DNA of 64,000 nucleotides from Pigmentiphaga kullae (GTDB lineage Bacteria; Pseudomonadota; Gammaproteobacteria; Burkholderiales; Burkholderiaceae_B). The stretch covers positions 1,178,001-1,242,000 of the forward strand of contig NZ_SGXC01000002.1 of the NCBI RefSeq assembly GCF_004216695.1, read 5' to 3'. Below the pieces are notes generated by a model. It was not told the DNA's origin. It worked only from the letters and a program-made list of their open reading frames with translations, and ran no database searches. Made by a program: the position numbers and the translations under genes. Positions 1-64,000 of the stretch are shown here, one piece after another (within the stretch, counting starts at the first letter, position 1; each line of letters begins with the position of its first letter).

Positions 1-147
1 GGCATGCCCATCCGGCTGTCCGGCTCGCGGGTGGACATCGTACGCGCGCCCTACCTGGGCGAGCACACGGACGCGGTCCTGCACGGCGTCGCGGAACTGG
101 ACGACGCCGCGATCCAGGCGCTGCGGGAAAGGCGCGTCGTCGGCTAG
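1..147 (+). CDS. C-terminal end of a class III (CaiB/BaiF-type) CoA-transferase, 5' truncated
   Basis: The first 48 codons of the window are open in frame 1 and end at TAG. The translated tail contains AP-YLGEHT, followed by VL, an ELDDA stretch and a final AIQAL-RERRVVG. That layout (proline, GEHT, then a short helix ending in L-x-x-x-x-V-V) is the usual C-terminus of formyl-CoA-transferase-like enzymes, which move CoA between carboxylic acids. Only the tail is visible, so substrate and start are unknown. The next gene is a Fur-controlled receptor, so the two are probably not co-transcribed. Confidence 0.75.
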   Translation, partial: GMPIRLSGSRVDIVRAPYLGEHTDAVLHGVAELDDAAIQALRERRVVG

Positions 148-221
148 CAGCCCCCTTCCGCTCCGATGCCGGCTGTTGCCGTCGGCAAACACCCGAGAAA
201 AAAGTAAACATAAGCACAAAT

Positions 222-240
222 AAAAACAATTATCATTACA
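222..240 (+). promoter_or_regulatory. Candidate Fur box upstream of the TonB receptor
   Basis: An A/T-rich 19-mer matches the classical Fur consensus at about 12 of 19 positions, including the run TATCATTA. It lies about 40 bp before the receptor ATG, in otherwise GC-rich DNA, and closely resembles the box upstream of hmuS at 52702. The position suggests iron-dependent repression. The Fur assignment rests on my hand alignment. Confidence 0.65.
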
Positions 241-280
241 ATTAATTGGGGAACTCAAACCGACCATCACGAGGGAGAAA

Positions 281-2464
281 ATGGCAGCCCGCCCAACCGT
301 ACCCGTTCGACTCAAACGACTCAGCCTGTGCCTTGCCGCAGCCCTGCCCCTGTCCGCCCTGGCGCAGCAAGCACCAGCCGTGCTGCCGGAAATCACGGTG
401 AACGCCTCCCCCCAGGGCGAAGACCCCGCCACCACCGAAGGCACCGGGTCGTACACCACGACAGGCCCCTCCCGCACCGCCACCCCGCTGGGCCTGAGCC
501 TGCGCGACACGCCCCAGTCGGTGACGGTGGTCACGCAGCAGCGCTTCGAAGACCAGAGGCTGCAAACCATCACCGACGTGCTGAACAACACCACGGGCGT
601 CTCGGTGAACCAGTACGAGACCCATCGCGCCCAGTTCAACGCCCGCGGCTTCGACATCAACGCGCTGATGGTGGACGGCGTGCCGACCACCTGGGACCAG
701 CCCTGGAGCTCGGGCGAGATCTTCAGCAGCCTGGTCACCTACGACCGCGTGGAAATCGTGCGCGGCGCAACCGGGCTGACCACCGGCTCGGGCAACCCTT
801 CCGCGGCCGTCAACATGGTCCGCAAACGGGCCAGCAGCAAGGAATTCACCGGCGCCGCGGAACTGGACCTGGGCAGCTGGAACCAGCGCCGCGGCATGGT
901 CGACCTGTCCACGCCGGTCAATACCGCCAAGACGGTGCGGCTGCGCGTGGTGGGCGAACATGCCGAACGCGACAGCTGGGTCGACCGGCTCAGCAACAAG
1001 AACCAGACGCTGTTCGCCACGCTGGAAGCCGACCTGACCAGCAACACCCTGCTGACGGCGGGCCTGAGCTACCAGAAGACCAAGGCGCGCGGCCCGATGT
1101 GGGGCGGCCTGCCGCTGTGGTACAGCGACGGCACCCCGACCAACTGGGACCGCTCCAAGAGCGCGGCGGCCGACTGGACGCGCTGGGACACGACCTACCA
1201 GACGTACTTCGCCTCGCTGCAGCACCGCTTCGACAACGACTGGCGGGTCAAGCTCAGCTACAACCGCAGCGAACGCAAGGCCGACTCCTACCTGCTCTAT
1301 CTGTCGGGCGCGCCCGACCGGACGACCGGGCTGGGCATGACCACCTTCGCCGGCTCCTATGACGTCAAGACGACGCAGGACGACGTGGCGGTGCAGGCCG
1401 ACGGTCCGTTCGAGCTGCTGGGACGCAAGCATCAGCTGGCCTTCGGCTACGTCTACGCCAACCAGAAGTTCAACGCCGATGCCCGCGCGGCCAATCCCGC
1501 GGGCGGCCTCGCGCCGGACTTCAACGCCTGGAACGGCACCTTTCCGGAACCCAGCTGGGGCGCTCCCACCTTCTACGAGAACGGCACTACCACCCAGCAG
1601 GCCATCTACGGCGTCGCGCGCTTCAATGTGACCGATCCGCTCAAGGTGATCCTTGGCGCCCGGATGACGAACTACCGGAAGAAAGGCGACGTGGCCTACA
1701 GCGGCGCCTACGAGGTCAAGAGCGACAACGAGCTGACGCCCTACGCCGGCGTGATCTACGACCTGAACGACCAGTACTCGCTCTACGCCAGCTACACCGA
1801 CATCTTCCTGCCCCAGAACGCGCGCGACGTGACCGGCCGCTACCTCGACCCGGTCAAGGGCAAGGCCATGGAAACGGGCATCAAGGGCGAGTTCCTGGAT
1901 GGCCGGGTGAATGCCTCCGCGTCGGTGTTCCACATCAAGCAGAACAACCTGGCGCAGCAGACCACCGACACCGTGCCCGGGACCAACCCGCCCGAGACCG
2001 CCTATCGCGCCGTGGATGGCGCGACCAGCAAGGGCTTCGAACTGGAAGTCGCGGGCGAACTGGCCCCCAACTGGAACCTGAGCGCCGGCTACACGCACTT
2101 CCGGGCCAAGGCCGCCGACGGCACGGACGTGAACAGCCTGTACCCGCGCCGGCTGTTCCGCCTGTTCACCACCTACCGCCTGCCGGGCGCATGGAGCGGG
2201 CTGACGCTGGGCGGCGGCCTGAGCTGGCAGGGCAAGACCTACACGCACGCGACGAACCCGCTGGGCACGGTCGAGAAGGTCGAGCAGAAGGACTACGCCC
2301 TGGTCGGCCTGATGGCGCGCTACGAGATCAACAAGCAGATGACCGCGCAGTTGAACATCAACAACCTGTTCGACAAGCGGTACTACGGCATGTTCGCGGC
2401 CTACAGCCAGCTTACCTACGGCGCGCCGCGCAACGTCACGGTCAGCCTGAAGTACAAGTTCTGA
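281..2464 (+). CDS. TonB-dependent ferric-siderophore receptor (FauA/FhuE/FpvA-like)
   Basis: This is an outer-membrane active transporter for a ferric siderophore, energised by TonB. The 727-residue product starts at an ATG behind GAGGGAG. It has a signal peptide of about 26 residues ending ALA, a TonB-box-like EITV near residue 36, a plug domain (about 70-180) with RDTPQSV and VEIVRGATGL, and a 22-strand-type barrel ending in the outer-membrane terminal Phe (LKYKF). Its length matches hydroxamate siderophore receptors such as FauA (about 730). No siderophore biosynthesis genes or signalling extension (FecA-type N-terminal domain) are present nearby, so it may scavenge a xenosiderophore. A Fur box lies just upstream. 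Confidence 0.9.
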   Translation: MAARPTVPVRLKRLSLCLAAALPLSALAQQAPAVLPEITVNASPQGEDPATTEGTGSYTTTGPSRTATPLGLSLRDTPQSVTVVTQQRFEDQRLQTITDVLNNTTGVSVNQYETHRAQFNARGFDINALMVDGVPTTWDQPWSSGEIFSSLVTYDRVEIVRGATGLTTGSGNPSAAVNMVRKRASSKEFTGAAELDLGSWNQRRGMVDLSTPVNTAKTVRLRVVGEHAERDSWVDRLSNKNQTLFATLEADLTSNTLLTAGLSYQKTKARGPMWGGLPLWYSDGTPTNWDRSKSAAADWTRWDTTYQTYFASLQHRFDNDWRVKLSYNRSERKADSYLLYLSGAPDRTTGLGMTTFAGSYDVKTTQDDVAVQADGPFELLGRKHQLAFGYVYANQKFNADARAANPAGGLAPDFNAWNGTFPEPSWGAPTFYENGTTTQQAIYGVARFNVTDPLKVILGARMTNYRKKGDVAYSGAYEVKSDNELTPYAGVIYDLNDQYSLYASYTDIFLPQNARDVTGRYLDPVKGKAMETGIKGEFLDGRVNASASVFHIKQNNLAQQTTDTVPGTNPPETAYRAVDGATSKGFELEVAGELAPNWNLSAGYTHFRAKAADGTDVNSLYPRRLFRLFTTYRLPGAWSGLTLGGGLSWQGKTYTHATNPLGTVEKVEQKDYALVGLMARYEINKQMTAQLNINNLFDKRYYGMFAAYSQLTYGAPRNVTVSLKYKF

Positions 2465-2512
2465 ACCGAACGGGCCAGGAAGGCGTGCCGGAACCGCGGC
2501 ACCGGCAGCTTT

Positions 2513-3307
2513 CTATGCCGACTCCCTGGCCCGCAATGCGGCGGTCAGTTCATCCGCCGTCTTGCGCAGCGGCTCCAGATAGTTCGCCAGCAACTCCTCC
2601 GCCGACGCCCTTCCCTCGGGCACGCTGATGTTCAAGGCCGCCACGACCTTCCCGGCGCCATCCCGCACCGGCACCGCCAGCGATCGCAGGTTCGGCTCCA
2701 GTTCCTGGTCGACCAGCGCCCAGCCCTGCCCGCCGATCTCCCGCAGCATGTCCAGCAGCAGGTCCGTGTCGACCACGGTGTGGAGGGTATTGCGCGCGGG
2801 CGGCAGTTGGCGCAGCAAGTCCCGCTGCACGTCGACGGGCTGGGCCGCCAGCAAGACACGCCCCAGCGACGTGCAATAGGCCGGCACCCGGCTGCCGACG
2901 GTCCGGCTGACATCGACGATATGGGGATTGCTCCGGATCCGCGCCACGTATACGGCGTAGGGCCCGTCCAGCGTGGCCGCTGAACAGCTCTGGTGCACCT
3001 TCTCGGTCAGCCGCGCCATCAAGGGCCGGGCAACGTCCCAGAACGGATAGGACGACAAATAGGCATAGCCCAGGCTGAGCGCCCGCGGCGCCAGCATGTA
3101 GCGGCTGTCTTCATTCCTGACATAGCCCAGCGAACCCAGGGTCAGGAGGAGGCGCCGCGCCGTGGCCCGATCCAGCGAGGCCTCCTGTGCCAGGTCGGTC
3201 AGCGATCTGCCTCGCGGGTGCCCTCCCAATGCCTCCATCAACGCCAGGCCGCGCGCCAGCGCGCGCACGTAGCTCTGCGGGTCTCTCGATTCCTCGTTCG
3301 TCGTCAT
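2513..3307 (-). CDS. IclR-family transcriptional regulator (PcaR/PobR-like)
   Basis: The 264-residue product starts at MTTNEESRD with AAAGG upstream. A longer in-frame reading to 3394 exists but its extra N-terminus is not IclR-like. Residues about 12-75 form the winged helix (VRALARGLALMEAL, SLTDLAQEASLDRATARR), and the effector domain follows (SCSAATLDGPYAVYVAR, YCTSLGRVLLA, GLAVPVRDG-like LAVPVRDGAGKVVAALNIS). IclR proteins of this subgroup usually activate aromatic catabolism in response to a pathway intermediate. It is divergent from the operon starting at 3441, so it is the likely local regulator. Confidence 0.92.
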   Translation of the reverse strand: MTTNEESRDPQSYVRALARGLALMEALGGHPRGRSLTDLAQEASLDRATARRLLLTLGSLGYVRNEDSRYMLAPRALSLGYAYLSSYPFWDVARPLMARLTEKVHQSCSAATLDGPYAVYVARIRSNPHIVDVSRTVGSRVPAYCTSLGRVLLAAQPVDVQRDLLRQLPPARNTLHTVVDTDLLLDMLREIGGQGWALVDQELEPNLRSLAVPVRDGAGKVVAALNISVPEGRASAEELLANYLEPLRKTADELTAALRARESA

Positions 3308-3349
3308 CTCTGCCTTTCTTGGTCTTCCTGCAAGTGCGGAGCATACCGC

Positions 3350-3379
3350 TTGACAGTCCGGACACACCGCGACCATAAT
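3350..3379 (+). promoter_or_regulatory. Candidate sigma70 promoter for the 3441-13062 operon
   Basis: A perfect TTGACA at 3350-3355 is followed after 18 bp by CATAAT at 3374-3379, about 60 bp before the first gene. Downstream, two near-direct repeats beginning TTTTCA (about 3378 and 3401) and a CACTA/TAGTG pair could be IclR contact sites. The promoter is by consensus match only. Confidence 0.55.
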
Positions 3380-3440
3380 TTTCACTAAACGCACACATTT
3401 TCATCTAGTGCACAATCATAACCGAAGGCGAGGAGACGTC

Positions 3441-4577
3441 ATGGAGACAGTGTTCAGTCCCCGGCAACAGGAATTGGTCGACAGAGTCGACGAACTGGTT
3501 TTTTCGTCCATATCCAAGCGCGCGGCGGAACTGGACCAACGGGGCGAGTTTCCCGATGCCGATTTCCGCGACCTGCATCGCGAAGGGCTGTTGCTGTCGA
3601 CGCTGCCGCGCAAGGATGGCGGCCTGGGATTCGGCTTCGATGGCGACGATCCGCTTTCCTACTTTCTGATCATCGAGCGGCTGGCCATGGGCAATCCATC
3701 GACGGCCCATTGCTTCCAGGTCCACAGCAACGCCGCGCAGATCGTCCGGGCATTCGGCACCGACGAACAGGTTGCGCGCTTTCTCGCGCCCACCAAAGAA
3801 CATGGCCGGCTGCTGGTGGGCGCCGGTTCGGAGCCGGGCGGCGGCCGTGGCGGCACGGTGGCCCGTCCCGTGCGTGGCGGCCTGTCGATCACCGGCGTCA
3901 AGCACTACGCCACGAACGCTTCGCGCAGCGACTGGCTGACGGTACATGTGCGCAACGAGCAGACCAACCTGCTGGAGACGGTGGTGGTCCACCGGGAAAG
4001 CGCCGGACTCGACATCGATGAAGTGTTCTGGAACCCCGCGGGAATGCGGGCCTGCGTCAGCCCCCTGCTGACCTTCAAGGACTGCTTCGTGCCCGACGAT
4101 TGCGTACTCGCGCGTCCCGGCGCGTTCCTGACCGAACATTGGCTGGGCAAGATCAACTTCGGCTTCACCGCCAACTACCTCGGAACGCTGCAGGCCATGT
4201 TCCAGTGGACGGTGGACTACATGCGGCAACGCGGCCAGGTCGATACCCAGGTCTACCAGATGTACGTCGGCGAGATCCGCGCCAGGATCGACGCCGCCCG
4301 GCTGCTGTATTACCACGCCGTCAACCTGGCCCGCCATGACATGGTCCAGGGCTTGCTCAAGAGCAACGAGGCCAAGTACCTGGCCGTCGATTGCCTGCAG
4401 CGATTCAAGGAAGTCGCCGGCCAGCTGGTCGGCAGCACGGCCTTCTTCAGATCCTTTCCGCTGGAACGCATGATGCGCGACATGGATGTCCATTCGCTGC
4501 ACCGCCGGCACCACTTCGGCGCGGTCATGGTCGGGCAGGCCGAGCTCGGCCTGCCTTTCGAACTGGCGCACTCCTGA
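3441..4577 (+). CDS. Acyl-CoA-dehydrogenase-fold flavin monooxygenase (DszC/SfnC-like)
   Basis: The 378-residue protein has the full ACAD fold: an N-terminal helical part, a middle beta domain (SEPGG, LSITGVKHYATNAS, then W-L-T-V), and a C-terminal four-helix bundle with VAGQLVGSTAFF and a terminal HSLHRRHHFG. The G-x-K-x-Y/F-x-T-x-A loop and the late HR-HH segment resemble reduced-flavin-dependent monooxygenases such as DszC more than CoA-dependent dehydrogenases. A flavin reductase gene lies in the same operon (7646), which fits a two-component monooxygenase. The start is set by AGGAG at 3430-3435; an upstream in-frame ATG at 3408 lacks this. The substrate is unknown. Confidence 0.8.
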   Translation: METVFSPRQQELVDRVDELVFSSISKRAAELDQRGEFPDADFRDLHREGLLLSTLPRKDGGLGFGFDGDDPLSYFLIIERLAMGNPSTAHCFQVHSNAAQIVRAFGTDEQVARFLAPTKEHGRLLVGAGSEPGGGRGGTVARPVRGGLSITGVKHYATNASRSDWLTVHVRNEQTNLLETVVVHRESAGLDIDEVFWNPAGMRACVSPLLTFKDCFVPDDCVLARPGAFLTEHWLGKINFGFTANYLGTLQAMFQWTVDYMRQRGQVDTQVYQMYVGEIRARIDAARLLYYHAVNLARHDMVQGLLKSNEAKYLAVDCLQRFKEVAGQLVGSTAFFRSFPLERMMRDMDVHSLHRRHHFGAVMVGQAELGLPFELAHS

Positions 4578-4600
4578 TCCGACGCAAAGGAAACCCATCG

Positions 4601-5401
4601 ATGACATCCGAATACAACACCCCCCACCCCGTGTCCTGGTCGAGGGCATGGCAAACGGACCCGCTGGGCGGCGCGCTGAGCGACCAATGGTCCGAGCTGA
4701 TCGCGTCATTCCGCGCCCGCGCGCCGCTGGGCCGCGAAGCGCCGCCGCTGCGAGGCGAAACCCTGGACGGCCCCGCCTTCGACCTGGACGCCTACCGGGG
4801 GCGCAAGTCCGTACTCGTGGTCTTCGGCAGCCTGGCGTGCCCGCCGTGCGTGACGAACATCCGCACCACCACGCCCAGCCTTGTTTCGCTCTACGGACAG
4901 TATTCGCAGGCGGTGGAATTCTGCTATGTCTATACGCGAGAAGCCCATCCCGGCAGCCGCATCGGCGCCCATGCTTCGATGGACGAGAAGCGCCGCAATG
5001 CCGCCCGGCTCCGCGAGCAGGAGCCCTTCCCGTTTCCGCTGCTGATCGACGCGCTGGACGGCGCCAACCAGCTCGCCTGGGTCGACCCGCAATTCAACAA
5101 TCCGGTGTTCCTGGTCAATCGCGCGGGCATCGTGGTCTACAAGTCGGCGTGGCTCGACGCCTCGGAACTGCCCCAGGTCCTGGACGATGCCGCGCTGTGG
5201 GACGCCAGGTCCCCCACCGAAAAGACGATCAAGAAGACGTATAGCGAACGCATCCGCCCGCTGCGCGAGCCCTTCGACCCCACCGCCAACGCCCGCATCA
5301 AGAAACTGATGGACTTCATCGGCCTCGAACAACGGGCGATGGGTCCCATCCCCGGCGTGGAAGCGGAGCGCGCCGAGCCCGGGGCAGGAGACAAGGCATG
5401 A
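4601..5401 (+). CDS. Thioredoxin-fold redoxin, iodothyronine-deiodinase-like family
   Basis: The 266-residue protein carries an AhpC/TSA-like thioredoxin fold (about residues 45-190). SLACPPCVTN gives a CxxC redox site near residue 85, and YTREAHPGSR corresponds to the Y-x-x-E-A-H-P signature of the deiodinase-like family. FPLLIDALDG and NPVFLVNRAGIVVYK follow. The ATG at 4601 has AAAGG 10 bp upstream; the open frame extends upstream only because of high GC. The gene lies 23 bp after the monooxygenase gene and its stop overlaps the dioxygenase alpha start (ATGA). A role in reductive or redox steps of the pathway is an inference. Confidence 0.75.
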   Translation: MTSEYNTPHPVSWSRAWQTDPLGGALSDQWSELIASFRARAPLGREAPPLRGETLDGPAFDLDAYRGRKSVLVVFGSLACPPCVTNIRTTTPSLVSLYGQYSQAVEFCYVYTREAHPGSRIGAHASMDEKRRNAARLREQEPFPFPLLIDALDGANQLAWVDPQFNNPVFLVNRAGIVVYKSAWLDASELPQVLDDAALWDARSPTEKTIKKTYSERIRPLREPFDPTANARIKKLMDFIGLEQRAMGPIPGVEAERAEPGAGDKA

Positions 5402-6642
5402 ACGCCACGACATCCCCGCCGGACACCGCAAGGTCCGTACGATCGGCCGACCCGGTGCTGCAAGGTCTCGCGGCCGGCCCGCTCTACGTGGACCGCCGGT
5501 GCTACACCGACCCCCGCATCTTTGCGCTCGAACAGCGCGATATCTTTGCCCATACCTGGCAATTCATCGCCCACGACAGCGAGCTGAAGCAGGCTGGCGA
5601 GTTCCGTACCGCGGAGCTGGCGGGCGAACCCGTCATCGCGATCCGCGGCGCGGACGGCCAGCTGCGGCTGTTCCTGAACACCTGCCGCCACAAGGGCACG
5701 CTGCTCGTCGACGCGCCGGCCGGCCAGTGCGAAAAGATGAAATGCCCCTACCACCACTGGACCTACGACACGCAAGGCGGCTTGATCAGCGTTCCCAAGG
5801 TCGAAGCCTACGGCGACCGATTCCACTTCGCCGAGAACGGCCTGGTCCCGGTTGCCCGTTTCGAAGTCCATGCCGGCATGTGGTTCGGCTGCCTGGACCC
5901 CGACGCGCCGCCGCTGGTGGCCTACCTGGGCCTGGCCGCGCCCCACCTGGCCGAGATCGGCGCCTATGCGGGCCAGGAGCTCGTGGCGCTGGGCGCCTAT
6001 CGCTACAGCTACGACGCGAACTGGAAGCTGCTGATGGAGAACACGCTCGACGACTATCACGCCGAGTATCTGCACGACTACGCGTTCACGCAGCGCGCCG
6101 CGCTGTTCCAGATGGAAGGAACCAGCGGTTTCCAGGAAAAAGAGGGGTCGCGCTTTTCCCTGGACCTGGGCATCCACGGGGCGTTCGACCAATGCGACGA
6201 CATTCGCACGCTGACGATTCAAACGCTTCGCGAAAGACGTCTCTACCTGGGCATCTTCCCGAGCTTCATCGCCTTGTACAACCCGGTCTGGGACGTCACC
6301 AGCTTCCGGATCATCGAGCCGGTCAGCGTAGACAAGACCAATGTGCTGACCTATTGCCTGGCCCCCGTGTCCGCCACCGAGGAACAGCGCCGGGCGATCG
6401 GCGAACGCTTCCATTATTCCTGGGGCCCCGGCGGCCGGGCCGGTGTCGACGACATCCTGGTCTTCTCCCGCGTCCAGAAAGGGCTGCAGGCCCGGGCCGG
6501 CGGCCGCATCAACATCGGCCGCGGCATCGACAGGACCGACCCCCAAGGCGGCCCCGCCGACGACCACGCCGTGCGGGCGCTGTGGAAAGGCTGGCGGCAG
6601 TACATGGGAGTGGACGAAGCCGCGGGAGCGCCGACATGCTGA
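5398..6642 (+). CDS. Rieske ring-hydroxylating dioxygenase, large (alpha) subunit
   Basis: The 414-residue product has a Rieske [2Fe-2S] site (CRHKG ... CPYHHW, near residues 98-120) and a mononuclear iron site in ENTLDDYHAEYLH (Asp plus two His, near residues 216-228). It is typical in size for alpha subunits of benzoate/biphenyl-type dioxygenases, which insert both atoms of O2 into an aromatic ring. It overlaps the redoxin gene by 4 nt and the beta-subunit gene by 7 nt. No ferredoxin or ferredoxin reductase is encoded in the operon, so electrons must come from proteins encoded elsewhere. Confidence 0.93.
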   Translation: MNATTSPPDTARSVRSADPVLQGLAAGPLYVDRRCYTDPRIFALEQRDIFAHTWQFIAHDSELKQAGEFRTAELAGEPVIAIRGADGQLRLFLNTCRHKGTLLVDAPAGQCEKMKCPYHHWTYDTQGGLISVPKVEAYGDRFHFAENGLVPVARFEVHAGMWFGCLDPDAPPLVAYLGLAAPHLAEIGAYAGQELVALGAYRYSYDANWKLLMENTLDDYHAEYLHDYAFTQRAALFQMEGTSGFQEKEGSRFSLDLGIHGAFDQCDDIRTLTIQTLRERRLYLGIFPSFIALYNPVWDVTSFRIIEPVSVDKTNVLTYCLAPVSATEEQRRAIGERFHYSWGPGGRAGVDDILVFSRVQKGLQARAGGRINIGRGIDRTDPQGGPADDHAVRALWKGWRQYMGVDEAAGAPTC

Positions 6643-7085
6643 CATTCGACGACGACACCCGGGTCGACCCGGAAGTCACCGCGCTGCTCGATGAATATGC
6701 CTGCCTGCTGGACCGCAGGCGGGGAACCGCATGGCTGGAGCTGTTCACCCCCGACGGCTACTACCTGGTGGCACGCGAAGCCGAAATCGAACAGGGCAAC
6801 AACGTCCTGATCATCGGCGAAGACCTCAAGCGGCTGCGCGCCCGCATCGTCTCCGGGGCGGAGCGCGACCGCCGCCGCAGCGTGCACACGGTCGGCGGGG
6901 TGCGCTGCAACCACGATGCCACGCACACGACGGCCTCCTTCACGGTCTGGCTGGACGGCAGGCCCTCCTATTGCGGCGTCTATCGGATGGCGCTTGCCCG
7001 GCACGACGGCAAGCTGCGCATCCGCCACTGCGAAGTCGTGCTGTTCGGCGACATCGTCCATACCCCGATATTCCTGCCCGTGTAA
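6636..7085 (+). CDS. Ring-hydroxylating dioxygenase, small (beta) subunit
   Basis: The 149-residue product has the SnoaL/NTF2-like cone fold of dioxygenase beta subunits: an N-terminal helix (ALLDEYACLLDRRRGTAW), LFTPDGYYLVAREAE, an R-R-R-S-V-H-T turn and strand pairs ending in FGDIVHTPIFLPV. It is structural, pairing with the alpha subunit in an alpha3beta3 hexamer. The start at 6636 overlaps the alpha gene. A much longer open reading of the same frame upstream is a GC artefact. Confidence 0.88.
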   Translation: MLTFDDDTRVDPEVTALLDEYACLLDRRRGTAWLELFTPDGYYLVAREAEIEQGNNVLIIGEDLKRLRARIVSGAERDRRRSVHTVGGVRCNHDATHTTASFTVWLDGRPSYCGVYRMALARHDGKLRIRHCEVVLFGDIVHTPIFLPV

Positions 7086-7092
7086 GGCCGCC

Positions 7093-7659
7093 ATGTCCAC
7101 GCCCGATCTCGAATTCAGCCACGTCGGCATCCATGTACGCGACATGGACACGATGGTGGGCTTCTATCAGCGCGTACTGGGGCTGGTCCTGACCGACCGC
7201 GGCCATCTGCCCGGCCGCGAGCTGGCTTTCATGAGCCGCAACCCCAGGGAGCATCACCAGGTGGTCCTGGTCAGCGGGCGGACCGGCGCCGAGGACGACA
7301 AGGTCATCAACCAGATTTCGTTCCGCGTCGCCTCGCTGGAACGCTTGCAGGAAATGTTCGGCTGGCTTCAGCGCGAGTCCGGACCGAGCCGCTTTCGCGC
7401 CATCGACCACGGCAATGCCTGGACCCTGTACTTCCACGATCCCGAGGGCAACCGGCTCGAACTCTTCGTGGATACGCCCTGGTATGTCCAGCAGCCGCGC
7501 TCCGAGCCGCTGGACCTGACCGAACCGGCCGACCGCATCCGTGCCCGGACGCAGGCATGGTGCCGTGCCGACCCCAGTTTCGCGTCCGCGCAAGCCTGGC
7601 GGGCCGATCTGAAGGCGCGTATCGAACAGGGCATGGGGGGTTCGCATGTCGGCCGATGA
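7093..7659 (+). CDS. VOC/glyoxalase-fold protein, possible extradiol ring-cleavage dioxygenase
   Basis: The 188-residue protein contains paired beta-alpha-beta-beta-beta modules. FSHVGIHVRDMDTMVGFYQ-like residues 8-26 supply the first metal-ligand His, EHHQVVLV a second, and PEGNRLELFVD the Glu of the 2-His-1-carboxylate site. It resembles small type I extradiol dioxygenases and glyoxalases. Directly after ring-dioxygenase subunit genes, ring cleavage of a catechol-like product is plausible. The C-terminal 60 residues are helical and not shared with glyoxalase I. Confidence 0.8.
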   Translation: MSTPDLEFSHVGIHVRDMDTMVGFYQRVLGLVLTDRGHLPGRELAFMSRNPREHHQVVLVSGRTGAEDDKVINQISFRVASLERLQEMFGWLQRESGPSRFRAIDHGNAWTLYFHDPEGNRLELFVDTPWYVQQPRSEPLDLTEPADRIRARTQAWCRADPSFASAQAWRADLKARIEQGMGGSHVGR

Positions 7660-8239
7660 AAACCGGATCAGTACCGATTTCCGCCGCGCGCTGCGCGGAT
7701 TCGCGGCCACGGTTTCCATCGTTTCGGCCCGCGACCGCGCGGGCAACCACGGCATCACCGTGACGGCCGTATCTTCGGTGTCGATGGATCCCCCGTCCCT
7801 GCTCGTGGTCGTGAACCGTTCCGGCAGCATGCACGCGGCCTTGGCCGAAGGCGAGCGATTCTGCATCAACGTCCTGGGTACCGAACAGGTCGAGCATTCC
7901 CGCCTGTTCGGCAAATCCATGCCCATGGACGAACGCTTCGAACACGGCGACTGGCGGCTGTCGGCCGACGACGTGCCCTACCTGAACGAAGCCCAGGCGA
8001 ACATCTTCTGCCGGCGGGTCTCCCAGGTGGACGTCGGCACGCACACCGTTTTCGTCGGAACGGTCTATCGGCTCGCCATCGGCGACGCCATCTCGCCCTT
8101 GATCTATCTCAACGGCGCATACCTGAGGCTGGGCGACGAACCCGGCGCCGGGCTCGTCGCCGCCTTCCCTCCGGCCGCTGCCGCGGTCCGGCCGTCCACC
8201 AGCCACCCGAGTCTCCATCATGCCCACCGACGAGTTTGA
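7646..8239 (+). CDS. FMN-binding flavin reductase (HpaC/DszD-like)
   Basis: The 197-residue protein has the flavin reductase split-barrel pattern: FRRALRGFAATVSIVSA, HGITVTAVSSVSMDPPSLLVVVN, FCINVLGTEQ and a closing PLIYLNGAYLRLG. Members reduce FMN or FAD with NAD(P)H and pass it to a partner monooxygenase. The obvious partner is the DszC-like protein encoded at 3441. The gene overlaps its upstream neighbour by 14 nt. The last 30 residues are an Ala/Pro/His-rich tail that overlaps the rhodanese gene. Confidence 0.9.
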   Translation: MSADENRISTDFRRALRGFAATVSIVSARDRAGNHGITVTAVSSVSMDPPSLLVVVNRSGSMHAALAEGERFCINVLGTEQVEHSRLFGKSMPMDERFEHGDWRLSADDVPYLNEAQANIFCRRVSQVDVGTHTVFVGTVYRLAIGDAISPLIYLNGAYLRLGDEPGAGLVAAFPPAAAAVRPSTSHPSLHHAHRRV

Positions 8240-9890
8240 ATTCATCGACGCGTCCGGACTCGAAGCGTTGCTGCTGGGGGACCAGCGATTCGCCCTGTTC
8301 GATGCCCGGGACGAAGGACTGTTCGCCAAATCCCACATGCTGTTCGCCTGTTCGCTGTCGCTCGCCGACCTGGAGGCGCGCCTGTTCCGGCTGGTTCCGT
8401 GGCAACGGACCTTGATCGTCCTGACCAGCGACGAAGGAGACGGCATGGCGGCACGCGCGGCGCGGCGCTGCCTCGGGCTGGGCTATACGAACCTGCGCCT
8501 GCTGCGGGGAGGCAACCAGGCCTGGCAGCGTCACGGCAAGTCGCTGTTCAAGGGCATACATGTTCCAAGCAAGGCCTTCGGGGAACTGGTCGAGGCCCAC
8601 TATCACACGCCCATGATCGAGGCGGCCGAGCTGCATGGCCTGATGGCCAGCGGCGCCAAGGTTCGCATCTTCGATTGCCGCCCGCCCAATGAATTCCACC
8701 GCATGAGCCTGCCCACCGCCCGCAACTGCCCCGGGGCCGATCTGCTGTCGCGCGTGCCGGCCATGGTGGATCATGACGAGACCATCGTCATCAACTGCGC
8801 TGGCCGCACGCGCGGCATACTGGGCGCGCAGTCCTTGATCAGCGCCGGCGTCCGCAACCGGGTGGTGGCGCTGAAGAACGGGACCATGGGCTGGCACCTG
8901 GCGGGATTTCCACTGGAATCGGGCCGCAGCGACCTGGTCGAGCCCGTCGACCCGGCACGGCTCGACGGCATACGGCGGATGGCCGCGAACCTGCGGGAGC
9001 GATTCGACATTGCCGTGGTGGACATGTCCGCCTGGCTGTCGCGGGCCGAAGGCGAACCCGCAAACCGTCCGCTCCTGCTGGATGTGCGCGGGCCGTGGGA
9101 ATACCAGGCCGGCCACCTTCCCGGCTCTCGCAGCGCGCCCGGCGGCCAACTGCTACAGGCAACCGACTACTACGTCGCCGTCCGCAACACGCCCCTGCTG
9201 CTGGCCGACGACGACGGCATCCGCGCCAGCATCACCGCCGCCTGGCTGCTGCAAATGGGCTTGCGCGACGTCAGCGTGCTCGATCATCGCGACATTTTCA
9301 GCCACATGACCGAGTCCGGCACGGCCTGCTGGCTCCCGGCCCGCCTGATCCCTCTTGTCGATACCGTCGATGCCCCGCAACTGGCACGCGACCTGGAAGG
9401 CGGCACTACCCTGGTACTCGATCTGGGCAGCAGCGACGACTACTACAAGGGCCACATCCCCCGCTCCCGCTTCGTCATGCGTTCCCGGCTGGCTCACAGC
9501 GTGCCCGCGCTGCCGCGGCTCCCTTGCGTCACCCTGGTTGCCGACGACGCGGTCACGGGCGCGTTCGCGGCCCGGGAAATCACCGAGCTCTACGGTGCTC
9601 CGGTCCGACTCCTGCAAGGCGGGCGCCAGGCCTGGCGCGAGGCGGGCCTGCCGATGCAGACCGGGCTGGAAGATGCCGTCGATCCTCCTGAAGACATGTG
9701 GCACATCCCCTCTTCGCCGCTGGGCGGACTGGATTCCGCCATGCGCGACTACCTGTCGTGGGAAATCGACCTGGCCGCCCAGGTCGCCCGCGAGCCAGGC
9801 ACCCGCTACCTCGTGGGGGACCGGCCGCCCGCTTCGCCGCGCACTCCCGAAGCCCCCACACCGGCGAATGCCGCCGGATCCCGCAACTAG
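8220..9890 (+). CDS. Four-domain rhodanese-like protein (sulfurtransferase)
   Basis: The 556-residue protein contains four consecutive rhodanese modules, at about residues 8-105, 128-235, 260-365 and 375-480. Typical features include LFDARDE, IFDCRPPNEF, LLDVRGPWEYQAGHLPGS and LDLGSSDDYYKGHIPRS, each followed by an LL/GG-x-x-AW closing helix. Only the second module has an active-site cysteine (Cys193 in INCAGRTRG). The equivalent loops of the others read TSDEGDG, ADDDGIRA and ADDAVTGA and are cysteine-free. Sulfur transfer or sulfane binding is therefore likely limited to module 2. The gene overlaps the flavin reductase by 20 nt, tying sulfur chemistry to this oxygenase operon. Confidence 0.85.
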   Translation: MPTDEFEFIDASGLEALLLGDQRFALFDARDEGLFAKSHMLFACSLSLADLEARLFRLVPWQRTLIVLTSDEGDGMAARAARRCLGLGYTNLRLLRGGNQAWQRHGKSLFKGIHVPSKAFGELVEAHYHTPMIEAAELHGLMASGAKVRIFDCRPPNEFHRMSLPTARNCPGADLLSRVPAMVDHDETIVINCAGRTRGILGAQSLISAGVRNRVVALKNGTMGWHLAGFPLESGRSDLVEPVDPARLDGIRRMAANLRERFDIAVVDMSAWLSRAEGEPANRPLLLDVRGPWEYQAGHLPGSRSAPGGQLLQATDYYVAVRNTPLLLADDDGIRASITAAWLLQMGLRDVSVLDHRDIFSHMTESGTACWLPARLIPLVDTVDAPQLARDLEGGTTLVLDLGSSDDYYKGHIPRSRFVMRSRLAHSVPALPRLPCVTLVADDAVTGAFAAREITELYGAPVRLLQGGRQAWREAGLPMQTGLEDAVDPPEDMWHIPSSPLGGLDSAMRDYLSWEIDLAAQVAREPGTRYLVGDRPPASPRTPEAPTPANAAGSRN

Positions 9891-9948
9891 CCCCCCTTGC
9901 CTGGGCCGCACGCGTCACCGGGCATCGCTCACACACCAGGAGACAGCC

Positions 9949-10947
9949 ATGCACAAGAAGCAGACGACCGCAGTGACCCGGCGCGAGGCGATCGCGCGCA
10001 TCGCCTGGACGGCAACGGCCGCGGCGCTCCCCTTTCCGGCGCTGGTCCGTGCCAATGGCGGCCCCGTCCGCCTGGTCATCGCCTCGACCCCCGGGACCGG
10101 CCCCGACACCATGTCGCGCCTGATGCAGCCGCTTCTGCAATCGCGCTGGGACCGCACCGTGATCGTGGAGAACAAGCCCGGCGCCGGCGGCGTCATCGGC
10201 ATCGATACGGTCGCCAAGTCCGCGCCGGATGGCGGCACCTTGATGCTGCAGACGTCAACCATGTTCCTGTTGCCGTACTTCTACAAGAACATTCCCTTCG
10301 ACCCGGTCAAGAGCTTCCAGCCCATCTCGCAGGTAGGATGGAGCACATTCGCGCTCGTCGTGAACGACAGCGTTCCCGCCAGCGACCTGCCCACGCTCAT
10401 ACGGTGGCTCGCGGCGGGCGGCGGGAAGATCAGCTATGCCAGCCCGGGCAACGGCACCGAGAACCATCTGTTCGGAGAATTGTTCAAGCAGCAGGCGGGC
10501 GTGGAAATGATGCACGTGCCCTATCGCGGCACGGCCAATGCCATCCAGGACCTGCTCGGCAATCAGGTGGCCCTGATGTTCCTGCCCATCGCGACCGCCA
10601 ACACCCATGCCAAGACCGGCAGGCTGCGCATCATCGGCTGCACCAGCAAGGACCGCTTTCCTCTGCTGCCCCAGATTCCCTCGCTGCAGGAACAGGGGCT
10701 GGCCGGCTTCGACTTCAGTGTCTGGTACGGCGTGTGGGGCCCCGCCGGCATGCCTGCCAATATCGTCTCGCAATACAACGAGGGCATTCGCGGCGTGCTG
10801 GCCAGGCCCGACATCGTCAAGCAATTCGGCGAACAAGGCTGGGCCGTGAAGTCCGGCTCCCCACAGGAGCTCGACGCGCTCGGCCGCCAGCAATACGCCC
10901 GATGGGGAGAGGTCATCGAACAATCCAAGATCGATACGGGGGTGTGA
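9949..10947 (+). CDS. Bug-type (TTT family) solute-binding protein with twin-arginine-like signal
   Basis: The 332-residue periplasmic receptor starts at an ATG after CCAGGAGA. Its N-terminus has TRREAIARIAW and a hydrophobic stretch ending ALVRANG, resembling a Tat or mixed signal. The mature part shows the Bug hallmarks: PGTGPDTMSR, NKPGAGGVIGIDTVAKSAPDGGTL, and a late VWGPAGMPANIV. Bug proteins bind carboxylated organic compounds for TctAB transporters or for signalling. No TctAB genes are near. Its place inside the operon suggests it recognises the pathway substrate. Confidence 0.9.
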   Translation: MHKKQTTAVTRREAIARIAWTATAAALPFPALVRANGGPVRLVIASTPGTGPDTMSRLMQPLLQSRWDRTVIVENKPGAGGVIGIDTVAKSAPDGGTLMLQTSTMFLLPYFYKNIPFDPVKSFQPISQVGWSTFALVVNDSVPASDLPTLIRWLAAGGGKISYASPGNGTENHLFGELFKQQAGVEMMHVPYRGTANAIQDLLGNQVALMFLPIATANTHAKTGRLRIIGCTSKDRFPLLPQIPSLQEQGLAGFDFSVWYGVWGPAGMPANIVSQYNEGIRGVLARPDIVKQFGEQGWAVKSGSPQELDALGRQQYARWGEVIEQSKIDTGV

Positions 10948-10949
10948 CC

Positions 10950-11693
10950 GTGAGCGAGTCGATTGCCGACGCATTCGGCGGACGTCCGGTCTGGCTGGTC
11001 GGCGCCACCGGCACGCTGGGACAGGCCATGGCACGTCTGCTGTCGCAACGCGGGGCGATACTCGCCCTGTCGGGACGGCGCGCGGCCGAACTGGAACAGT
11101 TGGCGGCCGGCCTGCCGGGCCGGGCCATCGCCGTCCCTGTCGATCTGCTGGACGAAGCAAGCGTGAATGACGCCGCGCGGAGCATCAAGCACAGGCTGGG
11201 CGCGGCCGGCTCCCTGGTCGTGTCAGTGTCCATTTCCGCGTTCGGCGAATTCCTTGAATTGCCCGAAGCCAGTTTCGCTGCGGCCATGGACACCAAATAC
11301 CTGGGCGCGCTGCGCGCCATGCGTGCCGTGCTGCCGGACATGATCGCGCAGCGCTACGGCCGCATCGTCACGCTGTCCGGCGGCAGCGGCAGCCGGCCAC
11401 GGCCGGTGCACCTGCCCGGCGGAGCCGCCAACGCCGCCCTGGAACTGCTCTCGCGCGGCGCCGCCATGCGCTATGCCCGCGACGGCATCCGCGTCAACGT
11501 CGTCGCCCCCGGCCCCATCGCCTCGCCGCGCATGCAGGCCATCGTGGCGGCCTCGGACGCTGCCGGCCAGGGCGACGGCGACCGCCCCGCCGGCCAGCCC
11601 CTGGATGTGGCCGAGGCGGTCTGTTATCTCTTGAGCGAGCGGTCGAATTTCGTCAATGGCACGGTACTGAAAGTCGATGGCGGCACCCACTGA
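10950..11693 (+). CDS. SDR-fold protein lacking the catalytic Tyr/Lys
   Basis: The 247-residue product starts at GTG 2 nt after the Bug stop. The nucleotide-binding GATGTLGQA, the strand GRIVTLSGG, IRVNVVAPGPI and the closing NGTVLKVDGG are all SDR features. Where classical members have Y-x-x-x-K, the sequence reads GGAAN before AALELL, so both catalytic residues appear to be missing. It may be a non-catalytic binder or use different chemistry. The gene overlaps the MmgE/PrpD gene by 17 nt. Confidence 0.82.
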   Translation: MSESIADAFGGRPVWLVGATGTLGQAMARLLSQRGAILALSGRRAAELEQLAAGLPGRAIAVPVDLLDEASVNDAARSIKHRLGAAGSLVVSVSISAFGEFLELPEASFAAAMDTKYLGALRAMRAVLPDMIAQRYGRIVTLSGGSGSRPRPVHLPGGAANAALELLSRGAAMRYARDGIRVNVVAPGPIASPRMQAIVAASDAAGQGDGDRPAGQPLDVAEAVCYLLSERSNFVNGTVLKVDGGTH

Positions 11694-13062
11694 AACTTCC
11701 CTCTCGCAATGGCTGGGCGACCGGTTGGCAGCGGCGGCCCGAACCGGGCTTCCCGCCGACGCCATGGGGAGCGCCCGCCGGTTGATCCTCGACACACGCA
11801 TGGTGGCATGGGCGGGGGCGGCACAGCCCGACGTCATCGCCGTGCGCGAACTGACGGTGCGCAACGGCGGCGCGGCGCAAAGCAGCATCTGGTCAGGGCC
11901 CTGGAAGGTGCCCGCGGCCGAAGCCGCATTCGTGAACGCGCTCAGCGCCTCGGCCCTGGACTATGACAGCCTGCACGCCAACGTGCATCCCGATGCCATC
12001 GTGGCGGCCGCGGCCTGGGCCGTGGGCGAGTCGGTCCGGGCCACGGGGCGCGAGGTTTTGCAGGCCTACGCCCTGGGCAGCGAACTCGTCTGCCGGCTGG
12101 CCGATGCCGTCTCGGGACCGCAGAAGGGCTGGACCATCGGCGCCGTCCTTGGCACCTTCGGCGCCGCCGGCGCCGCCGCGCTGCTGATGCGGCTGCCTCC
12201 GCAACAAATCACCCATGCCTTGGGACTGTGCCTGTCCATGGCCGCCGGTTCGCAACAAGCCAACGTCGAACAGGTACTGGCCAAACGCCTGCAACCCGCG
12301 CTGGCTGCCCGCTCCGGTGTCCAGGCCGCCCTGCTCGCCCAGGCCGGCATGACCGCGCCGGCCCAGGCCTTCGAGGGGCGATTCGGACTCTGGAACCTGT
12401 ATTTCCCAAGTGATCGCGAACGGTTCTCGGATCGATTCGGCGTCCGTTTCTCGCTGCGGGAAACCGGCCTGAAGAAGTACCCGGTCTGCGCCTGCAGCCA
12501 TGCCGCGCTGGACGCCCTCCACGCCGTACTGCGGCAAGGCGGCATCCGGCTCGACGACATCGCCAGGATCGACGCGCGTATCTCGCCTTTCATGGACAGG
12601 CTGGTCGGCGGCGCGTTCTCCCCCGCCGCCCATCCTCAAGTCACGGGACAATTCTCGCTGCGCTACGGGTTGGCCTCGATCGCGCTGCGCGGCCGGCTGG
12701 GCCTGGCCGAGATCGCGCCGGCGGCGGTACTCGACCCCGGAATCGCCGGGATCGTGGATCGCATCCACCTCGCCGTCGACACCCGCAACCCCGGAGAGCT
12801 GGCGCCGGCCACGGTCCGATTGACGCTGCGCTCGGGCCAGGCCATCGAACACACGGTGGCAACCATGCCGGGCGGTCCGGCTGCCCCCATGAGCGTCGCC
12901 GAACTCGAACGGAAGTACCTGGAATGCGCGGCCGTGCAGGCGGCGGAAAATGCCCCGTCCCTGGTCGCCGGGGAAATCGCCCGATTGGCCAGCATGGACC
13001 AGCTCGACGATATCAACCACTGGGCAGCGGCCGGGAATGCTAAGCCGGTCCGTGGTATCTGA
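11677..13062 (+). CDS. MmgE/PrpD family protein (2-methylcitrate dehydratase-like)
   Basis: The 461-residue product matches the family in length and layout: an all-helical domain with ALSASALDYDSLHANVHPDA, SELVCRLADAV and the G-rich IGAVLGTFGAAGAAALL, then a small C-terminal alpha/beta domain (YPVCACSHAALDAL). Characterised members are 2-methylcitrate and cis-aconitate enzymes and an iminodisuccinate epimerase. Many catabolic operons contain uncharacterised paralogues acting on carboxylated intermediates. It is the last gene of the rightward operon. Its TGA abuts the stop of the convergent permease gene with no spacer. Confidence 0.85.
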   Translation: MAAPTETSLSQWLGDRLAAAARTGLPADAMGSARRLILDTRMVAWAGAAQPDVIAVRELTVRNGGAAQSSIWSGPWKVPAAEAAFVNALSASALDYDSLHANVHPDAIVAAAAWAVGESVRATGREVLQAYALGSELVCRLADAVSGPQKGWTIGAVLGTFGAAGAAALLMRLPPQQITHALGLCLSMAAGSQQANVEQVLAKRLQPALAARSGVQAALLAQAGMTAPAQAFEGRFGLWNLYFPSDRERFSDRFGVRFSLRETGLKKYPVCACSHAALDALHAVLRQGGIRLDDIARIDARISPFMDRLVGGAFSPAAHPQVTGQFSLRYGLASIALRGRLGLAEIAPAAVLDPGIAGIVDRIHLAVDTRNPGELAPATVRLTLRSGQAIEHTVATMPGGPAAPMSVAELERKYLECAAVQAAENAPSLVAGEIARLASMDQLDDINHWAAAGNAKPVRGI

Positions 13063-14469
13063 TCAGAACCCGCCGAACATCGTCCCCAGCGCGATGACCA
13101 GCACCAGCGCCGGCAGCGGAAAAAGGATCGTCACCGCGGCGATGTCTCCATACGACTGCCGGTGCGTCAGCTTGCAGATGGCCAGGAGCGTGATGATGGC
13201 GCCGCAGTGCGGCAAGGTGTCCATGCCGCCGGCGGCCATCACGGCCACGCGGTGCATCAGCTCGGCGCTGATGCCCGCCTCGTGGGCCATGCGCAGGTAG
13301 TCCTGTCCCAGCGTCTGCAAGGCGATGCTCAAGCCGCCCGAGGACGAACCGGTGATGCCCGCCAGCACGTTCATCGCCACCGCCTCGGAGATCAGCGGAT
13401 TGCCCGGCGCCACGTTCAGCACCGCGTCGCGGATGATGGCGAACCCCGCCAGGCCCGCGATGATCGCGCCGTAGCCGACCTCGGATGCCGTGTTGAACAA
13501 TGGCAGCATGAACCCGAACACGCCCTGGTTGATGGTGTTCTTCAGGTTGCTCCAATGCTTGAGCCGCAGCAGCACCAGCGCCGTGCAGGCCGTGGCCAGC
13601 GCGATGATCAGCGCCCACAGGCCGACGATCTTCTGCGGCGCCAGATCGGGAAAGCGCTGGGCCAGGAACGAGAAATCCACCGCCGGGAACACCACGTAGG
13701 TGAACAAGGCGTTGATCCCCACCACCAGCAGCAGCGGCAGCAAGGCCAGCGGCACGGGCATGACCGACCACCGGGCGTCCTGCTCCGCCTGCGCGGGCGC
13801 GCCCTCCCCGGCGTCGTCGTGGTCGCCGTAGCCTTCCCCCGCGGCATGGGCGGCCGCGGCGCGGCGCCGCAGCCACCAGGAGCCGCCGCCGAACATGATC
13901 GCGGCCGCGATGATGCCCAGGCCGGGCGCGGCGAAGACGTTGGTGCCGAAGTACGGGATGGGAATGGCGTTCTGAATGGCGGGCGTGCCGGGCAAGGCGG
14001 TCATGGTGAAGGTGAAGGCGCCCAGCGCGATCGTGGCGGGGATCAGCCGCTTGGGTATCCGCGCCGCCCTGAACAGGTCGACCGCGACCGGGTAGATCGC
14101 GAAGGCCACCACGAACAGGGACACGCCGCCATAGGTCAGCAGCGCGCAGGCCAGCACCACGGTGACGATGGCGTGCTTCTCGCCCACGCTGGCGACGATC
14201 CAGCGCGACAGCGTATTGGCGGCCCCCGAGTCGGCCATCAGTTGGCCAAACAGCGAGCCCAGCAGGAAAATAGGCAGGAACTGCAGCACGTAGCCGCTCA
14301 GGGCGGTCATGAACGTGCCGGTATAGATGGGCAGCAGCAATGCCGCGTCCCCGGACAGCACCACCGCCAGCGCGCCCATCAGCGGCGCCAGCAGCAGCAC
14401 GGTCACGCCGCGATAGGCCAGGTACATCAACAACGCCAGGGAAACGACGATGGCGAGCGTGCTGGTCAT
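13063..14469 (-). CDS. GntP-type gluconate/organic-acid permease
   Basis: The 468-residue inner-membrane protein has about 12 hydrophobic segments. It includes the GntP-like motifs YGGVSLFVVAFAIYPVA, FTMTALPGTPAIQNAIP and SSGGLSIALQTLG, plus a late VMAAGGMDTLPHCGAIITLL. A central hydrophilic loop (about 215-245) is Asp/Glu/Ala rich. The family imports gluconate or other hydroxy acids with protons. The start at 14469 has AAGGAA just upstream. It is the last gene of the leftward oxygenase operon, 86 bp after the isochorismatase-type gene. Confidence 0.88.
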   Translation of the reverse strand: MTSTLAIVVSLALLMYLAYRGVTVLLLAPLMGALAVVLSGDAALLLPIYTGTFMTALSGYVLQFLPIFLLGSLFGQLMADSGAANTLSRWIVASVGEKHAIVTVVLACALLTYGGVSLFVVAFAIYPVAVDLFRAARIPKRLIPATIALGAFTFTMTALPGTPAIQNAIPIPYFGTNVFAAPGLGIIAAAIMFGGGSWWLRRRAAAAHAAGEGYGDHDDAGEGAPAQAEQDARWSVMPVPLALLPLLLVVGINALFTYVVFPAVDFSFLAQRFPDLAPQKIVGLWALIIALATACTALVLLRLKHWSNLKNTINQGVFGFMLPLFNTASEVGYGAIIAGLAGFAIIRDAVLNVAPGNPLISEAVAMNVLAGITGSSSGGLSIALQTLGQDYLRMAHEAGISAELMHRVAVMAAGGMDTLPHCGAIITLLAICKLTHRQSYGDIAAVTILFPLPALVLVIALGTMFGGF

Positions 14470-14555
14470 GGGATTCCTTCGGGCAAGGCCTGACAAAGCC
14501 CGATCATCTCATACCGACGCGACAGTCTCCGGTCCGGGCCCCAGGCGCCGCCCTT

Positions 14556-15233
14556 CTAGGCCAGCCCCCGCAGGTAGGCCAGCGTTTCCTCCAGGCCGAC
14601 CACGTCGCCGTATTTGGTGTCGAGATCGAACAGGCTTTGCGCGTGCGCCGCGGCCGAGCGGTCGCCCACGCCTTCCTGCACCACCATGGGGCGGAACCCC
14701 AGTTGGCAGGCGTCCACGGCGGTGGCGCGCACGCAGCCGCTGGTGGACGTGCCCGTCAGGATCAGCGTATCGACACCCAGGTTCTGCAACCGGGACGCGA
14801 GATCGGTGCCGAAGAAACACGACGCGTATTTCTTGACCAACACGATGTCGTGCTCCCGGCGATGCAGCCGCGCATCGACGTGGTGGCCGTCGCCCTCGGC
14901 CGCCAGGGACATCGTTCCCTTCTGCTTGATCGCCCACAGCCCCGCGTCGCGCATCTGCGGATCGTCGTAGCGCACGCAGGTGAAGATGACCGGCACGTCC
15001 TTCCCGGCGGCGACGTCCAGCAAGGCGTTGGTGGCGGCGACCTGGGCCGAGAGATCGGCGCCCAGCGGACGCGACGGATCGGTGAAGCCGTTGGTCAGGT
15101 CCACCACCATCAGCGCGGGCCGCCGGCCGAACCCCAGCCGCACGGCGAAACCGCGTTCGTGGAAGAAGGCGTAATCCGGGTGCTGCGAAATATCGATCAA
15201 TTGCTTCGTCCTGGCAGGGTCGATGTCCGCCAT
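14556..15233 (-). CDS. Isochorismatase-family cysteine hydrolase (maleamate/N-carbamoylsarcosine amidase-like)
   Basis: The 225-residue product shows the catalytic triad of the family: Asp in MVVDLTNGF, Lys in VLVKKYASCFF and Cys in GTSTSGCVRATAVDA. The SGCVRATA variant and the N-terminal extension resemble amidases such as NicF and N-carbamoylsarcosine amidase rather than true isochorismatase. Hydrolysis of an amide after ring cleavage of an N-heterocycle is a reasonable inference with a Rieske oxygenase in the same operon. I chose the ATG at 15233 (MADIDPAR) over one 33 nt upstream. Confidence 0.85.
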   Translation of the reverse strand: MADIDPARTKQLIDISQHPDYAFFHERGFAVRLGFGRRPALMVVDLTNGFTDPSRPLGADLSAQVAATNALLDVAAGKDVPVIFTCVRYDDPQMRDAGLWAIKQKGTMSLAAEGDGHHVDARLHRREHDIVLVKKYASCFFGTDLASRLQNLGVDTLILTGTSTSGCVRATAVDACQLGFRPMVVQEGVGDRSAAAHAQSLFDLDTKYGDVVGLEETLAYLRGLA

Positions 15234-15330
15234 TAGATGACGGACCCCTGAAGGCATCCAGAACATTTTTGCTATGCGAGCGGTACGTTTTCGTTATCGC
15301 GACGACGACGCACCGCCTTTCGACCGGCGC

Positions 15331-16455
15331 CTAGAACGAATGCCGCAACCCCACCATCACCCCCACCTGCCCCTGCCCCGCCTTGGGCGACCACGGAACG
15401 ATGCTGCTGCTGGACACCGAGAACACCGCCCCCGCGCCGCTGTTGCCCATGTGGGCCAGCATGGCATAGGCGGCGGTCCGCTTCGAGAAGCTGTAGCTGG
15501 CGCGGCCGACCAGCATCGTGCCCTTGGCCTGGTAGGCATTGGCGATCATGCGCGAGGCCTGGGCGTTCAGGGTCCAGTTGCCGATCGGATAAGTGGCGCC
15601 CAGGAAATACAGGTTGGTCGAGACGTCGGCGGCGCTGCCTTCGATGCGGCGGTGCATCCAGCCGGCGCCCAGTTTCAGGTCGGCGATGTGCACGTAGCCG
15701 TTGGCCATGTAGCGCCGGTCGCGGCTGTCCGACGAAGCGATCGCGACGCCGGCCACGCCCGGCACCACCGCTGCCGGCGCCGCGCCCGGGCCGCCGCGCT
15801 GCTCGTCGACCACGGCCGCCACGCCCCAGCCGCCGCCGTCGTACTTCAGCAGCCCCGACCACCCGCGGCACGCCTGGGCGTCCCCGGGGCGCTCGCCCCC
15901 GCAGTTGCCGGCCGCCGAGGTATCGCGGCCGAAGGAATAGGTCGCGCCCACGGTCAGGCCGCCGAACCTGCCGCGGTAGGCCAGCGAGTTGTCGGCGCGC
16001 GCGTTGGGGATGTAGCTGTCGAAGCTCGCCATGCTGAACACCGACGGTCCGATCACGTCGGCATCCATCAGCGACCAGGCCAGCATGGTCGATTGGCGTC
16101 CCAGGGTGAAGCTGCCCCATGGTCCCTCGACGCCGACGATCGCGGTGCGCCCGAACAGGCGGCCCGCCTGGCCGGACGAACCGGAATCGGCGAAGAAGCC
16201 GCTTTCCAGGTTGAAGATGCCGCGCCAGCCGTTGCCCAGGTCCTCGTTGCCGCGCAGGCCCCAGCGCGACGGCAGTTGCCCGCCGGTCAGCGTGGGCATG
16301 CGCATGCCCGATCCGCCGCCGGCGCTGGCGTGGGTGATGTATTCGACACCGGTGTCGATGGCACCGTACAGCGTCACGTTGCCGGCGGGCGACTGGGCCA
16401 GGCAAGGCAGGGAAACGAGGGCGAGCGCGAGCCCCCCTGAAAGCGCGAGTTTCAT
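15331..16455 (-). CDS. Gram-negative trimeric porin (betaproteobacterial type)
   Basis: The 374-residue product starts MKLALSGGLALALVSLPCLAQ, a clear signal peptide of about 21 residues. The mature part begins SVTLYG-like NVTLYGAIDTGVEYI, the usual first strand of Bordetella/Burkholderia porins. GSFTLGRQSTMLAW and SRWGLRGNEDLG are also typical, and the protein ends in a terminal Phe (GLRHSF). It forms a diffusion channel in the outer membrane. Placed between hydrolase and oxygenase genes, it probably supplies the operon's substrate. Confidence 0.92.
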   Translation of the reverse strand: MKLALSGGLALALVSLPCLAQSPAGNVTLYGAIDTGVEYITHASAGGGSGMRMPTLTGGQLPSRWGLRGNEDLGNGWRGIFNLESGFFADSGSSGQAGRLFGRTAIVGVEGPWGSFTLGRQSTMLAWSLMDADVIGPSVFSMASFDSYIPNARADNSLAYRGRFGGLTVGATYSFGRDTSAAGNCGGERPGDAQACRGWSGLLKYDGGGWGVAAVVDEQRGGPGAAPAAVVPGVAGVAIASSDSRDRRYMANGYVHIADLKLGAGWMHRRIEGSAADVSTNLYFLGATYPIGNWTLNAQASRMIANAYQAKGTMLVGRASYSFSKRTAAYAMLAHMGNSGAGAVFSVSSSSIVPWSPKAGQGQVGVMVGLRHSF

Positions 16456-16520
16456 GGTCGTTCCTGTGGAAAGGAGGATATCGGGCAGGCCCGCCCGAGG
16501 GGACTACTCGTCGTTGCCGT

Positions 16521-17558
16521 TCAGTGGACGGCCGCGGCCTGTTCGGCCTCGACCTGTTCCCTGGCCAGCTTCTCCATCACGCGCCTTACCCGCACGAGAC
16601 CGAGATCATGGGAATAAAGGTTCTCCTGGCTGCGCGCGTGGCGCGCCAGGCTTTCGATGACCACGCGATCCTGCTCCAGCACGTCCCAATGCAGCCCTTC
16701 CAGGCGGTTGCGGTACAGGAAGCGCCAGACGTTACGCTCGAAGCCCTGGGACTTGCGGATGCGCCAGAAGTAGACCTGGCAATTGCCGTCGTCGACGGGC
16801 GTGACGAAGCCCACGATGAAGAACTCGCCGCCGCCATACTGGGGACGATAGGGAACGGACAGGCGGATCCACAGCGAGGACGTATGGCCGAACTCGACCC
16901 AGTCGAAGTTCACGCCGCGCTGGCCGACCTTCTCGAACACCAGGCCGCAGTCGGTGTGGCGGATGACCATTTCCGCCTTCTTGTCGCCCTGGGCCATCGA
17001 ATGCGAGTTCGAATGCAGATAGGTCCCGTGCATGAGATCCATCACGTTGTCGATGGCATAGCGGTAATTGCACTTCCAGTTCTGCATGCACAGGAAACCC
17101 GAGTATTCGTCGTTCGTCATTTCCTCGGGCAGCGCGAAGGGCCTGGGCTGCCCATGCTCCATGGACCCGAACCACAGGAAGACGGCGCCGCCGTACTCGA
17201 CCACCGGATAGGACCGCAGGCATTTCCTGCCCACGAGCTGGCTGCTTTCCAGCGCCGGCACATCGGCCACCTTGCCTTCGCCATCGACTTCCACGCCGTG
17301 GTACCAGCAGGCAATGCGCTCGCCCAGGTTCCAGCCCAGCGACAGGCGGGCGCCGCGATGCGGGCAGCGGTCCTCGACCGCGCGCACGGTGCCGGCGCGG
17401 TCGCGCCACAGCACGATGTTCTCGGAAAGCCGGGTGATGCCCAGCGGGGTGTCGCGCACCGCATAGCTGGGCGTGACGGGGTACCAGAGGTTGCGCAGAC
17501 CGGTTTCCACGCGGGTCGCGGCGGCAAGGGCCAGGCCGTCCTGGACGATGGGATTCAT
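16521..17558 (-). CDS. VanA-type Rieske non-heme iron oxygenase
   Basis: The 345-residue protein is of the size of vanillate O-demethylase oxygenase and phthalate/toluenesulfonate oxygenases. The Rieske site is CPHRG ... CWYHG (about residues 64-86). The iron site lies in DNVMDLMHGTYLH (about residues 168-180, Asp with two His). This group is a single-component-type oxygenase needing a separate reductase, which is absent here. It demethylates or hydroxylates aromatic acids. It follows the binding-protein gene by 10 bp in the same leftward operon. Confidence 0.9.
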   Translation of the reverse strand: MNPIVQDGLALAAATRVETGLRNLWYPVTPSYAVRDTPLGITRLSENIVLWRDRAGTVRAVEDRCPHRGARLSLGWNLGERIACWYHGVEVDGEGKVADVPALESSQLVGRKCLRSYPVVEYGGAVFLWFGSMEHGQPRPFALPEEMTNDEYSGFLCMQNWKCNYRYAIDNVMDLMHGTYLHSNSHSMAQGDKKAEMVIRHTDCGLVFEKVGQRGVNFDWVEFGHTSSLWIRLSVPYRPQYGGGEFFIVGFVTPVDDGNCQVYFWRIRKSQGFERNVWRFLYRNRLEGLHWDVLEQDRVVIESLARHARSQENLYSHDLGLVRVRRVMEKLAREQVEAEQAAAVH

Positions 17559-17568
17559 GGATGTGTTC

Positions 17569-18555
17569 CTACTGTTTCGCCGGCACGAAGTCGTTCGTGA
17601 ACAAATCGTTCAGCGGGACCGCGCGCGAGATGATGCCTTCGTTCAGGTAGAACAACTGGAGCGTGGCGACGCGGTCCGGGTCGATGGCGCCCAACCGGGG
17701 CTGGCCCTGGTAGACCGTGGCGTTGTACAGCCGCAGGACGGACTCCACATATTTCTCCCTGCCCTGGTACGCGGGCACCGCCTTGACGTAGTCGGCCGTG
17801 GCCGCGGCCGGATCGCGCGAGATGTCGGCCAGGCCGCGCAGCGTGGCCTTGACGAACTTGCGGATCAGTTCGGGTTCCTTGCGGATGGTCTCGTCGGACG
17901 CCAGGATGGCCTGGGCCATGCTCTTGAAATAGCGGTCCGCCGGAATGAGCTCGACCTTCACGCCGGCCTCCTGCGCGCTGACCGTCCATTCGGGCACCGA
18001 GGCCAGCGCGGGAATCTTCTGCTCGGCGAAGAGCTGCCAGACCGAGGGGCCGCTGGCCTGGATGTCGACCGCCGACTTCGGCAGGCCGTTGGCCCGCAGC
18101 ATGCCCAGCAGCGCGTAGTAGGTCGTGTCGGCGTAGGACATCGCGCCTATGGTCTTGCCCTTCAGGTCCGGGATGCCGCCCGGCACGGCGGCGCGGTTAA
18201 TGGCCAGGTGCATCAGCGAGGCCCCGCCCAGCACCGCCACCGCCTTGACCGGCACGCCGTTGGGCCGGACGATGATGGGCGTGTCGCCCACGCCGCCGCC
18301 CAGCGGCGCATTGCCCGCGCCCACCTGCTTGGCGACGTCGGCGCCGCCCTTGCCGACCACGAAATTGATCTTCAGCCCCTCTTGCGCGTAGTAGCCCTTC
18401 TGCTGCGCGATCATCCACGGCGCGAAGGCCGGCAGGCTGGGCGGGGCCGGCAACAGGTAGGTCACGTCCCGGAGGTTTTCCGCCCGTGCCTGCGGGAGCA
18501 TCAGGGACACGGCGGCGATACAGGCGGCGGCTCTTGCGGCGGACAGCAGGCTCAT
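17569..18555 (-). CDS. NitT/TauT-type ABC transporter substrate-binding protein
   Basis: The 328-residue product has a signal peptide (ending PQARAEN, cut near residue 25) and the SsuA/THI5-like fold. The markers are PAFAPWMIAQQKGYYAQEGL, GKTIGAMSY and the YYALLGMLRANGL helix. These receptors bind sulfonates, nitrate, pyrimidine precursors or aromatic acids. No permease or ATPase gene is in this operon or window, so it is an orphan receptor here and must use components encoded elsewhere. Confidence 0.88.
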   Translation of the reverse strand: MSLLSAARAAACIAAVSLMLPQARAENLRDVTYLLPAPPSLPAFAPWMIAQQKGYYAQEGLKINFVVGKGGADVAKQVGAGNAPLGGGVGDTPIIVRPNGVPVKAVAVLGGASLMHLAINRAAVPGGIPDLKGKTIGAMSYADTTYYALLGMLRANGLPKSAVDIQASGPSVWQLFAEQKIPALASVPEWTVSAQEAGVKVELIPADRYFKSMAQAILASDETIRKEPELIRKFVKATLRGLADISRDPAAATADYVKAVPAYQGREKYVESVLRLYNATVYQGQPRLGAIDPDRVATLQLFYLNEGIISRAVPLNDLFTNDFVPAKQ

Positions 18556-18584
18556 GGCGGCTTCCTTGGGTGAACGTGGTCGGC

Positions 18585-18887
18585 TCAGTAGCCGAGGCGG
18601 GACATTTCCTGTTCCAGGCTCGCGGCGCTCCAGCCCCGTCCCGACAGATTGGCCACCCCGGCGCTGTTAAGGTGGTCGGCGAACTGCTGCGAGGTCCTGG
18701 CGCCGGCCAGGTAGGCGCTTTCGATCGCGTCGGCCAGCGCGTTCTCGTAGTCGGTGGGGGCCGACTCCCTGCTCTGCCAGCGAAGGTTCACCCCTTCGCC
18801 GGGCGCTTCCACCATGCCCGTGCCCGCGTGCGGACTGGGCTCGTTTCCCTTCCAGCTGGCCAGGTGGACGTTGAATTGCTCGGGCAT
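18585..18887 (-). CDS. Small protein with recombinase-like helix-turn-helix segment
   Basis: The 100-residue protein starts at an ATG behind GAGGAAGG. The N-terminal half is polar, with FNVHLASWKGNEPSP. The C-terminal half (TDYENALADAIESAY, then TSQQFADHLNSAGV and GRGWSAASLEQEMSRLGY) resembles the recombinase-type helix-turn-helix seen in serine recombinases, but no catalytic domain exists. It is the first gene after the palindrome-controlled promoter, ahead of the oxygenase genes. It could be a small regulator or an accessory protein for the oxygenase. The function is unknown. Confidence 0.7.
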   Translation of the reverse strand: MPEQFNVHLASWKGNEPSPHAGTGMVEAPGEGVNLRWQSRESAPTDYENALADAIESAYLAGARTSQQFADHLNSAGVANLSGRGWSAASLEQEMSRLGY

Positions 18888-18935
18888 ACCTTCCTCGCGA
18901 TGAGTCGGCCGAAAACGGCGCTGGCGTTGAGTTTT

Positions 18936-18961
18936 CTCTATTCCTAAAACTAGGAATAGAG
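18936..18961. promoter_or_regulatory. Perfect 11-bp inverted repeat, probable TetR operator
   Basis: The arm CTCTATTCCTA (18936-18946) is followed by AAAC and then its exact reverse complement TAGGAATAGAG (18951-18961). It starts 3 bp downstream of the -10 of the leftward promoter, so a bound repressor would block initiation. The TetR gene at 19018-19683 is the nearest regulator. The symmetry is seen directly; the TetR link is an inference. Confidence 0.75.
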
Positions 18962-18964
18962 CGC

Positions 18965-18993
18965 AGATTATCGACCCCGGAAAAAGGTGTCAA
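18965..18993 (-). promoter_or_regulatory. Sigma70 promoter for the leftward oxygenase operon
   Basis: On the minus strand a perfect TTGACA (18993-18988) is separated by 17 bp from TAATCT (18970-18965). A GATAAT overlaps it at 15 bp spacing. The start point would fall inside the perfect palindrome at 18936-18961. It lies between the TetR stop and the small HTH-protein gene, so that operon can be transcribed without the TetR gene. Confidence 0.65.
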
Positions 18994-19017
18994 GAATTTT
19001 CAGACTAGCGGAAACGC

Positions 19018-19683
19018 CTACTTCACGATGCCGTGCATGATGAGGCGCGTGGCGAAATCCAGGTAGCGCCCGGTCAGGTCCGGGTCGTCCTGCTCGTCGC
19101 TGAACAGGATCCTGAGCATGGGCTGCGCATCGACGAAGAACGTGCACAGTCCCAGGAACGCCACATGCAGGAAGCGCGGGTCGATGGCCTCGAGGTCCGG
19201 GTCGCCGTCGCGCGGGACCAGCAGCGCCTCGCTCAGCGCCAGGCCGCGCGCCGCCACGCCCTGCAGCGTGTCGATGCGTTCGGGCGTGTCGGCGTGGCTG
19301 TAGATCTCGTTGAGCACGAGCTGCAGAAAGCGCGGGTTGTCCTTGAGCGCCTCGATCAACAGCACCAGGCGCTTGCGGATCCGCTCTTCCAGCGGCGCGT
19401 CCCGGCCCAGCATGACCTGGCTGCGAGCCTGGAGCTGGTCCATGATGTGCGTGGCCGCGGCGCGCATCAGCCCCTGCTTGTTGGTGAAGTAATACCGGAT
19501 CAACGCGGGGTCGACGCCGGCGGCCGTGGCGATCTCGAGCACGCTCAATTCCTGCGGCGTCTTGGTCTTCATCAGCGCGATCGCCGCGTCGATGATCGCG
19601 GCCTTTCCCACCATGGTTCTCTCCGTGGGATGGCCGGCGGAGCGCTTGATGCGTGGCTTCTTGCGGGGCGAGGGATCGGGCAT
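19018..19683 (-). CDS. TetR-family transcriptional regulator
   Basis: The 221-residue protein has a basic N-terminus and a TetR DNA-binding domain at about residues 27-75 (AAIIDAAIALM, LSVLEIATAAGVDPALIRYYFTNKQGLMRAA). The remaining helices form the ligand pocket (IRKRLVLLIEALKDNPRFLQLVLNEIY). It lies immediately upstream of, and in the same direction as, the oxygenase operon. A perfect palindrome overlaps that operon's promoter, so it probably represses the operon until substrate is present. Confidence 0.92.
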   Translation of the reverse strand: MPDPSPRKKPRIKRSAGHPTERTMVGKAAIIDAAIALMKTKTPQELSVLEIATAAGVDPALIRYYFTNKQGLMRAAATHIMDQLQARSQVMLGRDAPLEERIRKRLVLLIEALKDNPRFLQLVLNEIYSHADTPERIDTLQGVAARGLALSEALLVPRDGDPDLEAIDPRFLHVAFLGLCTFFVDAQPMLRILFSDEQDDPDLTGRYLDFATRLIMHGIVK

Positions 19684-19841
19684 ACGTGTCGTCGGAGGGA
19701 CTCGGCAACGCGCAGTGTACCGGTCATTGGTGCCGGACAGGCAACACGGCGGTCCCCTGCGCGGGGCTACCGCGCCGCCGTTCCCAAGCCTACGATGGAG
19801 CCGTTCCCCAACCGACGTCCCCAGCCACCGAGGAAAGCATC

Positions 19842-20324
19842 ATGACCCAACGCATCAACGCCATGGCCCAGTCTCCCGAGCTGTTCAAGAAGTTCGTTGA
19901 ATTCAGCATGCTGGTCAAGAAATCCGGCACCATCGAAGCCTCGATCCTGCACCTGATCGACATCCGCGCCTCGCAGATGAACGGCTGCGGCTTCTGCCTG
20001 GACATGCACGTGAAGGAAGCCAAGATCGACGGCGAACGGGAATTGCGCGTGCACCACGTCGCCATCTGGCGCGAGTCCTCGCTGTTCTCGCCGCGCGAGC
20101 GCGCGGCCCTGGCGTGGACCGAAGTACTGACCCGCCTGCCCGAACACGGCGTACCCGACGACATCTACGAACAGGTGCGTGCCCAGTTGTCTGAGAAGGA
20201 AATCGCCGACCTGAGCTTCGCGGTCATGGCCATCAATGGCTGGAACCGCCTGAACGTGGGCTTCCGGACCACGCCGGGCGCGGCCGACAAGGCCTACGGC
20301 CTGGATCGGGCCAAGCTGGACTGA
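19842..20324 (+). CDS. Carboxymuconolactone decarboxylase/AhpD-family protein
   Basis: The 160-residue protein contains the AhpD-like core NGCGFCLDMHVKEAK, with the CxxC-x-x-x-H redox/proton-relay motif near residues 48-55, and the later AALAWTEVLTRL helix. Members are peroxidase-linked disulfide reductases or decarboxylases; this CxxC form suggests peroxidase-type activity. The ATG at 19842 follows GAGGAAAG. The upstream open reading is spurious. Its 3' end overlaps the convergent LysR gene by 31 bp. Confidence 0.88.
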   Translation: MTQRINAMAQSPELFKKFVEFSMLVKKSGTIEASILHLIDIRASQMNGCGFCLDMHVKEAKIDGERELRVHHVAIWRESSLFSPRERAALAWTEVLTRLPEHGVPDDIYEQVRAQLSEKEIADLSFAVMAINGWNRLNVGFRTTPGAADKAYGLDRAKLD

Positions 20325-21268
20325 AGATCCAGCGCGCGGATACGCGCCGTCATGTAGTCGATAAAGGCACGCATGCGTCCAGGCTGGTGCTGGCGGCTGA
20401 GATAACACAGGTAATGGCCGCGGCCGGCCGGCGCATGCTGCGGCAGACAGGCCAGCAGCGTGCCGGCCCGCACGTGTTCGCAGACCTGATAGCCCGCCAT
20501 CTGCGCGATCCCCTGTCCGTCCAGTACCGCTTGCAGCACCAGGTCGGCATCGTTGAAAGCCAGCATCGCCTGCGGCGTGAACTTGCGCAACTGGCCGTCC
20601 ACCTGGAACTCCCACTCGGCCACGCGCCCGGAGGCCAGGCGGAAATTCACGCACCGATGATCGGCCAGCGCATCGATGCCGCGCGGCAGCCCCCGCTCGG
20701 CGACATAGGCGGGCGATGCGCACAGCAGCATCTGCATGGGAATCAGTTGCCGCGCGATGATCTGGCGGTCTTCCATCCGGCCATTGCGGAACGACACGTC
20801 CACCCGGTCCGCCATGAAATCGGTGGGCCTGTCGTCCAGCAGCAGGTCGACCGACACCTCCGGATAGGCCGCGCGAAAACCGTTCAGCAGCGGTGCGACG
20901 ACCTTGCGGCCGAAGCCCACCGTGGCGCTGATGCGCAGCAGCCCCGAGGGCGGCCCCTCCCGCAGCTCCCGCATCTCGTCCAGCGCCTGCGCGATACGCG
21001 CCACGCCGGGCTGGCAGTTCTCGAAAAACCGCTCACCTTCCCTGGTCAGCGACGTGCTGCGCGTCGTACGCACGAACAGCCGGACGCCCAACCGGGCTTC
21101 CAGCTTCTGCACGCTGCGGCTGACCGCCGACCGACCGATGCCCAGGCGATCGCCGGCCTTGGCGAAGCTGCCTTCCGAGGCCACCGCGATGAAGGCCACC
21201 ACGCCGGCATGGCTGGTGGCGAAACTGGAGGCCAGCGCGTCGGGCCCGGGGAATATGTGCTTGTCCAT
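20294..21268 (-). CDS. LysR-family transcriptional regulator (CrgA/DmlR-like)
   Basis: The 324-residue protein has an N-terminal winged helix (residues about 18-75: VVAFIAVASEGSFAKAGDRLGIGRSAVSRSVQKLE) and a substrate-binding-like effector domain with GLLRISATVGFGRKVVAPLL. The motif after the HTH (RLFVRTTRSTSLTREGERFFE) and the short C-terminus fit the DmlR/CrgA subgroup. It overlaps the 3' end of the AhpD-like gene, and its targets are not obvious. Confidence 0.92.
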   Translation of the reverse strand: MDKHIFPGPDALASSFATSHAGVVAFIAVASEGSFAKAGDRLGIGRSAVSRSVQKLEARLGVRLFVRTTRSTSLTREGERFFENCQPGVARIAQALDEMRELREGPPSGLLRISATVGFGRKVVAPLLNGFRAAYPEVSVDLLLDDRPTDFMADRVDVSFRNGRMEDRQIIARQLIPMQMLLCASPAYVAERGLPRGIDALADHRCVNFRLASGRVAEWEFQVDGQLRKFTPQAMLAFNDADLVLQAVLDGQGIAQMAGYQVCEHVRAGTLLACLPQHAPAGRGHYLCYLSRQHQPGRMRAFIDYMTARIRALDLQSSLARSRP

Positions 21269-21314
21269 GCCGATAGGACGAACGAGCGGCCGGTTTTGTG
21301 ACGCCCCTGCCCTA

Positions 21315-22199
21315 CTACCCCGCCCCGCAGGCCCGCACGAACTCGTCCGCCAGCCCCGCCACGGCGCGCTTGGGCCAGATCGCGCTGACGTCGAAGCTGG
21401 GCAGCCGCGCGCCGTCCACGACCTCGCAATAACGCACGCCGGCGAAATCCAGCGACCGTATCCAGCTGGGCAGCAGCGCGATCCCGCAGCCGCCGGCCAC
21501 GCAGGCCAGCACGGTCAGGGTCCGGTTGGCCTCCTGCACGATTTCCGCGTCCAGGCCCTCCTTGCGGAACGCGTCCATGACGGATTCGTAGAAGGTCGGC
21601 AACTGCTCATGGGGAAACATCACCAGGCCGGCGCGGGCGATGTCCGCCATCGACACCCGGCCCCGGCCGCCGGGCAGCAGGTCTTCCGGCACCGCCGCCA
21701 CCAGGCGTTCGCGCATCAGCACTTTCTCGTGCATGACCCCGGACAGGGCCACCGGCGTATGTACCAGGGCCACGTCGATTTCGCCGCGCGACAAGGCCTG
21801 CGCCTGTTCGGCGTTGCTCATTTCGCGCAGCACGATGCGCAGGCCGGGCGCTTCATCGCGCAGCGTGCGCAGGGCGCGCGGCAGGATGTCGATCAGCGCG
21901 CTGGAGACCAGGCCGACGCGCAGCACTCCCGCGCGGCCCGCCGCGATGGCCTGGGCCGCGTCGATGGCGTTGACGATGCGGAACACGCCGCGCCGCACTT
22001 CCTCGGCGATCTGCCGCGCCGCCGGCGTGGGCTCGGCGCCGCGCCGCGACCGCTGGAACAGCTTCACGCCCAGTTCGCGTTCGAGCCGCGCCAGGGACTG
22101 GCTCAGGGCCGGCTGGGCCACGCCCAGTTTTTCAGCCGCCTTGCTCAGGCTGCCCATGTCCAGGACCGCGATGAATTCTTCCAGGCGCCGGATATCCAT
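21315..22199 (-). CDS. LysR-family transcriptional regulator
   Basis: The 294-residue protein begins MDIRRLEEFIAVLDMGS and has the typical SKAAEKLGVAQPALSQSLARLERELGV-like HTH (read in two parts) followed by LFQRS. The effector domain contains LRVGLVSSALIDILPRAL. I start at the ATG at 22199; a GTG directly before it is less likely. It is divergent from the amidohydrolase/Bug pair at 22317-24095, with an A/T-rich intergenic region of about 115 bp. LysR proteins usually regulate such divergent neighbours. Confidence 0.92.
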   Translation of the reverse strand: MDIRRLEEFIAVLDMGSLSKAAEKLGVAQPALSQSLARLERELGVKLFQRSRRGAEPTPAARQIAEEVRRGVFRIVNAIDAAQAIAAGRAGVLRVGLVSSALIDILPRALRTLRDEAPGLRIVLREMSNAEQAQALSRGEIDVALVHTPVALSGVMHEKVLMRERLVAAVPEDLLPGGRGRVSMADIARAGLVMFPHEQLPTFYESVMDAFRKEGLDAEIVQEANRTLTVLACVAGGCGIALLPSWIRSLDFAGVRYCEVVDGARLPSFDVSAIWPKRAVAGLADEFVRACGAG

Positions 22200-22316
22200 C
22201 ACAAAACCTTATACAAAAACATGCTTTTCTGGATAGATAAATATAACAAGCGTTTCTAGAATCGGCCCGACTCCGGCACGACCGCCCAGGCCGGACACGA
22301 TTCCGGAGAGCCCCTC

Positions 22317-23129
22317 GTGGCCAACCCCACGCCCCTGCTGATCGATGCCCATGCCCATGTCTTCGCCCGCTCGCTGGCGCTGGCGCCGGGACGGCGCTAT
22401 GCGCCCGAAACCGATGCCCTGCTGGAAGACTATCTCGGGCACCTGGACGCCCATGGGCTGCAGGCCGGCGTACTGATCCAGCCCAGCTTCCTGGGCACGG
22501 ACAACGGCTACATGCTCGACGCCATCCGCCAGGCGCCGACCCGCCTGCGGGGCGTGGCGGTCGTAGACCAGCATGCCGCGCCGGACGAACTGGAGCGACT
22601 GGCGCGCGGCGGCATCGTCGGCATCCGGCTGAACCTGATCGGCCAGCCGCTGCCCGCGCTGGATCGGGGCGGCTGGCCCCGCCTTCTGGCCTGCCTGCGG
22701 GCGCTGGACTGGCATGTCGAAGTCCACGTGGAAGCGGCGCGCCTGCCCGCCATCGTCGGCCCGCTGCGGGCGGCGCAATGTCGCGTGGTGGTGGACCACT
22801 TCGGCCGGCCCGCGCACGCACCGGCCGCCGCCGACGCCGGTTTCCAGTGGCTGCTCGAAGCCGCCCGCGACGATGGCGTCTGGGTCAAGCTCTCGGGCGC
22901 CTATCGCAACTGGTCCGAGCCGGACGGACCGGCGGCGCGCCAGGCCGCGCGCCTGCTGCTCGAACATGCCGGACCGGACCGCCTGGTCTGGGGCAGCGAC
23001 TGGCCCCATACCCAGCACCCCGGCGTGACCTATGCGCAAACCTATCAGGCACTCGCCGACTGGATCGGCGACAGCGATCTACGCCTGCGCATCCTCGCGG
23101 CCAATCCGAGCCGCTGCTTTGCATTCTAA
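22317..23129 (+). CDS. TIM-barrel amidohydrolase (2-pyrone-4,6-dicarboxylate lactonase-like)
   Basis: The 270-residue protein starts at GTG behind GGAGAG. It belongs to the amidohydrolase-2 family: DAHAHVF gives the two strand-1 histidines (about residues 10-12), VVVDHFGRP is strand 4-6, and VWGSDWPHTQHP carries the catalytic Asp near residue 227. Related enzymes hydrolyse lactones of aromatic breakdown, such as LigI. It is 9 bp upstream of a Bug receptor gene, suggesting an uptake-plus-hydrolysis unit controlled by the divergent LysR. Confidence 0.87.
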   Translation: MANPTPLLIDAHAHVFARSLALAPGRRYAPETDALLEDYLGHLDAHGLQAGVLIQPSFLGTDNGYMLDAIRQAPTRLRGVAVVDQHAAPDELERLARGGIVGIRLNLIGQPLPALDRGGWPRLLACLRALDWHVEVHVEAARLPAIVGPLRAAQCRVVVDHFGRPAHAPAAADAGFQWLLEAARDDGVWVKLSGAYRNWSEPDGPAARQAARLLLEHAGPDRLVWGSDWPHTQHPGVTYAQTYQALADWIGDSDLRLRILAANPSRCFAF

Positions 23130-23138
23130 GGAGACACC

Positions 23139-24095
23139 ATGATCCGCATTCCCGTCCTGGCCGCCCTGGCCTTCGCCCTGCCCCTGCCGGCCGCGCACGC
23201 GGCCTGGCCCGAAAAGCCCGTCACCCTGATCGTCACCTACCCGCCCGGCGGCACGGTGGACACGGTGGCCCGCATCATGGGCCCCAAGCTCTCGGCCAGG
23301 CTCGGCCAGTCGGTCATCATCGACAACAAGGGCGGCGCCGGCGGCATGATCGGCGGCGCCGCGGCGGCCCGATCCGCCCCCGACGGCTACACCTTCATGC
23401 TCGACGCTTCCAACCACGCGCAGAACCCCGCGTTGCAGAGCAGGATGAGCTTCGACACGCTCAAGGCCTTCGACTCCGTATCGCTGCTGCTGCGCGTGCC
23501 CAATGTGCTGGTGACCTCGCCGCAAGGCAAGATCTCCTCGGTGCAGGACCTGATCCGCAACGGCAAGTCCGCGAGCCCGGCCTACTTCGCCTCGGCCGGT
23601 CCGGGTTCGGCGCAACACCTGGCCGGCGAACTGTTCAACGTCATGGCCGGTACCTCGCTCGTCCACGTCGCCTACAAGGGCGGCGGCCCGGCCATGGTCG
23701 ACGTGATGTCCGGCCAGGTGCCCATCATGTTCGCCAGCCTGGGATCGGCGTGGACCCACATCCAGAACGGCAAGCTGCGGCCCATCGCGGTCGGCGGCGA
23801 CAAGCGCTCGGCCGTGCTGCCACAGATCCCCACCATCGCCGAATCCGGCGTGCCGGGCTTCTCGTCCTACGAATGGAACGCCGTGTTCGCGCCCGCCGGC
23901 ACCCCCACGGCCATCGTCGACCAGATGTCGGCCGCGCTGGCCGACGTCCTCAAGGATCCGGACGTCAAGTCCAAGCTCGAAGGCATCGGCGCCGAACTGG
24001 TCGGCTCCAGCCCCGCCGAACTCGAGACCTTCCGCCGCGCGGAAATCCAGAAGTGGCGGGACGTGGTCAAGAAGAGCGGCATCACCGTGAACTGA
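23139..24095 (+). CDS. Bug-type (TTT family) solute-binding protein
   Basis: The 318-residue protein has a clean signal peptide (MIRIPVLAALAF ... AAHAAWP, cut near residue 21). The Bug markers are TYPPGGTVDTVARIMGPKL, NKGGAGGMIGGAAAARSAPDGYTF and a VFAPAGTPTAIVDQM near the C-terminus. The ATG follows AAGGAG and is 9 bp after the amidohydrolase. No TctAB membrane partner is encoded nearby. Confidence 0.93.
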   Translation: MIRIPVLAALAFALPLPAAHAAWPEKPVTLIVTYPPGGTVDTVARIMGPKLSARLGQSVIIDNKGGAGGMIGGAAAARSAPDGYTFMLDASNHAQNPALQSRMSFDTLKAFDSVSLLLRVPNVLVTSPQGKISSVQDLIRNGKSASPAYFASAGPGSAQHLAGELFNVMAGTSLVHVAYKGGGPAMVDVMSGQVPIMFASLGSAWTHIQNGKLRPIAVGGDKRSAVLPQIPTIAESGVPGFSSYEWNAVFAPAGTPTAIVDQMSAALADVLKDPDVKSKLEGIGAELVGSSPAELETFRRAEIQKWRDVVKKSGITVN

Positions 24096-24117
24096 GGCGC
24101 GCCGGCAATCTACCGGA

Positions 24118-25485
24118 TCAGGGTGATCCGCCCGCGATCGCGGCCATCAGGTCTTCCACATGGACCAAGAGGCCGCGCGCCTGGCGCAGGGCCTGATACT
24201 GGTTCAACACCGCGGCCCAGCGCGGGGAATGCAGCAGATCGCTCCAGACCGCTTCCAGGTCCCGCGGATCCGCTTCACCCCTCTCCTCCAGCGCGCTGGC
24301 GAACGCCAGGCTGGCCGGCGCCGACAGGAGCTGCATGCGGCTGGCCGCGCCCAGCAGCCGTGGCTCGGGCTCGTCGGGCGCATCGCAGCAATACAGCACA
24401 GAACGCGCCAGGCCGGCTTCGTCGGCGGCCAGCGCGCGCAGCGATGATCCCCGCAAGCGCACCACGCCCTCGCCGGACTGGAACGGAAACGGATAAACGG
24501 TGCCCGCCTCGGCGTGCGCCAGCAAGCGCACACCGCGCTGCAACCGCGGCAGGTCGGTCGCCGCGGCCTCGATGGAAGCCTTGGCTTCGACCAGTAGACA
24601 GACGTCCCAGGCCGGCTCGCCCTCCACGTCCGGCGCGCGCCGCAGCAGGACCGCATCCCATTCGGTCTTGGCGTGCGCGTGGCTGGCGGGTATCGAAGAC
24701 GGCACAAGCATCGACGTCACCACCCGGTAGGCCGTGCCGCCCTCCTCCCTGTCCAGGCGTTCGGCCAACGCGCCGAGCGCCCGGGCTGCCGCGGCCTCGA
24801 CGGCCTTGCCGCGTTTGCGTGAAACGCCTCCTTGCGCGGCTGCCTCGGCGCTTCCCGGGCGCGGCCCATGCCGATCCCGGAGCGCCTGGTAGCGGCGCAC
24901 GGCTTCATCCGAGCCCAAGGCATCGAGGCGTTGCAGGCGGACCAGCGCGGGGTTGTCCAGCAATCTGGCCAGGCCGATCTGAAGCGGCGAGCCGCTGGCG
25001 ATCTCCGGCATGGCCCGCAGGCGCGGCAGGCCCATCTGGACGTCGCGCCAGGACTGCCGGGCAGCGGCGGCGCGCCATTGCGCCAGGGCTTGCCGCGCGG
25101 GCCCGTCGGGCATGCGCTGCAGCCTGGCCGGATGGGCCACGGCATCGACCGCCGCCCGGACCTGTCGGCGATCCTGGCCGGCCCGCGCGAACAGCGAGGC
25201 GTATTCGCGCACGTGCGCATGCCGGTGCTCGATCACCATGGCCTGGATGACCGGGTCGCCGGCCGCCGGGCGCATCGCTTCGCGGATCAGACCCGCAAGG
25301 GCCTCGGTGAAAGCCCCCGCCAGCTTCGCGTCCGGTTCGCCCCCATCGGCGATCGTCTGGCGGGCCTGCTCGATAACCAGCGCGAGCGACGTCGACGGGT
25401 TGGCGGTACGCGCTCCTGGAAGCGGACGAGCGTCCGCCGGCAGGCGATAGCGGCGAACCACGCCTTTCAGGAGGTCGTCGAGCAT
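24118..25485 (-). CDS. Uncharacterised 455-residue protein with PD-(D/E)XK-like motif
   Basis: I do not recognise a named family. The N-terminal 230 residues are helical and rich in Ala/Arg. Around residues 275-310 the sequence reads KTEWDAVLLRR, then CLLVEAKASIE. This D ... E-x-K layout on two hydrophobic strands matches the core of the PD-(D/E)XK nuclease fold. The C-terminal 130 residues are again helical. The ATG lies 11 bp after the stop of the DUF1090 gene in the same direction, so the two are probably an operon. The nuclease reading is an inference from a short motif. Confidence 0.7.
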   Translation of the reverse strand: MLDDLLKGVVRRYRLPADARPLPGARTANPSTSLALVIEQARQTIADGGEPDAKLAGAFTEALAGLIREAMRPAAGDPVIQAMVIEHRHAHVREYASLFARAGQDRRQVRAAVDAVAHPARLQRMPDGPARQALAQWRAAAARQSWRDVQMGLPRLRAMPEIASGSPLQIGLARLLDNPALVRLQRLDALGSDEAVRRYQALRDRHGPRPGSAEAAAQGGVSRKRGKAVEAAAARALGALAERLDREEGGTAYRVVTSMLVPSSIPASHAHAKTEWDAVLLRRAPDVEGEPAWDVCLLVEAKASIEAAATDLPRLQRGVRLLAHAEAGTVYPFPFQSGEGVVRLRGSSLRALAADEAGLARSVLYCCDAPDEPEPRLLGAASRMQLLSAPASLAFASALEERGEADPRDLEAVWSDLLHSPRWAAVLNQYQALRQARGLLVHVEDLMAAIAGGSP

Positions 25486-25496
25486 CCGGTCTGCGC

Positions 25497-25880
25497 TCAG
25501 TTGACCAATTCTTTCTGCGTCCGCGCCAGTTCATCCCGGGCTTCCCGCAGCTTGGCTTCGCGCTTGGCGATCTTGCCGGCATCCTTACCTTCGCTCCTGG
25601 CCTCGCGCAGTTCGCGTTCGCGCTCGGCAAGCTTCTGGCGCGCCTGGGCAACATCCTTTTCGCGGGCCCGGCGTATCGATTCCGGCGTGCAATGCGCTTC
25701 CTGTTCGCGCAAGGCCCGGTTCAGCCCGGCGACCCGATTGTCGTTGCCGTGCTGTCTGGCCTGCTCGATCTGCCTGAGGATGTCCGCGCGCTTCTGCACG
25801 CAGGGATCGGCGGCGTCCGGCGCGGCAACGGACACGGTGGCACCGCAAGACAGGAGCAGCAGGATGGCGAGTCGTTTCAT
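25497..25880 (-). CDS. DUF1090 (YqjC-like) periplasmic coiled-coil protein
   Basis: The 127-residue protein has a signal peptide (MKRLAILLLLSCGATVSVAA, cut near 20) and two conserved cysteines, in DPCVQKRADI and EAHCTPESI. The rest is a long charged coiled coil (REKDVAQARQKLAERERELREA, given as the pattern of heptads) ending in KELVN. This matches the DUF1090 family of small periplasmic proteins, whose role is not established. It precedes the unknown gene at 24118. Confidence 0.88.
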   Translation of the reverse strand: MKRLAILLLLSCGATVSVAAPDAADPCVQKRADILRQIEQARQHGNDNRVAGLNRALREQEAHCTPESIRRAREKDVAQARQKLAERERELREARSEGKDAGKIAKREAKLREARDELARTQKELVN

Positions 25881-25991
25881 GGGCGGTTTTCCGTTGTTGG
25901 CTTTCCAGACCGCACCTTACCGCGCCGCCGCCCGGAAAGGCCAGGCCATTGCGGCGCCGGAGCCTGCCCGGTCCAGCCCTACAATCTGCCC

Positions 25992-26813
25992 GTGAACACC
26001 GCCCCCTCGCCCAAATCCCGCCCGCCTCGGCCCGGCGTCAAGTCGGCCGACCGCGTCCTCGACATCCTGGAACTGCTGGCCAGCACCGGACGCGCCATGA
26101 CGCACGCCGAGATCTCGCGGCGGACCGGCGTGCCGAAAAGCAGCCTGACCGCGCTGCTGCACAACCTCGTCGGCCGGGGCTACATCGAGCAATTGCAGGA
26201 TACGCAGCAGTTCCAGCTGGGCGAAGGCGCCTACGCGCTGGCCCGGCGCGGCGCGCACAACCGCGACCTGCTGCGCGCCAGCGGACCGTGGCTGCAGCGG
26301 CTCATGCTCGACACCGGCGAATCGGCCGGCCTGAGCGTGCTGCGCAACGACATGGCCGAGCGCATCGCATCGGCCCAGTCGCCCAACGCGGTGCTGTACT
26401 CCGTGCACGTGGGCGTCATGCAGCCGCTGTACGCCAGCTCGGCGGGCAAGGTGCTGCTGGCGTGGCTGCCGCCGGCCGAACGCGAAGCCTATCTCCAGCG
26501 CGTCAAGCTGCGGCCGCGCACCGAACAGACGATACGCTCCACGGCGGTCCTGCGGCGGCAACTGAATCAGATCCGGGAAGAAGGCGTGGCCTGGTCCTTC
26601 AGCGAATTCACGGTCGGCATCGTCGGCCTGGCCGTGCCCGTGCTGGACGTCCACGGCCGCGTGCTGGCCGCCGTCGGCCTGGCCCTGCCGGCCAGCCGGC
26701 TGGACGACGCGCGCAAGCTGAAACTGGAGCAGGCCTTGCGCGCCGCCGCCGCGGAAATCGCCGTGGCGGCGGACCGCGCCCCGCCGCTCGATGCGAAAAG
26801 TGTTCACATATGA
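25992..26813 (+). CDS. IclR-family transcriptional regulator
   Basis: The 273-residue product most likely starts at the GTG at 25992 (VNTAPSPKS), since no in-frame ATG occurs before the HTH. The winged helix covers about residues 15-75 (SADRVLDILELLASTG, MTHAEISRRTGVPKSSLTALL). The effector domain has SAGLSVLRNDMAERI, YASSAGKVLLAWL and LAVPVLDVHGRVLAAVGLALP. It is 87 bp upstream of and parallel to the FAD-oxidoreductase/Bug cluster, which it probably controls. Confidence 0.9.
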   Translation: MNTAPSPKSRPPRPGVKSADRVLDILELLASTGRAMTHAEISRRTGVPKSSLTALLHNLVGRGYIEQLQDTQQFQLGEGAYALARRGAHNRDLLRASGPWLQRLMLDTGESAGLSVLRNDMAERIASAQSPNAVLYSVHVGVMQPLYASSAGKVLLAWLPPAEREAYLQRVKLRPRTEQTIRSTAVLRRQLNQIREEGVAWSFSEFTVGIVGLAVPVLDVHGRVLAAVGLALPASRLDDARKLKLEQALRAAAAEIAVAADRAPPLDAKSVHI

Positions 26814-26900
26814 GAACACCGGCTGGCGGCACGCGATACCGAGGGCGACACTGCGTGGCATGAACAGGAGGCACCCGCACAGGGTGCCCGGGAGACATGC

Positions 26901-28250
26901 ATGCAGCCATCGGACACCATCCAGGAAACCCTGAACACGCCCGTCACGGGCCGTTATGACGTCATCGTCGTGGGCGGCGGCGCCTCCGGCACCGTGGCCG
27001 CCATCGCCGCGGCCCGCACCGGCGCACGCACACTGCTGGTCGAGCGCGGCGGCTGCCTGGGCGGCGCCGCCACCGCCAACCTCGTGGCCCAGTGGGTGGC
27101 GTTCTTCCATGGCGAGACGCGCGTGGTGGGCGGCATTCCTTTCGAACTGGCCGAACGCGTGCAGGCCGCCGGCGGCTCGGACGGCTTCCACCGCTACGTG
27201 ATGGGCGAGGCCGCCGGCACGCCGTTCCCGCTGCGCGTGCTGCCCTTCAATCCCGAGACGGTGAAATGGGTGCTGGACGGCTCGGTGAACGAAGCGGGCG
27301 TGGAAGTGCTGCTGCACACGACCTTCGCGCGCGCGCTGGTGCGGGACGGCGCCATGGCCGGGGTAACGGTCGAGACCGTCCAGGGCCGCCTGGCCCTGCT
27401 CGCACCCGTGGTGGTGGACGCCTCGGGCGATGCGCTGGTATGCGCCAGCGCCGGGGTCCCGTTCCAGGACGACGGCGGCGAGCGCCAACCCTGCACGCTG
27501 TCCTTCCGGCTGTCCAACGTGGACGTGGCGCGCTTTCGCGCGGTGCCCTCCGACCAGCGCCGCGCCCTGGTGCTGGGCGGCCTGCGGCGCGGCGAACTGT
27601 TCTGGGAAAGCCTGTCCTTCGTCAGCACGCCGGGCGGCACCGACGCCATCTGCCTGATGAGCCGCATCCAGGACATCGACGCGCTGGATGCCCGCGACGC
27701 CTCGCGCGCCGAGCGGGAAGGCCGCCGGCAAATCGCCAGCATCGTCGGTTTCCTGCGGCGCGAGATCCCCGGCTTCGAGAACGCCATCCTGGCCGACGTC
27801 GCCGAACGCGTGGGCGTGCGCGAGACGCGCCGCATCCGGGGCCGCCACACGCTGAGCGAAGAAGACATCATGCAGGCCCGAAGCTTCGAGGATTCCATCG
27901 CCCTGGGCGCCGGCCCCATGGACCGCCACCAGCCCGGCGGCACCGGCATCCGCCTGTACGCGCCGCCCCAGCCCTTCGAAATACCGCTGCGCGCGCTGCT
28001 GCCCGTGGACGTGGAAGGCCTGCTGGTATGCGGCCGCACATTGAGCGCGACCCGCGAAGCCATGGCCGGCGCACGCCATATGGCGACATCCATGGCGATG
28101 GGGCAGGCGGTCGGCACGCTGGGCGCCATCGCGGCAGCCGGCGGCCGCCGCCCCGCCAACGTTCCGGCCTCGGAAGTGCAACAGCGCCTGGCACAAGCCC
28201 ATGCCCTGTTCCGCCGCGAACAGGTTGCCCCCCAAGGCCAGCCCGCCTGA
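26901..28250 (+). CDS. FAD-dependent oxidoreductase (FAD_oxidored/GidA-like Rossmann type)
   Basis: The 449-residue protein has an N-terminal ADP-binding fold at about residues 17-50 (YDVIVVGGGASGTVAAIAAARTG, in two pieces; then LLVERGGCLGG). It has a mid-protein VVVDASGDALV strand and a C-terminal GLLVCGRTLSATREAMAGARHMAT segment. These belong to the PF12831-like group, often annotated as dehydrogenases of unknown substrate. It is a close paralogue of the protein encoded at 30694, sharing ETLNTPV before the FAD motif. It starts the cluster 87 bp after the IclR gene. Confidence 0.88.
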   Translation: MQPSDTIQETLNTPVTGRYDVIVVGGGASGTVAAIAAARTGARTLLVERGGCLGGAATANLVAQWVAFFHGETRVVGGIPFELAERVQAAGGSDGFHRYVMGEAAGTPFPLRVLPFNPETVKWVLDGSVNEAGVEVLLHTTFARALVRDGAMAGVTVETVQGRLALLAPVVVDASGDALVCASAGVPFQDDGGERQPCTLSFRLSNVDVARFRAVPSDQRRALVLGGLRRGELFWESLSFVSTPGGTDAICLMSRIQDIDALDARDASRAEREGRRQIASIVGFLRREIPGFENAILADVAERVGVRETRRIRGRHTLSEEDIMQARSFEDSIALGAGPMDRHQPGGTGIRLYAPPQPFEIPLRALLPVDVEGLLVCGRTLSATREAMAGARHMATSMAMGQAVGTLGAIAAAGGRRPANVPASEVQQRLAQAHALFRREQVAPQGQPA

Positions 28251-28269
28251 GATTTCCCTGGAGACACCC

Positions 28270-29235
28270 ATGAAAAGAACACGACAAACCACCGCCTGCC
28301 TCGCCCTGCTGGCCACCGCCAGCGTGGCGGCCGCCCAGGAGTGGCCCAGCCGCGCCACCACGGTCATCAATCCTTTCAGCGCCGGCACGACCACCGATAC
28401 CGTGGCGCGCGTCGTCGCCGAAGGCTTGCAGAAGAAATTCGGCACGCCCTTCATCGTCGACTCCCGGCCCGGCGCCGGCGGCATGATAGGCACCACGCTG
28501 GTGGCCCGCGCCCATCCGGACGGCAGCACCTTCGGTGTCAGCATCGCCGGCCCGCTGGTGCACAACCCCCTGCTCTACAAGCGCATGGCCTACGACCCGG
28601 CCAAGGACCTCACGCCGCTGACGCTGGGCGTGCATCAGCCCTGCCTGTTGATCGCCTCCAGGGAGCTGGGCGTCAAGACGCTGCCCGGACTCGTCGACGC
28701 CCTGAAGAAGCATCCCGGCAAGTACAACTACTCGTACGTGGGCAACGGTTCGCTGGGCCACCTGGTCATGACGCTGCTCGCCAACAAGAGCGGCACGCAG
28801 ATCGTGCCCGTGATGTACGCCGGCGCGGTTCAGGCCACCACCGCCGTGATGACCAACGAAGTGCAGATGGGCTGCCTGCCCGCGCAGGCCACGATGGCCC
28901 AGGTGCGCGGCGACAAGGTGGTGCCGATCGCCGTCTCCACCGCCGAGCGCGCGGCGCTGCTGCCCGAGGTGCCGGCCCTGCGCGAGTTCTACCCGGACAT
29001 CGTCGGCAGCGCCTGGATGGGGTTCGTCGCGCCTGGCGGCATGTCCCCCGCGCTGGCCGGACGCATCAGCGCGGCGATCGGCGAGGTGCTGCGCCAACCG
29101 CAGGTGGTGGAACTGCTGCGCCAGCAACTGATGGAGCCCGCGCCCGGCACGCCCGCGCAATTCAAGGCCTTCATGCAGGAAGAACTGGCGCGCTGGAAAC
29201 CGGTGATCGTGGACAACAAGATCACCGCCGAATAA
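28270..29235 (+). CDS. Bug-type (TTT family) solute-binding protein
   Basis: The 321-residue protein starts at the ATG at 28270, after a CTGGAGA ribosome site, and has a signal peptide ending SVAAAQEWP. The family markers are INPFSAGTTTDTVARVVAEGL, SRPGAGGMIGTTLVARAHPDG and the late FVAPGGMSPALAGRI. It is sandwiched between two FAD-oxidoreductase genes, 19 bp after the first, so it probably imports their substrate or senses it. Confidence 0.92.
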   Translation: MKRTRQTTACLALLATASVAAAQEWPSRATTVINPFSAGTTTDTVARVVAEGLQKKFGTPFIVDSRPGAGGMIGTTLVARAHPDGSTFGVSIAGPLVHNPLLYKRMAYDPAKDLTPLTLGVHQPCLLIASRELGVKTLPGLVDALKKHPGKYNYSYVGNGSLGHLVMTLLANKSGTQIVPVMYAGAVQATTAVMTNEVQMGCLPAQATMAQVRGDKVVPIAVSTAERAALLPEVPALREFYPDIVGSAWMGFVAPGGMSPALAGRISAAIGEVLRQPQVVELLRQQLMEPAPGTPAQFKAFMQEELARWKPVIVDNKITAE

Positions 29236-29253
29236 TCCTGGGGAGAACCTGAG

Positions 29254-30675
29254 TTGAACAGCAGTAGCAGCATCGAGCCCCTGGGCCGCACGGCCCGGGG
29301 CGTGCCGGTCATCGAGGACGCGGACGTCGTCGTCATCGGCGCGGGTCCCGGCGGCTTCGCGGCGGCGCTGCGCGCGCGCCGCGAGGGTTGCAGCGTGGTC
29401 CTGGTCGAGAAATTCGACATGCCCGGCGGCGTCCATACTTCCGGGCTCCAGGGCGCCGCCAACACGGGCGTCGGCGGCATCCATACCGAGTTGATGGAAC
29501 GCTTCGCCACGGAAGGCGCCATCTACACCGCCACCGAAAAGGAACTGCCCGACTGGGCCGGCAACGCGCTGTCCCACTACGACCACTACCTGAAACCGGG
29601 TTCGCCCTTCCGCCGCTCCTCCTTCAACCCGGATGCCGCCGGCAACATCATGCTGCGAATGCTGGACGAAGCCGGCGTGCGGGCCATCTACGGCGCCGCC
29701 TTCGTCGACGTCGAGATGCAGCCCGACGGCGGCCAGCGCCGCATCACCCACGCCATCATCGAGACCGTGCAGGGCCGCCAGGCCATACGCGGCCGCGTCT
29801 TCATCGAAGGCAGCGGCACGGCCGAAGTGGTAGCGCGCGCCGGCGCCCCTTTCGTGCGCGGCGGCGGACGCCAGCCCGAAACCGTGGCCAGGGATGAGCA
29901 GGAGCGCCCCATACCCGGCGGACTGCTGTGGATCATGAGCGGCATCGATTTCGCGCAGACCGCCGCCTACCAGCGGCGCGAGAACGATCCCGCCCTGAGC
30001 AAGCTGATCAACGCGGCGCGCGCGGCCGGCGACATTCCGCCCGCACTCTACCGCCCCCGCCTGGCCGACCAGGGCGTCTACGGCGACCACTACATCGGCC
30101 ATCCGACCGTGGACATGAGCCCCATCCAGGGCCCCGGCACCTTCATCCTGTGGCAGAACGTACCCTACGAATGGGCGCTGCACATGGACGAAGACACCGA
30201 GCATGCCTCGCGCGCCAAGCGGGAACTACGCCGGCTGATCGACGCCGAGGCTGCCTTCCTGCGCAAATACGTGCCGGGCTTCCAGGACGCCTTCATTTCC
30301 CACGTCGGCCGCTACGTGGGCGTGCGGGACGGCCGCCATCCCATCGGCGAATACGTCTTCTCCATCGACGACGCGCGCGAGCAGCGGCGCTTTCCCGACG
30401 CCGTGACGCGTCCCATGACCAAGACCTTCTTCTGGGACCAGTACGCGAAGTACAGCTTCGAGGTGCCTTACCGCTGCTTCCTGCCCAAGGAAGTCGACAA
30501 CCTGCTGCTGACCGGCGCCTCGCTGTCCTTCACCTTCGAGACCATCTTCATGGTCATGCGCAACTTCCCCTGGTGCTGCCAGACCGGCGAGGTGGCCGGC
30601 CACGCCGCCGCGCGCGCCATCCGCGAAGGCACGAGCCCCAAGCAGCTTCGCTGGACCGAACCGCTGCCCTTCTGA
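29254..30675 (+). CDS. FAD-dependent oxidoreductase, divergent member of the tandem set
   Basis: The 473-residue product begins at TTG (29254) with GGGGAG upstream; no better start is seen. The FAD motif is ADVVVIGAGPGGFAAALRARREG, followed by VVLVEKFDMPGGVHTSG. Later parts are FIEGSGTAEVVARAGA and the YRCFLPKEVDNLLLTGASLS region. It is related to but clearly different from the two paralogues on either side, for example lacking their SFCSTPG segment. The substrate is unknown. Confidence 0.87.
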   Translation: MNSSSSIEPLGRTARGVPVIEDADVVVIGAGPGGFAAALRARREGCSVVLVEKFDMPGGVHTSGLQGAANTGVGGIHTELMERFATEGAIYTATEKELPDWAGNALSHYDHYLKPGSPFRRSSFNPDAAGNIMLRMLDEAGVRAIYGAAFVDVEMQPDGGQRRITHAIIETVQGRQAIRGRVFIEGSGTAEVVARAGAPFVRGGGRQPETVARDEQERPIPGGLLWIMSGIDFAQTAAYQRRENDPALSKLINAARAAGDIPPALYRPRLADQGVYGDHYIGHPTVDMSPIQGPGTFILWQNVPYEWALHMDEDTEHASRAKRELRRLIDAEAAFLRKYVPGFQDAFISHVGRYVGVRDGRHPIGEYVFSIDDAREQRRFPDAVTRPMTKTFFWDQYAKYSFEVPYRCFLPKEVDNLLLTGASLSFTFETIFMVMRNFPWCCQTGEVAGHAAARAIREGTSPKQLRWTEPLPF

Positions 30676-30693
30676 TCCGCAAGGAGACACGAC

Positions 30694-32073
30694 ATGAATG
30701 CTTCGGTCATTACCGAAACCCTGAACACGCCCGTACTCGACCATTACGACGTCATCGTCGCGGGCGGCGGCGCCTCCGGCCTGATCGCCGCCGTCGCGGC
30801 GGCCCGCGGCGGCGCCCGCGTCGCGCTGGTCGAACGCGCCGGCTGCCTGGGCGGCACCGCGACTTCCGGCATGGTCGCGCAGTACATCGGCCTGTTCAAC
30901 GGCACGGTGCGCTGCGTGGGCGGCATGGGCTTCGAACTCACCCGGCGCATCGAGGCCGCCGGCGGCAGCGACGGCTTTCGCCGCTACACCCTGGCCGAGG
31001 CCAGCGCCAACCCCGTCACCATCACCAACTTCCCCTTCAACCCCGAAGTCGTCAAGATCGTCGCCGACGACATGGCGAGGGAGGCCGGCGTGGACGTGCT
31101 GCTGCACTCGCGCGTGGCCGGGCCGCTGATGGACGACAATCGCGTGGCCGGCCTGTTGCTGGAGAACGTCTCCGGCCGCCGTGCCCTGCGTTCCCGCATG
31201 CTGGTGGATGCCACCGGCGACGCCGTCATCGCCGCCGCGGCCGGCGTCCCCTGCGTGGGCGAAGAACCCGAACTGCGCGACAGACGCCAGCCCCTGACCC
31301 TGGTGTTTCGTATGTCCAATGTGGACGTGCGCGCCTTCCGCGCCATCCCCCGCGAACAAAAGCGCGCCATCGCCCTGGACGGATTGCAGCGCGGCCAGTT
31401 GGCCTGGGAAAGCCTGTCCTTCTGCAGCACGCCCGGCGACACCGACGCCATCTGCCTGATGAGCCGCATCCACGGCATCGATGCGCTGGACGGCGCGCAG
31501 TTGACACGGGCCGAACAGATCGGGCGGCAACAGATCAAGACCATCGTGCCCTTCCTGCGCGAGCACGTGCCCGGCTTCGAAAAATCCGTGCTAGCCGGCA
31601 TCGCCGAACGCGTCGGCATACGCGAAACGCGCCGCATCGTCGGCCGCCACATCCTGACGACCGAAGACATCGTCGGCGGCAAACGCTTTGCCGACGCCGT
31701 CGCCCTGGGCGCCGGTCCCATGGACCTGCACGAGGCCGGCGGCACCGGCGTCGACCTGTGGATGCCGCCTGCGCCTTTCGAGATCCCCCTGGCCTGCCTG
31801 CTGCCCGCATCCATCGAAGGCATCGTCGTCACCGGCCGGGCAATCTCCGCCACCCGCGAGGCCAACGGCGGCGCCCGCCACATGGGCACCGCCATGTGCC
31901 TGGGCCATGCCGCCGGCGCCTACGCCGCCCTGGCGGCCACGGGTCAGGCCACGCTGGAGAACCCCGCAGTCGACACACTGCGCCAGGTGCTCCGCAGCCA
32001 GGGCGCCTTGATATCGGCCGACGAGGCGGTGGCCAACGCGGAAGAAAACGCGGTCCAGGCACGCCCCGCCTGA
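30694..32073 (+). CDS. FAD-dependent oxidoreductase, paralogue of the 26901 product
   Basis: The 459-residue protein shares ETLNTPV, YDVIV-GGGASG, LVERAGCLGG, WESLSFCSTPG and MSRIHGIDALD with the protein at 26901, mostly with matching positions. This indicates gene duplication inside the cluster. The FAD-binding motif is at residues about 16-45 and the closing GIVVTGRAISATREANGGARHMGT segment at about 370-395. It starts after AAGGAGA and is 18 bp downstream of the previous gene, so all are co-transcribed. Confidence 0.88.
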   Translation: MNASVITETLNTPVLDHYDVIVAGGGASGLIAAVAAARGGARVALVERAGCLGGTATSGMVAQYIGLFNGTVRCVGGMGFELTRRIEAAGGSDGFRRYTLAEASANPVTITNFPFNPEVVKIVADDMAREAGVDVLLHSRVAGPLMDDNRVAGLLLENVSGRRALRSRMLVDATGDAVIAAAAGVPCVGEEPELRDRRQPLTLVFRMSNVDVRAFRAIPREQKRAIALDGLQRGQLAWESLSFCSTPGDTDAICLMSRIHGIDALDGAQLTRAEQIGRQQIKTIVPFLREHVPGFEKSVLAGIAERVGIRETRRIVGRHILTTEDIVGGKRFADAVALGAGPMDLHEAGGTGVDLWMPPAPFEIPLACLLPASIEGIVVTGRAISATREANGGARHMGTAMCLGHAAGAYAALAATGQATLENPAVDTLRQVLRSQGALISADEAVANAEENAVQARPA

Positions 32074-32097
32074 ACCAGATTGAAAAAGGAGACAACC

Positions 32098-33081
32098 ATG
32101 CACAACATCGTTCGACGCAAGACACTGGCCACGGCCGTGCTGATCGCCGTCATGGCCGGCACCGCCCTCCCTACGCTGGCCCAAGACTATCCCGCCAAAC
32201 CCCTTCGCCTGATCGTGCCCTTCCCCGCCGGCGGCCCCTCCGACACCACGGCCCGCTCCATCGCGGAAGGACTGGGCAAGGTCCTGGGACAACCCGTCGT
32301 GGTCGAGAACAAACCCGGCGCCGGCGCCATCATCGGCAGCGAAGTCGTGCTGGGCCAGCCCGCCGACGGCTACACCCTGCTGATGGCCAGCAACGTCATC
32401 TCCACCGGCAAGTGGCTCTACCCCTCCATGAACTTCGAGCCCGTGCGCGACTTCCGCGCCGTCGCCGGCGTGTTCCGCAGCCCGCACCAGGTGGCCGTGG
32501 CGCCGGATTTTCCGGGTAAGGGCATCCAGGACCTGATCGCCCTGGCCAAGCGCGAAGGCGGACGGATGAACTACGGCTCGGGCGGCTCCGGTACCATGCC
32601 GCACCTGGGCACGGAACGGTTCAAGCAGGTAACCGGGGTGGAGATGCAACACATTCCCTACCGGGGTTCGGCGCCGGCCAACGTCGCGCTGGTGGCGGGA
32701 GACGTGCCGGTGCACTTCGACATCGAGTTCTCGGTGCAGCCGCTGCTAAAGTCGGGACGGCTGCGGTCGCTGGGTGTCACGGCACTGAAGCGGTCCCCGC
32801 AATTCCCCGATGTGCCTACCCTGGATGAACAGGGTATCAAGGGCTTCGAGCTGTATTCGTGGTTCGGCATCGTGGCACGCACCGGTACCCCGGACAGCAT
32901 CGTTGCCAAGCTCAATCAGGCCATCAACCTGGTGATGGAAACGCCGGAATTCAAGCAGCGGCTGACGGCGCTGGGAGCGGAGAAAATCGGCGGACCGCCG
33001 GCCGCGTTCGAGAAGATGATCAAGGATGACTATCGGCTCTGGGGCGAGGTGATCCAGAAGGCCCATATCAAGATCGAGTAA
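32098..33081 (+). CDS. Bug-type (TTT family) solute-binding protein
   Basis: The 327-residue protein starts at the ATG behind AAAAAGGAG; a TTG 18 nt upstream is less likely. The signal peptide ends near LPTLAQDYP. Family markers include VPFPAGGPSDTTARSIAEGL, NKPGAGAIIGSEVVLGQPADGYTL and FGIVARTGTPDSIVAKL. It is the last gene of the IclR-linked cluster, 24 bp after the third oxidoreductase. This is the fourth Bug gene in the window. Confidence 0.93.
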   Translation: MHNIVRRKTLATAVLIAVMAGTALPTLAQDYPAKPLRLIVPFPAGGPSDTTARSIAEGLGKVLGQPVVVENKPGAGAIIGSEVVLGQPADGYTLLMASNVISTGKWLYPSMNFEPVRDFRAVAGVFRSPHQVAVAPDFPGKGIQDLIALAKREGGRMNYGSGGSGTMPHLGTERFKQVTGVEMQHIPYRGSAPANVALVAGDVPVHFDIEFSVQPLLKSGRLRSLGVTALKRSPQFPDVPTLDEQGIKGFELYSWFGIVARTGTPDSIVAKLNQAINLVMETPEFKQRLTALGAEKIGGPPAAFEKMIKDDYRLWGEVIQKAHIKIE

Positions 33082-33091
33082 GCCAGCGGCA

Positions 33092-33784
33092 TCAGGGGTC
33101 GAGGAAGCAACGGGACGTCGCCATCATCCGCACGTGCTGAGTCGAATTGACCGACGGGGTGTGCAGCAGACGCATGTCCATGAGGAAGACATCGCCCGCA
33201 CGTCCGGACATCTCGACGACCCTGACCTTCAAGCCATCGAGCTCGCGCTTCAGATCTTCCGCCGTTCTCAATATCCGGCGTAGTCGGGACGACGACCCAT
33301 CCGGCTGCATATCGACACGATGGGATCCGGCCAGCGCCAGCGTTCCCCCACCCCCGCCAGCCACGTCATCGATCAGGAAAAATGCCTGTATCCCGGGCAA
33401 GCGGCCTGGCGGCTTCGCCGCCACGTCCACATGCCAGTTCAAACCTTGCAGCGTCGAGGCACCTTGACGGGGCGGCGACAGCAACAGCTCGACATCCTGG
33501 ACAATCTTCGGCACCCGTCCGGCCAGTCGCGTCACCTCGGCCAGCAACGCCTGGGTGACCAGCGACTCGTGCAGCCCGGGCAGCCTGACAAGCGAAGACA
33601 GCTTGCCGATCTGCTGGAAAACAGGCAGACCACGCACCGAAGCGGGCATGCCCTTTCCCTCGGACACGCGCTTGAGTTCATCAAGCAGCTTCTGCCGGAC
33701 AGCCATCATCCGCCCTCGCGGATGAAAACCCTCCAACCGGACATACCCTTGATCGGCGAAGCAATCGGCTTGAGCAGTTTTCAT
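33092..33784 (-). CDS. PhyH-type 2-oxoglutarate/Fe(II) dioxygenase
   Basis: The 230-residue product, started at MKTAQADCFADQGYVRLEG, resembles phytanoyl-CoA dioxygenase-type enzymes. LNWHVDVAAK gives the H-x-D pair, and the late MDMRLLHTPSVNST gives the distal iron His, with R in the next strand. A longer open reading to 34012 lacks family features. Such enzymes hydroxylate lipophilic or small acids using Fe(II) and 2-oxoglutarate. It converges on the Bug gene at 32098 and stands alone. Confidence 0.8.
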   Translation of the reverse strand: MKTAQADCFADQGYVRLEGFHPRGRMMAVRQKLLDELKRVSEGKGMPASVRGLPVFQQIGKLSSLVRLPGLHESLVTQALLAEVTRLAGRVPKIVQDVELLLSPPRQGASTLQGLNWHVDVAAKPPGRLPGIQAFFLIDDVAGGGGGTLALAGSHRVDMQPDGSSSRLRRILRTAEDLKRELDGLKVRVVEMSGRAGDVFLMDMRLLHTPSVNSTQHVRMMATSRCFLDP

Positions 33785-33897
33785 TGGCAAGAAGTCCTTG
33801 GAGGAACCGGCGCCCCGACTCCCGCCACTCAATGCAGGTAAAGCGGCGTACTGCCCCGTGGCCATGCGCTGTCTATTCGACTGCTTCGAGGATACAC

Positions 33898-34245
33898 ATG
33901 GCATCGCCCTCCGCCCAGACCATTCATCTCGCCCCTCCAGAGCCGTGTCCGAATTGCGGACGCGAGAGGATCCCCCGCGCCGCCGGCGAGAAAACCGCTC
34001 CGTGGCGAACATTCGCCAGCCCTCCGCAGCTCGCGATCTATATAGCGAATCTCCTGCTGATCGGTGGGGCTATCGCGATTTCCATACAGCCAGAGAGCGC
34101 ATCGTCACCGCTGATATTCGGCGGATTCCTGGCCGGCCATATATGCCTTGGCCTATACGCGATCCTGCTGCGCGAGCGCGGGCTGCTGTTCCTGAACGCC
34201 GCACTCGCTGCGTTGGACTTATACGCGGTCGTCATTCGGCTCTGA
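33898..34245 (+). CDS. Small integral membrane protein with CPNCG motif
   Basis: The 115-residue product starts at the ATG at 33898 behind CGAGGA. It has a polar N-terminus containing PCPNCGRER (a single CxxC) and then three hydrophobic segments (about residues 46-64, 70-88 and 93-113). I do not recognise a family. The reading is supported by a plausible ribosome site and a coherent hydrophobic pattern, but not by homology. It is divergent from the PhyH gene. Confidence 0.5.
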   Translation: MASPSAQTIHLAPPEPCPNCGRERIPRAAGEKTAPWRTFASPPQLAIYIANLLLIGGAIAISIQPESASSPLIFGGFLAGHICLGLYAILLRERGLLFLNAALAALDLYAVVIRL

Positions 34246-34291
34246 CGTTCCGCTTGGGCATCGGCTGGCCGCGCAACTGGCGAGGACCACA

Positions 34292-35251
34292 CTAGCGATG
34301 GAGTGGCGGCGAAGCTTGAGGCAGATTTCGCGGATAAGCCTCCAGGCAGAGATCCAGCACTTCGGCACGAAACCAGCAATGAGCCGGATCGTGATCGAGG
34401 CGCGAATGCCAGATTGCCGAGATATTGAAAGCGGGTATGGGCACGGGTAGTTCGAAGCACTGTAAGCCATTGGCCGCCGCGTAATCCGGCACAAAGGAGT
34501 TGCCGACGCATGAATGCGGGACAACGGCCAGCAAGTCCGAATGACGAGTCAGCTGCATGGCGCTCGTATAAGACGGCACCACCATCCGCACCTTCCGCCG
34601 CCCATTCGGCGGTTCAACGGCTGCGTCAATCGAACTTTCCGCTTCGCCGGTACGTGAAGTCATCACATGGTCGTATGCGGCCCATTGTTCTACGCTGATG
34701 CTCCGTTCACTCAGAAGCGGATGGCCGATGCGGCACACGCCGACATAGCGATCGCGGAAGAGCAAACGCGTACGTACCTCGGGGGCCGAGGTTTTGACGA
34801 TGCCGATCTCCAGATCAATCGCGCCTTCCCTTAGCGGTTGAGCATTCCAGTTCGGCTTGGGGGCGAAGCGAAGCTGCACACCGGGTGCCGTGCGGCGGAT
34901 CCGGTCCATCAAAGCCGCGCCAAGCTGGTCGATAAAGCCTTCACCCACTCGCAGGGTGAAGCGCTGCTCCAGGGTGGCAATGTCGAACTGATGCTCGGTG
35001 CGACTCAGGACCCCCTCTACTTCGTGGGTCAGCGCCGAGATGCGCTGGCTCAGTTGTTCCGCATATGGCGTGAGCACCAGCGTGCGCCCAGCCTGCAGCA
35101 GCAGGCGGTCGCCCGTAACCGCGCGCAGGCGAGTGAGCGTACGGCTCGTTGCAGAAACACTGAGTTTCAGCCGCCGGGCGGCCCCCGTGACGCTACGCTC
35201 AGTCAACAATGCGTCCAGCGCGGGAAGGAGGTTGAGGTCGACGCGTGTCAT
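34292..35251 (-). CDS. LysR-family transcriptional regulator
   Basis: The 319-residue protein starts MTRVDLNLLPALDALLTER, the NodD/NahR-type opening of the LysR family. The HTH follows (SVTGAARRLKLSVSATSRTLTRLR). RVGEGFIDQLGAALMDRI begins the effector domain. The ATG at 35251 is preferred; an upstream in-frame codon adds 15 unrelated residues. It is divergent from the SDR gene at 35382 over a 130-bp region with helically spaced direct repeats, so it likely controls that gene. Confidence 0.92.
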   Translation of the reverse strand: MTRVDLNLLPALDALLTERSVTGAARRLKLSVSATSRTLTRLRAVTGDRLLLQAGRTLVLTPYAEQLSQRISALTHEVEGVLSRTEHQFDIATLEQRFTLRVGEGFIDQLGAALMDRIRRTAPGVQLRFAPKPNWNAQPLREGAIDLEIGIVKTSAPEVRTRLLFRDRYVGVCRIGHPLLSERSISVEQWAAYDHVMTSRTGEAESSIDAAVEPPNGRRKVRMVVPSYTSAMQLTRHSDLLAVVPHSCVGNSFVPDYAAANGLQCFELPVPIPAFNISAIWHSRLDHDPAHCWFRAEVLDLCLEAYPRNLPQASPPLHR

Positions 35252-35282
35252 GCGCCCAGCATAATCGAAACCGGCCAGGCAT

Positions 35283-35321
35283 GGCGTCTGACGCAATCAA
35301 TAATTGCACGCCAGGCGTCTG
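35283..35321. promoter_or_regulatory. Tandem half-sites, candidate LysR binding region
   Basis: GGCGTCTG occurs at 35283-35290 and again at 35314-35321, each followed by GCAA after two bases. The 31-bp offset is close to three helical turns. Between them lies GCAAT-CAATA-ATTGC, a 5-bp palindrome. The region separates the divergent LysR and SDR genes, the usual place for LysR binding. Confidence 0.5.
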
Positions 35322-35381
35322 GTGCAAATTAGAGCCAGGTTCGACAATCCATGGCTTCAATAGTGCGAAAAGGAGAATCCC

Positions 35382-36095
35382 ATGCCCCAAGCGCCCGTTC
35401 ACACCCCCACCGTCCTGCTCATCGGCGCCTCGCGCGGCCTCGGCCACGCCATGGCGGCCGAATTCCTGAAAAACGGCTGGCACGTCGTGGGCACGGTTCG
35501 CGCCGGTAGCGGCCGGACTCTTTTGCACGATTTGGCCGATGCGCATCCGGACCGGGTCGACATTGAAACGCTGGACATTACCCGACCCGAGCAGATCCGA
35601 GCCTTACACGAGCGCCTGTCCGGCCGGATGTTCGACATTCTGTTTGTCAATGCCGGGACGACCAATCCGGACCCGACTCAGACCATCGGTGAGGTCTCGA
35701 CGGAGGATTTCGTGAATCTCATGATCACCAATGCGCTTGGCCCGATGCGGGTGGTCGAGCGCTTGTCCGACCTTGTCACGCCGGCCGGCCTGATCGGGGT
35801 CATGTCATCCGGACAAGGCAGTATCGCCGACAATGAATCCGGCCAGCGGGAGGTTTACCGTGGCAGCAAGGCGGCCTTGAACCAATTCATGCGCAGCTTT
35901 GCCGCGCGTCAAGCGCAAACGCCACGGGCCATGCTGCTGATCGCGCCGGGTTGGGTGCGCACCGACCTGGGAGGCCCTGAGGGGAGATTGTCGATCGAGG
36001 AAAGTGTTCCCGGGGTTGTGAACGTGCTTCTGACCAAGCTGGGCCATCCCGGCCTCGAATACCTCGACTATTGTGGTCGGACCGTTCGGTGGTGA
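35382..36095 (+). CDS. Short-chain dehydrogenase/reductase
   Basis: The 237-residue SDR has LLIGASRGLGHAMA at the N-terminus (TGxxxGxG variant), LFVNAGTTNPD in place of NNAG, GVMSSGQGSI for the catalytic Ser strand and VYRGSKAALNQ for the Y-x-x-x-K pair. All catalytic residues are intact, unlike the SDR at 10950. The start follows AAAAGGAGA. It is divergent from a LysR gene, and a clear hairpin terminator follows at 36142. Confidence 0.92.
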   Translation: MPQAPVHTPTVLLIGASRGLGHAMAAEFLKNGWHVVGTVRAGSGRTLLHDLADAHPDRVDIETLDITRPEQIRALHERLSGRMFDILFVNAGTTNPDPTQTIGEVSTEDFVNLMITNALGPMRVVERLSDLVTPAGLIGVMSSGQGSIADNESGQREVYRGSKAALNQFMRSFAARQAQTPRAMLLIAPGWVRTDLGGPEGRLSIEESVPGVVNVLLTKLGHPGLEYLDYCGRTVRW

Positions 36096-36141
36096 TCATG
36101 GCCGGCCCATCAAGGCACCCGTTCCCCTGGCTGCCGCAAAA

Positions 36142-36179
36142 AACAAAAAAGGCCACACAATGAAGTGCGGCCTTTTTTT
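36142..36179. terminator. Bidirectional rho-independent terminator
   Basis: The stem AAAAAAGGCC-A-CAC pairs with GTG-C-GGCCTTTTTT across a 6-nt loop, with one mismatch. Poly-A on the left and poly-T on the right make it work in both directions. It lies between the convergent SDR and lpdA genes. Confidence 0.85.
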
Positions 36180-36194
36180 CAAACTACGACAACC

Positions 36195-38024
36195 CTACTT
36201 CTTCCTGACCGGCGGCAAATCCGTACACACCCCTTCCGCCACCTCGGCCGCCATCCCGATCGACTCGCCCAGGGTCGGATGCGGATGGATGGTCTTCCCG
36301 ATATCCACCATATCCGCCCCCATCTCGATCGCCAAAGCGACCTCGCCAATCATGTCGCCGGCATTCGTACCCACGATGCCGCCGCCCACGATCCGGTGCG
36401 TCTCTTCGTCGAACAGCAGCTTGGTGAATCCTTCATCGCGCCCATTGGCGATGGCGCGGCCCGAAGCGGCCCACGGGAACATGCCCTTGGTGACCTTGCG
36501 GCCCTGCTTCCTGGCTTCGTCTTCGGTCAGGCCCACCCACGCGACTTCCGGATCCGTGTAGGCCACGGACGGGATCACGGTGGCGTCGAAGTGGCTCTTC
36601 TGGCCGGCCGCGGCTTCCGCCGCCACGTGGCCTTCATGCACGGCCTTGTGGGCCAGCATGGGTTGGCCGACGATGTCGCCGATGGCGTAGATGTGCGGCA
36701 CGTTGGTGCGCATCTGGGAATCCACGGAAATGAATCCGCGGTCGCCCACCTGCACGCCGGCCTTGTCGGCGCCGATCTTCTTGCCGTTGGGGCTGCGGCC
36801 GACGGCCTGCAGCACGAGGTCGTAGCGCTGGGGTTCCTTGGGGGCTTTTTCACCCTCGAAAGTAACCCAGATGCCGTCTTTCTTCGCTTCGATGCCCACC
36901 GTCTTGGTCTTCAACATGATGTTGTCGAAGCGGTGTTCGTTCATCTTCTGCCAGACCTTGACCAGGTCGCGGTCGGCACCCTGCATCAGGCCGTCCAGCA
37001 TTTCGACGACGTCCAGCCTGGCGCCCAGGGTGGAGTACACCGTGCCCATTTCGAGGCCGATGATGCCGCCGCCGATGATGAGCATTTTCTTGGGCACGCT
37101 CTTCAAGAGCAGCGCGCCGGTGGAGTCGACGATGCGTTCGTCTTCGGGGGCGAAGGGCAGTTTCACCGACTGGCTGCCGGCGGCGATGATGGCGCTGGCG
37201 AATTGCAGGACCTGCTTGCCTTCCTTGGTCTCGACCTCGATGTGGTTGGGACCGACGAAGGAGCCAACGCCCGTCACCACCGTGACCTTGCGGGCCTTGG
37301 CCATGCCGGCCAGGCCGCCGGTCAGCTTGCCGACGACGCCGTCCTTGAACGCGCGCAGCTTGTCGAGGTCGATCTCGGGCTTGCCGAAGGTGATGCCGTG
37401 TTCGGCCATCTTGGCGGCTTCCTCGACCACGGCGGCGGTGTGCAGCAGGGCCTTGGAGGGAATGCAGCCGACGTTCAGGCAGACGCCGCCCAGGGTGGCG
37501 TAGCGTTCGATCAGGGCCACTTTCAGGCCCAGGTCGGCGGCGCGGAAGGCGGCGGAGTAGCCGCCGGGGCCGGCGCCCAGGACCACGACGTCGAAGCTCT
37601 GGTCGGCCTTGCCGCCGAAGCTGGCGGCGGCCGGCGCGGCAGCGGGCAGCGGGACGGGATCGGGATCCGGCTTGTCGGAGGTGGGTTCGCCCAGTTCGTG
37701 CATGGCGGCGGGCGCCAGTTCGACCTTGGGGAAGCCGGTGCGGGACTTGGTGTCCACGGCCGGGGCCGGGCTGGCGGCGGCACCGCCTTCGGCGGCGTCG
37801 ATCTCGAGCAGCACGGAGCCTTCGCTGACCTTGTCGCCGACCTTGACCTTGATGGCCTTGACCACCCCGCCCTGCTCGGCGGGGATTTCCATGGAGGACT
37901 TGTCGGATTCGACGGTGATCAGGCTTTGCTCGGCCTTGATGGTGTCGCCCACGGCCACCAGGATCTCGATGACCTCGACCTCCTTGAAGTCGCCGATGTC
38001 GGGTACTTTCAGTTCTATCGCCAT
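36195..38024 (-). CDS. lpdA: Dihydrolipoamide dehydrogenase (E3) with N-terminal lipoyl domain
   Basis: The 609-residue E3 component regenerates oxidised lipoyl groups for pyruvate dehydrogenase with NAD+. It carries an extra lipoyl domain (residues about 2-75, lipoylated Lys42 in [10 protein letters not shown]). A Pro/Ala linker leads to the flavoprotein from about 130: [21 protein letters not shown], redox disulfide [13 protein letters not shown] motif [13 protein letters not shown], and catalytic HPHPTLGE near the end. E3 proteins with a lipoyl domain are known in Neisseria and Bordetella relatives. The start is fixed by AAGGAG; it is 10 bp after aceF. Confidence 0.97.
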
Positions 38025-38034
38025 CCGTTGCTCC

Positions 38035-39705
38035 TTACAGCAGGATGCGGCGGTAGTCCGCCAGCACCGAGGCCAGGTAGGCGTTGAAGCGGGCGCCGGC
38101 GGCGCCGTCGATGACACGGTGGTCGTACGACAGCGACATGGGCAGCGTCAGTTGCGGCACGAATTGCTTGCCGTCCCACACGGGTTTCATGGCCGAGCGG
38201 CTGACGCCCAGGATGGCCACTTCGGGCGCGTTGATGATGGGCGTGAAGCTCGTGCCGCCTATGCCGCCCAGCGACGAGATCGAGAAGCAGCCGCCCTGCA
38301 TTTCCGAGGGCGAGAGCTTGCCGTCGCGCGCCTTCTTGGCCAGTTCGGAGGTTTCCTTGGCCAGTTCCAGGACGCCCTTCTTGTCGGCATCGCGGATGAC
38401 CGGCACCACCAGCCCGTTGGGCGTATCGGCGGCGAAGCCGATGTGGAAGTACTTCTTCAGGATCAGGTTGTCGCCTTCCAGCGAGGCGTTGAACTCGGGG
38501 AATTTCTTCAGCGCCGAGACCACGGCCTTGATCAGGAACGCGAGCATCGTGACCTTGACGCCGGATTTCTCGTTTTCCTTGTTGAGCTGGACGCGGAAGG
38601 CTTCCAGGTCGGTGATGTCCGCATCCTCGTTGTTGGTGACGTGGGGGATCATCACCCAGTTGCGGTGCAGGTTGGCGCCGGAAATTTTCTTGATGCGCGA
38701 CAGCGGCTTGGCCTCGATTTCGCCGAACTTGGCGAAATCGACCTTGGGCCAGGCCAGCACTTCCAGGCCGGAGCCCGAGCCGCCGGCGGCAGCGGGCGCC
38801 GCGGCGGCGGCGCCGCCTGCCAGGGCCTGCTTGACGAAGTTGCGCACGTCGTCGGGCGTGATGCGGCCCTTGGGACCGGTGGCCGGCACCCTGGAGAGGT
38901 CCACGCCCAGTTCGCGCGCGAACTTGCGCACGGACGGCGAGGCATGGGCCTTGGAAGGCGTGTGTTCGGCGGCGGGATCGGCCGGCACGGGCGGCTGCTT
39001 GGCCGCAGGGGCCTGGGCCGGCGCGGCGGCGGGCGCCTCGGCCCTGGCGGCGGGTGCCGGGGCGCTTTCGGCCTTGGCGGCCGGCGCGGCAGCGGCGGCG
39101 CCGCTCTTGACCTTCACCAGTTGGCTGCCCTTGGACACCTTGTCGCCGACCTTGACCAGCACGGCGGTGACTTCGCCCGCCGTGGAAGTCGGGATTTCCA
39201 TCGAGGACTTGTCGGATTCGACCGTGACCAGGCTTTGCTCGGCCGAGACCTGGTCGCCGACCTTGACCAGCAGTTCGATGACTTCGACGTCCTTGAAGTC
39301 GCCGATGTCGGGCACGACCACCGTTTCCTCGGCACCGCCCTGCGCGGGCGCGGCGGCCGGCGCGGCCTGGGGCGCGGGCGCGGCTTCCTGCTTGGCGGCG
39401 GGTGCAACGGCGGGCGCTTCGGCCTTGGCCGGCGCCGCTTCCTGCCGGGGCGCCTCGGCGCCGCCGGCGGCTTCGATCTCGACCAGCGGGGTACCTTCGG
39501 ACACCTTGTCGCCGACCTTGACCTTGATGGCCTTGACCACCCCGCCCTGCGCGGCCGGGATTTCCATGGACGACTTGTCGGACTCGACGGTGATCAGGCT
39601 TTGCTCGGCCTTGATGGTGTCGCCCACCGAAACCAGGATCTCGATCACTTCGACTTCGCTGAAATCACCGATGTCGGGGACTTTCAGCTCGCTCACATTA
39701 CTCAT
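38035..39705 (-). CDS. aceF: Pyruvate dehydrogenase E2, dihydrolipoyllysine acetyltransferase
   Basis: The 556-residue E2 core of the complex has two lipoyl domains (Lys44 and Lys166, both in [10 protein letters not shown]), joined by Ala/Pro/Lys linkers. A peripheral-subunit-binding domain follows at about residues 254-290 ([17 protein letters not shown], then [11 protein letters not shown]). The catalytic domain begins near 330 and ends with [17 protein letters not shown], holding the H-x-x-x-D-G active site. It transfers acetyl groups to CoA. It lies between aceE and lpdA in one operon. Confidence 0.97.
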
Positions 39706-39817
39706 TCTGTAGTCTCCAGAAAGCCGGACCCCACCGGCGCCCCCGCCGCAGGCAGGCGCGCGCCGGCCGGGCGGGCAAGACAGGGGCAGTGCCTATCTTA
39801 CCCATCCCGGCCATCGA

Positions 39818-42532
39818 TCACGCGTGTTGAGGGTTGGCTTTCTCGGGGTTGATGCCGTACTTCTTGATGGCCTCGGCCACCTTCTTCATCGGGATCTTGC
39901 CTTCGTCGGCCAGCGCCTTCAGGGCGGACAGCGTGACGAAGTGGCGATCCACCTCGAAGTGTTCGCGCAGCTTGGCGCGGAAGTCGGAACGGCCGAAACC
40001 GTCGGTGCCCAGCACGTTGTAGGTGCGGCCCTTGGGGATGAACGGACGGATCTGGTCGGCGAAGGACTTCATGTAGTCGGTCGAGGCGACGATGGGGCCT
40101 TCGGTCTTTTCCAGGGCTTCGGTCACGTAGGCGACCTGGGCTTTCTTTTCCGTCGGGTGCAGCAGGTTGTGGCGGTCGACGTCCAGGCCGTTGCGGCGCA
40201 GCTCGGTGAAGCTGGTCACGCTCCAGATGTCGGCGGCCACGCCCCAGTCCTTCTCGAGCAGCTCCTGGGCGGCGATGACTTCGCGCAGGATGGTGCCCGA
40301 ACCCAGCAGCTGGACGCGGTGCTCGGCCTTGGCCTCGCTCTTCTTCAACTGGTACATGCCGCGGATGATGCCCTCTTCGTCGCCGGCCTTCAGGCCCGGC
40401 TGGGCATAGTTCTCGTTCATGACCGTGATGTAGTAGAAGACGTTTTCCTGGTCTTCCACCATGCGCTTCAAGCCGTTCTGGATGATGACCGCCAGTTCGT
40501 GCGCGAAGGTCGGGTCGTACGACACGCAGTTGGGGATGGTGGCCGACATCAGGTGGCTGTGGCCGTCCTCGTGCTGCAGGCCTTCGCCGTTGAGCGTCGT
40601 GCGGCCGGCGGTGCCGCCCAGCATGAAACCGCGGGCCTGCATGTCGCCGGCGGCCCAGGCCAGGTCGCCGATGCGCTGGAAGCCGAACATCGAGTAATAG
40701 ATGTAGAACGGCACCATGATGCGGTTGTTCGACGAGTAGGACGTCGCCGCGGCGATCCAGGAGCTCATCGCGCCCGCTTCGTTGATGCCCTCTTCCAGGA
40801 TCTGGCCGTCTTCCGCTTCGCGGTAGTACATGACCTGCGCCTTGTCCACGGGCACGTACTTCTGGCCTTCGTGGGCGTAGATGCCGATCTGGCGGAACAT
40901 GCCTTCCATGCCGAAGGTGCGCGACTCGTCGGGCACGATGGGCACGACGCGCGGACCCAGGGTCTTGTCGCGCAGCAGCTGCGTCAGGATGCGGACGAAG
41001 GCTTGCGTGGTCGAGATCTCGCGGCCTTCGGCGGTGGGGTCGAGCACGGCCTGGAACGCCGACAGCGCGGGTGCGGGCAGGTGTTCGTCGGCCTTCTGGC
41101 GGCGGTGCGGCAGGTAGCCGCCCAGGGCCGCGCGGCGCTCGTGCAGGTACTTCATTTCCGGCGATTCGTCGGAAGGCTTGAAGTACGGCAGGTCGCCCAG
41201 CTTGTCGTCCGGCACCGGAATGTTGAAGCGGTCGCGGTAGGCGCGGATGATGTCGTCGTCCAGCTTCTTCTGCTGGTGCGCGGGGTTGCGCGACTCGCCG
41301 GCGGCGCCCATGCCATAGCCCTTGATGGTCTTGGCCAGGATGACGGTCGGGCGGCCTTCGCTTTTCTGCGCGGCGTCGAACGCGGCGAACACCTTGTGCG
41401 GATCATGGCCGCCACGGTTCAGGCGCCAGATGTCGTCGTCGCTCATGCGGCTGACCATCTCCAGCAGCTTGGGGTGCTTGCCGAAGAACTTCTCGCGCAC
41501 GAACGCGCCGTCGTTGGCCTTGTAGGCCTGGTATTCGCCGTCGACGGTGTCTTCCATGATCTGGCGCAGGATGCCTTCCTTGTCGCGCGCCAGCAGCGGA
41601 TCCCAGTAGCCGCCCCAGATCAGCTTGATGACGTTCCAGCCGCTGCCGCGGAATTCGCCTTCCAGTTCCTGGATGATCTTGCCGTTGCCGCGCACCGGGC
41701 CGTCCAGGCGCTGCAGGTTGCAGTTGATCACGAACACCAGGTTGTCGAGCTTTTCGCGCGAGGCCAGGCTGATGGCGCCCAGCGATTCGGGCTCGTCCAT
41801 CTCGCCGTCGCCGCAGAACACCCAGACCTTGCGGTTGCTGGTGTCGGCGATGCCGCGGGCGTGCAGGTATTTCAGGAAACGGGCCTGGTAGATGGCCATC
41901 AGGGGGCCCAGGCCCATCGAGACGGTCGGGAACTGCCAGAAGTCGGGCATCAGCTTCGGATGCGGGTAGGACGACAGGCCCTTGCCGTCGACTTCCTGGC
42001 GGAAATGGTTGAGCTGGTCTTCCGACAGGCGGCCTTCCAGGAAGGCGCGGGCGTAGACGCCGGGCGAGGAATGGCCCTGGAAATAGACCAGGTCGCCGCC
42101 GCGGCTTTCGGTCTCGCCGTGCCAGAAGTGGTTCTGGCCGGTCTCGATCATGGTCGCCAGCGAGGCGAACGAGGCGATGTGGCCGCCCAGGTCGCCGCCG
42201 TCGGCCGGATGCAGGCGGTTGGCCCGGACCACCATGGCCATCGCGTTCCAGCGAATATAGGAGCGGATGCGGGCTTCCAGGTCGAGCTTGCCCGGATGCG
42301 CCGGCTCCATGTGGGGCGGGATGGTGTTGACGTAGGCGGTGTTCGGAGAAAACGGGATGTACGCACCGGAACGGCGCGCCACGTCGATCAGGCGTTCCAG
42401 CAGGTAGTGCGCGCGCTCAGGACCTTCGCGATCCAGGACCGCTTCCAGGGCGTCGAGCCATTCTTGGGTTTCCAGGGTATCTTCGTCGTTGGCGGCGGTT
42501 ATACCGGCCCCGACCTGAGGAAGAGCGGACAT
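39818..42532 (-). CDS. aceE: Pyruvate dehydrogenase E1 component, homodimeric type
   Basis: The 904-residue protein is the thiamine-diphosphate-dependent decarboxylase of the complex. The ThDP motif is WVFCGDGEMDEPESLG running into a later NCNLQRLDGPVRGN (about residues 230-275). GHSSPGVYARAFLEGRL and VPIVPDESRTFGMEGMFRQ are also typical. Its size and order match E. coli AceE (about 887). The ATG at 42532 follows CAGGAGACAGGC. It begins the leftward aceE-aceF-lpdA operon; a 270-bp region separates it from the divergent sensor kinase. Confidence 0.97.
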   Translation of the reverse strand: MSALPQVGAGITAANDEDTLETQEWLDALEAVLDREGPERAHYLLERLIDVARRSGAYIPFSPNTAYVNTIPPHMEPAHPGKLDLEARIRSYIRWNAMAMVVRANRLHPADGGDLGGHIASFASLATMIETGQNHFWHGETESRGGDLVYFQGHSSPGVYARAFLEGRLSEDQLNHFRQEVDGKGLSSYPHPKLMPDFWQFPTVSMGLGPLMAIYQARFLKYLHARGIADTSNRKVWVFCGDGEMDEPESLGAISLASREKLDNLVFVINCNLQRLDGPVRGNGKIIQELEGEFRGSGWNVIKLIWGGYWDPLLARDKEGILRQIMEDTVDGEYQAYKANDGAFVREKFFGKHPKLLEMVSRMSDDDIWRLNRGGHDPHKVFAAFDAAQKSEGRPTVILAKTIKGYGMGAAGESRNPAHQQKKLDDDIIRAYRDRFNIPVPDDKLGDLPYFKPSDESPEMKYLHERRAALGGYLPHRRQKADEHLPAPALSAFQAVLDPTAEGREISTTQAFVRILTQLLRDKTLGPRVVPIVPDESRTFGMEGMFRQIGIYAHEGQKYVPVDKAQVMYYREAEDGQILEEGINEAGAMSSWIAAATSYSSNNRIMVPFYIYYSMFGFQRIGDLAWAAGDMQARGFMLGGTAGRTTLNGEGLQHEDGHSHLMSATIPNCVSYDPTFAHELAVIIQNGLKRMVEDQENVFYYITVMNENYAQPGLKAGDEEGIIRGMYQLKKSEAKAEHRVQLLGSGTILREVIAAQELLEKDWGVAADIWSVTSFTELRRNGLDVDRHNLLHPTEKKAQVAYVTEALEKTEGPIVASTDYMKSFADQIRPFIPKGRTYNVLGTDGFGRSDFRAKLREHFEVDRHFVTLSALKALADEGKIPMKKVAEAIKKYGINPEKANPQHA

Positions 42533-42802
42533 GCCTGTCTCCTGAGTCTCTGTGACATCCGGACGGCTCGTAGCCATCCGAGGGTTAAGTCGCTGTTGGC
42601 GGCCTTCGCCTATGTAAAACTAGGGCCCTCGCAACTCCGGCGCGATTCTAGAAGGCAGGAAGCCTTCCATGCAATAAAAATTTCGCTTTACGATATCATT
42701 TACCACGATGTGAAATCTAGCACGAAACCTGGATAAAAGCATTCTGCGCTGCAATAAAACAGCGGGCCTCCGAACGCACCACACTGTGCGTAAACTTTCT
42801 TC
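42533..42802. promoter_or_regulatory. Divergent intergenic region between aceE and the FixL-type kinase
   Basis: This 270-bp stretch is clearly A/T-richer than its surroundings in its middle and right part (about 42660-42770). It holds GGAAG-C-CTTCC (about 42668-42678) and A/T tracts compatible with promoters in both directions. I cannot define convincing -35/-10 pairs. It must contain the aceE and kinase promoters and their control sites. Confidence 0.5.
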
Positions 42803-45181
42803 ATGTCTACCGTTCATCCTTCCAATATCCCCGCCCCGTTCAAGGATCTGGGGCGTCTGCGCCGCCGCAGCTGGTACTGGCTGACGCCGGCCATCGCGCT
42901 GGGGCTGTTCGTCTGCGTCATGGGCTCCATCCTGTGGTGGCTGGACGCCCGCGACGACGCCCAGCGCTACGGCACGCTGGTGCGGGACGTCGACTGGGCG
43001 CAGCAATCGATGCGCCTGCGCATGCTGGCGGCGCGCGACCGCATGGGGGCGCTGGGGCGCGACCTGGTGCGCACCAACATGACCGAGGGCCGCTTCCTGG
43101 ACGATGCCCGCGAGCTCCAGGTCGAGCACCCCGAGATCATCCACGTGGCGTGGATCAACGCCGACCGCAAGGCGGTCTGGATCTCGACCCCCGACCGGCG
43201 CGCCGGCCAGACCTTCCGCATGAGCGCCCCGGGCGCGGCCGAGCCCGAGGCCTTCCGCGCCTTCGAGATCGCCCGCGACGAGCACCGGCCGGCGTATTCC
43301 CGCCCCTACCGCGGCCAGTACAACGAGGTCTACCTGGACCTGTACGTGCCGGTGTTCCAGGACGAGCGCTTCCTGGGCACGCTGGCCACGGTGTACTCGG
43401 TGGACGCCATCCTGCAGCACCTGATCCCCCAGGAGACCCAGCACAAGTACAAGGTGTCCATCCTGGACGGCAATGAAATGCCGCTGGTGTCCTCGTCCTC
43501 GCGCGCGGACAAGGGCGCCATCAACGCCTACGAAGTGCCGCTGGACCCGCCGGGCAACGGCATGATGCTGAGCGCGCGCGGCTACCGCACGCAAACCGAC
43601 ACCTCGCAGACCATGCTGGTCTGGGTGGTGGTGTCGCTGTCGGCGGTCATCATATGGAGCCTGTTCGCGCTGTGGCGCCACACCCGCTTCCGCTCCCAGG
43701 CCGAGCAGGCCCTGATCGCCGAGACCGCCTTCCGCCGCGCCATGGAAAACTCCATGCTGACCGGCATGCGGGTGCTGGACATGGAAGGCCGCATCACCTA
43801 TGTGAACCCGGCCTTCTGCCGGATGATGGGCTGGGACGAGGCCGACCTGCTGGGCCGGCCCCCGCCCTACCCCTACTGGCCCCAGGGCGACCACGCCGCC
43901 CAGTGGCGCAACACCGAGATGCTGCTGTCGGGCAACGCCCCCAGCAGCGGCTTCGAGATGGAGGCGCAGCGGCGCGACGGCTCGATCTTCTTCGCGCGGA
44001 TGTACGTCTCGCCCCTGCTCGACCAGCGCGGCGTGCAGACCGGGTGGATGACGTCCATGACCGACATCACCGAGCCCAAGCGCATCCGCGAGGCCCTGGC
44101 CGCCGCCCACGAACGCTTCATGACCGTGCTCGAGGGCCTGGACGACGCCATTTCGGTCACGGCCGAGACCGCCAAGGGCTCGGAGCTGCTGTTCGCCAAC
44201 AAGACCTACCGGCGCGTGCTGGGCTCGCAGCCCACCGGGCACGACGAGCTGTCCGCCGGCCGGCGCGGGCGTTTCACCGATGAAGCCATCGAGGTGTACT
44301 CCTCGTCCACCCACCGCTGGTTCGAGGTGCGCCACCGCATGCTGCAATGGGTGGACGGGCGCCGGGTGCGGATGCAGGTGGCGCGCGACATCACCGAGCG
44401 CCGGGCCTCGGAAGAAGCCTCCCGCGCCCAGCAGGAGAAGATCCAGCTCACCAGCCGCCTGATCACCATGGGCGAGATGGCCTCGTCGCTGGCGCACGAA
44501 CTGAACCAGCCGCTGACGGCCATCAACAACTACAGCATGGGCGTGGTGGCGCTGGTACGCGCCGGCGATACCGACCCGGCCAAATTGCTCCCGGCCCTGG
44601 AAAAAACCACCGCACAGGCCCAGCGTGCGGGTATGATCATCCGCCGCATACGCGAATTCGTGAAGCGGAGCGAGCCCAAGCGCCAGCGGGTAAGCCTGCC
44701 CACGATCGTGGATAATGCGGTCGGTTTTGCCGGGATCGAGTCCCGGACCCGGCGGATCGATATCATTCAAAAAATACCCGAACAGTTGCCGGACGTTCTC
44801 GCCGATCCTATCCTGATCGAACAGGTGGTCCTGAATCTGATGAAAAACGGCCTGGAGGCCATGCAGGATTCAGAGGGGCGGGAACTGCTGGTGGAAGCGA
44901 ACGTGCGCGAGGACATGGTAGAAGTGGCAGTCACCGATACCGGCCATGGGCTGGCCGATCCCGAACGGCTGTTCGAGCCTTTCTACAGCACCAAGTCGGA
45001 AGGCATGGGCATGGGCCTGAACATCTGCCGCACGATCATCGAATTCCACCACGGCCGGCTGTGGGCCGAAGCCAATCCCGCCGGAGGCACGATCTTCAAG
45101 TTCACGCTTCCGTGGGTACGTCCGATCCTGCCGACCGGACCCGCCCCCGAACTGGAATCCGCACCCAAGGAGCTTACCTGA
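42803..45181 (+). CDS. Membrane sensor histidine kinase, FixL/DctB-like with PAS domains
   Basis: The 792-residue kinase has membrane segments at about residues 28-47 and 272-292. These bracket a periplasmic region of about 225 residues. Two PAS-like domains follow (about 305-420 and 425-545, with ITYVNPAFCRMMGWDEADLLG). The H-box is SSLAHELNQPLTAINNY with phosphorylated His565, and the ATPase has N (VVLNLMKNGLEAM), TDTGHGL and GMGMGLNICRTI. The TGATG overlap with the response regulator gene shows translational coupling. The signal sensed is unknown. It is divergent from aceE. Confidence 0.93.
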   Translation: MSTVHPSNIPAPFKDLGRLRRRSWYWLTPAIALGLFVCVMGSILWWLDARDDAQRYGTLVRDVDWAQQSMRLRMLAARDRMGALGRDLVRTNMTEGRFLDDARELQVEHPEIIHVAWINADRKAVWISTPDRRAGQTFRMSAPGAAEPEAFRAFEIARDEHRPAYSRPYRGQYNEVYLDLYVPVFQDERFLGTLATVYSVDAILQHLIPQETQHKYKVSILDGNEMPLVSSSSRADKGAINAYEVPLDPPGNGMMLSARGYRTQTDTSQTMLVWVVVSLSAVIIWSLFALWRHTRFRSQAEQALIAETAFRRAMENSMLTGMRVLDMEGRITYVNPAFCRMMGWDEADLLGRPPPYPYWPQGDHAAQWRNTEMLLSGNAPSSGFEMEAQRRDGSIFFARMYVSPLLDQRGVQTGWMTSMTDITEPKRIREALAAAHERFMTVLEGLDDAISVTAETAKGSELLFANKTYRRVLGSQPTGHDELSAGRRGRFTDEAIEVYSSSTHRWFEVRHRMLQWVDGRRVRMQVARDITERRASEEASRAQQEKIQLTSRLITMGEMASSLAHELNQPLTAINNYSMGVVALVRAGDTDPAKLLPALEKTTAQAQRAGMIIRRIREFVKRSEPKRQRVSLPTIVDNAVGFAGIESRTRRIDIIQKIPEQLPDVLADPILIEQVVLNLMKNGLEAMQDSEGRELLVEANVREDMVEVAVTDTGHGLADPERLFEPFYSTKSEGMGMGLNICRTIIEFHHGRLWAEANPAGGTIFKFTLPWVRPILPTGPAPELESAPKELT

Positions 45182-45804
45182 TGAGCAATACGCCCCAATC
45201 CAGCACGGTCTTCATTGTCGACGACGACGAAGCCGTGCGAGATTCTCTCCGATGGCTGCTCGAAGCCAACGGTTACCGGGTACGGGCCTACGAGAGTTCG
45301 GAACGTTTCCTGGCCGAGTACGACCCCGAGGTGATCGGCGTGCTGATCGCAGACGTGCGGATGCCGGGCATGACCGGGCTGGAACTCCAGGAACAGTTGC
45401 TTGCCCGCAAGTCCACCCTGCCCATCGTCTTCGTCACCGGCCACGGCGACGTGCCCATGGCGGTCTCCACCATGAAGAAAGGCGCGGTGGATTTCCTGGA
45501 AAAGCCCTTCAACGAAGCGGACCTGCGCCAGATCATCGCCAACATGCTGGAACAGGCCCATTCCCGCGCGGCCGACGAAGCCACCCGGCGCGGCCACGAG
45601 GCTCTGCTGGCCCGGCTGACCGTGCGCGAACAACAGGTGCTGGAACGCATCGTGGCCGGCCGCCTGAACAAGCAGATCGCCGACGACCTGGGCATCAGCA
45701 TCAAGACCGTCGAGGCGCATCGCGCCAACATCATGGAAAAGCTGCAGGTCACGACCGTGGCCGACCTGATGAAGGTCGCCCTGCACCATCGGCCGCAGGG
45801 GTAG
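45181..45804 (+). CDS. FixJ-family response regulator
   Basis: The 207-residue regulator has a receiver domain with acidic DDDEAV and phospho-acceptor Asp58 in GVLIADVRMPGMTG, plus the switch Lys in FLEKPFNEADL. The C-terminal LuxR/FixJ HTH is LTVREQQVLERIVAG, NKQIADDLGISIKTVEAHRANIMEKL (pattern in two pieces). It overlaps the kinase stop by one base. The aceE promoter and the pair's own promoter, in the same divergent region, are the obvious candidate targets. Confidence 0.94.
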   Translation: MSNTPQSSTVFIVDDDEAVRDSLRWLLEANGYRVRAYESSERFLAEYDPEVIGVLIADVRMPGMTGLELQEQLLARKSTLPIVFVTGHGDVPMAVSTMKKGAVDFLEKPFNEADLRQIIANMLEQAHSRAADEATRRGHEALLARLTVREQQVLERIVAGRLNKQIADDLGISIKTVEAHRANIMEKLQVTTVADLMKVALHHRPQG

Positions 45805-45885
45805 CCCCCCCCTACGCGCTTACGCGCGCCCCCCAGGGGGCGATGCGGGTGGACCGGCGTAGCCGGATCCACCGCATCCCGGGTC
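45805..45885. repeat. Array of three adjacent hairpins, REP-like or terminator
   Basis: Just after the response regulator stop lie CGCG-CTTA-CGCG (about 45815-45826), GCCCCCC-A-GGGGGC (about 45828-45843), and a long imperfect stem GATGCGGGTGGACCGGC / GCCGGATCCACCGCATC with a 3-nt loop (45842-45878). No T-run follows, so a simple rho-independent terminator is not the best reading. The arrangement resembles repetitive extragenic palindromes. I found no second copy in this window. Confidence 0.6.
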
Positions 45886-45951
45886 TGGATGAGTTCTCTC
45901 GGTGCGAAGCATCGTGTTCTTGCTCTCCTGTCGCTCGACACCAAGGTAACT

Positions 45952-46602
45952 ATGTATTTGCCGCCGCATTTCGAGCAGGCCGACCCGGACAGGATTCGCA
46001 ACCTGATACGCACCTGTCCACTCGGCATGCTCGTGACGGCGGGACCGCAGGGGTTGGACGCCAACCACCTGCCCTTCATCCTCAACCCCGACCGCGGCCC
46101 GCACGGCACGCTGCTGTGCCACGTGGCGCGAGCTAATCCGGTCTGGCGGGAGTTGGCGGATTCCCAGGCCGAAAGCCTGGCGGTCTTCCAGGGTCCCAGC
46201 GCCTACGTATCGCCCAGCCTGTACGAGACCAAGCGCACGACCCACGAAGTCGTGCCCACCTACAACTACGCCGTGGTGCACGCCCATGGCCGGATCATCG
46301 TGCATGACGATCCGCGCTGGGTGGCGGGCGTGGTGGGCCGGCTGACGCGCATGTTCGAGCAGGGACGCGACGACCCGTGGAAGATGAGCGACGCGCCGCC
46401 CGCCTTCCTGGAAGAAAGGCTGTCGGCCATCGTCGGGCTGGAAATGCCCATCGCGCGGCTGCAGGCCAAATGGAAAATGAGCCAGAACCGCAACGAGGCC
46501 GACCGGCGGGGCGTGGTGGCGGGCCTGGATGCGTCCGGGCGAGACGGGGACAGGGCCGTTGCGGCGGCGATGAAAGCGGCGGAAACCGGAACGTCTGCCT
46601 GA
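45952..46602 (+). CDS. PaiB-like FMN-binding protein (negative transcriptional regulator family)
   Basis: The 216-residue product begins MYLPPHFEQADPDRIRNLI, the diagnostic PaiB opening, and continues GMLVTAGPQGLDANHLPFIL, HVARANPVWREL, FQGPSAYVSPSLYETK and PTYNYAVVHAHG. The family adopts an FMN-binding split barrel; B. subtilis PaiB was named for repressing sporulation and protease genes, but most members are uncharacterised. A ribosome site AAGGTAA precedes the ATG. It stands alone between the two-component genes and folD. Confidence 0.92.
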   Translation: MYLPPHFEQADPDRIRNLIRTCPLGMLVTAGPQGLDANHLPFILNPDRGPHGTLLCHVARANPVWRELADSQAESLAVFQGPSAYVSPSLYETKRTTHEVVPTYNYAVVHAHGRIIVHDDPRWVAGVVGRLTRMFEQGRDDPWKMSDAPPAFLEERLSAIVGLEMPIARLQAKWKMSQNRNEADRRGVVAGLDASGRDGDRAVAAAMKAAETGTSA

Positions 46603-46680
46603 AGCGGCGGCCCCCGTGCGCTAAAATGGCCCAGGCGCCCGCGCCCTCGTTCCTCCACTCCTCTTTGCCTTCAGACCGCC

Positions 46681-47538
46681 ATGCCCGCACGCCTCATCAA
46701 CGGCAACGAACTCTCCAAGCAGATCCGCTCCGACATCGCCCAGCGCGCCGCCGAACTCACGCGCCAGGGCACGCGTCCCGGCCTGGCGGTGATCCTGGTG
46801 GGCGAGGACCCGGCCTCGCACGTGTACGTGCGCAACAAGGTCAAGGCGTGCCACGACGCGGGCTTCCATTCGGTGCTGGAGAAGTACGAGGCCACGATGA
46901 CCGAGGCCGAGCTGCTGGCCCGCATCGATCTGCTCAACCATGACCCCGCCATCCACGGCATCCTGGTGCAGATGCCCCTGCCCAGGCACATCGACCCGCA
47001 CAAGGTGATCGAGGCCATCTCCACCCGCAAGGACGTGGACGGCTACTCGGTGCTCAGCGCCGGCGAACTGATGGCCGGACTGGACGGTTTCCGTCCGTGT
47101 ACGCCCTACGGCTGCATGAAGCTGATCGAAAGCACCGGCTACGACCTGCGCGGCAAGCACGCCGTGGTGATCGGCCGCAGCAATACCGTGGGCAAGCCGA
47201 TGGCGCTGCTGCTGTTGCAGGCCAACGCCACGGTCACGGTGTGCCACAGCGGCACGCCCGACCTCGCCTACCACACCCGCCAGGCCGACGTGGTGGTGGC
47301 CGCCGTGGGCCGCCGCAACACGCTGACGGGCGACATGGTCAAGCCCGGCGCGGTGGTGATCGACGTGGGCATCAACCGCGACGATGCCGGCAAACTGTGC
47401 GGCGACGTCGATTTCGCCAGCGTCTCGGAAGTGGCCGGCTGGATCACCCCGGTCCCCGGTGGTGTCGGCCCCATGACGATTACGATGCTGCTGGCCAACA
47501 CACTGGAATCCGCAGAGCGCGTGGCCGGCCGAGGCTAA
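46681..47538 (+). CDS. folD: Bifunctional methylenetetrahydrofolate dehydrogenase/cyclohydrolase
   Basis: The 285-residue enzyme interconverts methylene-, methenyl- and formyl-tetrahydrofolate in cytosolic one-carbon metabolism. Diagnostic parts are [20 protein letters not shown] (with the catalytic Y-x-x-x-K), [44 protein letters not shown] for NADP and [18 protein letters not shown]. Length and order match FolD from other bacteria. A TAAAAT at 46622 may be its -10 box. Confidence 0.97.
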
Positions 47539-47687
47539 AAGCGCCGGTTCGCGCCGAAAGCGCCCTGCTCCGCCCCTCTCGGCCTGGATTTCGCCGAGAA
47601 TGTCCCCACATGCCTGATACGAGCCCGCGGCGCGCCTTATGGCGCCCGGCGGGCCGGGTTACCCATTGCCTTTCTGGAGTCTGCCCC

Positions 47688-49835
47688 ATGACGTCATCCG
47701 CTTCCCAGCCGTCCACCGCCGCCCTGGCCGGCAACCCGCTCATGGACCTGTCGGGCCTGGCCCCGTTCGATGCCATCCGTCCGGAGCACATCACCCCCGC
47801 CATCACGGCACTGATGGAGCGGGCGCAGCAGGCGGTGGACAAGTTGGAGGCAGACCAGGCGGCGGATGCCCCGGCCACCTGGCAAAACGTGGTCGAGACG
47901 CTGGATGAAGGCACCGAGGGACTGTCGCGCGCCTGGAGCGTGGTCGGGCACCTGAATTCGGTGGCCGATACGCCGGAGCTGCGTGCCGCCTACGGCGAGA
48001 ACCTCCCGCGCGTGACCGAATTCTGGGCCGGCCTGGGCCAGAATCAGGCGCTGTACGAGCGCTACAAGAAGCTGGCGGCCAGCAAGGCGTTCCAGCAGCA
48101 GACCCCGGCCCGCAAGAAGCTGATCGAGAACGAGCTGCGGGGCTTTCGCCTGGGCGGCGCCGAGCTGCCCGAGGCCGACAAGCCCCGTTTCGCCGAGATC
48201 CAGGAACAGCAGGCCACGCAGTCCAAGGCGTTTTCCGACCACGTGCTGGACGCCACCAACACCTACGCGCTGATCGTGCGCGACGAAGCCGAACTGGCCG
48301 GCCTGCCCGAGGACGTGAAGGACGCGGCGCGCGAGGCCGCCAGGAAGGCGCCGGCCAAGGAAGGCGAGGCCCGGGACGACACGCCGGCCTGGAAATTCAC
48401 CCTGCACTTCCCGTCGTATTTCCCGGTGCTGCAATACGCCGACAACCGCGCGCTGCGCGAGACCATGTACAAGGCGCACGTGACGCGCGCCTCGGAGCTG
48501 GGCCCGGAATACGGGCAGGGCCAGGCCGAGTGGGACAACACGGCCATCATGCTGGACCTGCTGCGCCTGCGCCGCGAGGAAGCCGGCCTGCTGGGCTACG
48601 CCAACTACGGCGAGGTGTCGCTGGTGCCCAAGATGGCCGACACGCCCGAGCAGGTGCAGACCTTCCTGGCCGAGCTGGCCGAGCGCGCGCACCCCTATGC
48701 CGAGCGCGACCTGCGCGAACTGCGGGAATTCGCCGCCGCCGAACTGGGCCTGGCCGAGCTCGAACCCTGGGACATCGCCTATGCGTCCGAGAAACTGCGC
48801 CAGGCGCGCTATGCGTTCTCGGAAAACGAGGTCAAACAATACTTTCCCGAGCCCAAGGTGCTGGCGGGCCTGTTCAAGGTGATCGAGACGCTGTTCTCGG
48901 TCCACATCCGTCCGGACAGCGCGCCGGCCTGGCACCCGGACGTGCGTTTCTTCCGCGTCGAATCGGCCGCCGGCACGCTGCTCGCCCAGTTCTACCTGGA
49001 CCTGTACGCGCGCGACGGCAAGCGCGGCGGCGCCTGGATGGACGACGCCCGCACCCGCTATCGCCGCCCCGGCGGCCAGTTGCAAACGCCGGTGGCCTAC
49101 CTGATCTGCAACTTCACGCCGCCCAGCGGCGGCAAGCCCTCGCTGTTCACGCACGACGAAGTCATCACCCTGTTCCACGAATGCGGCCATGGCCTGCACC
49201 ACATGCTCACGCAGATGGAGGACCTGGGCGTATCGGGCATCAACGGCGTGGAGTGGGATGCGGTCGAGCTGCCCAGCCAGTTCATGGAGAACTTCTGCTG
49301 GGAATGGGCCGTGCTGGAGCAGATGACGGCGCACGCGGAAACCGGCGCCCCCCTGCCCCGCGCGCTGTACGACAAGATGGTGGCCGCCAAGAACTTCCAG
49401 GGCGGGCTGATGACGCTGCGCCAGGTCGTGCTGGCAGCCACCGACATGCACCTGCACACCGACTACGATCCGGACGGCCCGCAAAGCGTGCTGGCCCTGT
49501 CGCGCGCGGTGAACGACCGCCTGCACGTCCTGCCCCAGCCGGAGGTCTCGCGCTGGATCAACACCTTCAGCCATATCTTCGCGGGCGGCTACTCGGCCGG
49601 CTACTACAGCTACAAGTGGGCCGAGGTGCTGTCGGCGGACGCCTACGCGGCCTTCGAAGACGCCGCCACCGAGGACACGCTACGGCCGGAAGTCGGGGAA
49701 CGCTTCTTGCGGGAGATCCTGCAAATGGGCGGCAGCCGGCCCGCCATCGAATCGTTCCGCGCGTTCCGCGGCCGCGATCCCAGTATCGAGGCCCTGCTGC
49801 GCCACAGCGGCATGTCCGAAACCGCCGGGTCCTAA
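47688..49835 (+). CDS. prlC: Oligopeptidase A, M3-family zinc metallopeptidase
   Basis: The 715-residue cytosolic peptidase degrades short peptides, including cleaved signal peptides. Zinc site: TLFHECGHGLHHML near residue 500 (HExGH with the downstream Glu in WDAVELPSQFMENF). GKRGGAWMDDARTRYR and YKWAEVLSADAYAAFE are also family motifs. I chose the ATG at 47688 behind TCTGGAG; the same frame is open far upstream through folD as a GC artefact. It lies 150 bp after folD. Confidence 0.95.
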   Translation: MTSSASQPSTAALAGNPLMDLSGLAPFDAIRPEHITPAITALMERAQQAVDKLEADQAADAPATWQNVVETLDEGTEGLSRAWSVVGHLNSVADTPELRAAYGENLPRVTEFWAGLGQNQALYERYKKLAASKAFQQQTPARKKLIENELRGFRLGGAELPEADKPRFAEIQEQQATQSKAFSDHVLDATNTYALIVRDEAELAGLPEDVKDAAREAARKAPAKEGEARDDTPAWKFTLHFPSYFPVLQYADNRALRETMYKAHVTRASELGPEYGQGQAEWDNTAIMLDLLRLRREEAGLLGYANYGEVSLVPKMADTPEQVQTFLAELAERAHPYAERDLRELREFAAAELGLAELEPWDIAYASEKLRQARYAFSENEVKQYFPEPKVLAGLFKVIETLFSVHIRPDSAPAWHPDVRFFRVESAAGTLLAQFYLDLYARDGKRGGAWMDDARTRYRRPGGQLQTPVAYLICNFTPPSGGKPSLFTHDEVITLFHECGHGLHHMLTQMEDLGVSGINGVEWDAVELPSQFMENFCWEWAVLEQMTAHAETGAPLPRALYDKMVAAKNFQGGLMTLRQVVLAATDMHLHTDYDPDGPQSVLALSRAVNDRLHVLPQPEVSRWINTFSHIFAGGYSAGYYSYKWAEVLSADAYAAFEDAATEDTLRPEVGERFLREILQMGGSRPAIESFRAFRGRDPSIEALLRHSGMSETAGS

Positions 49836-50173
49836 TCGCGAGAGATCAGCATTCTGACGCCCGAAAGGTCGTCGGAAAGCAGGTCGGCAAGCGACGACTT
49901 GCCCGGGATTTCCAGCACCGGATTGGTGCCGTAACGATGCATCAGCTCCCGGGCGGTCTGCACGGAGACCAAGGCGCGGCGGCGCGATGCCCTGGCATGG
50001 CCCGAGAAAGGAAACTTGCGCTCCAGCCTGGTGATGTCCCACCCGCTGGGGACAAAGATCCAGGCGAGATGGCCTTCGCGATCGATACCGCTGAGCACGA
50101 GCAGTTCAACGACGCCTTGGTGTATTTGCATAGCACGCAATTTCCAGGATGGCGCAAGCGGCTGGATGGCCAC
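49832..50173 (-). CDS. Unknown 113-residue protein divergent from the XRE regulator
   Basis: I do not recognise the family. With the GTG at 50173 behind AGGAAGGGA, the product has a hydrophobic strand pair (VVELLVLSGIDREGHLAWIFVP), an Arg-rich middle (ASRRRALVSVQTA) and a C-terminal SSLADLLSDDLSGVRMLISRD. An ATG at 50131 and a longer reading to 50272 are alternatives; the latter would cover the regulator's operator. It overlaps the end of prlC by 4 bp in the opposite direction. The divergent pairing with a short XRE gene suggests autoregulation or a toxin/antitoxin-like unit, but there is no motif to prove it. Confidence 0.6.
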   Translation of the reverse strand: MAIQPLAPSWKLRAMQIHQGVVELLVLSGIDREGHLAWIFVPSGWDITRLERKFPFSGHARASRRRALVSVQTARELMHRYGTNPVLEIPGKSSLADLLSDDLSGVRMLISRD

Positions 50174-50197
50174 TCCCTTCCTGTACAGCCTCCCTAA

Positions 50198-50216
50198 TTT
50201 TGCCTTTAACGCAAAA
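50198..50216. promoter_or_regulatory. Inverted repeat TTTTGC-N7-GCAAAA, candidate XRE operator
   Basis: A perfect 6-bp palindrome with a 7-bp spacer sits in the A/T-rich divergent region between the unknown gene at 49832 and the XRE gene at 50280. A TATACA just to the right could be a rightward -10 box. The placement fits autoregulation by the HTH protein. Confidence 0.55.
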
Positions 50217-50279
50217 TATACACCAGAAATTTGCGCCGTACGCTTTGCGCAGCAAGCAAGGCGTTCGGACAATCACTCC

Positions 50280-50669
50280 ATGGACATAGGCTCGGCGATC
50301 AGGCAGATGCGGGAACAGCTCGGGCTCAAGCTCGAGGCCGTCGCCATGGAAGCCGGCACCGATGCGGGCAATCTGTCGCGCATCGAGACAGGCAAGCAAA
50401 AACCGTCCATCGGACGCCTGGAAAGCATCGCCCGGGCCATGAACGTGGGCGTGACGGATCTCTACGCCCTGATCGAGAATGTCCGCGTACTGCCGGCCAC
50501 GCCGCCTGTGCTGCGCGACGGCGACGACACTTCCTACACCGACGACACGCAGGTCCTGCGCCGCAGCTTCGCTGCGCTGGACGCCCACCACCGCAAGCTC
50601 GTCATCGAATTCGCCAAGCTGCTCAACCGCCTGCAGAAAGAAGAAACCGCCGGGCGGGAATCGGCCTGA
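50280..50669 (+). CDS. XRE-family helix-turn-helix regulator
   Basis: The 129-residue protein has a Cro/C1-type HTH at about residues 6-60: IRQMREQLGLKLEAVAMEAG, then GNLSRIETGKQKPSIGRLESIA. The rest is a polar tail (LRRSFAALDAHHRKLVIEFAKLL) that may mediate dimerisation. There is no clear Shine-Dalgarno before the ATG, so translation may be weak or leaderless. It is divergent from an unknown gene across a palindrome-bearing intergenic region. Confidence 0.9.
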   Translation: MDIGSAIRQMREQLGLKLEAVAMEAGTDAGNLSRIETGKQKPSIGRLESIARAMNVGVTDLYALIENVRVLPATPPVLRDGDDTSYTDDTQVLRRSFAALDAHHRKLVIEFAKLLNRLQKEETAGRESA

Positions 50670-50708
50670 CCGCCCCGCTCCGGCGTTTCGCTGCCGCCCG
50701 CCCCGCGA

Positions 50709-52595
50709 TCAGGCAGGCCGGCGCATCAATTGCGAAATATCGCGCACGGCGCCGCGGTCGGCCGAGGTGGCCATCATTCCATACGCCTGCAGGGCCTGCG
50801 ACACGACGCGCTGGCGATCGACCGGCTGCCAGGCCTTGCCGCCGCGGGCCTCCATGGCCTGGCGGCGCCTGGCCAGCTCGGCGGCGTCCACACGCAGGTT
50901 GATGCTGCGGTTGGGGATGTCGATCTCGATGATGTCGCCCTCTTCCACCAGGCCGATGGCGCCGCCCTCGGCCGCCTCGGGCGAGGCATGGCCGATCACG
51001 AGGCCCGAGGATCCGCCCGAGAAGCGGCCGTCGGTCAGCAGCGCGCAAGCCTTGCCCAGGCCCTTGGACTTGATGTACGAGGTCGGGTAGAGCATCTCCT
51101 GCATGCCGGGACCGCCCTTGGGGCCTTCGTAGCGGATGATGACCACGTCGCCGGCGTGCACGGTATCGCCCAGGATGCCATCCACGGCGTCTTCCTGGCT
51201 TTCGAAGATACGCGCCTTGCCGGTGAACTTCAGGATGCTTTCATCGACGCCCGCGGTCTTCACGATGCAGCCCTTCTCTGCCACGTTGCCGTACAGCACG
51301 GCCAGGCCGCCGTCCTGCGAATAGGCGTGGGCCTTGTCGCGGATGCAGCCCTGGGCGCGATCCAGGTCCAGCTTGTCGAAGCGCTTGTCCTGGCTGAATG
51401 CCGTCTGCGTGGGAACGCCGCCGGGCGCGGCGCGGAAGAAGGCATGGACGGCCTCGTCGGCGGTCGTCTTGATGTCGTGCGCGGCGATGGCCTCGCCCAG
51501 GGTCTTGCTGTGCACCGTGGACACCGAGGTATCCAGCAGGCCCGCGCGGTCGAGTTCGGCCAGGATGGACATGATGCCGCCTGCGCGGTGCACGTCCTCG
51601 ATGTGGTACTGCTGCGTGGCGGGCGCGACCTTGCACAGGCAGGGCACATGGCGCGAGATGCGATCGATGTCGCTCATCGTGAAGTCCACGCCGCCCTCCT
51701 GCGCCGCGGCCAGCAGGTGCAGCACGGTGTTGGTCGAGCCGCCCATGGACACGTCCAGCGCCATCGCGTTGGTGAACGCCGCCTTGGTGGCGACGTTGCG
51801 CGGCAGGACCGAGGCGTCTTCCTGTTCGTAGTAGCGGCGGCACAGCTCGACCGCCACGCGGCCGGCGCGCAGGAACAGGGCCTTGCGGTCGGCGTGGGTC
51901 GCCACCAGCGTGCCGTTGCCCGGCAGCGACAGGCCCAGGGCCTCGGTCAGGCAGTTCATGGAGTTGGCGGTGAACATGCCCGAGCAGGAGCCGCACGTGG
52001 GACAGGCCGAGCGCTCGTAGTTCTCGACGTCTTCGTCCGACACGCTGGGGTCGCCGGCCTTGATCATGGCGTCGATCAGGTCCACCTTGATGATCTTCTG
52101 GCCGTTCACGTCCTGGGCGGGATGGTAGGCCTCGATGACCTTGCCCGCTTCCATCGGGCCGCCCGACACGAACACGGCCGGGATGTTGAGCCGCATGGCG
52201 GCCATCAGCATCCCCGGGGTGATCTTGTCGCAATTGGAGATGCAGACCATGGCGTCGGCGCAATGGGCATTCACCATGTACTCGACCGAGTCGGCGATCA
52301 GTTCGCGCGAGGGCAGCGAATACAGCATGCCGCCGTGTCCCATGGCGATGCCGTCGTCCACCGCGATGGTGTTGAATTCCTTGGCGACGCCGCCGGCGGC
52401 CTCGATCTCGCGGGCGACCATCTGGCCCAGGTCCTTCAGGTGCACGTGGCCGGGCACGAACTGGGTGAACGAATTGACGACCGCGACGATGGGCTTGCCG
52501 AAATCGCCGTCCTTCATGCCGGTCGCGCGCCATAGCGCGCGCGCCCCAGCCATGTTGCGGCCATGGGTGGAGGTGTGGGAGCGGTATTGCGGCAT
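50709..52595 (-). CDS. ilvD: Dihydroxy-acid dehydratase
   Basis: The 628-residue Fe-S enzyme catalyses the third step of valine, leucine and isoleucine synthesis. Family motifs are [39 protein letters not shown] (Fe-S Cys) and [20 protein letters not shown], then [20 protein letters not shown] near the C-terminus. It ends close to the XRE gene, transcribed in the opposite direction. A TATACT at 52635-52630 on the minus strand is a plausible -10 box. Confidence 0.97.
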
Positions 52596-52629
52596 GAGGG
52601 GACTCGCAAAGAGAATGACGAAACACTCT

Positions 52630-52635
52630 AGTATA
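52630..52635 (-). promoter_or_regulatory. Candidate -10 box of ilvD
   Basis: TATACT on the minus strand lies about 35 bp before the ilvD start. I see no good -35 match, so this is a weak call. Confidence 0.35.
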
Positions 52636-52701
52636 GGGCGGAACGAGCCTGCCCGCCCTGCTCTCTCGATGCATTCCGGGGCGTGGCTTACGTCAATTAA
52701 T

Positions 52702-52720
52702 AAAAATCATTATCATTACG
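52702..52720 (+). promoter_or_regulatory. Candidate Fur box upstream of hmuS
   Basis: This 19-mer matches the Fur consensus at about 13 of 19 positions, including ATCATTATCATTA overall. It is 31 bp before the hmuS ATG and shares its core with the box at 222. It suggests iron-repressed expression of hmuS and chaN. Confidence 0.7.
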
Positions 52721-52751
52721 AGCAATTTTCCTCCGCACCAAGGTTTCCGGC

Positions 52752-53783
52752 ATGACAGCAACCACTCTCTGGCAACGTTATCTGGCCCTGAAGGCCGAGC
52801 AGCCCAAACTGCGCATGCGCGACGCGGCAGCCCAAATCGGCGCCAGCGAAGGCGAACTGGTCGCCGCCGATCCGTCCGCGACCCGGCTCAAGCCGGACTG
52901 GGGCGCGCTGCTGGGCGGACTGAAGGCGGCCGGGCCGCTGCTGGCGCTGACCCGCAACGAGGCCGCCGTCCACGAGAAGACCGGGGTCTACGACCACGTC
53001 CAGGTAGAAGGCAGGATGGGGCTGGCCCTGAACCCCGACATCGACCTGCGCCTGTTCCTGTCGCAGTGGCGGCACGCCTACGCCGTGGCCGGCGAGCGCC
53101 CCAGCCTGCAGGTGTTCGACCAGCAGGGCGAGGCGGTGCACAAGATCTACGTGGTCGAGGGCACCGACCGCGCCGCGTTCGAGGCCCTGCTGGCGGCGCA
53201 CGCCGACAGCGCGCAGCCGGTCACGCCGGAACCGCGGCCGGCGCCCGAGCGCAAGGCCGACAAGGATGTCGACGTCGAGGCTTTCCGCCAGGAATGGCGC
53301 GATCTGCGCGACACCCATGAGTTCTTCGGCCTGCTGCGGCGGCATGGCGTGGAACGCACGCAGGCGCTGCGGCTGGCGCCTCCGGAGTTCGCGCGGCAGG
53401 TCGGCGTCGGCGCCGTCGATGCCGTGCTGAACGCAGCCGCCGCCTCGGGGCTGTCCATCATGGTGTTCGTCGGCAACGCCGGTTGCGTGCAGATCCATAC
53501 CGGACCGGTCCATCGCATCGCGCCCATGGGCCCCTGGCTGAACGTGCTGGACCCGGGTTTCAACCTGCACCTGCGCATGGACCTGTTCACCGAAGCCTGG
53601 CTGGTGCGCAAGCCCACCGTGGACGGCATCGTGACCTCGCTGGAATGCTATGACGCCGAAGGCTCGCTGATCGTGCAGTTCTTCGGCGAACGCAAACCCG
53701 GCAAGCCCGAGCTGACGGCGTGGACGACCCTGGCCGACGGACTGGCCGCCATCGCGCCGGACGCGTCCCGGCCCGCGGCATGA
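52752..53783 (+). CDS. hmuS: Hemin-degrading factor / cytoplasmic heme chaperone (HmuS/BhuS/ChuS family)
   Basis: The 343-residue protein is built from two related halves (about 1-165 and 175-340), each with the same fold. Typical motifs are LRMRDAAAQIGASEGELVAA and, in the second half, VFVGNAGCVQIHTGPVHRIAPMG with the heme-proximal region. Family members bind or break down imported heme in the cytosol. Its stop overlaps the next gene as ATGA. The usual partners (heme receptor, HmuTUV) are not adjacent. Confidence 0.92.
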   Translation: MTATTLWQRYLALKAEQPKLRMRDAAAQIGASEGELVAADPSATRLKPDWGALLGGLKAAGPLLALTRNEAAVHEKTGVYDHVQVEGRMGLALNPDIDLRLFLSQWRHAYAVAGERPSLQVFDQQGEAVHKIYVVEGTDRAAFEALLAAHADSAQPVTPEPRPAPERKADKDVDVEAFRQEWRDLRDTHEFFGLLRRHGVERTQALRLAPPEFARQVGVGAVDAVLNAAAASGLSIMVFVGNAGCVQIHTGPVHRIAPMGPWLNVLDPGFNLHLRMDLFTEAWLVRKPTVDGIVTSLECYDAEGSLIVQFFGERKPGKPELTAWTTLADGLAAIAPDASRPAA

Positions 53784-54643
53784 AGGCCGGCACGCTCGCG
53801 CCGCTGGCCGGCGCCGCCGCGGCCCTGCTGCTGGCCGGCTGCTCGTGGCTGCCCGGCAGCCGCGACGCCGCCGTCGCGTCGCTGGCGGCCGAGCTGCCAC
53901 GCCATCAGGTCGTGCTGCTGGGCGAAGTCCACGACAACGCCCAGGGGCATCGCCTGCGACTGCAGGCGCTGTCGCGCGCGGTGCGCGCGGGTTGGCGGCC
54001 GGCCATCGCCATGGAGCAGTTCGACCGCGAACGGCAGGCCGACCTGGACCGTGCCCTGCGCACCTGTACGACCGCCGACTGCGTGATCCAGGCCGCGGCA
54101 CCGGCCAAGGCGGGCTGGGACTGGGCGCACTACCGCCCCGTGCTGGAACTGGCGCTGCGCGAGAAGCTGCCGGTGGTCGCCGCCAATCTGTCGCGCACCG
54201 ATGCCGGCACCATCATGAAGCAAGGGCCCGCGGCCCTGTTCGCTACCGACGAATTGCGCCGGCTCGGCCTGCTCTCGCCGCCGCCCGACCTGCTGGCGGC
54301 GCAGCGCAAGGAAGTGGCCGAGGCCCATTGCGGCGCCCTGCCCCCATCCATGCTGGGCGGCATGGCCATGGCCCAGCTCGCGCGCGATGCCGTGATGGCC
54401 GGCGCGATCGCCAGCGCCGCGCGCGTACCCGGCGCATCCGCCCCACGGCCCGTCGTCCTGCTGGCCGGCAATGGCCATGCCCGCCGCGACATCGGCGTGC
54501 CGCGCTGGCTCCAGCCCGGCACCATCCTGTCGGTGGGCTACACCGAGCAGCCCGCCGCGCCCGGCGCCTACGACCGCGACATCGTGATTCCGCCCGCGCC
54601 GCGCGAAGACCCGTGCAAGGCGTTCCAGGCACCCGGCCGCTAG
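53780..54643 (+). CDS. ChaN-family iron/heme-regulated lipoprotein
   Basis: The 287-residue protein starts MKAGTLAPLAGAAAALLLAGC, giving a lipobox LAGC and lipidation at Cys21. The body contains HQVVLLGEVHDNAQGHRLRL and WRPAIAMEQFDRERQADLD, the ChaN/PhuW signature, and a late VVLLAGNGHARRDIGVPRW. ChaN-like proteins bind heme at the outer membrane in pathogens. Translationally coupled to hmuS, it likely belongs to the same Fur-controlled heme response. Confidence 0.9.
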   Translation: MKAGTLAPLAGAAAALLLAGCSWLPGSRDAAVASLAAELPRHQVVLLGEVHDNAQGHRLRLQALSRAVRAGWRPAIAMEQFDRERQADLDRALRTCTTADCVIQAAAPAKAGWDWAHYRPVLELALREKLPVVAANLSRTDAGTIMKQGPAALFATDELRRLGLLSPPPDLLAAQRKEVAEAHCGALPPSMLGGMAMAQLARDAVMAGAIASAARVPGASAPRPVVLLAGNGHARRDIGVPRWLQPGTILSVGYTEQPAAPGAYDRDIVIPPAPREDPCKAFQAPGR

Positions 54644-54736
54644 TCCAGCGCGCAAGCGCCGCCTAGAATAGCGGGATCCCCTCGAACAACGGGCGCGGTC
54701 CTCGGCCGCATGCCCTCATCACGGAGACCGCCTCCC

Positions 54737-55714
54737 ATGCCTGCCCGCTCGTCCGCTCCCATCCGTCTGTGCATCGCCGGCGAAGGCGCCATGGGCTCGA
54801 CCCACGCGCGTATCTTCGCATCCATGCCGGGCGTGAAGATCGTGGCCCTGGCGGCGGCCGACATGGCGCGCGGCCGCCAGTTGGCGGCGCAATACGGCAT
54901 CGCCGACTGCACCGGCGACCTGGCCGCCGCGCTGGCGCGCCCCGACGTGGACGCGGTGGTGCTGGCCACGCCCTCGGGCCTGCATGCCGAGCACGCCGAA
55001 CTGGCCGCCCGCCTGGGCAAGCCCATGCTGATCGAGATTCCCGCCGCGCTGACCCTGGCCGACACCGAGCGCCTGGCGCGCGTGCAGGCCGAAACCGGCG
55101 TGCCCATGATGGTCGCGCACAGCCGCCGCTTCGCGCCGCCGCACACTACCCTGCGCGAACGCATCCAGAGCGGCGACTTCACGCTGCACCACCTGGTCTG
55201 CGAAACCTATTTCTTCCGCCGCAACAACCTGAACATGTTCGGCGAGCCGCGCACCTGGGTCGACAGCCTGCTGTGGCACCATGCCTGCCACACGGTGGAC
55301 CTGTTCTGCTGGCTGCTGGACGAATCGGAGTTCGACGTCTGGGGCCAGCGCGGCCCCGACCATCCGGAACTGGGCATTCCCATGGACGTCACCGTGGCCA
55401 TGCGTTCGCGCAAGCGCGGCACGCTGCTGACCATGGCCATGTCGTTCAACAACAAAGGCCCCTTCGGCGGCTTCTACCGCTACATCGGCGAAGAAGACAC
55501 CTACCGCGCCTTCCGCGACGAACTGACCGACAGCGACGGCAAGGTCGTGGAGATGCCCGGCGCGCAGCCGGCCTTCGAGGCCCAGGACACCGAGTTCATC
55601 GCCGCGCTGCGCGAAGGCCGGCCCAGCCGCTGCGACATCGCCTCGGTGCTGCCCGCGATGCGGGCGCTGGACGGGATCGACCGCATCATGCGGGGCGAAC
55701 CCGCCGCCAGATGA
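54737..55714 (+). CDS. Gfo/Idh/MocA-family NAD(P)-dependent oxidoreductase
   Basis: The 325-residue protein has an N-terminal Rossmann part (RLCIAGEGAMGSTHARIFASM, ADVDAVVLATPSGLHAEHAELAARLGKPMLIE seen as family motifs) and a C-terminal alpha/beta domain with VAHSRRFAPPHTT and a HHACHTVDLFCWLLDE stretch. The latter supplies the conserved His/Asp of these sugar- or polyol-type dehydrogenases. The ATG at 54737 follows CGGAGA. The substrate is unknown and the gene is solitary. Confidence 0.9.
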   Translation: MPARSSAPIRLCIAGEGAMGSTHARIFASMPGVKIVALAAADMARGRQLAAQYGIADCTGDLAAALARPDVDAVVLATPSGLHAEHAELAARLGKPMLIEIPAALTLADTERLARVQAETGVPMMVAHSRRFAPPHTTLRERIQSGDFTLHHLVCETYFFRRNNLNMFGEPRTWVDSLLWHHACHTVDLFCWLLDESEFDVWGQRGPDHPELGIPMDVTVAMRSRKRGTLLTMAMSFNNKGPFGGFYRYIGEEDTYRAFRDELTDSDGKVVEMPGAQPAFEAQDTEFIAALREGRPSRCDIASVLPAMRALDGIDRIMRGEPAAR

Positions 55715-55839
55715 CCGACATGTAATTCCCCGGCCATCCTGCTGTTCGTGCCCGACTCCTAAAGTGAAGGCTCCTGTGCAAGCCCACGCACAGCCCACCA
55801 GGCGCCACCGTGCGGTGCCCGGTACTTCTGGAGATCGAC

Positions 55840-56163
55840 ATGTTGAACGGCAAGATGCTCATCCTCGTCGCGGCCCTGGCGGGCGGCGCCTCCCCGGCCT
55901 ACGCCGCGCCCACGGTGCTGGCCAGCGCCGACGGCTGGACCTTCGTCAACGGTGAATGGGTCCGCCAGGACCACGCCTATGCCATGAAGGACGGCAGGCT
56001 GGTCCACACGGACACGCTGCCGCACGCCTCGAAGGAAACACGCCCCGCCACGCCCAGGGCGCAAAGCGTCCCTTCCGCCCGGAGCGACAGGTTCATCGCT
56101 TCGGACGGCTGGGTATTCGAGAACGGCGAGTGGTCATTGCCCCCGCGCGTCTGGGGCAAGTGA
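55840..56163 (+). CDS. Small secreted protein with duplicated W-x-F-x-N-G-E-W motif
   Basis: The 107-residue product starts at the ATG behind TGGAG and has a signal peptide (cut after AYA, near residue 23). The mature protein repeats a short module: ASADGWTFVNGEWVRQ near residue 28 and IASDGWVFENGEWSLPP near residue 87, separated by a polar linker. I do not recognise the family. It is convergent with the copS gene, overlapping its 3' end by 30 bp. A copper link is suggested only by position. Confidence 0.7.
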   Translation: MLNGKMLILVAALAGGASPAYAAPTVLASADGWTFVNGEWVRQDHAYAMKDGRLVHTDTLPHASKETRPATPRAQSVPSARSDRFIASDGWVFENGEWSLPPRVWGK

Positions 56164-57540
56164 GGCGTCCGGCGCGTGCCTGACCGGAAAGACCAGTGTG
56201 AAGCGGGTCCGGCCGGCGGCCGAACCCGCGGCGATATGGCCACCGTGCGCCACCATGATGGCCCGGGTGATCGACAGCCCCAGGCCGGCGCTTTCCGAGT
56301 CGGGCCGTGCCCTGGATTTGTCGGCCCGGAAGAAGCGGTCGAAAAGCGAGGGGATCAGTTCGGCGGGGATCTCCTTGCCATCGTTCTCGACGCCTATCGT
56401 CACGGACACCTCGTCGCACGCGATGTCGACGTCTATCGCCCCCTTCCCGGGGGTGTATCGCAACGCGTTCGAAAGCAGGTTGCTCAGCGCACGCCGCAAC
56501 ATCAGGCGGTCGCCCACGATCCGGCCCTGGCCGGACAGCCGCAAGGCCACCGCCTTGTCCTCCGCAAGGGCCTCGTAGAACTCGAACAAGGCGTTGACCT
56601 CGTCCTGGACCGCGATGGCCTCCGCCTGGGGCAGGGTAATGCCATGCTCCATTTTCGCCAGGTAGAGCATGTCGGATACCATCCGCGACAAGCGCTGCAG
56701 TTCCTCTTCGTTCGATGCCAGGATCTCGCGGTACTTCCCGGCCTCGCGGGGCTGCGCCAGCACCACATGGGTCTGCGTCAGCAGGTTCGTCAGCGGCGTG
56801 CGCAGTTCATGGGCCAGGTCGGAAGAGAATTCCGACAACCGCCGGAAATCGTCCTGCAGCCGCGCCAGCATGGCGTTCAGGGTCGATGCCAGATCCGCCA
56901 TCTCCGGCGGAACGGCCTCGACGGGCATGCGCTGGTCCAGCTTCTGCGCGGTAACGGCCCGGGCCTGGGCGGCCATGGTGCGCAGCGGCGCGAGCCCGCT
57001 GCGGGCCGCCCACCAGCCGAACACGCCGCTCACCAGCGCCGACAGCACCACGTACAGCACCAGCGAATGCAGGAAGCCGTGCATGAAGTGCGCGTGGATC
57101 TCGGTCGCCAATCCGACGATGACCAGCAGTTCGCTGCCCGGTTTTCCCGCCATCGTGCGCAGTCCCCGGTACTCGGCCCCGTCCTGCCGCCAAGTGAACT
57201 CCGTCACGCCGGCTGGCAAGGCCCGCGCCGCGCTCACGGCAGCGTCGAATTCGAAGCCCCCCGTGGCATGGAGCACCGCGCCCTGCTCCGTCCGGACCAG
57301 CGCGACCAGTCCGGGGTGGTTCTGAAGCGCCGTGCCCAGGCGCTGCGGCATAGCCGCCGGATCGGCGACCTGGGCGATGCCGCGGACCAGGCCCGCTTTC
57401 TCCTCGAGCACGGCGAAATCCTCGTGCGCGAAGTGCCGGTCCATCGAGATGGCGATCAAGGCCCCCAGTCCCAGCAGCACGGCGGCCGACGACAGCGAGA
57501 AGAAGGTCGTCAGCCGCGTCGTCAGGGAAAACGGGCGCAT
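56134..57540 (-). CDS. copS: Heavy-metal sensor histidine kinase (CopS/CusS family)
   Basis: The 468-residue kinase has membrane segments at about residues 12-32 and 156-178 around a periplasmic sensor loop. A HAMP domain follows (LAPLRTMAAQARAVTAQ). The H-box is DLAHELRTPLTNLLTQ with His244; ATPase boxes are NLLSNALRYTPGKGAI, GVENDGKEIP and SAGLGLSITRAIM. Overlap of the regulator's TGA with its ATG (TGATG) shows coupling. It probably senses periplasmic copper or silver, given the cop genes next door. Confidence 0.92.
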   Translation of the reverse strand: MRPFSLTTRLTTFFSLSSAAVLLGLGALIAISMDRHFAHEDFAVLEEKAGLVRGIAQVADPAAMPQRLGTALQNHPGLVALVRTEQGAVLHATGGFEFDAAVSAARALPAGVTEFTWRQDGAEYRGLRTMAGKPGSELLVIVGLATEIHAHFMHGFLHSLVLYVVLSALVSGVFGWWAARSGLAPLRTMAAQARAVTAQKLDQRMPVEAVPPEMADLASTLNAMLARLQDDFRRLSEFSSDLAHELRTPLTNLLTQTHVVLAQPREAGKYREILASNEEELQRLSRMVSDMLYLAKMEHGITLPQAEAIAVQDEVNALFEFYEALAEDKAVALRLSGQGRIVGDRLMLRRALSNLLSNALRYTPGKGAIDVDIACDEVSVTIGVENDGKEIPAELIPSLFDRFFRADKSRARPDSESAGLGLSITRAIMVAHGGHIAAGSAAGRTRFTLVFPVRHAPDASLAPDARGQ

Positions 57541-58226
57541 CAACCTATGTCCTCGGGTTCTTCGAAGACGTATCCCATGCCCCGCACGGTCTGGATCAGC
57601 TTGGCATCGAACGCATCGTCGATCTTGGCGCGCAGCCGCCGGATGGCGACGTCGATGACGTTGGTGTCGCTGTCGAAGTTCATGTCCCAGACCTGGGAGG
57701 CGATGAGCGAACGCGGCAGCACCTCGCCGCGCCGGCGCACGAACAGTTCCAGCAGCGCGAATTCCTTGCTCGTCAGGTTGATGCGCCGGCCGGCGCGCGT
57801 GGCCCGGCGGCGGACCAGATCCAGCACCAGGTCGCCGACCTGGATGCGGTCGGTGGCGATCTGTCCGCTGCCCCGGCGCAGCAGGGTCCGCACACGCGCC
57901 AGCAGTTCGGAGAAGGCGAAGGGCTTGACCAGGTAGTCGTCCGCGCCCAGTTCCAGGCCCTTGACCCGGTCGGCCACGCTGTCGCGCGCGGTCAGGAACA
58001 GGACGGGCACGTTGTTCTCGACGGCGCGCAGGGTTTGCAGGATACGCCAGCCGTCCACGTCGGGCAGCATCACGTCGAGCACGACCAGGTCGTAGGATTC
58101 GCTCAGCGCCCGGTACTGCCCGTCCAGGCCGTTGTCCGCCAGGTCGACCACGAAGCCGGCCTCGGTCAGCCCTTGCCGGAGATATTCGCCGGTCTTGGCC
58201 TCGTCTTCCACGACCAGTAGTTTCAT
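57540..58226 (-). CDS. copR: Heavy-metal response regulator, OmpR family (CopR/CusR)
   Basis: The 228-residue protein begins [20 protein letters not shown], the CusR/CopR opening. The phospho-acceptor is Asp51 in [13 protein letters not shown], and the switch Lys is in [23 protein letters not shown]. The winged helix covers the C-terminal third ([33 protein letters not shown]). It likely activates the cop operon through the palindrome at 62864. Confidence 0.94.
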
Positions 58227-58245
58227 GGTGGCGTCCCGTCGCTCA

Positions 58246-58713
58246 TCAGCGATAGGCCTGGTAGACGCTGGACCGCCCGCCGGTCCGCACGAGCAGGACA
58301 TCGTAGGCGGATTTCCGGCCGCCGTATTCGGGCCCGTCCATGCCCGGCGATCCCAGGGGCATGCCGGGAACGGCCAGGCCGACGGCCGAGGGGCGTTCGC
58401 GCAGCAGCCGCTTGATCTCCCGGGCCGGCACGTGCCCTTCCAGCGCATAGCCGTCCACCACGGCCGTATGGCAGGAGCCCTTGTCGTCCGGGATGCCCAG
58501 GCGGCGCCGCGCCTCGGAGGTATCGTCGACGTCATGGGCGATCACCTGGAAGCCGTTGTCCCGCAGGTGCTTGATCCAGTCCTTGCAGCATCCGCAAGTC
58601 GGCGTCTTCCAGACCTCCACGGTGTTCGTCTTCTGCGCCCGGGCGCCCAGTGGAAGCAAGACCGCCCCGATCAGGAGGGTGCGGCGTGACAGGCTTGCGT
58701 GCTTGTGCATCAT
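58246..58713 (-). CDS. DUF411 family metal-binding protein
   Basis: The 155-residue protein has a Tat-like signal ([20 protein letters not shown]) and the DUF411 core [19 protein letters not shown] with a CxCC metal site. [33 protein letters not shown] and a late [16 protein letters not shown] segment follow. The family is often found with copper or silver resistance genes and is thought to bind the metal in the periplasm. The ATG at 58713 has AAGGA 9 bp upstream. Confidence 0.92.
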
Positions 58714-58726
58714 GGCATGGTTTCCT

Positions 58727-59656
58727 TCAAGATCCGGTGGGTGGGCCGAGCGTTCCCAGCCACGCCACCAACAACAGGATAGCGGTCGCCGCGCCGGCCT
58801 CCAGGGCCACGCTCCGGCGCAGCAGGACCAGGGCGGCGCCGGGGCGGTCCGCGGCGATGGCCGCCTCCAGCCTGGGGGCAAGGCGAAACCGGTTCGCGGC
58901 CGCCAAGGCCAGCATCATGGCGAACAGCCCCAGTTTGCCCAAAAGAAGCAGGCCGTAGGGGCTGGACAGCAGGCCGTTCAAGGTCGGACCGACGATGAAC
59001 GCATAATTGGCCGCCCCCGTGAGCGTCAAGGCCGCGACGATGACGGTGCCCAGGCCCGCGAAGCCCGCCAGCCCCCGGCTCAGCAGGCGGACCTGCCGCT
59101 TCGGGGCACCCGCGGACGGCCACGACATCTTCGCAAAGACCGCCAACGCGCCCACCCAGCCGGCGGCCGCGAGCAGATGGACGACGTCAGCCCACAGGTG
59201 CACGTAGCCCCGTGCGCCGTCGTCCATGGCGCCATGCCCGCCCCAGGCCAAGCTGGCAAGCGCGACGAAGGCGCAGCCAGCCAACGCCCGCAAACCCGCG
59301 ACGCGCCGGTGCTTCATTCTCAGGACAAGCCACAGGGCCAGCAACAGCGCGCCTATCCGTATCGCGCCGGCCAACCCCGCGTGCGTGCCGCCAACCACCA
59401 TGGCCAGTATAGGAAATCGCAACGCCGTGAGCGATTCGGCCCCGCTCATGGACTGGGCCAGCAGCGCCAGGCTCAGCGCCGCCAGCAGGGCCCCGGCGCC
59501 CGCGGCGACGGCCGGCCAGGCGCCGAACTCCAGGCCGGGTTCGCCCTCTTCCCATTCCCTTTGAAAGCTGTGGAGCAGGAACAGCGGCACGCCGCAAAGC
59601 AGCGCCAGGTCCAGGTACAGCGCAAAGCGGACGGCAACGCCCAGCCCGTCGGCCAT
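58727..59656 (-). CDS. copD: Copper resistance protein D (copper import/export membrane protein)
   Basis: The 309-residue inner-membrane protein has about eight hydrophobic segments and the CopD layout. WADVVHLLAAAGWVGALAVFA carries conserved His residues, and GLAGFAGLGTVIVAALTLTGAAN and NRFRLAPRLEAAI complete it. CopC and CopD are proposed to pass copper across the inner membrane. Only 3 bp separate it from copC upstream, so the pair is tightly coupled. Confidence 0.92.
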   Translation of the reverse strand: MADGLGVAVRFALYLDLALLCGVPLFLLHSFQREWEEGEPGLEFGAWPAVAAGAGALLAALSLALLAQSMSGAESLTALRFPILAMVVGGTHAGLAGAIRIGALLLALWLVLRMKHRRVAGLRALAGCAFVALASLAWGGHGAMDDGARGYVHLWADVVHLLAAAGWVGALAVFAKMSWPSAGAPKRQVRLLSRGLAGFAGLGTVIVAALTLTGAANYAFIVGPTLNGLLSSPYGLLLLGKLGLFAMMLALAAANRFRLAPRLEAAIAADRPGAALVLLRRSVALEAGAATAILLLVAWLGTLGPPTGS

Positions 59657-59659
59657 CGC

Positions 59660-60043
59660 CTACTTCACGCTGAACGAGAAATTGCCGGTGATGGGGTGCG
59701 TATCCGACGACACGGCCCGCCACTCGACGCGGTAGGTGCCGGCAGCCAGGGGCTTGGCCGGCGTGATCACCATCGTCTTGGGATCGGCATCGCCCGAGAC
59801 CCGGGCCTCCACGGGCATGGGCGCGTGGGTCATGCCGGCCATGCCCGTCATGAGCAGCCTTGCGCCCGAGAACTGGGTGACCAGCGCTTCCGAAAAGCGC
59901 AGTTCTATCCTGGATGGCGCCGCGGTCTCGGCCTTGGCCTCGGGAGTCGAGGACAGCAGTTCGGGATGGGCCTGGGCCGCGGCGGCGGCAAGCAGCCCGG
60001 CCGTCAGGACGGCGGCGTTCAGGGCGGTGCGAGCATTGGACAT
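59660..60043 (-). CDS. copC: Periplasmic copper-binding protein CopC
   Basis: The 127-residue protein has a signal peptide ending AAAQAHPEL, which leaves the mature N-terminal His for copper coordination. The beta-sandwich has LLSSTPEAKAETAAPSRIEL, RFSEALVTQFSG, a Met-containing MTGMAGMTHAPMP loop and the closing VEWRAVSSDTHPITGNFSF with a second His. It binds Cu(II)/Cu(I) and works with CopD. The start is the ATG at 60043 with AAGGTCC before it. Confidence 0.94.
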   Translation of the reverse strand: MSNARTALNAAVLTAGLLAAAAAQAHPELLSSTPEAKAETAAPSRIELRFSEALVTQFSGARLLMTGMAGMTHAPMPVEARVSGDADPKTMVITPAKPLAAGTYRVEWRAVSSDTHPITGNFSFSVK

Positions 60044-60084
60044 GATGGACCTTGAAACGGATGGGAAAGAAGAATGAAGGGGAA

Positions 60085-61074
60085 TCAGAACCACATGCGC
60101 ACGCCGACCACGAACCGGGTGTCGCTGCGGCGCTCTCCGTGCGCGCGGGCATAGTCCGCGGTGGCGCCGTAGGTCCGGTTCCAGGTCACGCCGATGTAAG
60201 GGGCGAATTCGCGGCGGATTTCGTATCGCAGGCGGACGCCCACTTCCGTGTTCGACAGGCCGGACCCGATGCCCCGCCCATGGTCGTTCTTCCCGAAGAA
60301 ATTGACCTCAGCGGCGGGCTGCAGGATGAGCCGGTTCGTGAACAGGATGTCGTACTCGCCTTTCAGGCGCGCGGCGGTCTGCCCGTTCTCGCCGGCAAAG
60401 ACCATGGCGGAGGCCTCGAAGTTGTAGAGCGCCATTCCCTGCAAGCCGAACGCGGCCCAGGTCTGCGACGAGCCCGGCTTGAAATCGTGGCGCACCCCGC
60501 CCACGGCGTCCCACCAGGGGCTGATGGAACGCCCCCACAAGGCCTGGACCTCGGCCTCGTGGAGCTTGCCGCCCGAGCGCTCGCCCTCCGAACTGAGCCA
60601 CAGGCGGTCGGTATCGCCGCCTATCCAGCCCTTGAAATCCCAGTTCAGCGCGTTGCCGCCGCGCGCGTCCTGCCATTCCAGCCGGTCCAGCAGAAACAGG
60701 GAATTGATGCCCTTGTCGTGCACGGCGTGGCCCGCCGTATCGAAGGCGGCGGCCTTGCGGTCGGCATCGGTCAGCCTGGGAATGGGCGTGCGGCTTTCCG
60801 TGGGCGCGGCGTCCATGCCCTGCATCGGTGCCTGGTCCATGCTTTGCATGGGAGCGAGGTCCATGTTCTGCATGGTCGAGTGATCCATGCCCGGCATATT
60901 GGAATGGTCCATCCCCTGCATCGGGGAATGTTCCGTCCCCTGCATCCCGGAGTGGTCCATGTGCGAGTGGTCCATCCCTTGCGCCTGGGCCCGCGCGGTC
61001 GCCGCGCCGGCCAGCGCGAGGCCGATGAGCGCGGCGGCCAGCGCCGGCGTATTGCGATGAATCGAAAAGATCAT
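60085..61074 (-). CDS. copB: Copper resistance outer-membrane protein CopB
   Basis: The 329-residue protein has a signal peptide (ending TARAQAQ) and a Met/His-rich tract at about residues 30-90. This tract repeats MDHS-M and related pentads such as MQGMDHSN and MDQAPMQ. A beta-barrel of about 240 residues follows ([41 protein letters not shown]), ending in VGVRMWF with terminal Phe. CopB is thought to bind or release copper at the outer membrane. It starts 10 bp after the copA stop. Confidence 0.94.
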
Positions 61075-61084
61075 GGCCGGCCCC

Positions 61085-62794
61085 TTATTCTTCCACCCGG
61101 ACTTCACGGAACATGCCGGCTTCCATGTGGTACAGGAGGTGGCAGTGATAGGCCCAACGCCCCAGGGCGTCGGCGGTCACGCGGTAGCTGCGCCGCGACC
61201 CCGGCGGCATGTCGATGGTGTGCTTGCGGACCAGGAAATTGCCGTGCTCGTCCTCCAGGTCGCTCCACAATCCGTGCAGGTGGATGGGATGGGTCATCAT
61301 CGTGTCGTTCACCAGCACGATCCTGACCCGCTCGCCGTACTTCAGCACCACGGGCCGGGAGTCCGAGAACTTGATGCCGTCGAACGACCAGGCGAATTTC
61401 TCCATGTGTCCGGTCAGGTGCAGCTCTATCGTCCGGCTCGGCATCCGCCCGTCCGGATCCTGGAACGTGCTGCGCAGGTCGGCATAGGCCAGCACGCGGC
61501 GGCCGTTGTCGCGCAGGCCCATGCCGGGGTCGTCCAGCTTGGGCGTTGGGCTCATCGTCTGCATGTCCACCAGCGGGTTGCCCGCCTCCGAGGCGGGATG
61601 GGTCTGCATGCCGGACATGGCGCCATGGTCCATGCCGGACATGCTGCCATGGTCCATCCCCGCCATGCCGCCGTGGTCCATGCCCATGTCCTCCATGGCC
61701 AGGACAGGCCGCGGATCCAGGGCGGGCACCGGCGCGTGCACGCCTTCGCGCACGGCCAGCGTGCCGCGCGCATACCCCGTGCGGTCCATGGACTGCGCGA
61801 AGATGGTGTAGGCCTCGTCCGCGGCGGGCTCGACGATCACGTCGTAGGTCTCGGCCACGGCGATGCGGAACTCGTCCACCGCGACGGGCTTGACGTGCTG
61901 CCCGTCGGCCGCCACCACGGTCATCTTCAGGCCGGGGATGCGCACGTCGAAATAGGTCATGGCCGAGCCGTTGATGAAGCGCAGGCGCAGGCGTTCGCCC
62001 GGCTTGAACAGCCCCGTCCAACCGCCGTCCGGCGCCTGTCCGTTCAAGAGATAGGTGTAGGTGTACCCGCTGACGTCGGCGATGTCGGTCGGGTTCATCC
62101 GCATCTCGGCCCACATCTTCCGGTCCGCGATGGTGGCCGACCAGCCCTTCTCGCGGACGTCGCGGAAGAAATCGCCGACGGTGCGCTTGTGGAAGTTGTA
62201 GTAGTCGGACTGCTTCTTCAGCGTGCGCATGAGCCGCGCCGGGTCCTCGTCGGTCCAGTCCGACAGCATCACGACGTATTCGCGGTCGTAGGCGAACGGC
62301 TCCGGCTCCTTCGCATCGATGATCAGCGGCCCGTAGATGCCCGACTGCTCCTGGAATCCCGAATGGCTGTGGTACCAGTAGGTGCCGTTCTGGCGCACCT
62401 TGAAGGTGTAGACGTACATGCCGTCGGGCGCGATGCCTTCGAAGCTCAATCCGGGCACGCCGTCCATGTTGGCGGGTAGCAGGATGCCGTGCCAGTGGAT
62501 GGAGGTGGACGCCTTCAGCTTGTTGCGCACGCGCAGGGTGACGGTGTCGCCTTCGCGCCAGCGCAGCAGCGGCCCGGGTATGCCGCCGTTCACGGTCATC
62601 GCGGTACGCGGGCTGCCGGTGAAGTTCACCGGCGTCTCGCCGATCTGAAGATCGAATTCGGTGCCGGTCAGCACGTGGGGATCGCCCGGCCCGATGGCTG
62701 CCCACACTGGCTTGCGCCAGAGGCCCAGCGCGCCCAGTGCGCCGCCCGCTGCCAGGGCGGTGACGAATGTCCGCCTTGAAGTCTTGATGTGCAT
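61085..62794 (-). CDS. copA: Multicopper oxidase CopA (periplasmic Cu(I) oxidase)
   Basis: The 569-residue protein has a twin-arginine signal ([15 protein letters not shown]). Its four copper-binding blocks are [29 protein letters not shown] and [15 protein letters not shown] (the last two hold the type 1/trinuclear ligands). A Met-rich insert near residue 380 ([20 protein letters not shown] and on) matches other CopA proteins. It oxidises toxic Cu(I). It begins the cop operon after a probable CopR box. Confidence 0.96.
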
Positions 62795-62863
62795 GCGATA
62801 TCCGATGAATCCGGTCAGGCCGCCACTCTAGCCAGCGGCCCCCCACCCCAGCCTGACCCGAAG

Positions 62864-62879
62864 ATTACGTTTGTGTAAT
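62864..62879. promoter_or_regulatory. Candidate CopR box, ATTAC-N6-GTAAT
   Basis: This perfect 5-bp inverted repeat with a 6-bp spacer lies 70 bp before the copA start, in the 100-bp gap after the P-type ATPase gene. It fits the pattern of heavy-metal OmpR-type regulator sites. A copR gene is in the same island. Confidence 0.65.
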
Positions 62880-62894
62880 GTTGGGCCCGCGCCT

Positions 62895-64000
62895 TCAGGC
62901 GCGGCCCTTCCAGCGCCGCAGCAGCAAGGCGTTGGAGACCACGCTGACACTGCTCAGCGCCATCGCCGCCCCGGCCAGGACCGGGCTGAGCAGGCCCAGG
63001 GCCGCCAGCGGCACGCCGACCACGTTGTAGATGAAGGCCCAGAACAGGTTCTGGCGGATCTTGGCGTAGGTGCGCCGGGAAATGTCGATCGCGTCGCCGA
63101 CCAGCGCGGGATCGCCGCGCATCAGCGTGACGCCCGCGGCATGCATGGCCACGTCCGTGCCGGTCGACATGGCGATCCCCACGTCGGCGGCGGCCAGCGC
63201 CGGCGCATCGTTGATGCCGTCGCCCACCATCGCCACCACGTGGCCGTCGGCCCGCAGGGCGGCAATGGCTTCGGCCTTGTGCTCGGGCAACACTTCCGCG
63301 CGCACGTCGTCCACGCCCAGCGCCTGGCCGATGGCGCGCGCCGCGCCGGCGTTGTCGCCGGTCAGCAGCACGCTGCGTATGCCTTGTTCGCGCAGCGACC
63401 GCAGCGCCGCATCCGAGGTCGGCTTGAGCGTGTCGCCGAAGGCCAGGAGACCCAGCAGCACCGGTTGGCCGCTCACGCTCGCCACCCAGGACACGGTGCG
63501 GCCTTCGGCCTGAAGCGCCGCCGCCCGCTGCGCCAGCGGCGCGATCTCGACGCCCAGTTCCTGCATGTAGCGGCCGCTGCCCAGCCGCAGCTCGCGGCCC
63601 TCCACCGACGCCGCCATGCCGCGCCCCGCCACCGCCCGCGCCTGGGCGGCGGCCGGCACCGCGATACCCTCGCGCCGCGCCTCGGCCATGACGGCGCGCG
63701 CCAGCGGATGCTCGCTGCCCGCCTGCAACGCGGCGCTGGCGGCCAGCAGGTCGCGGCGTTCACCCTGCGCCGGTTCGGCGGCGACCAGTTCGGGCTTGCC
63801 TTCGGTCAGCGTGCCGGTCTTGTCGAACGCGACGACCTTGACGTTGTGCGCCACCTCCAGCGCCTCCGCGTCCTTGATCAGGATGCCATGGCGCGCCGCC
63901 ACGCCGGTCCCGGCCATGATGGCCGTGGGCGTGGCCAGTCCCAGCGCGCACGGGCAGGCGATGACCAGGACCGCCACCGCGTTGAGGATGGCCTGTTCCC
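62895..64000 (-). CDS. Copper/heavy-metal-translocating P1B-type ATPase, N-terminal part outside the window
   Basis: Translation enters from the window end and includes the membrane CPC motif ([14 protein letters not shown]), the phosphorylation loop [16 protein letters not shown], the ATP-binding [11 protein letters not shown] (the conserved HP of P1B pumps) and the hinge [24 protein letters not shown]. The protein ends with two C-terminal membrane helices ([17 protein letters not shown]) and [11 protein letters not shown] plus HP places it among Cu(I)/Ag(I) exporters. The metal-binding N-terminus and start are not visible. It probably leads into the copA operon. Confidence 0.95.

Follow-up and report, generated by a model that had tools for sequence, protein, structure and literature searches.

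The window, a stretch of 64,000 nucleotides of Pigmentiphaga kullae DNA, carries ten open reading frames on its forward strand at positions 3441-13062 (g1 to g10), with an IclR-type regulator gene diverging from them on their upstream side (2513-3394, reverse strand). The genes encode, in order, an acyl-CoA-dehydrogenase (ACAD)-fold protein of a separate subfamily (g1, 3441-4577; placed by Pfam, NCBIfam, alignments and a tree), a redoxin with a CPPC motif (g2, 4601-5401), the alpha subunit of a Rieske oxygenase (g3, 5398-6642; Pfam and motifs), a small SnoaL-fold or ring-hydroxylating beta-like subunit of 149 residues (g4, 6636-7085), a single-domain VOC protein (g5, 7093-7659), a flavin reductase of the RutF/HpaC type (g6, 7646-8239; PF01613, 133 bits), a four-domain rhodanese (g7, 8220-9890), a Bug/TctC periplasmic receptor (g8, 9949-10947; PF03401, 228 bits), an SDR with altered catalytic residues (g9, 10950-11693) and an MmgE/PrpD protein (g10, 11677-13062). 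Successive spacings from g1 to g10 are 23, -4, -7, 7, -14, -20, 58, 2 and -17 bp. The tight ten-gene run with a divergent IclR gene described in an earlier sequence-only reading is therefore borne out, with all reading frames present and spacings from -20 to +58 bp. The regulator is PcaR/PcaU/PobR-like and scores 280.7 bits against NCBIfam TIGR02431, just under the cut-off of 284.75. A pattern scan places a sigma-70-like site, TTGACA-18-CATAAT (11/12 matching positions), on the forward strand at 3350-3379. As a candidate promoter of the ten genes it is only suggestive, because two such sites turned up in the region where shuffled sequence gave 1.0 (sd 1.2). The GC content of the ten genes (67.2%) is that of the window (67.3%) and gives no indication of foreign origin.

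The cluster is collinear in Alcaligenaceae bacterium SAGV5, at 93.8% identity over 14,988 bases. Summed per gene over the ten genes, 346 of the 506 differences fall at codon position 3; for g5 this signal is weak (12/25). This collinearity and the codon-position bias of the differences indicate that the ten-gene arrangement is more than chance. The ten genes form the core of a block of about 21 kb common to the window and SAGV5, beyond which the flanking sequences differ; what had been called a ten-gene operon thus stands as a set of genes conserved together, but the conserved unit is larger. Upstream, the shared block holds a luciferase-like monooxygenase accompanied by a flavin reductase, Bug and IclR genes and, further, an alpha/beta hydrolase, a CaiB/BaiF CoA-transferase and then a TonB gene, the names of several of these being taken from the SAGV5 copies. 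The TonB gene encodes an FhuE-type siderophore receptor (281-2464, forward strand; NF007447, 684 bits against a cut-off of 666), and its tie to the operon is unproven. Also within the block are a convergent membrane permease, GntP-like by eye (13063-14496, reverse strand), for which Pfam at 1e-5 and NCBIfam at 1e-8 gave no match, and an isochorismatase-fold hydrolase (14556-15266, reverse strand; PF00857, 110 bits).

Outside this pair of genomes, g1 and g2 are rare, in searches that scored, for each genome, the few top candidates of a first look. The markers g2 and g3 are present in 2 of 11 genus genomes; g2 is found in 2 of 399 genomes of the order, the present genome included, and a scan of genome contigs with g2 matched SAGV5 alone. 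Its nearest relatives elsewhere, in genome G298 (34%) and on a Mycolicibacterium plasmid (30%), have no such cluster around them. Apart from the present genome, 2 of 245 in the order hold relatives of g3 (E<=1e-45, 29-35% identical). No other cluster gene was matched in the 3.3 kb read around the first of these (L052), and the 4.2 kb around the second (L053) contain weak beta-like and SDR-like matches. For g1, a search of order genomes gave 3 of 399, each of them read, and a profile of g1 relatives gave 6 of 268 family genomes (the present one and G583 included), all of which were read. The g1 family is rare, since the same profile found the present genome alone among 398 genomes of the phylum.

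The g1 protein lacks the catalytic Glu of the ACADs: the position of the YEGT motif reads His354-Arg-Arg, and the helix G stretch also contains no Glu. Residues of interest are Cys91, His95 and His354, the last being kept in 10 of 11 g1 proteins. It had been named DszC-like, a label that does not hold up, as g1 lies far from DszC (50.2 bits against a cut-off of 850 for NCBIfam NF043015). It is likewise distant from SfnB (61.2 bits, cut-off 430.9) and from 3-sulfinopropionyl-CoA desulfinase (NF042439, 79.3 bits, cut-off 600), its second-best NCBIfam match. As with DszC, a separate flavin reductase partner is present, in g6, and g1 is probably the oxygenase half of a putative two-component flavin monooxygenase. 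AF2 models made without alignments had a mean pLDDT of 38.2 for g1 and 34.0 for g2, too low for either to be of use.

The rhodanese g7 consists of four rhodanese domains end to end (four PF00581 stretches) and matches over its full length (E=1e-107) a P. aeruginosa-type sulfurtransferase, PDB 1yt8, which we take to be PA2603. Its predicted catalytic residue, Cys193, lies in the CAGRTR loop of domain 2; in the alignment, domains 1, 3 and 4 show no Cys in the corresponding active-site loops. Domain 2 carries CAGRTR or CGGRTR in all 19 rhodaneses compared.

Among the other products, g3 retains both metal motifs (C-x-H...C-x2-H at 96, and DDYHAEYLH at 218, of the form DxxHx4H), and g4 scores 28.7 bits against SnoaL_4 (cut-off 24) and 22.9 against Ring_hydroxyl_B (cut-off 27). 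Pfam and NCBIfam show no Rieske reductase or ferredoxin gene among the ten, and a reductase may act in trans. The redoxin g2 (Pfam Redoxin, 30.0 bits, cut-off 26.6) has its CPPC motif at Cys80-Cys83 and, by eye, no signal peptide; it scores 43.9 bits against NF038285 (cut-off 250), and the deiodinase likeness formerly ascribed to it amounts to a sub-threshold match (T4_deiodinase PF00837, 26.0 bits against 27.0). The VOC protein g5 had been read as a dioxygenase, but alignment to 3lm4 gives putative ligands His10, Gln74 and Glu123. Gln74 stands in place of the second extradiol His, presumably a metal ligand, and the 2-His-1-Glu set of type I extradiol enzymes is incomplete, with His10 and Glu123 present. 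In g9, aligned to 3emk, the SDR triad Ser-Tyr-Lys is replaced by Gly, Gly and Asn, and the motif SG...HLPG...N occurs in all six independent copies aligned. Both MmgE/PrpD Pfam domains of g10 exceed their cut-offs of 32.1, at 164 and 85 bits, and its nearest solved relative is IDS-epimerase (2hp0, E=3.3e-38). According to Pfam and NCBIfam, none of the ten products is a thiol dioxygenase (cupin), sulfite exporter or sulfite oxidase.

The pairing of g1 with a four-domain rhodanese recurs elsewhere. Relatives of g1 were found with g1 itself or a profile of six g1 relatives, the rhodanese never serving as query; all five plasmid records hit by g1 at 1e-30 were opened, PBL-E5 was merged with SRS16 (same g1 protein accession), and G583/SAGV5 was merged with the window as one locus. 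At seven of the ten independent loci, the strand that carries g1 also carries a four-domain rhodanese no more than 5 kb away; at six of these the gap to a g1 copy, counted between aligned ends, is within 250 bp. Six of these seven genomes could be searched whole and hold 12 four-domain rhodaneses, 1-5 each, the five copies being those of the present genome. The pairing was reassorted in genome G612, whose g1 falls among the type-A g1 proteins (100/99) but whose rhodanese belongs to the other rhodanese clade. Flavin reductase genes occur with g1 at 5 of the 10 loci, and degenerate SDR, MmgE/PrpD, Bug and IclR genes often accompany the pair. In other genomes, SAGV5 is collinear and the pair recurs, but the Rieske pair, the VOC protein and the CPPC redoxin (g2-g5) have no match at the other nine g1 loci. 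No rhodanese was found within the stretch read at the K84, Natrinema and B. multivorans loci (3/10), the B. multivorans record reaching no further than 1.6 kb upstream; g1 chemistry thus need not release sulfur. A K84 gene annotated as a taurine SBP was considered as DszB-like and rejected, since by eye its product is similar to 4,5-dihydroxyphthalate decarboxylase and a signal peptide is lacking.

Four-domain rhodaneses themselves are widespread, with 65 plasmid records at 1e-60 from many proteobacterial genera, and in the literature we found no assigned role for them. Ten of these records were opened, picked for annotation and spread and not at random, the last three with the first seven already seen; they include three Azospirillum and two Paraburkholderia, and plasmid gene tables are incomplete. 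At 6 of the 10 loci, a cysteine/3-mercaptopropionate dioxygenase gene adjoins the rhodanese or lies one gene off. Compared with control stretches 100 kb away in the same records, available for the first seven loci, thiol dioxygenases were near the rhodanese in 3/7 against 0/7, and so were LLM monooxygenases (3/7 against 0/7). Among the controls, a TauE/SafE gene lies in one stretch and an alkyl sulfatase gene in another.

The reading that we favour, with a probability of roughly 55%, is that an organosulfur compound, most likely a cyclic or aromatic acid, is catabolised or scavenged for its sulfur by the products of the operon. Removal of sulfur from an organic substrate had originally been inferred from protein names; it now draws support from the g1-rhodanese pairing (7/10) and from rhodaneses beside thiol dioxygenases (6/10). 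Counting against the favoured reading are the three g1 loci with no rhodanese in the stretch read, the lack among the ten genes of a thiol dioxygenase, a sulfite exporter, a sulfite oxidase and a Rieske reductase, and the deletion results from Advenella and P. protegens described below. We infer the substrate, the order of steps and the chemistry as follows. The receptor g8 would present the substrate, and g1 with g6 would act as a two-component flavin oxygenase, oxidising it at or next to the sulfur. The sulfur would be released as sulfite or sulfane sulfur and taken up by g7 on Cys193, for example by converting sulfite and a persulfide to thiosulfate. The HLPG-type SDR g9 and g10 would rework the carbon skeleton, with expression under control of the IclR protein. 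As lineage-specific additions, the Rieske pair g3/g4 could prepare the ring with a reductase supplied in trans, g5 could act on a later intermediate, and g2 could keep sulfur acceptor thiols reduced. An aromatic substrate is plausible from the Rieske pair and the PcaR/PcaU/PobR-type regulator only. Because the oxygenase-rhodanese pair recurs in other bacteria, an unstudied breakdown of sulfur compounds, perhaps rings, is suggested. More tentatively, the g1 subfamily and the four-domain rhodanese might form an undescribed desulfurisation module, in which the flavin oxygenase breaks the C-S bond and a dedicated sulfurtransferase then receives the sulfur, and which could be plugged in beside the CoA ligases of type A, the LLM monooxygenases of G612 or, in the present cluster, a Rieske dioxygenase acting on ring compounds. 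A recurrent oxygenase partner gives the widespread four-domain rhodaneses a concrete, testable function; if the reading is true, bacteria have an extra route for removing sulfur from organic, perhaps ring, compounds, which would matter for the desulfurisation of fuels and for pollutants that are sulfonated or thio-aromatic.

HsaA and indole oxygenases hydroxylate a ring carbon, and a rather unlikely competitor is that g1/g6 does the same in sulfur-free aromatic or heteroaromatic catabolism, the Rieske pair dihydroxylating and the rhodanese being a passenger or housekeeping sulfurtransferase. The intact motifs of the Rieske pair and the regulator type fit this, as do phenylacetate-CoA-ligase-like genes near other g1 copies (annotated in SRS16, elsewhere by eye and homology), a 4,5-dihydroxyphthalate-decarboxylase-like gene, by eye, near another, and the three g1 loci with no rhodanese in the stretch read. 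However, the rhodanese recurs at 7/10 g1 loci and from two rhodanese clades, which would not be expected of a passenger.

The sulfur chemistry could also serve thiol-assisted loss of a non-sulfur group such as a halide, through thiol conjugation or reduction, with g2 resolving the adduct and the rhodanese clearing sulfane sulfur. In alignment with deiodinase structures, Cys80 of the CPPC motif falls on their active-site residue, presumably the Sec position, and the G298 relative of g2 has, by eye, HAD and alpha/beta hydrolase genes in its vicinity; this explanation is nevertheless improbable, given that g2 is so rare (2/399), is unmatched at other g1-rhodanese loci and falls below the deiodinase threshold. 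Least probable of all would be a rhodanese whose sulfur goes into building the Fe-S clusters (Rieske) or cofactors (Moco) of the pathway enzymes. A molybdopterin role was suggested for a V. paradoxus B4 rhodanese protein in the available excerpts of PMC5373536; against such an assembly function, g3 is unmatched at the other six g1-rhodanese loci, and no cofactor operon is apparent, judging by annotation, at any of the ten opened rhodanese loci.

The sequence-only reading matched the set to no known pathway, and the literature agrees, showing no described cluster with this set among the matches listed. In the DszABC and SfnB-type flavin desulfurisation pathways, as here, an ACAD-fold protein has a separate flavin reductase, and LLM monooxygenases lie near the g1 relatives in G612 and K84; by contrast, g1 is far under both family cut-offs and the ten genes include none of DszA or DszB type. 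The desulfinase AcdA shares the ACAD fold and, in our proposal, C-S chemistry, but g1 falls under its cut-off and has a flavin reductase in its operon, which indicates oxygen chemistry. A further related system is the catabolism of mercaptosuccinate (Msdo) and 3-mercaptopropionate (Mdo/3MDO) in Variovorax, Advenella and Pseudomonas, where, in the available parts of PMC5373536, PMC6370202 and PMC12947264, a rhodanese-related gene lies near a sulfur-oxidising enzyme, TctC/Bug receptors occur in the DTDP cluster, an ACAD-fold protein occurs in the DTDP/TDP pathways, and sulfite is a product, as proposed here. According to the same excerpts, a cupin dioxygenase acts there on a free thiol, whereas an ACAD-fold putative flavin oxygenase and a Rieske pair are found here. 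In Advenella, a cystathionine lyase gene and a rhodanese-related one come after Msdo, and a deletion strain grew on mercaptosuccinate like the wild type, the deletion covering the rhodanese in one figure legend and the transporter only in the text and strain table (PMC5373536, in part). In P. protegens, a thiol dioxygenase gene is the partner of the PA2603-type gene, the PA2602/PA2603 homologues appear to be one unit, and deletion of the PA2603-type gene did not significantly change 3-MPA levels (PMC12947264, in part). Finally, 4,4'-dithiodibutyrate catabolism in Rhodococcus MI2, a hypothesis drawn from proteome data, likewise has a proposed flavin monooxygenase and rhodanese thiol desulfurisation, there with an LLM enzyme, SQR and a metallo-beta-lactamase/rhodanese fusion (PMC5157978, in part).

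The part of the ten-gene set (plus strand, 3441-13062) most worth testing is the pairing of g1, a putative oxygenase, with a four-domain rhodanese (g7 in the window). The g1 query matched 3 of 399 genomes of the order at 1e-35 and five plasmid records at 1e-30, while a profile of six g1 relatives, run at 1e-70, matched six of the 268 genomes searched in the family and, across the phylum, P. kullae as the one match in 398. Ten independent loci were read: the window, the compared genomes G207, G002, G502, G610 and G612, Variovorax SRS16 (with which PBL-E5, carrying the same g1, was counted), Rhizobium K84, Natrinema and B. multivorans. A four-domain rhodanese lies within 5 kb on the same strand in seven of the ten, and in six of these the gap between the aligned ends of the rhodanese and the g1 copy is below 250 bp (in G610, measured to the second g1 copy); in the window, five genes separate them. 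The six genomes searched whole (P. kullae, G207, G502, G610, G612 and G002) contain 12 four-domain rhodaneses in total, and from rhodanese copy number and genome size we estimate chance adjacency at less than about 1% per genome. A second G002 rhodanese copy (G002:C2:24517-26130) has an in-frame TAG, reflecting either a broken gene or a sequencing error.

In G207, G002, G502 and SRS16 (type A), the pair has two further companions, a CoA ligase of PaaK type and a true acyl-CoA dehydrogenase (70-81% identity to the copy in G207). The rhodanese tree (19 rows) contains two fully supported clades, one holding the type-A loci and G610, the other holding G612 and the window, whose row is without a well-supported nearest group. 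Since g1-linked rhodaneses thus occur in both clades, and the G612 g1 groups with type-A proteins in the g1 tree (100/99), the pair was probably assembled more than once, which argues for a functional link between g1 and the rhodanese. The motif C-A/G-GRTR is present in domain 2 of all 19 rhodaneses, and a Cys occurs in the domain 4 loop of nine and in the domain 1 loop of two, the window protein being among neither.

Other genes also recur beside g1: MmgE/PrpD and SDR genes in 7/10 loci each (the G612 SDR, at only 31%, is counted on similarity), Bug in 6/10, flavin reductase in 4/10 (homology cut-off 1e-6), with SRS16 adding two genes known by annotation, and a luciferase-like monooxygenase (LLM) in G612 and K84. 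In the other nine loci, nothing matched the redoxin g2, the g3/g4 Rieske pair or the VOC protein g5; unrelated VOC-fold genes are visible by eye in stretches L018 and L032. The type-A cluster (L018, L019/L021, L031, L012), found in at least two families, comprises the ligase, true dehydrogenase, rhodanese, g1, SDR and MmgE; it also has subunits that look AcnX-like by eye and that were matched in all of these loci but L012. On the B. multivorans plasmid, the g1 relative (L054 722-4486) has Arg at the His354 position; the flanking genes encode two TauD/TfdA dioxygenases and a class II aldolase, and the stretch read shows no rhodanese.

The sequence-only reading had called g1 DszC-like, a label that its NCBIfam scores do not support: DszC (50 bits), SfnB (61 bits) and even the best two, acryloyl-CoA reductase (115 bits) and desulfinase (79 bits), are all far under their cut-offs. 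The protein has an acyl-CoA dehydrogenase fold (Pfam), with His-Arg-Arg where the catalytic Glu region lies, and the aligned g1 proteins share Cys91 (11/11), His95 (10/11) and His354 (10/11). By sequence, g1 is a member of a separate subfamily, and because a flavin reductase sits in the same operon it is likeliest to be a two-component flavin oxygenase.

The four-domain assignment of g7 holds, its solved relative being 1yt8, which we take to be PA2603. Relatives of g7 occur in 65 plasmid records, from which ten neighbourhoods, a small and non-random sample, were opened. A cysteine or 3-mercaptopropionate (3-MPA) dioxygenase gene adjoins the rhodanese in six (Sodalis, P. largidicola, A. argentinense, A. 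thermophilum, P. sprentiae and, one gene away, Caballeronia); LLM monooxygenases are nearby in five, TauE/SafE exporters in two and TauD/TfdA in two, and the Agrobacterium locus has none of these four. For the first seven records, compared with equal-sized control stretches, the counts were 3/7 versus 0/7 for thiol dioxygenases, 3/7 versus 0/7 for LLM monooxygenases, 2/7 versus 1/7 for TauE/SafE and 1/7 versus 0/7 for TauD/TfdA; one control stretch contains an alkyl sulfatase gene. According to the cited sections on Advenella, where a cystathionine lyase gene and a rhodanese-related gene follow the gene for the thiol dioxygenase Msdo, deletion shows that Msdo is needed for growth on mercaptosuccinate, and a deletion that included the rhodanese according to one legend, and was smaller according to the text, had no growth effect; sulfite is the product of both pathways described there (PMC5373536). 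In P. protegens, the PA2602/PA2603 homologues appear to form one unit, and the cited excerpt reports no significant 3-MPA effect of rhodanese loss (PMC12947264).

The simplest common role of the rhodanese would be to handle the sulfur that leaves an organic substrate, whether as sulfite or as sulfane sulfur; in the window, g1 and the flavin reductase g6 would oxidise that substrate, the Rieske pair (g3/g4) would act on a ring and the redoxin would keep thiols reduced, a mechanism that we infer as a whole from gene context. A Rhodococcus dithiodibutyrate route, described in the cited part as proposed and not proven, likewise combines a flavin monooxygenase with rhodanese proteins (PMC5157978). 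The earlier statement that the set matches no known pathway agrees with our finding no description of it in the open-access literature, among the matches listed, which is weak evidence of absence as subscription journals were mostly outside this scope; we file the set as a variant of organosulfur/aromatic catabolic clusters.

Among the remaining products, g3 has both metal motifs of a ring dioxygenase, and g4 is small and weakly matched (Pfam). In the g5 alignment, one of the two His residues of extradiol enzymes is absent, which does not support the first description as a VOC dioxygenase. The redoxin g2 has a CPPC motif; a redox role for bacterial deiodinase-like proteins is a guess in the cited portion of PMC1088965. 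The SDR g9 (10950-11693) is indeed degenerate, having lost the Ser-Tyr-Lys triad, and an SG..HLPG..N motif is kept in all six independent copies aligned, g9 included; this subfamily is possibly a non-redox or new-chemistry SDR. The nearest solved structure to g10 (MmgE/PrpD) is IDS-epimerase.

All ten genes are real and arranged as first described, and a search for their order in other genomes found them collinear in Alcaligenaceae bacterium SAGV5 (93.8%), with 346 of 506 differences at third codon positions and the weakest such bias in g5 (12/25). Within the genus, g2 and g3 are present in 2/11 genomes, the second being G583 (merged with SAGV5). As to the proposed single promoter, one promoter-like site ends 61 bases before g1, a weak indication in a region with 2 sites versus 1.0 expected. 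P. kullae and SAGV5 share a block of ~21 kb, beyond which the flanking DNA differs at either end; hence the functional unit may extend upstream to a 368-aa LLM monooxygenase with a flavin reductase of its own, Bug, IclR, an alpha/beta hydrolase and a formyl-CoA-transferase-like CaiB/BaiF gene (L042 12293-18146 = G000:C2:1172292-1178145; LLM, hydrolase and transferase named from the SAGV5 copies, matched here at the DNA level), and downstream to permease and isochorismatase-like genes.

Elsewhere in the P. kullae genome, a paralogous cluster (L006 8783-14892, G000:C3) encodes a four-domain rhodanese (44% to g7), MmgE/PrpD (45%), an HLPG-type SDR (40%), Bugs and an ABC transporter (SsuABC-like by eye); no g1 match was found in it. 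By eye, 16521-18555 on the minus strand of the window encodes a separate Rieske oxygenase (345 aa) adjoining a substrate-binding protein, and a porin gene lies alongside. A Rieske alpha query of the whole genome (6.2 Mb) gave 56 first-look candidates, six of which were scored, hinting at a large Rieske repertoire.
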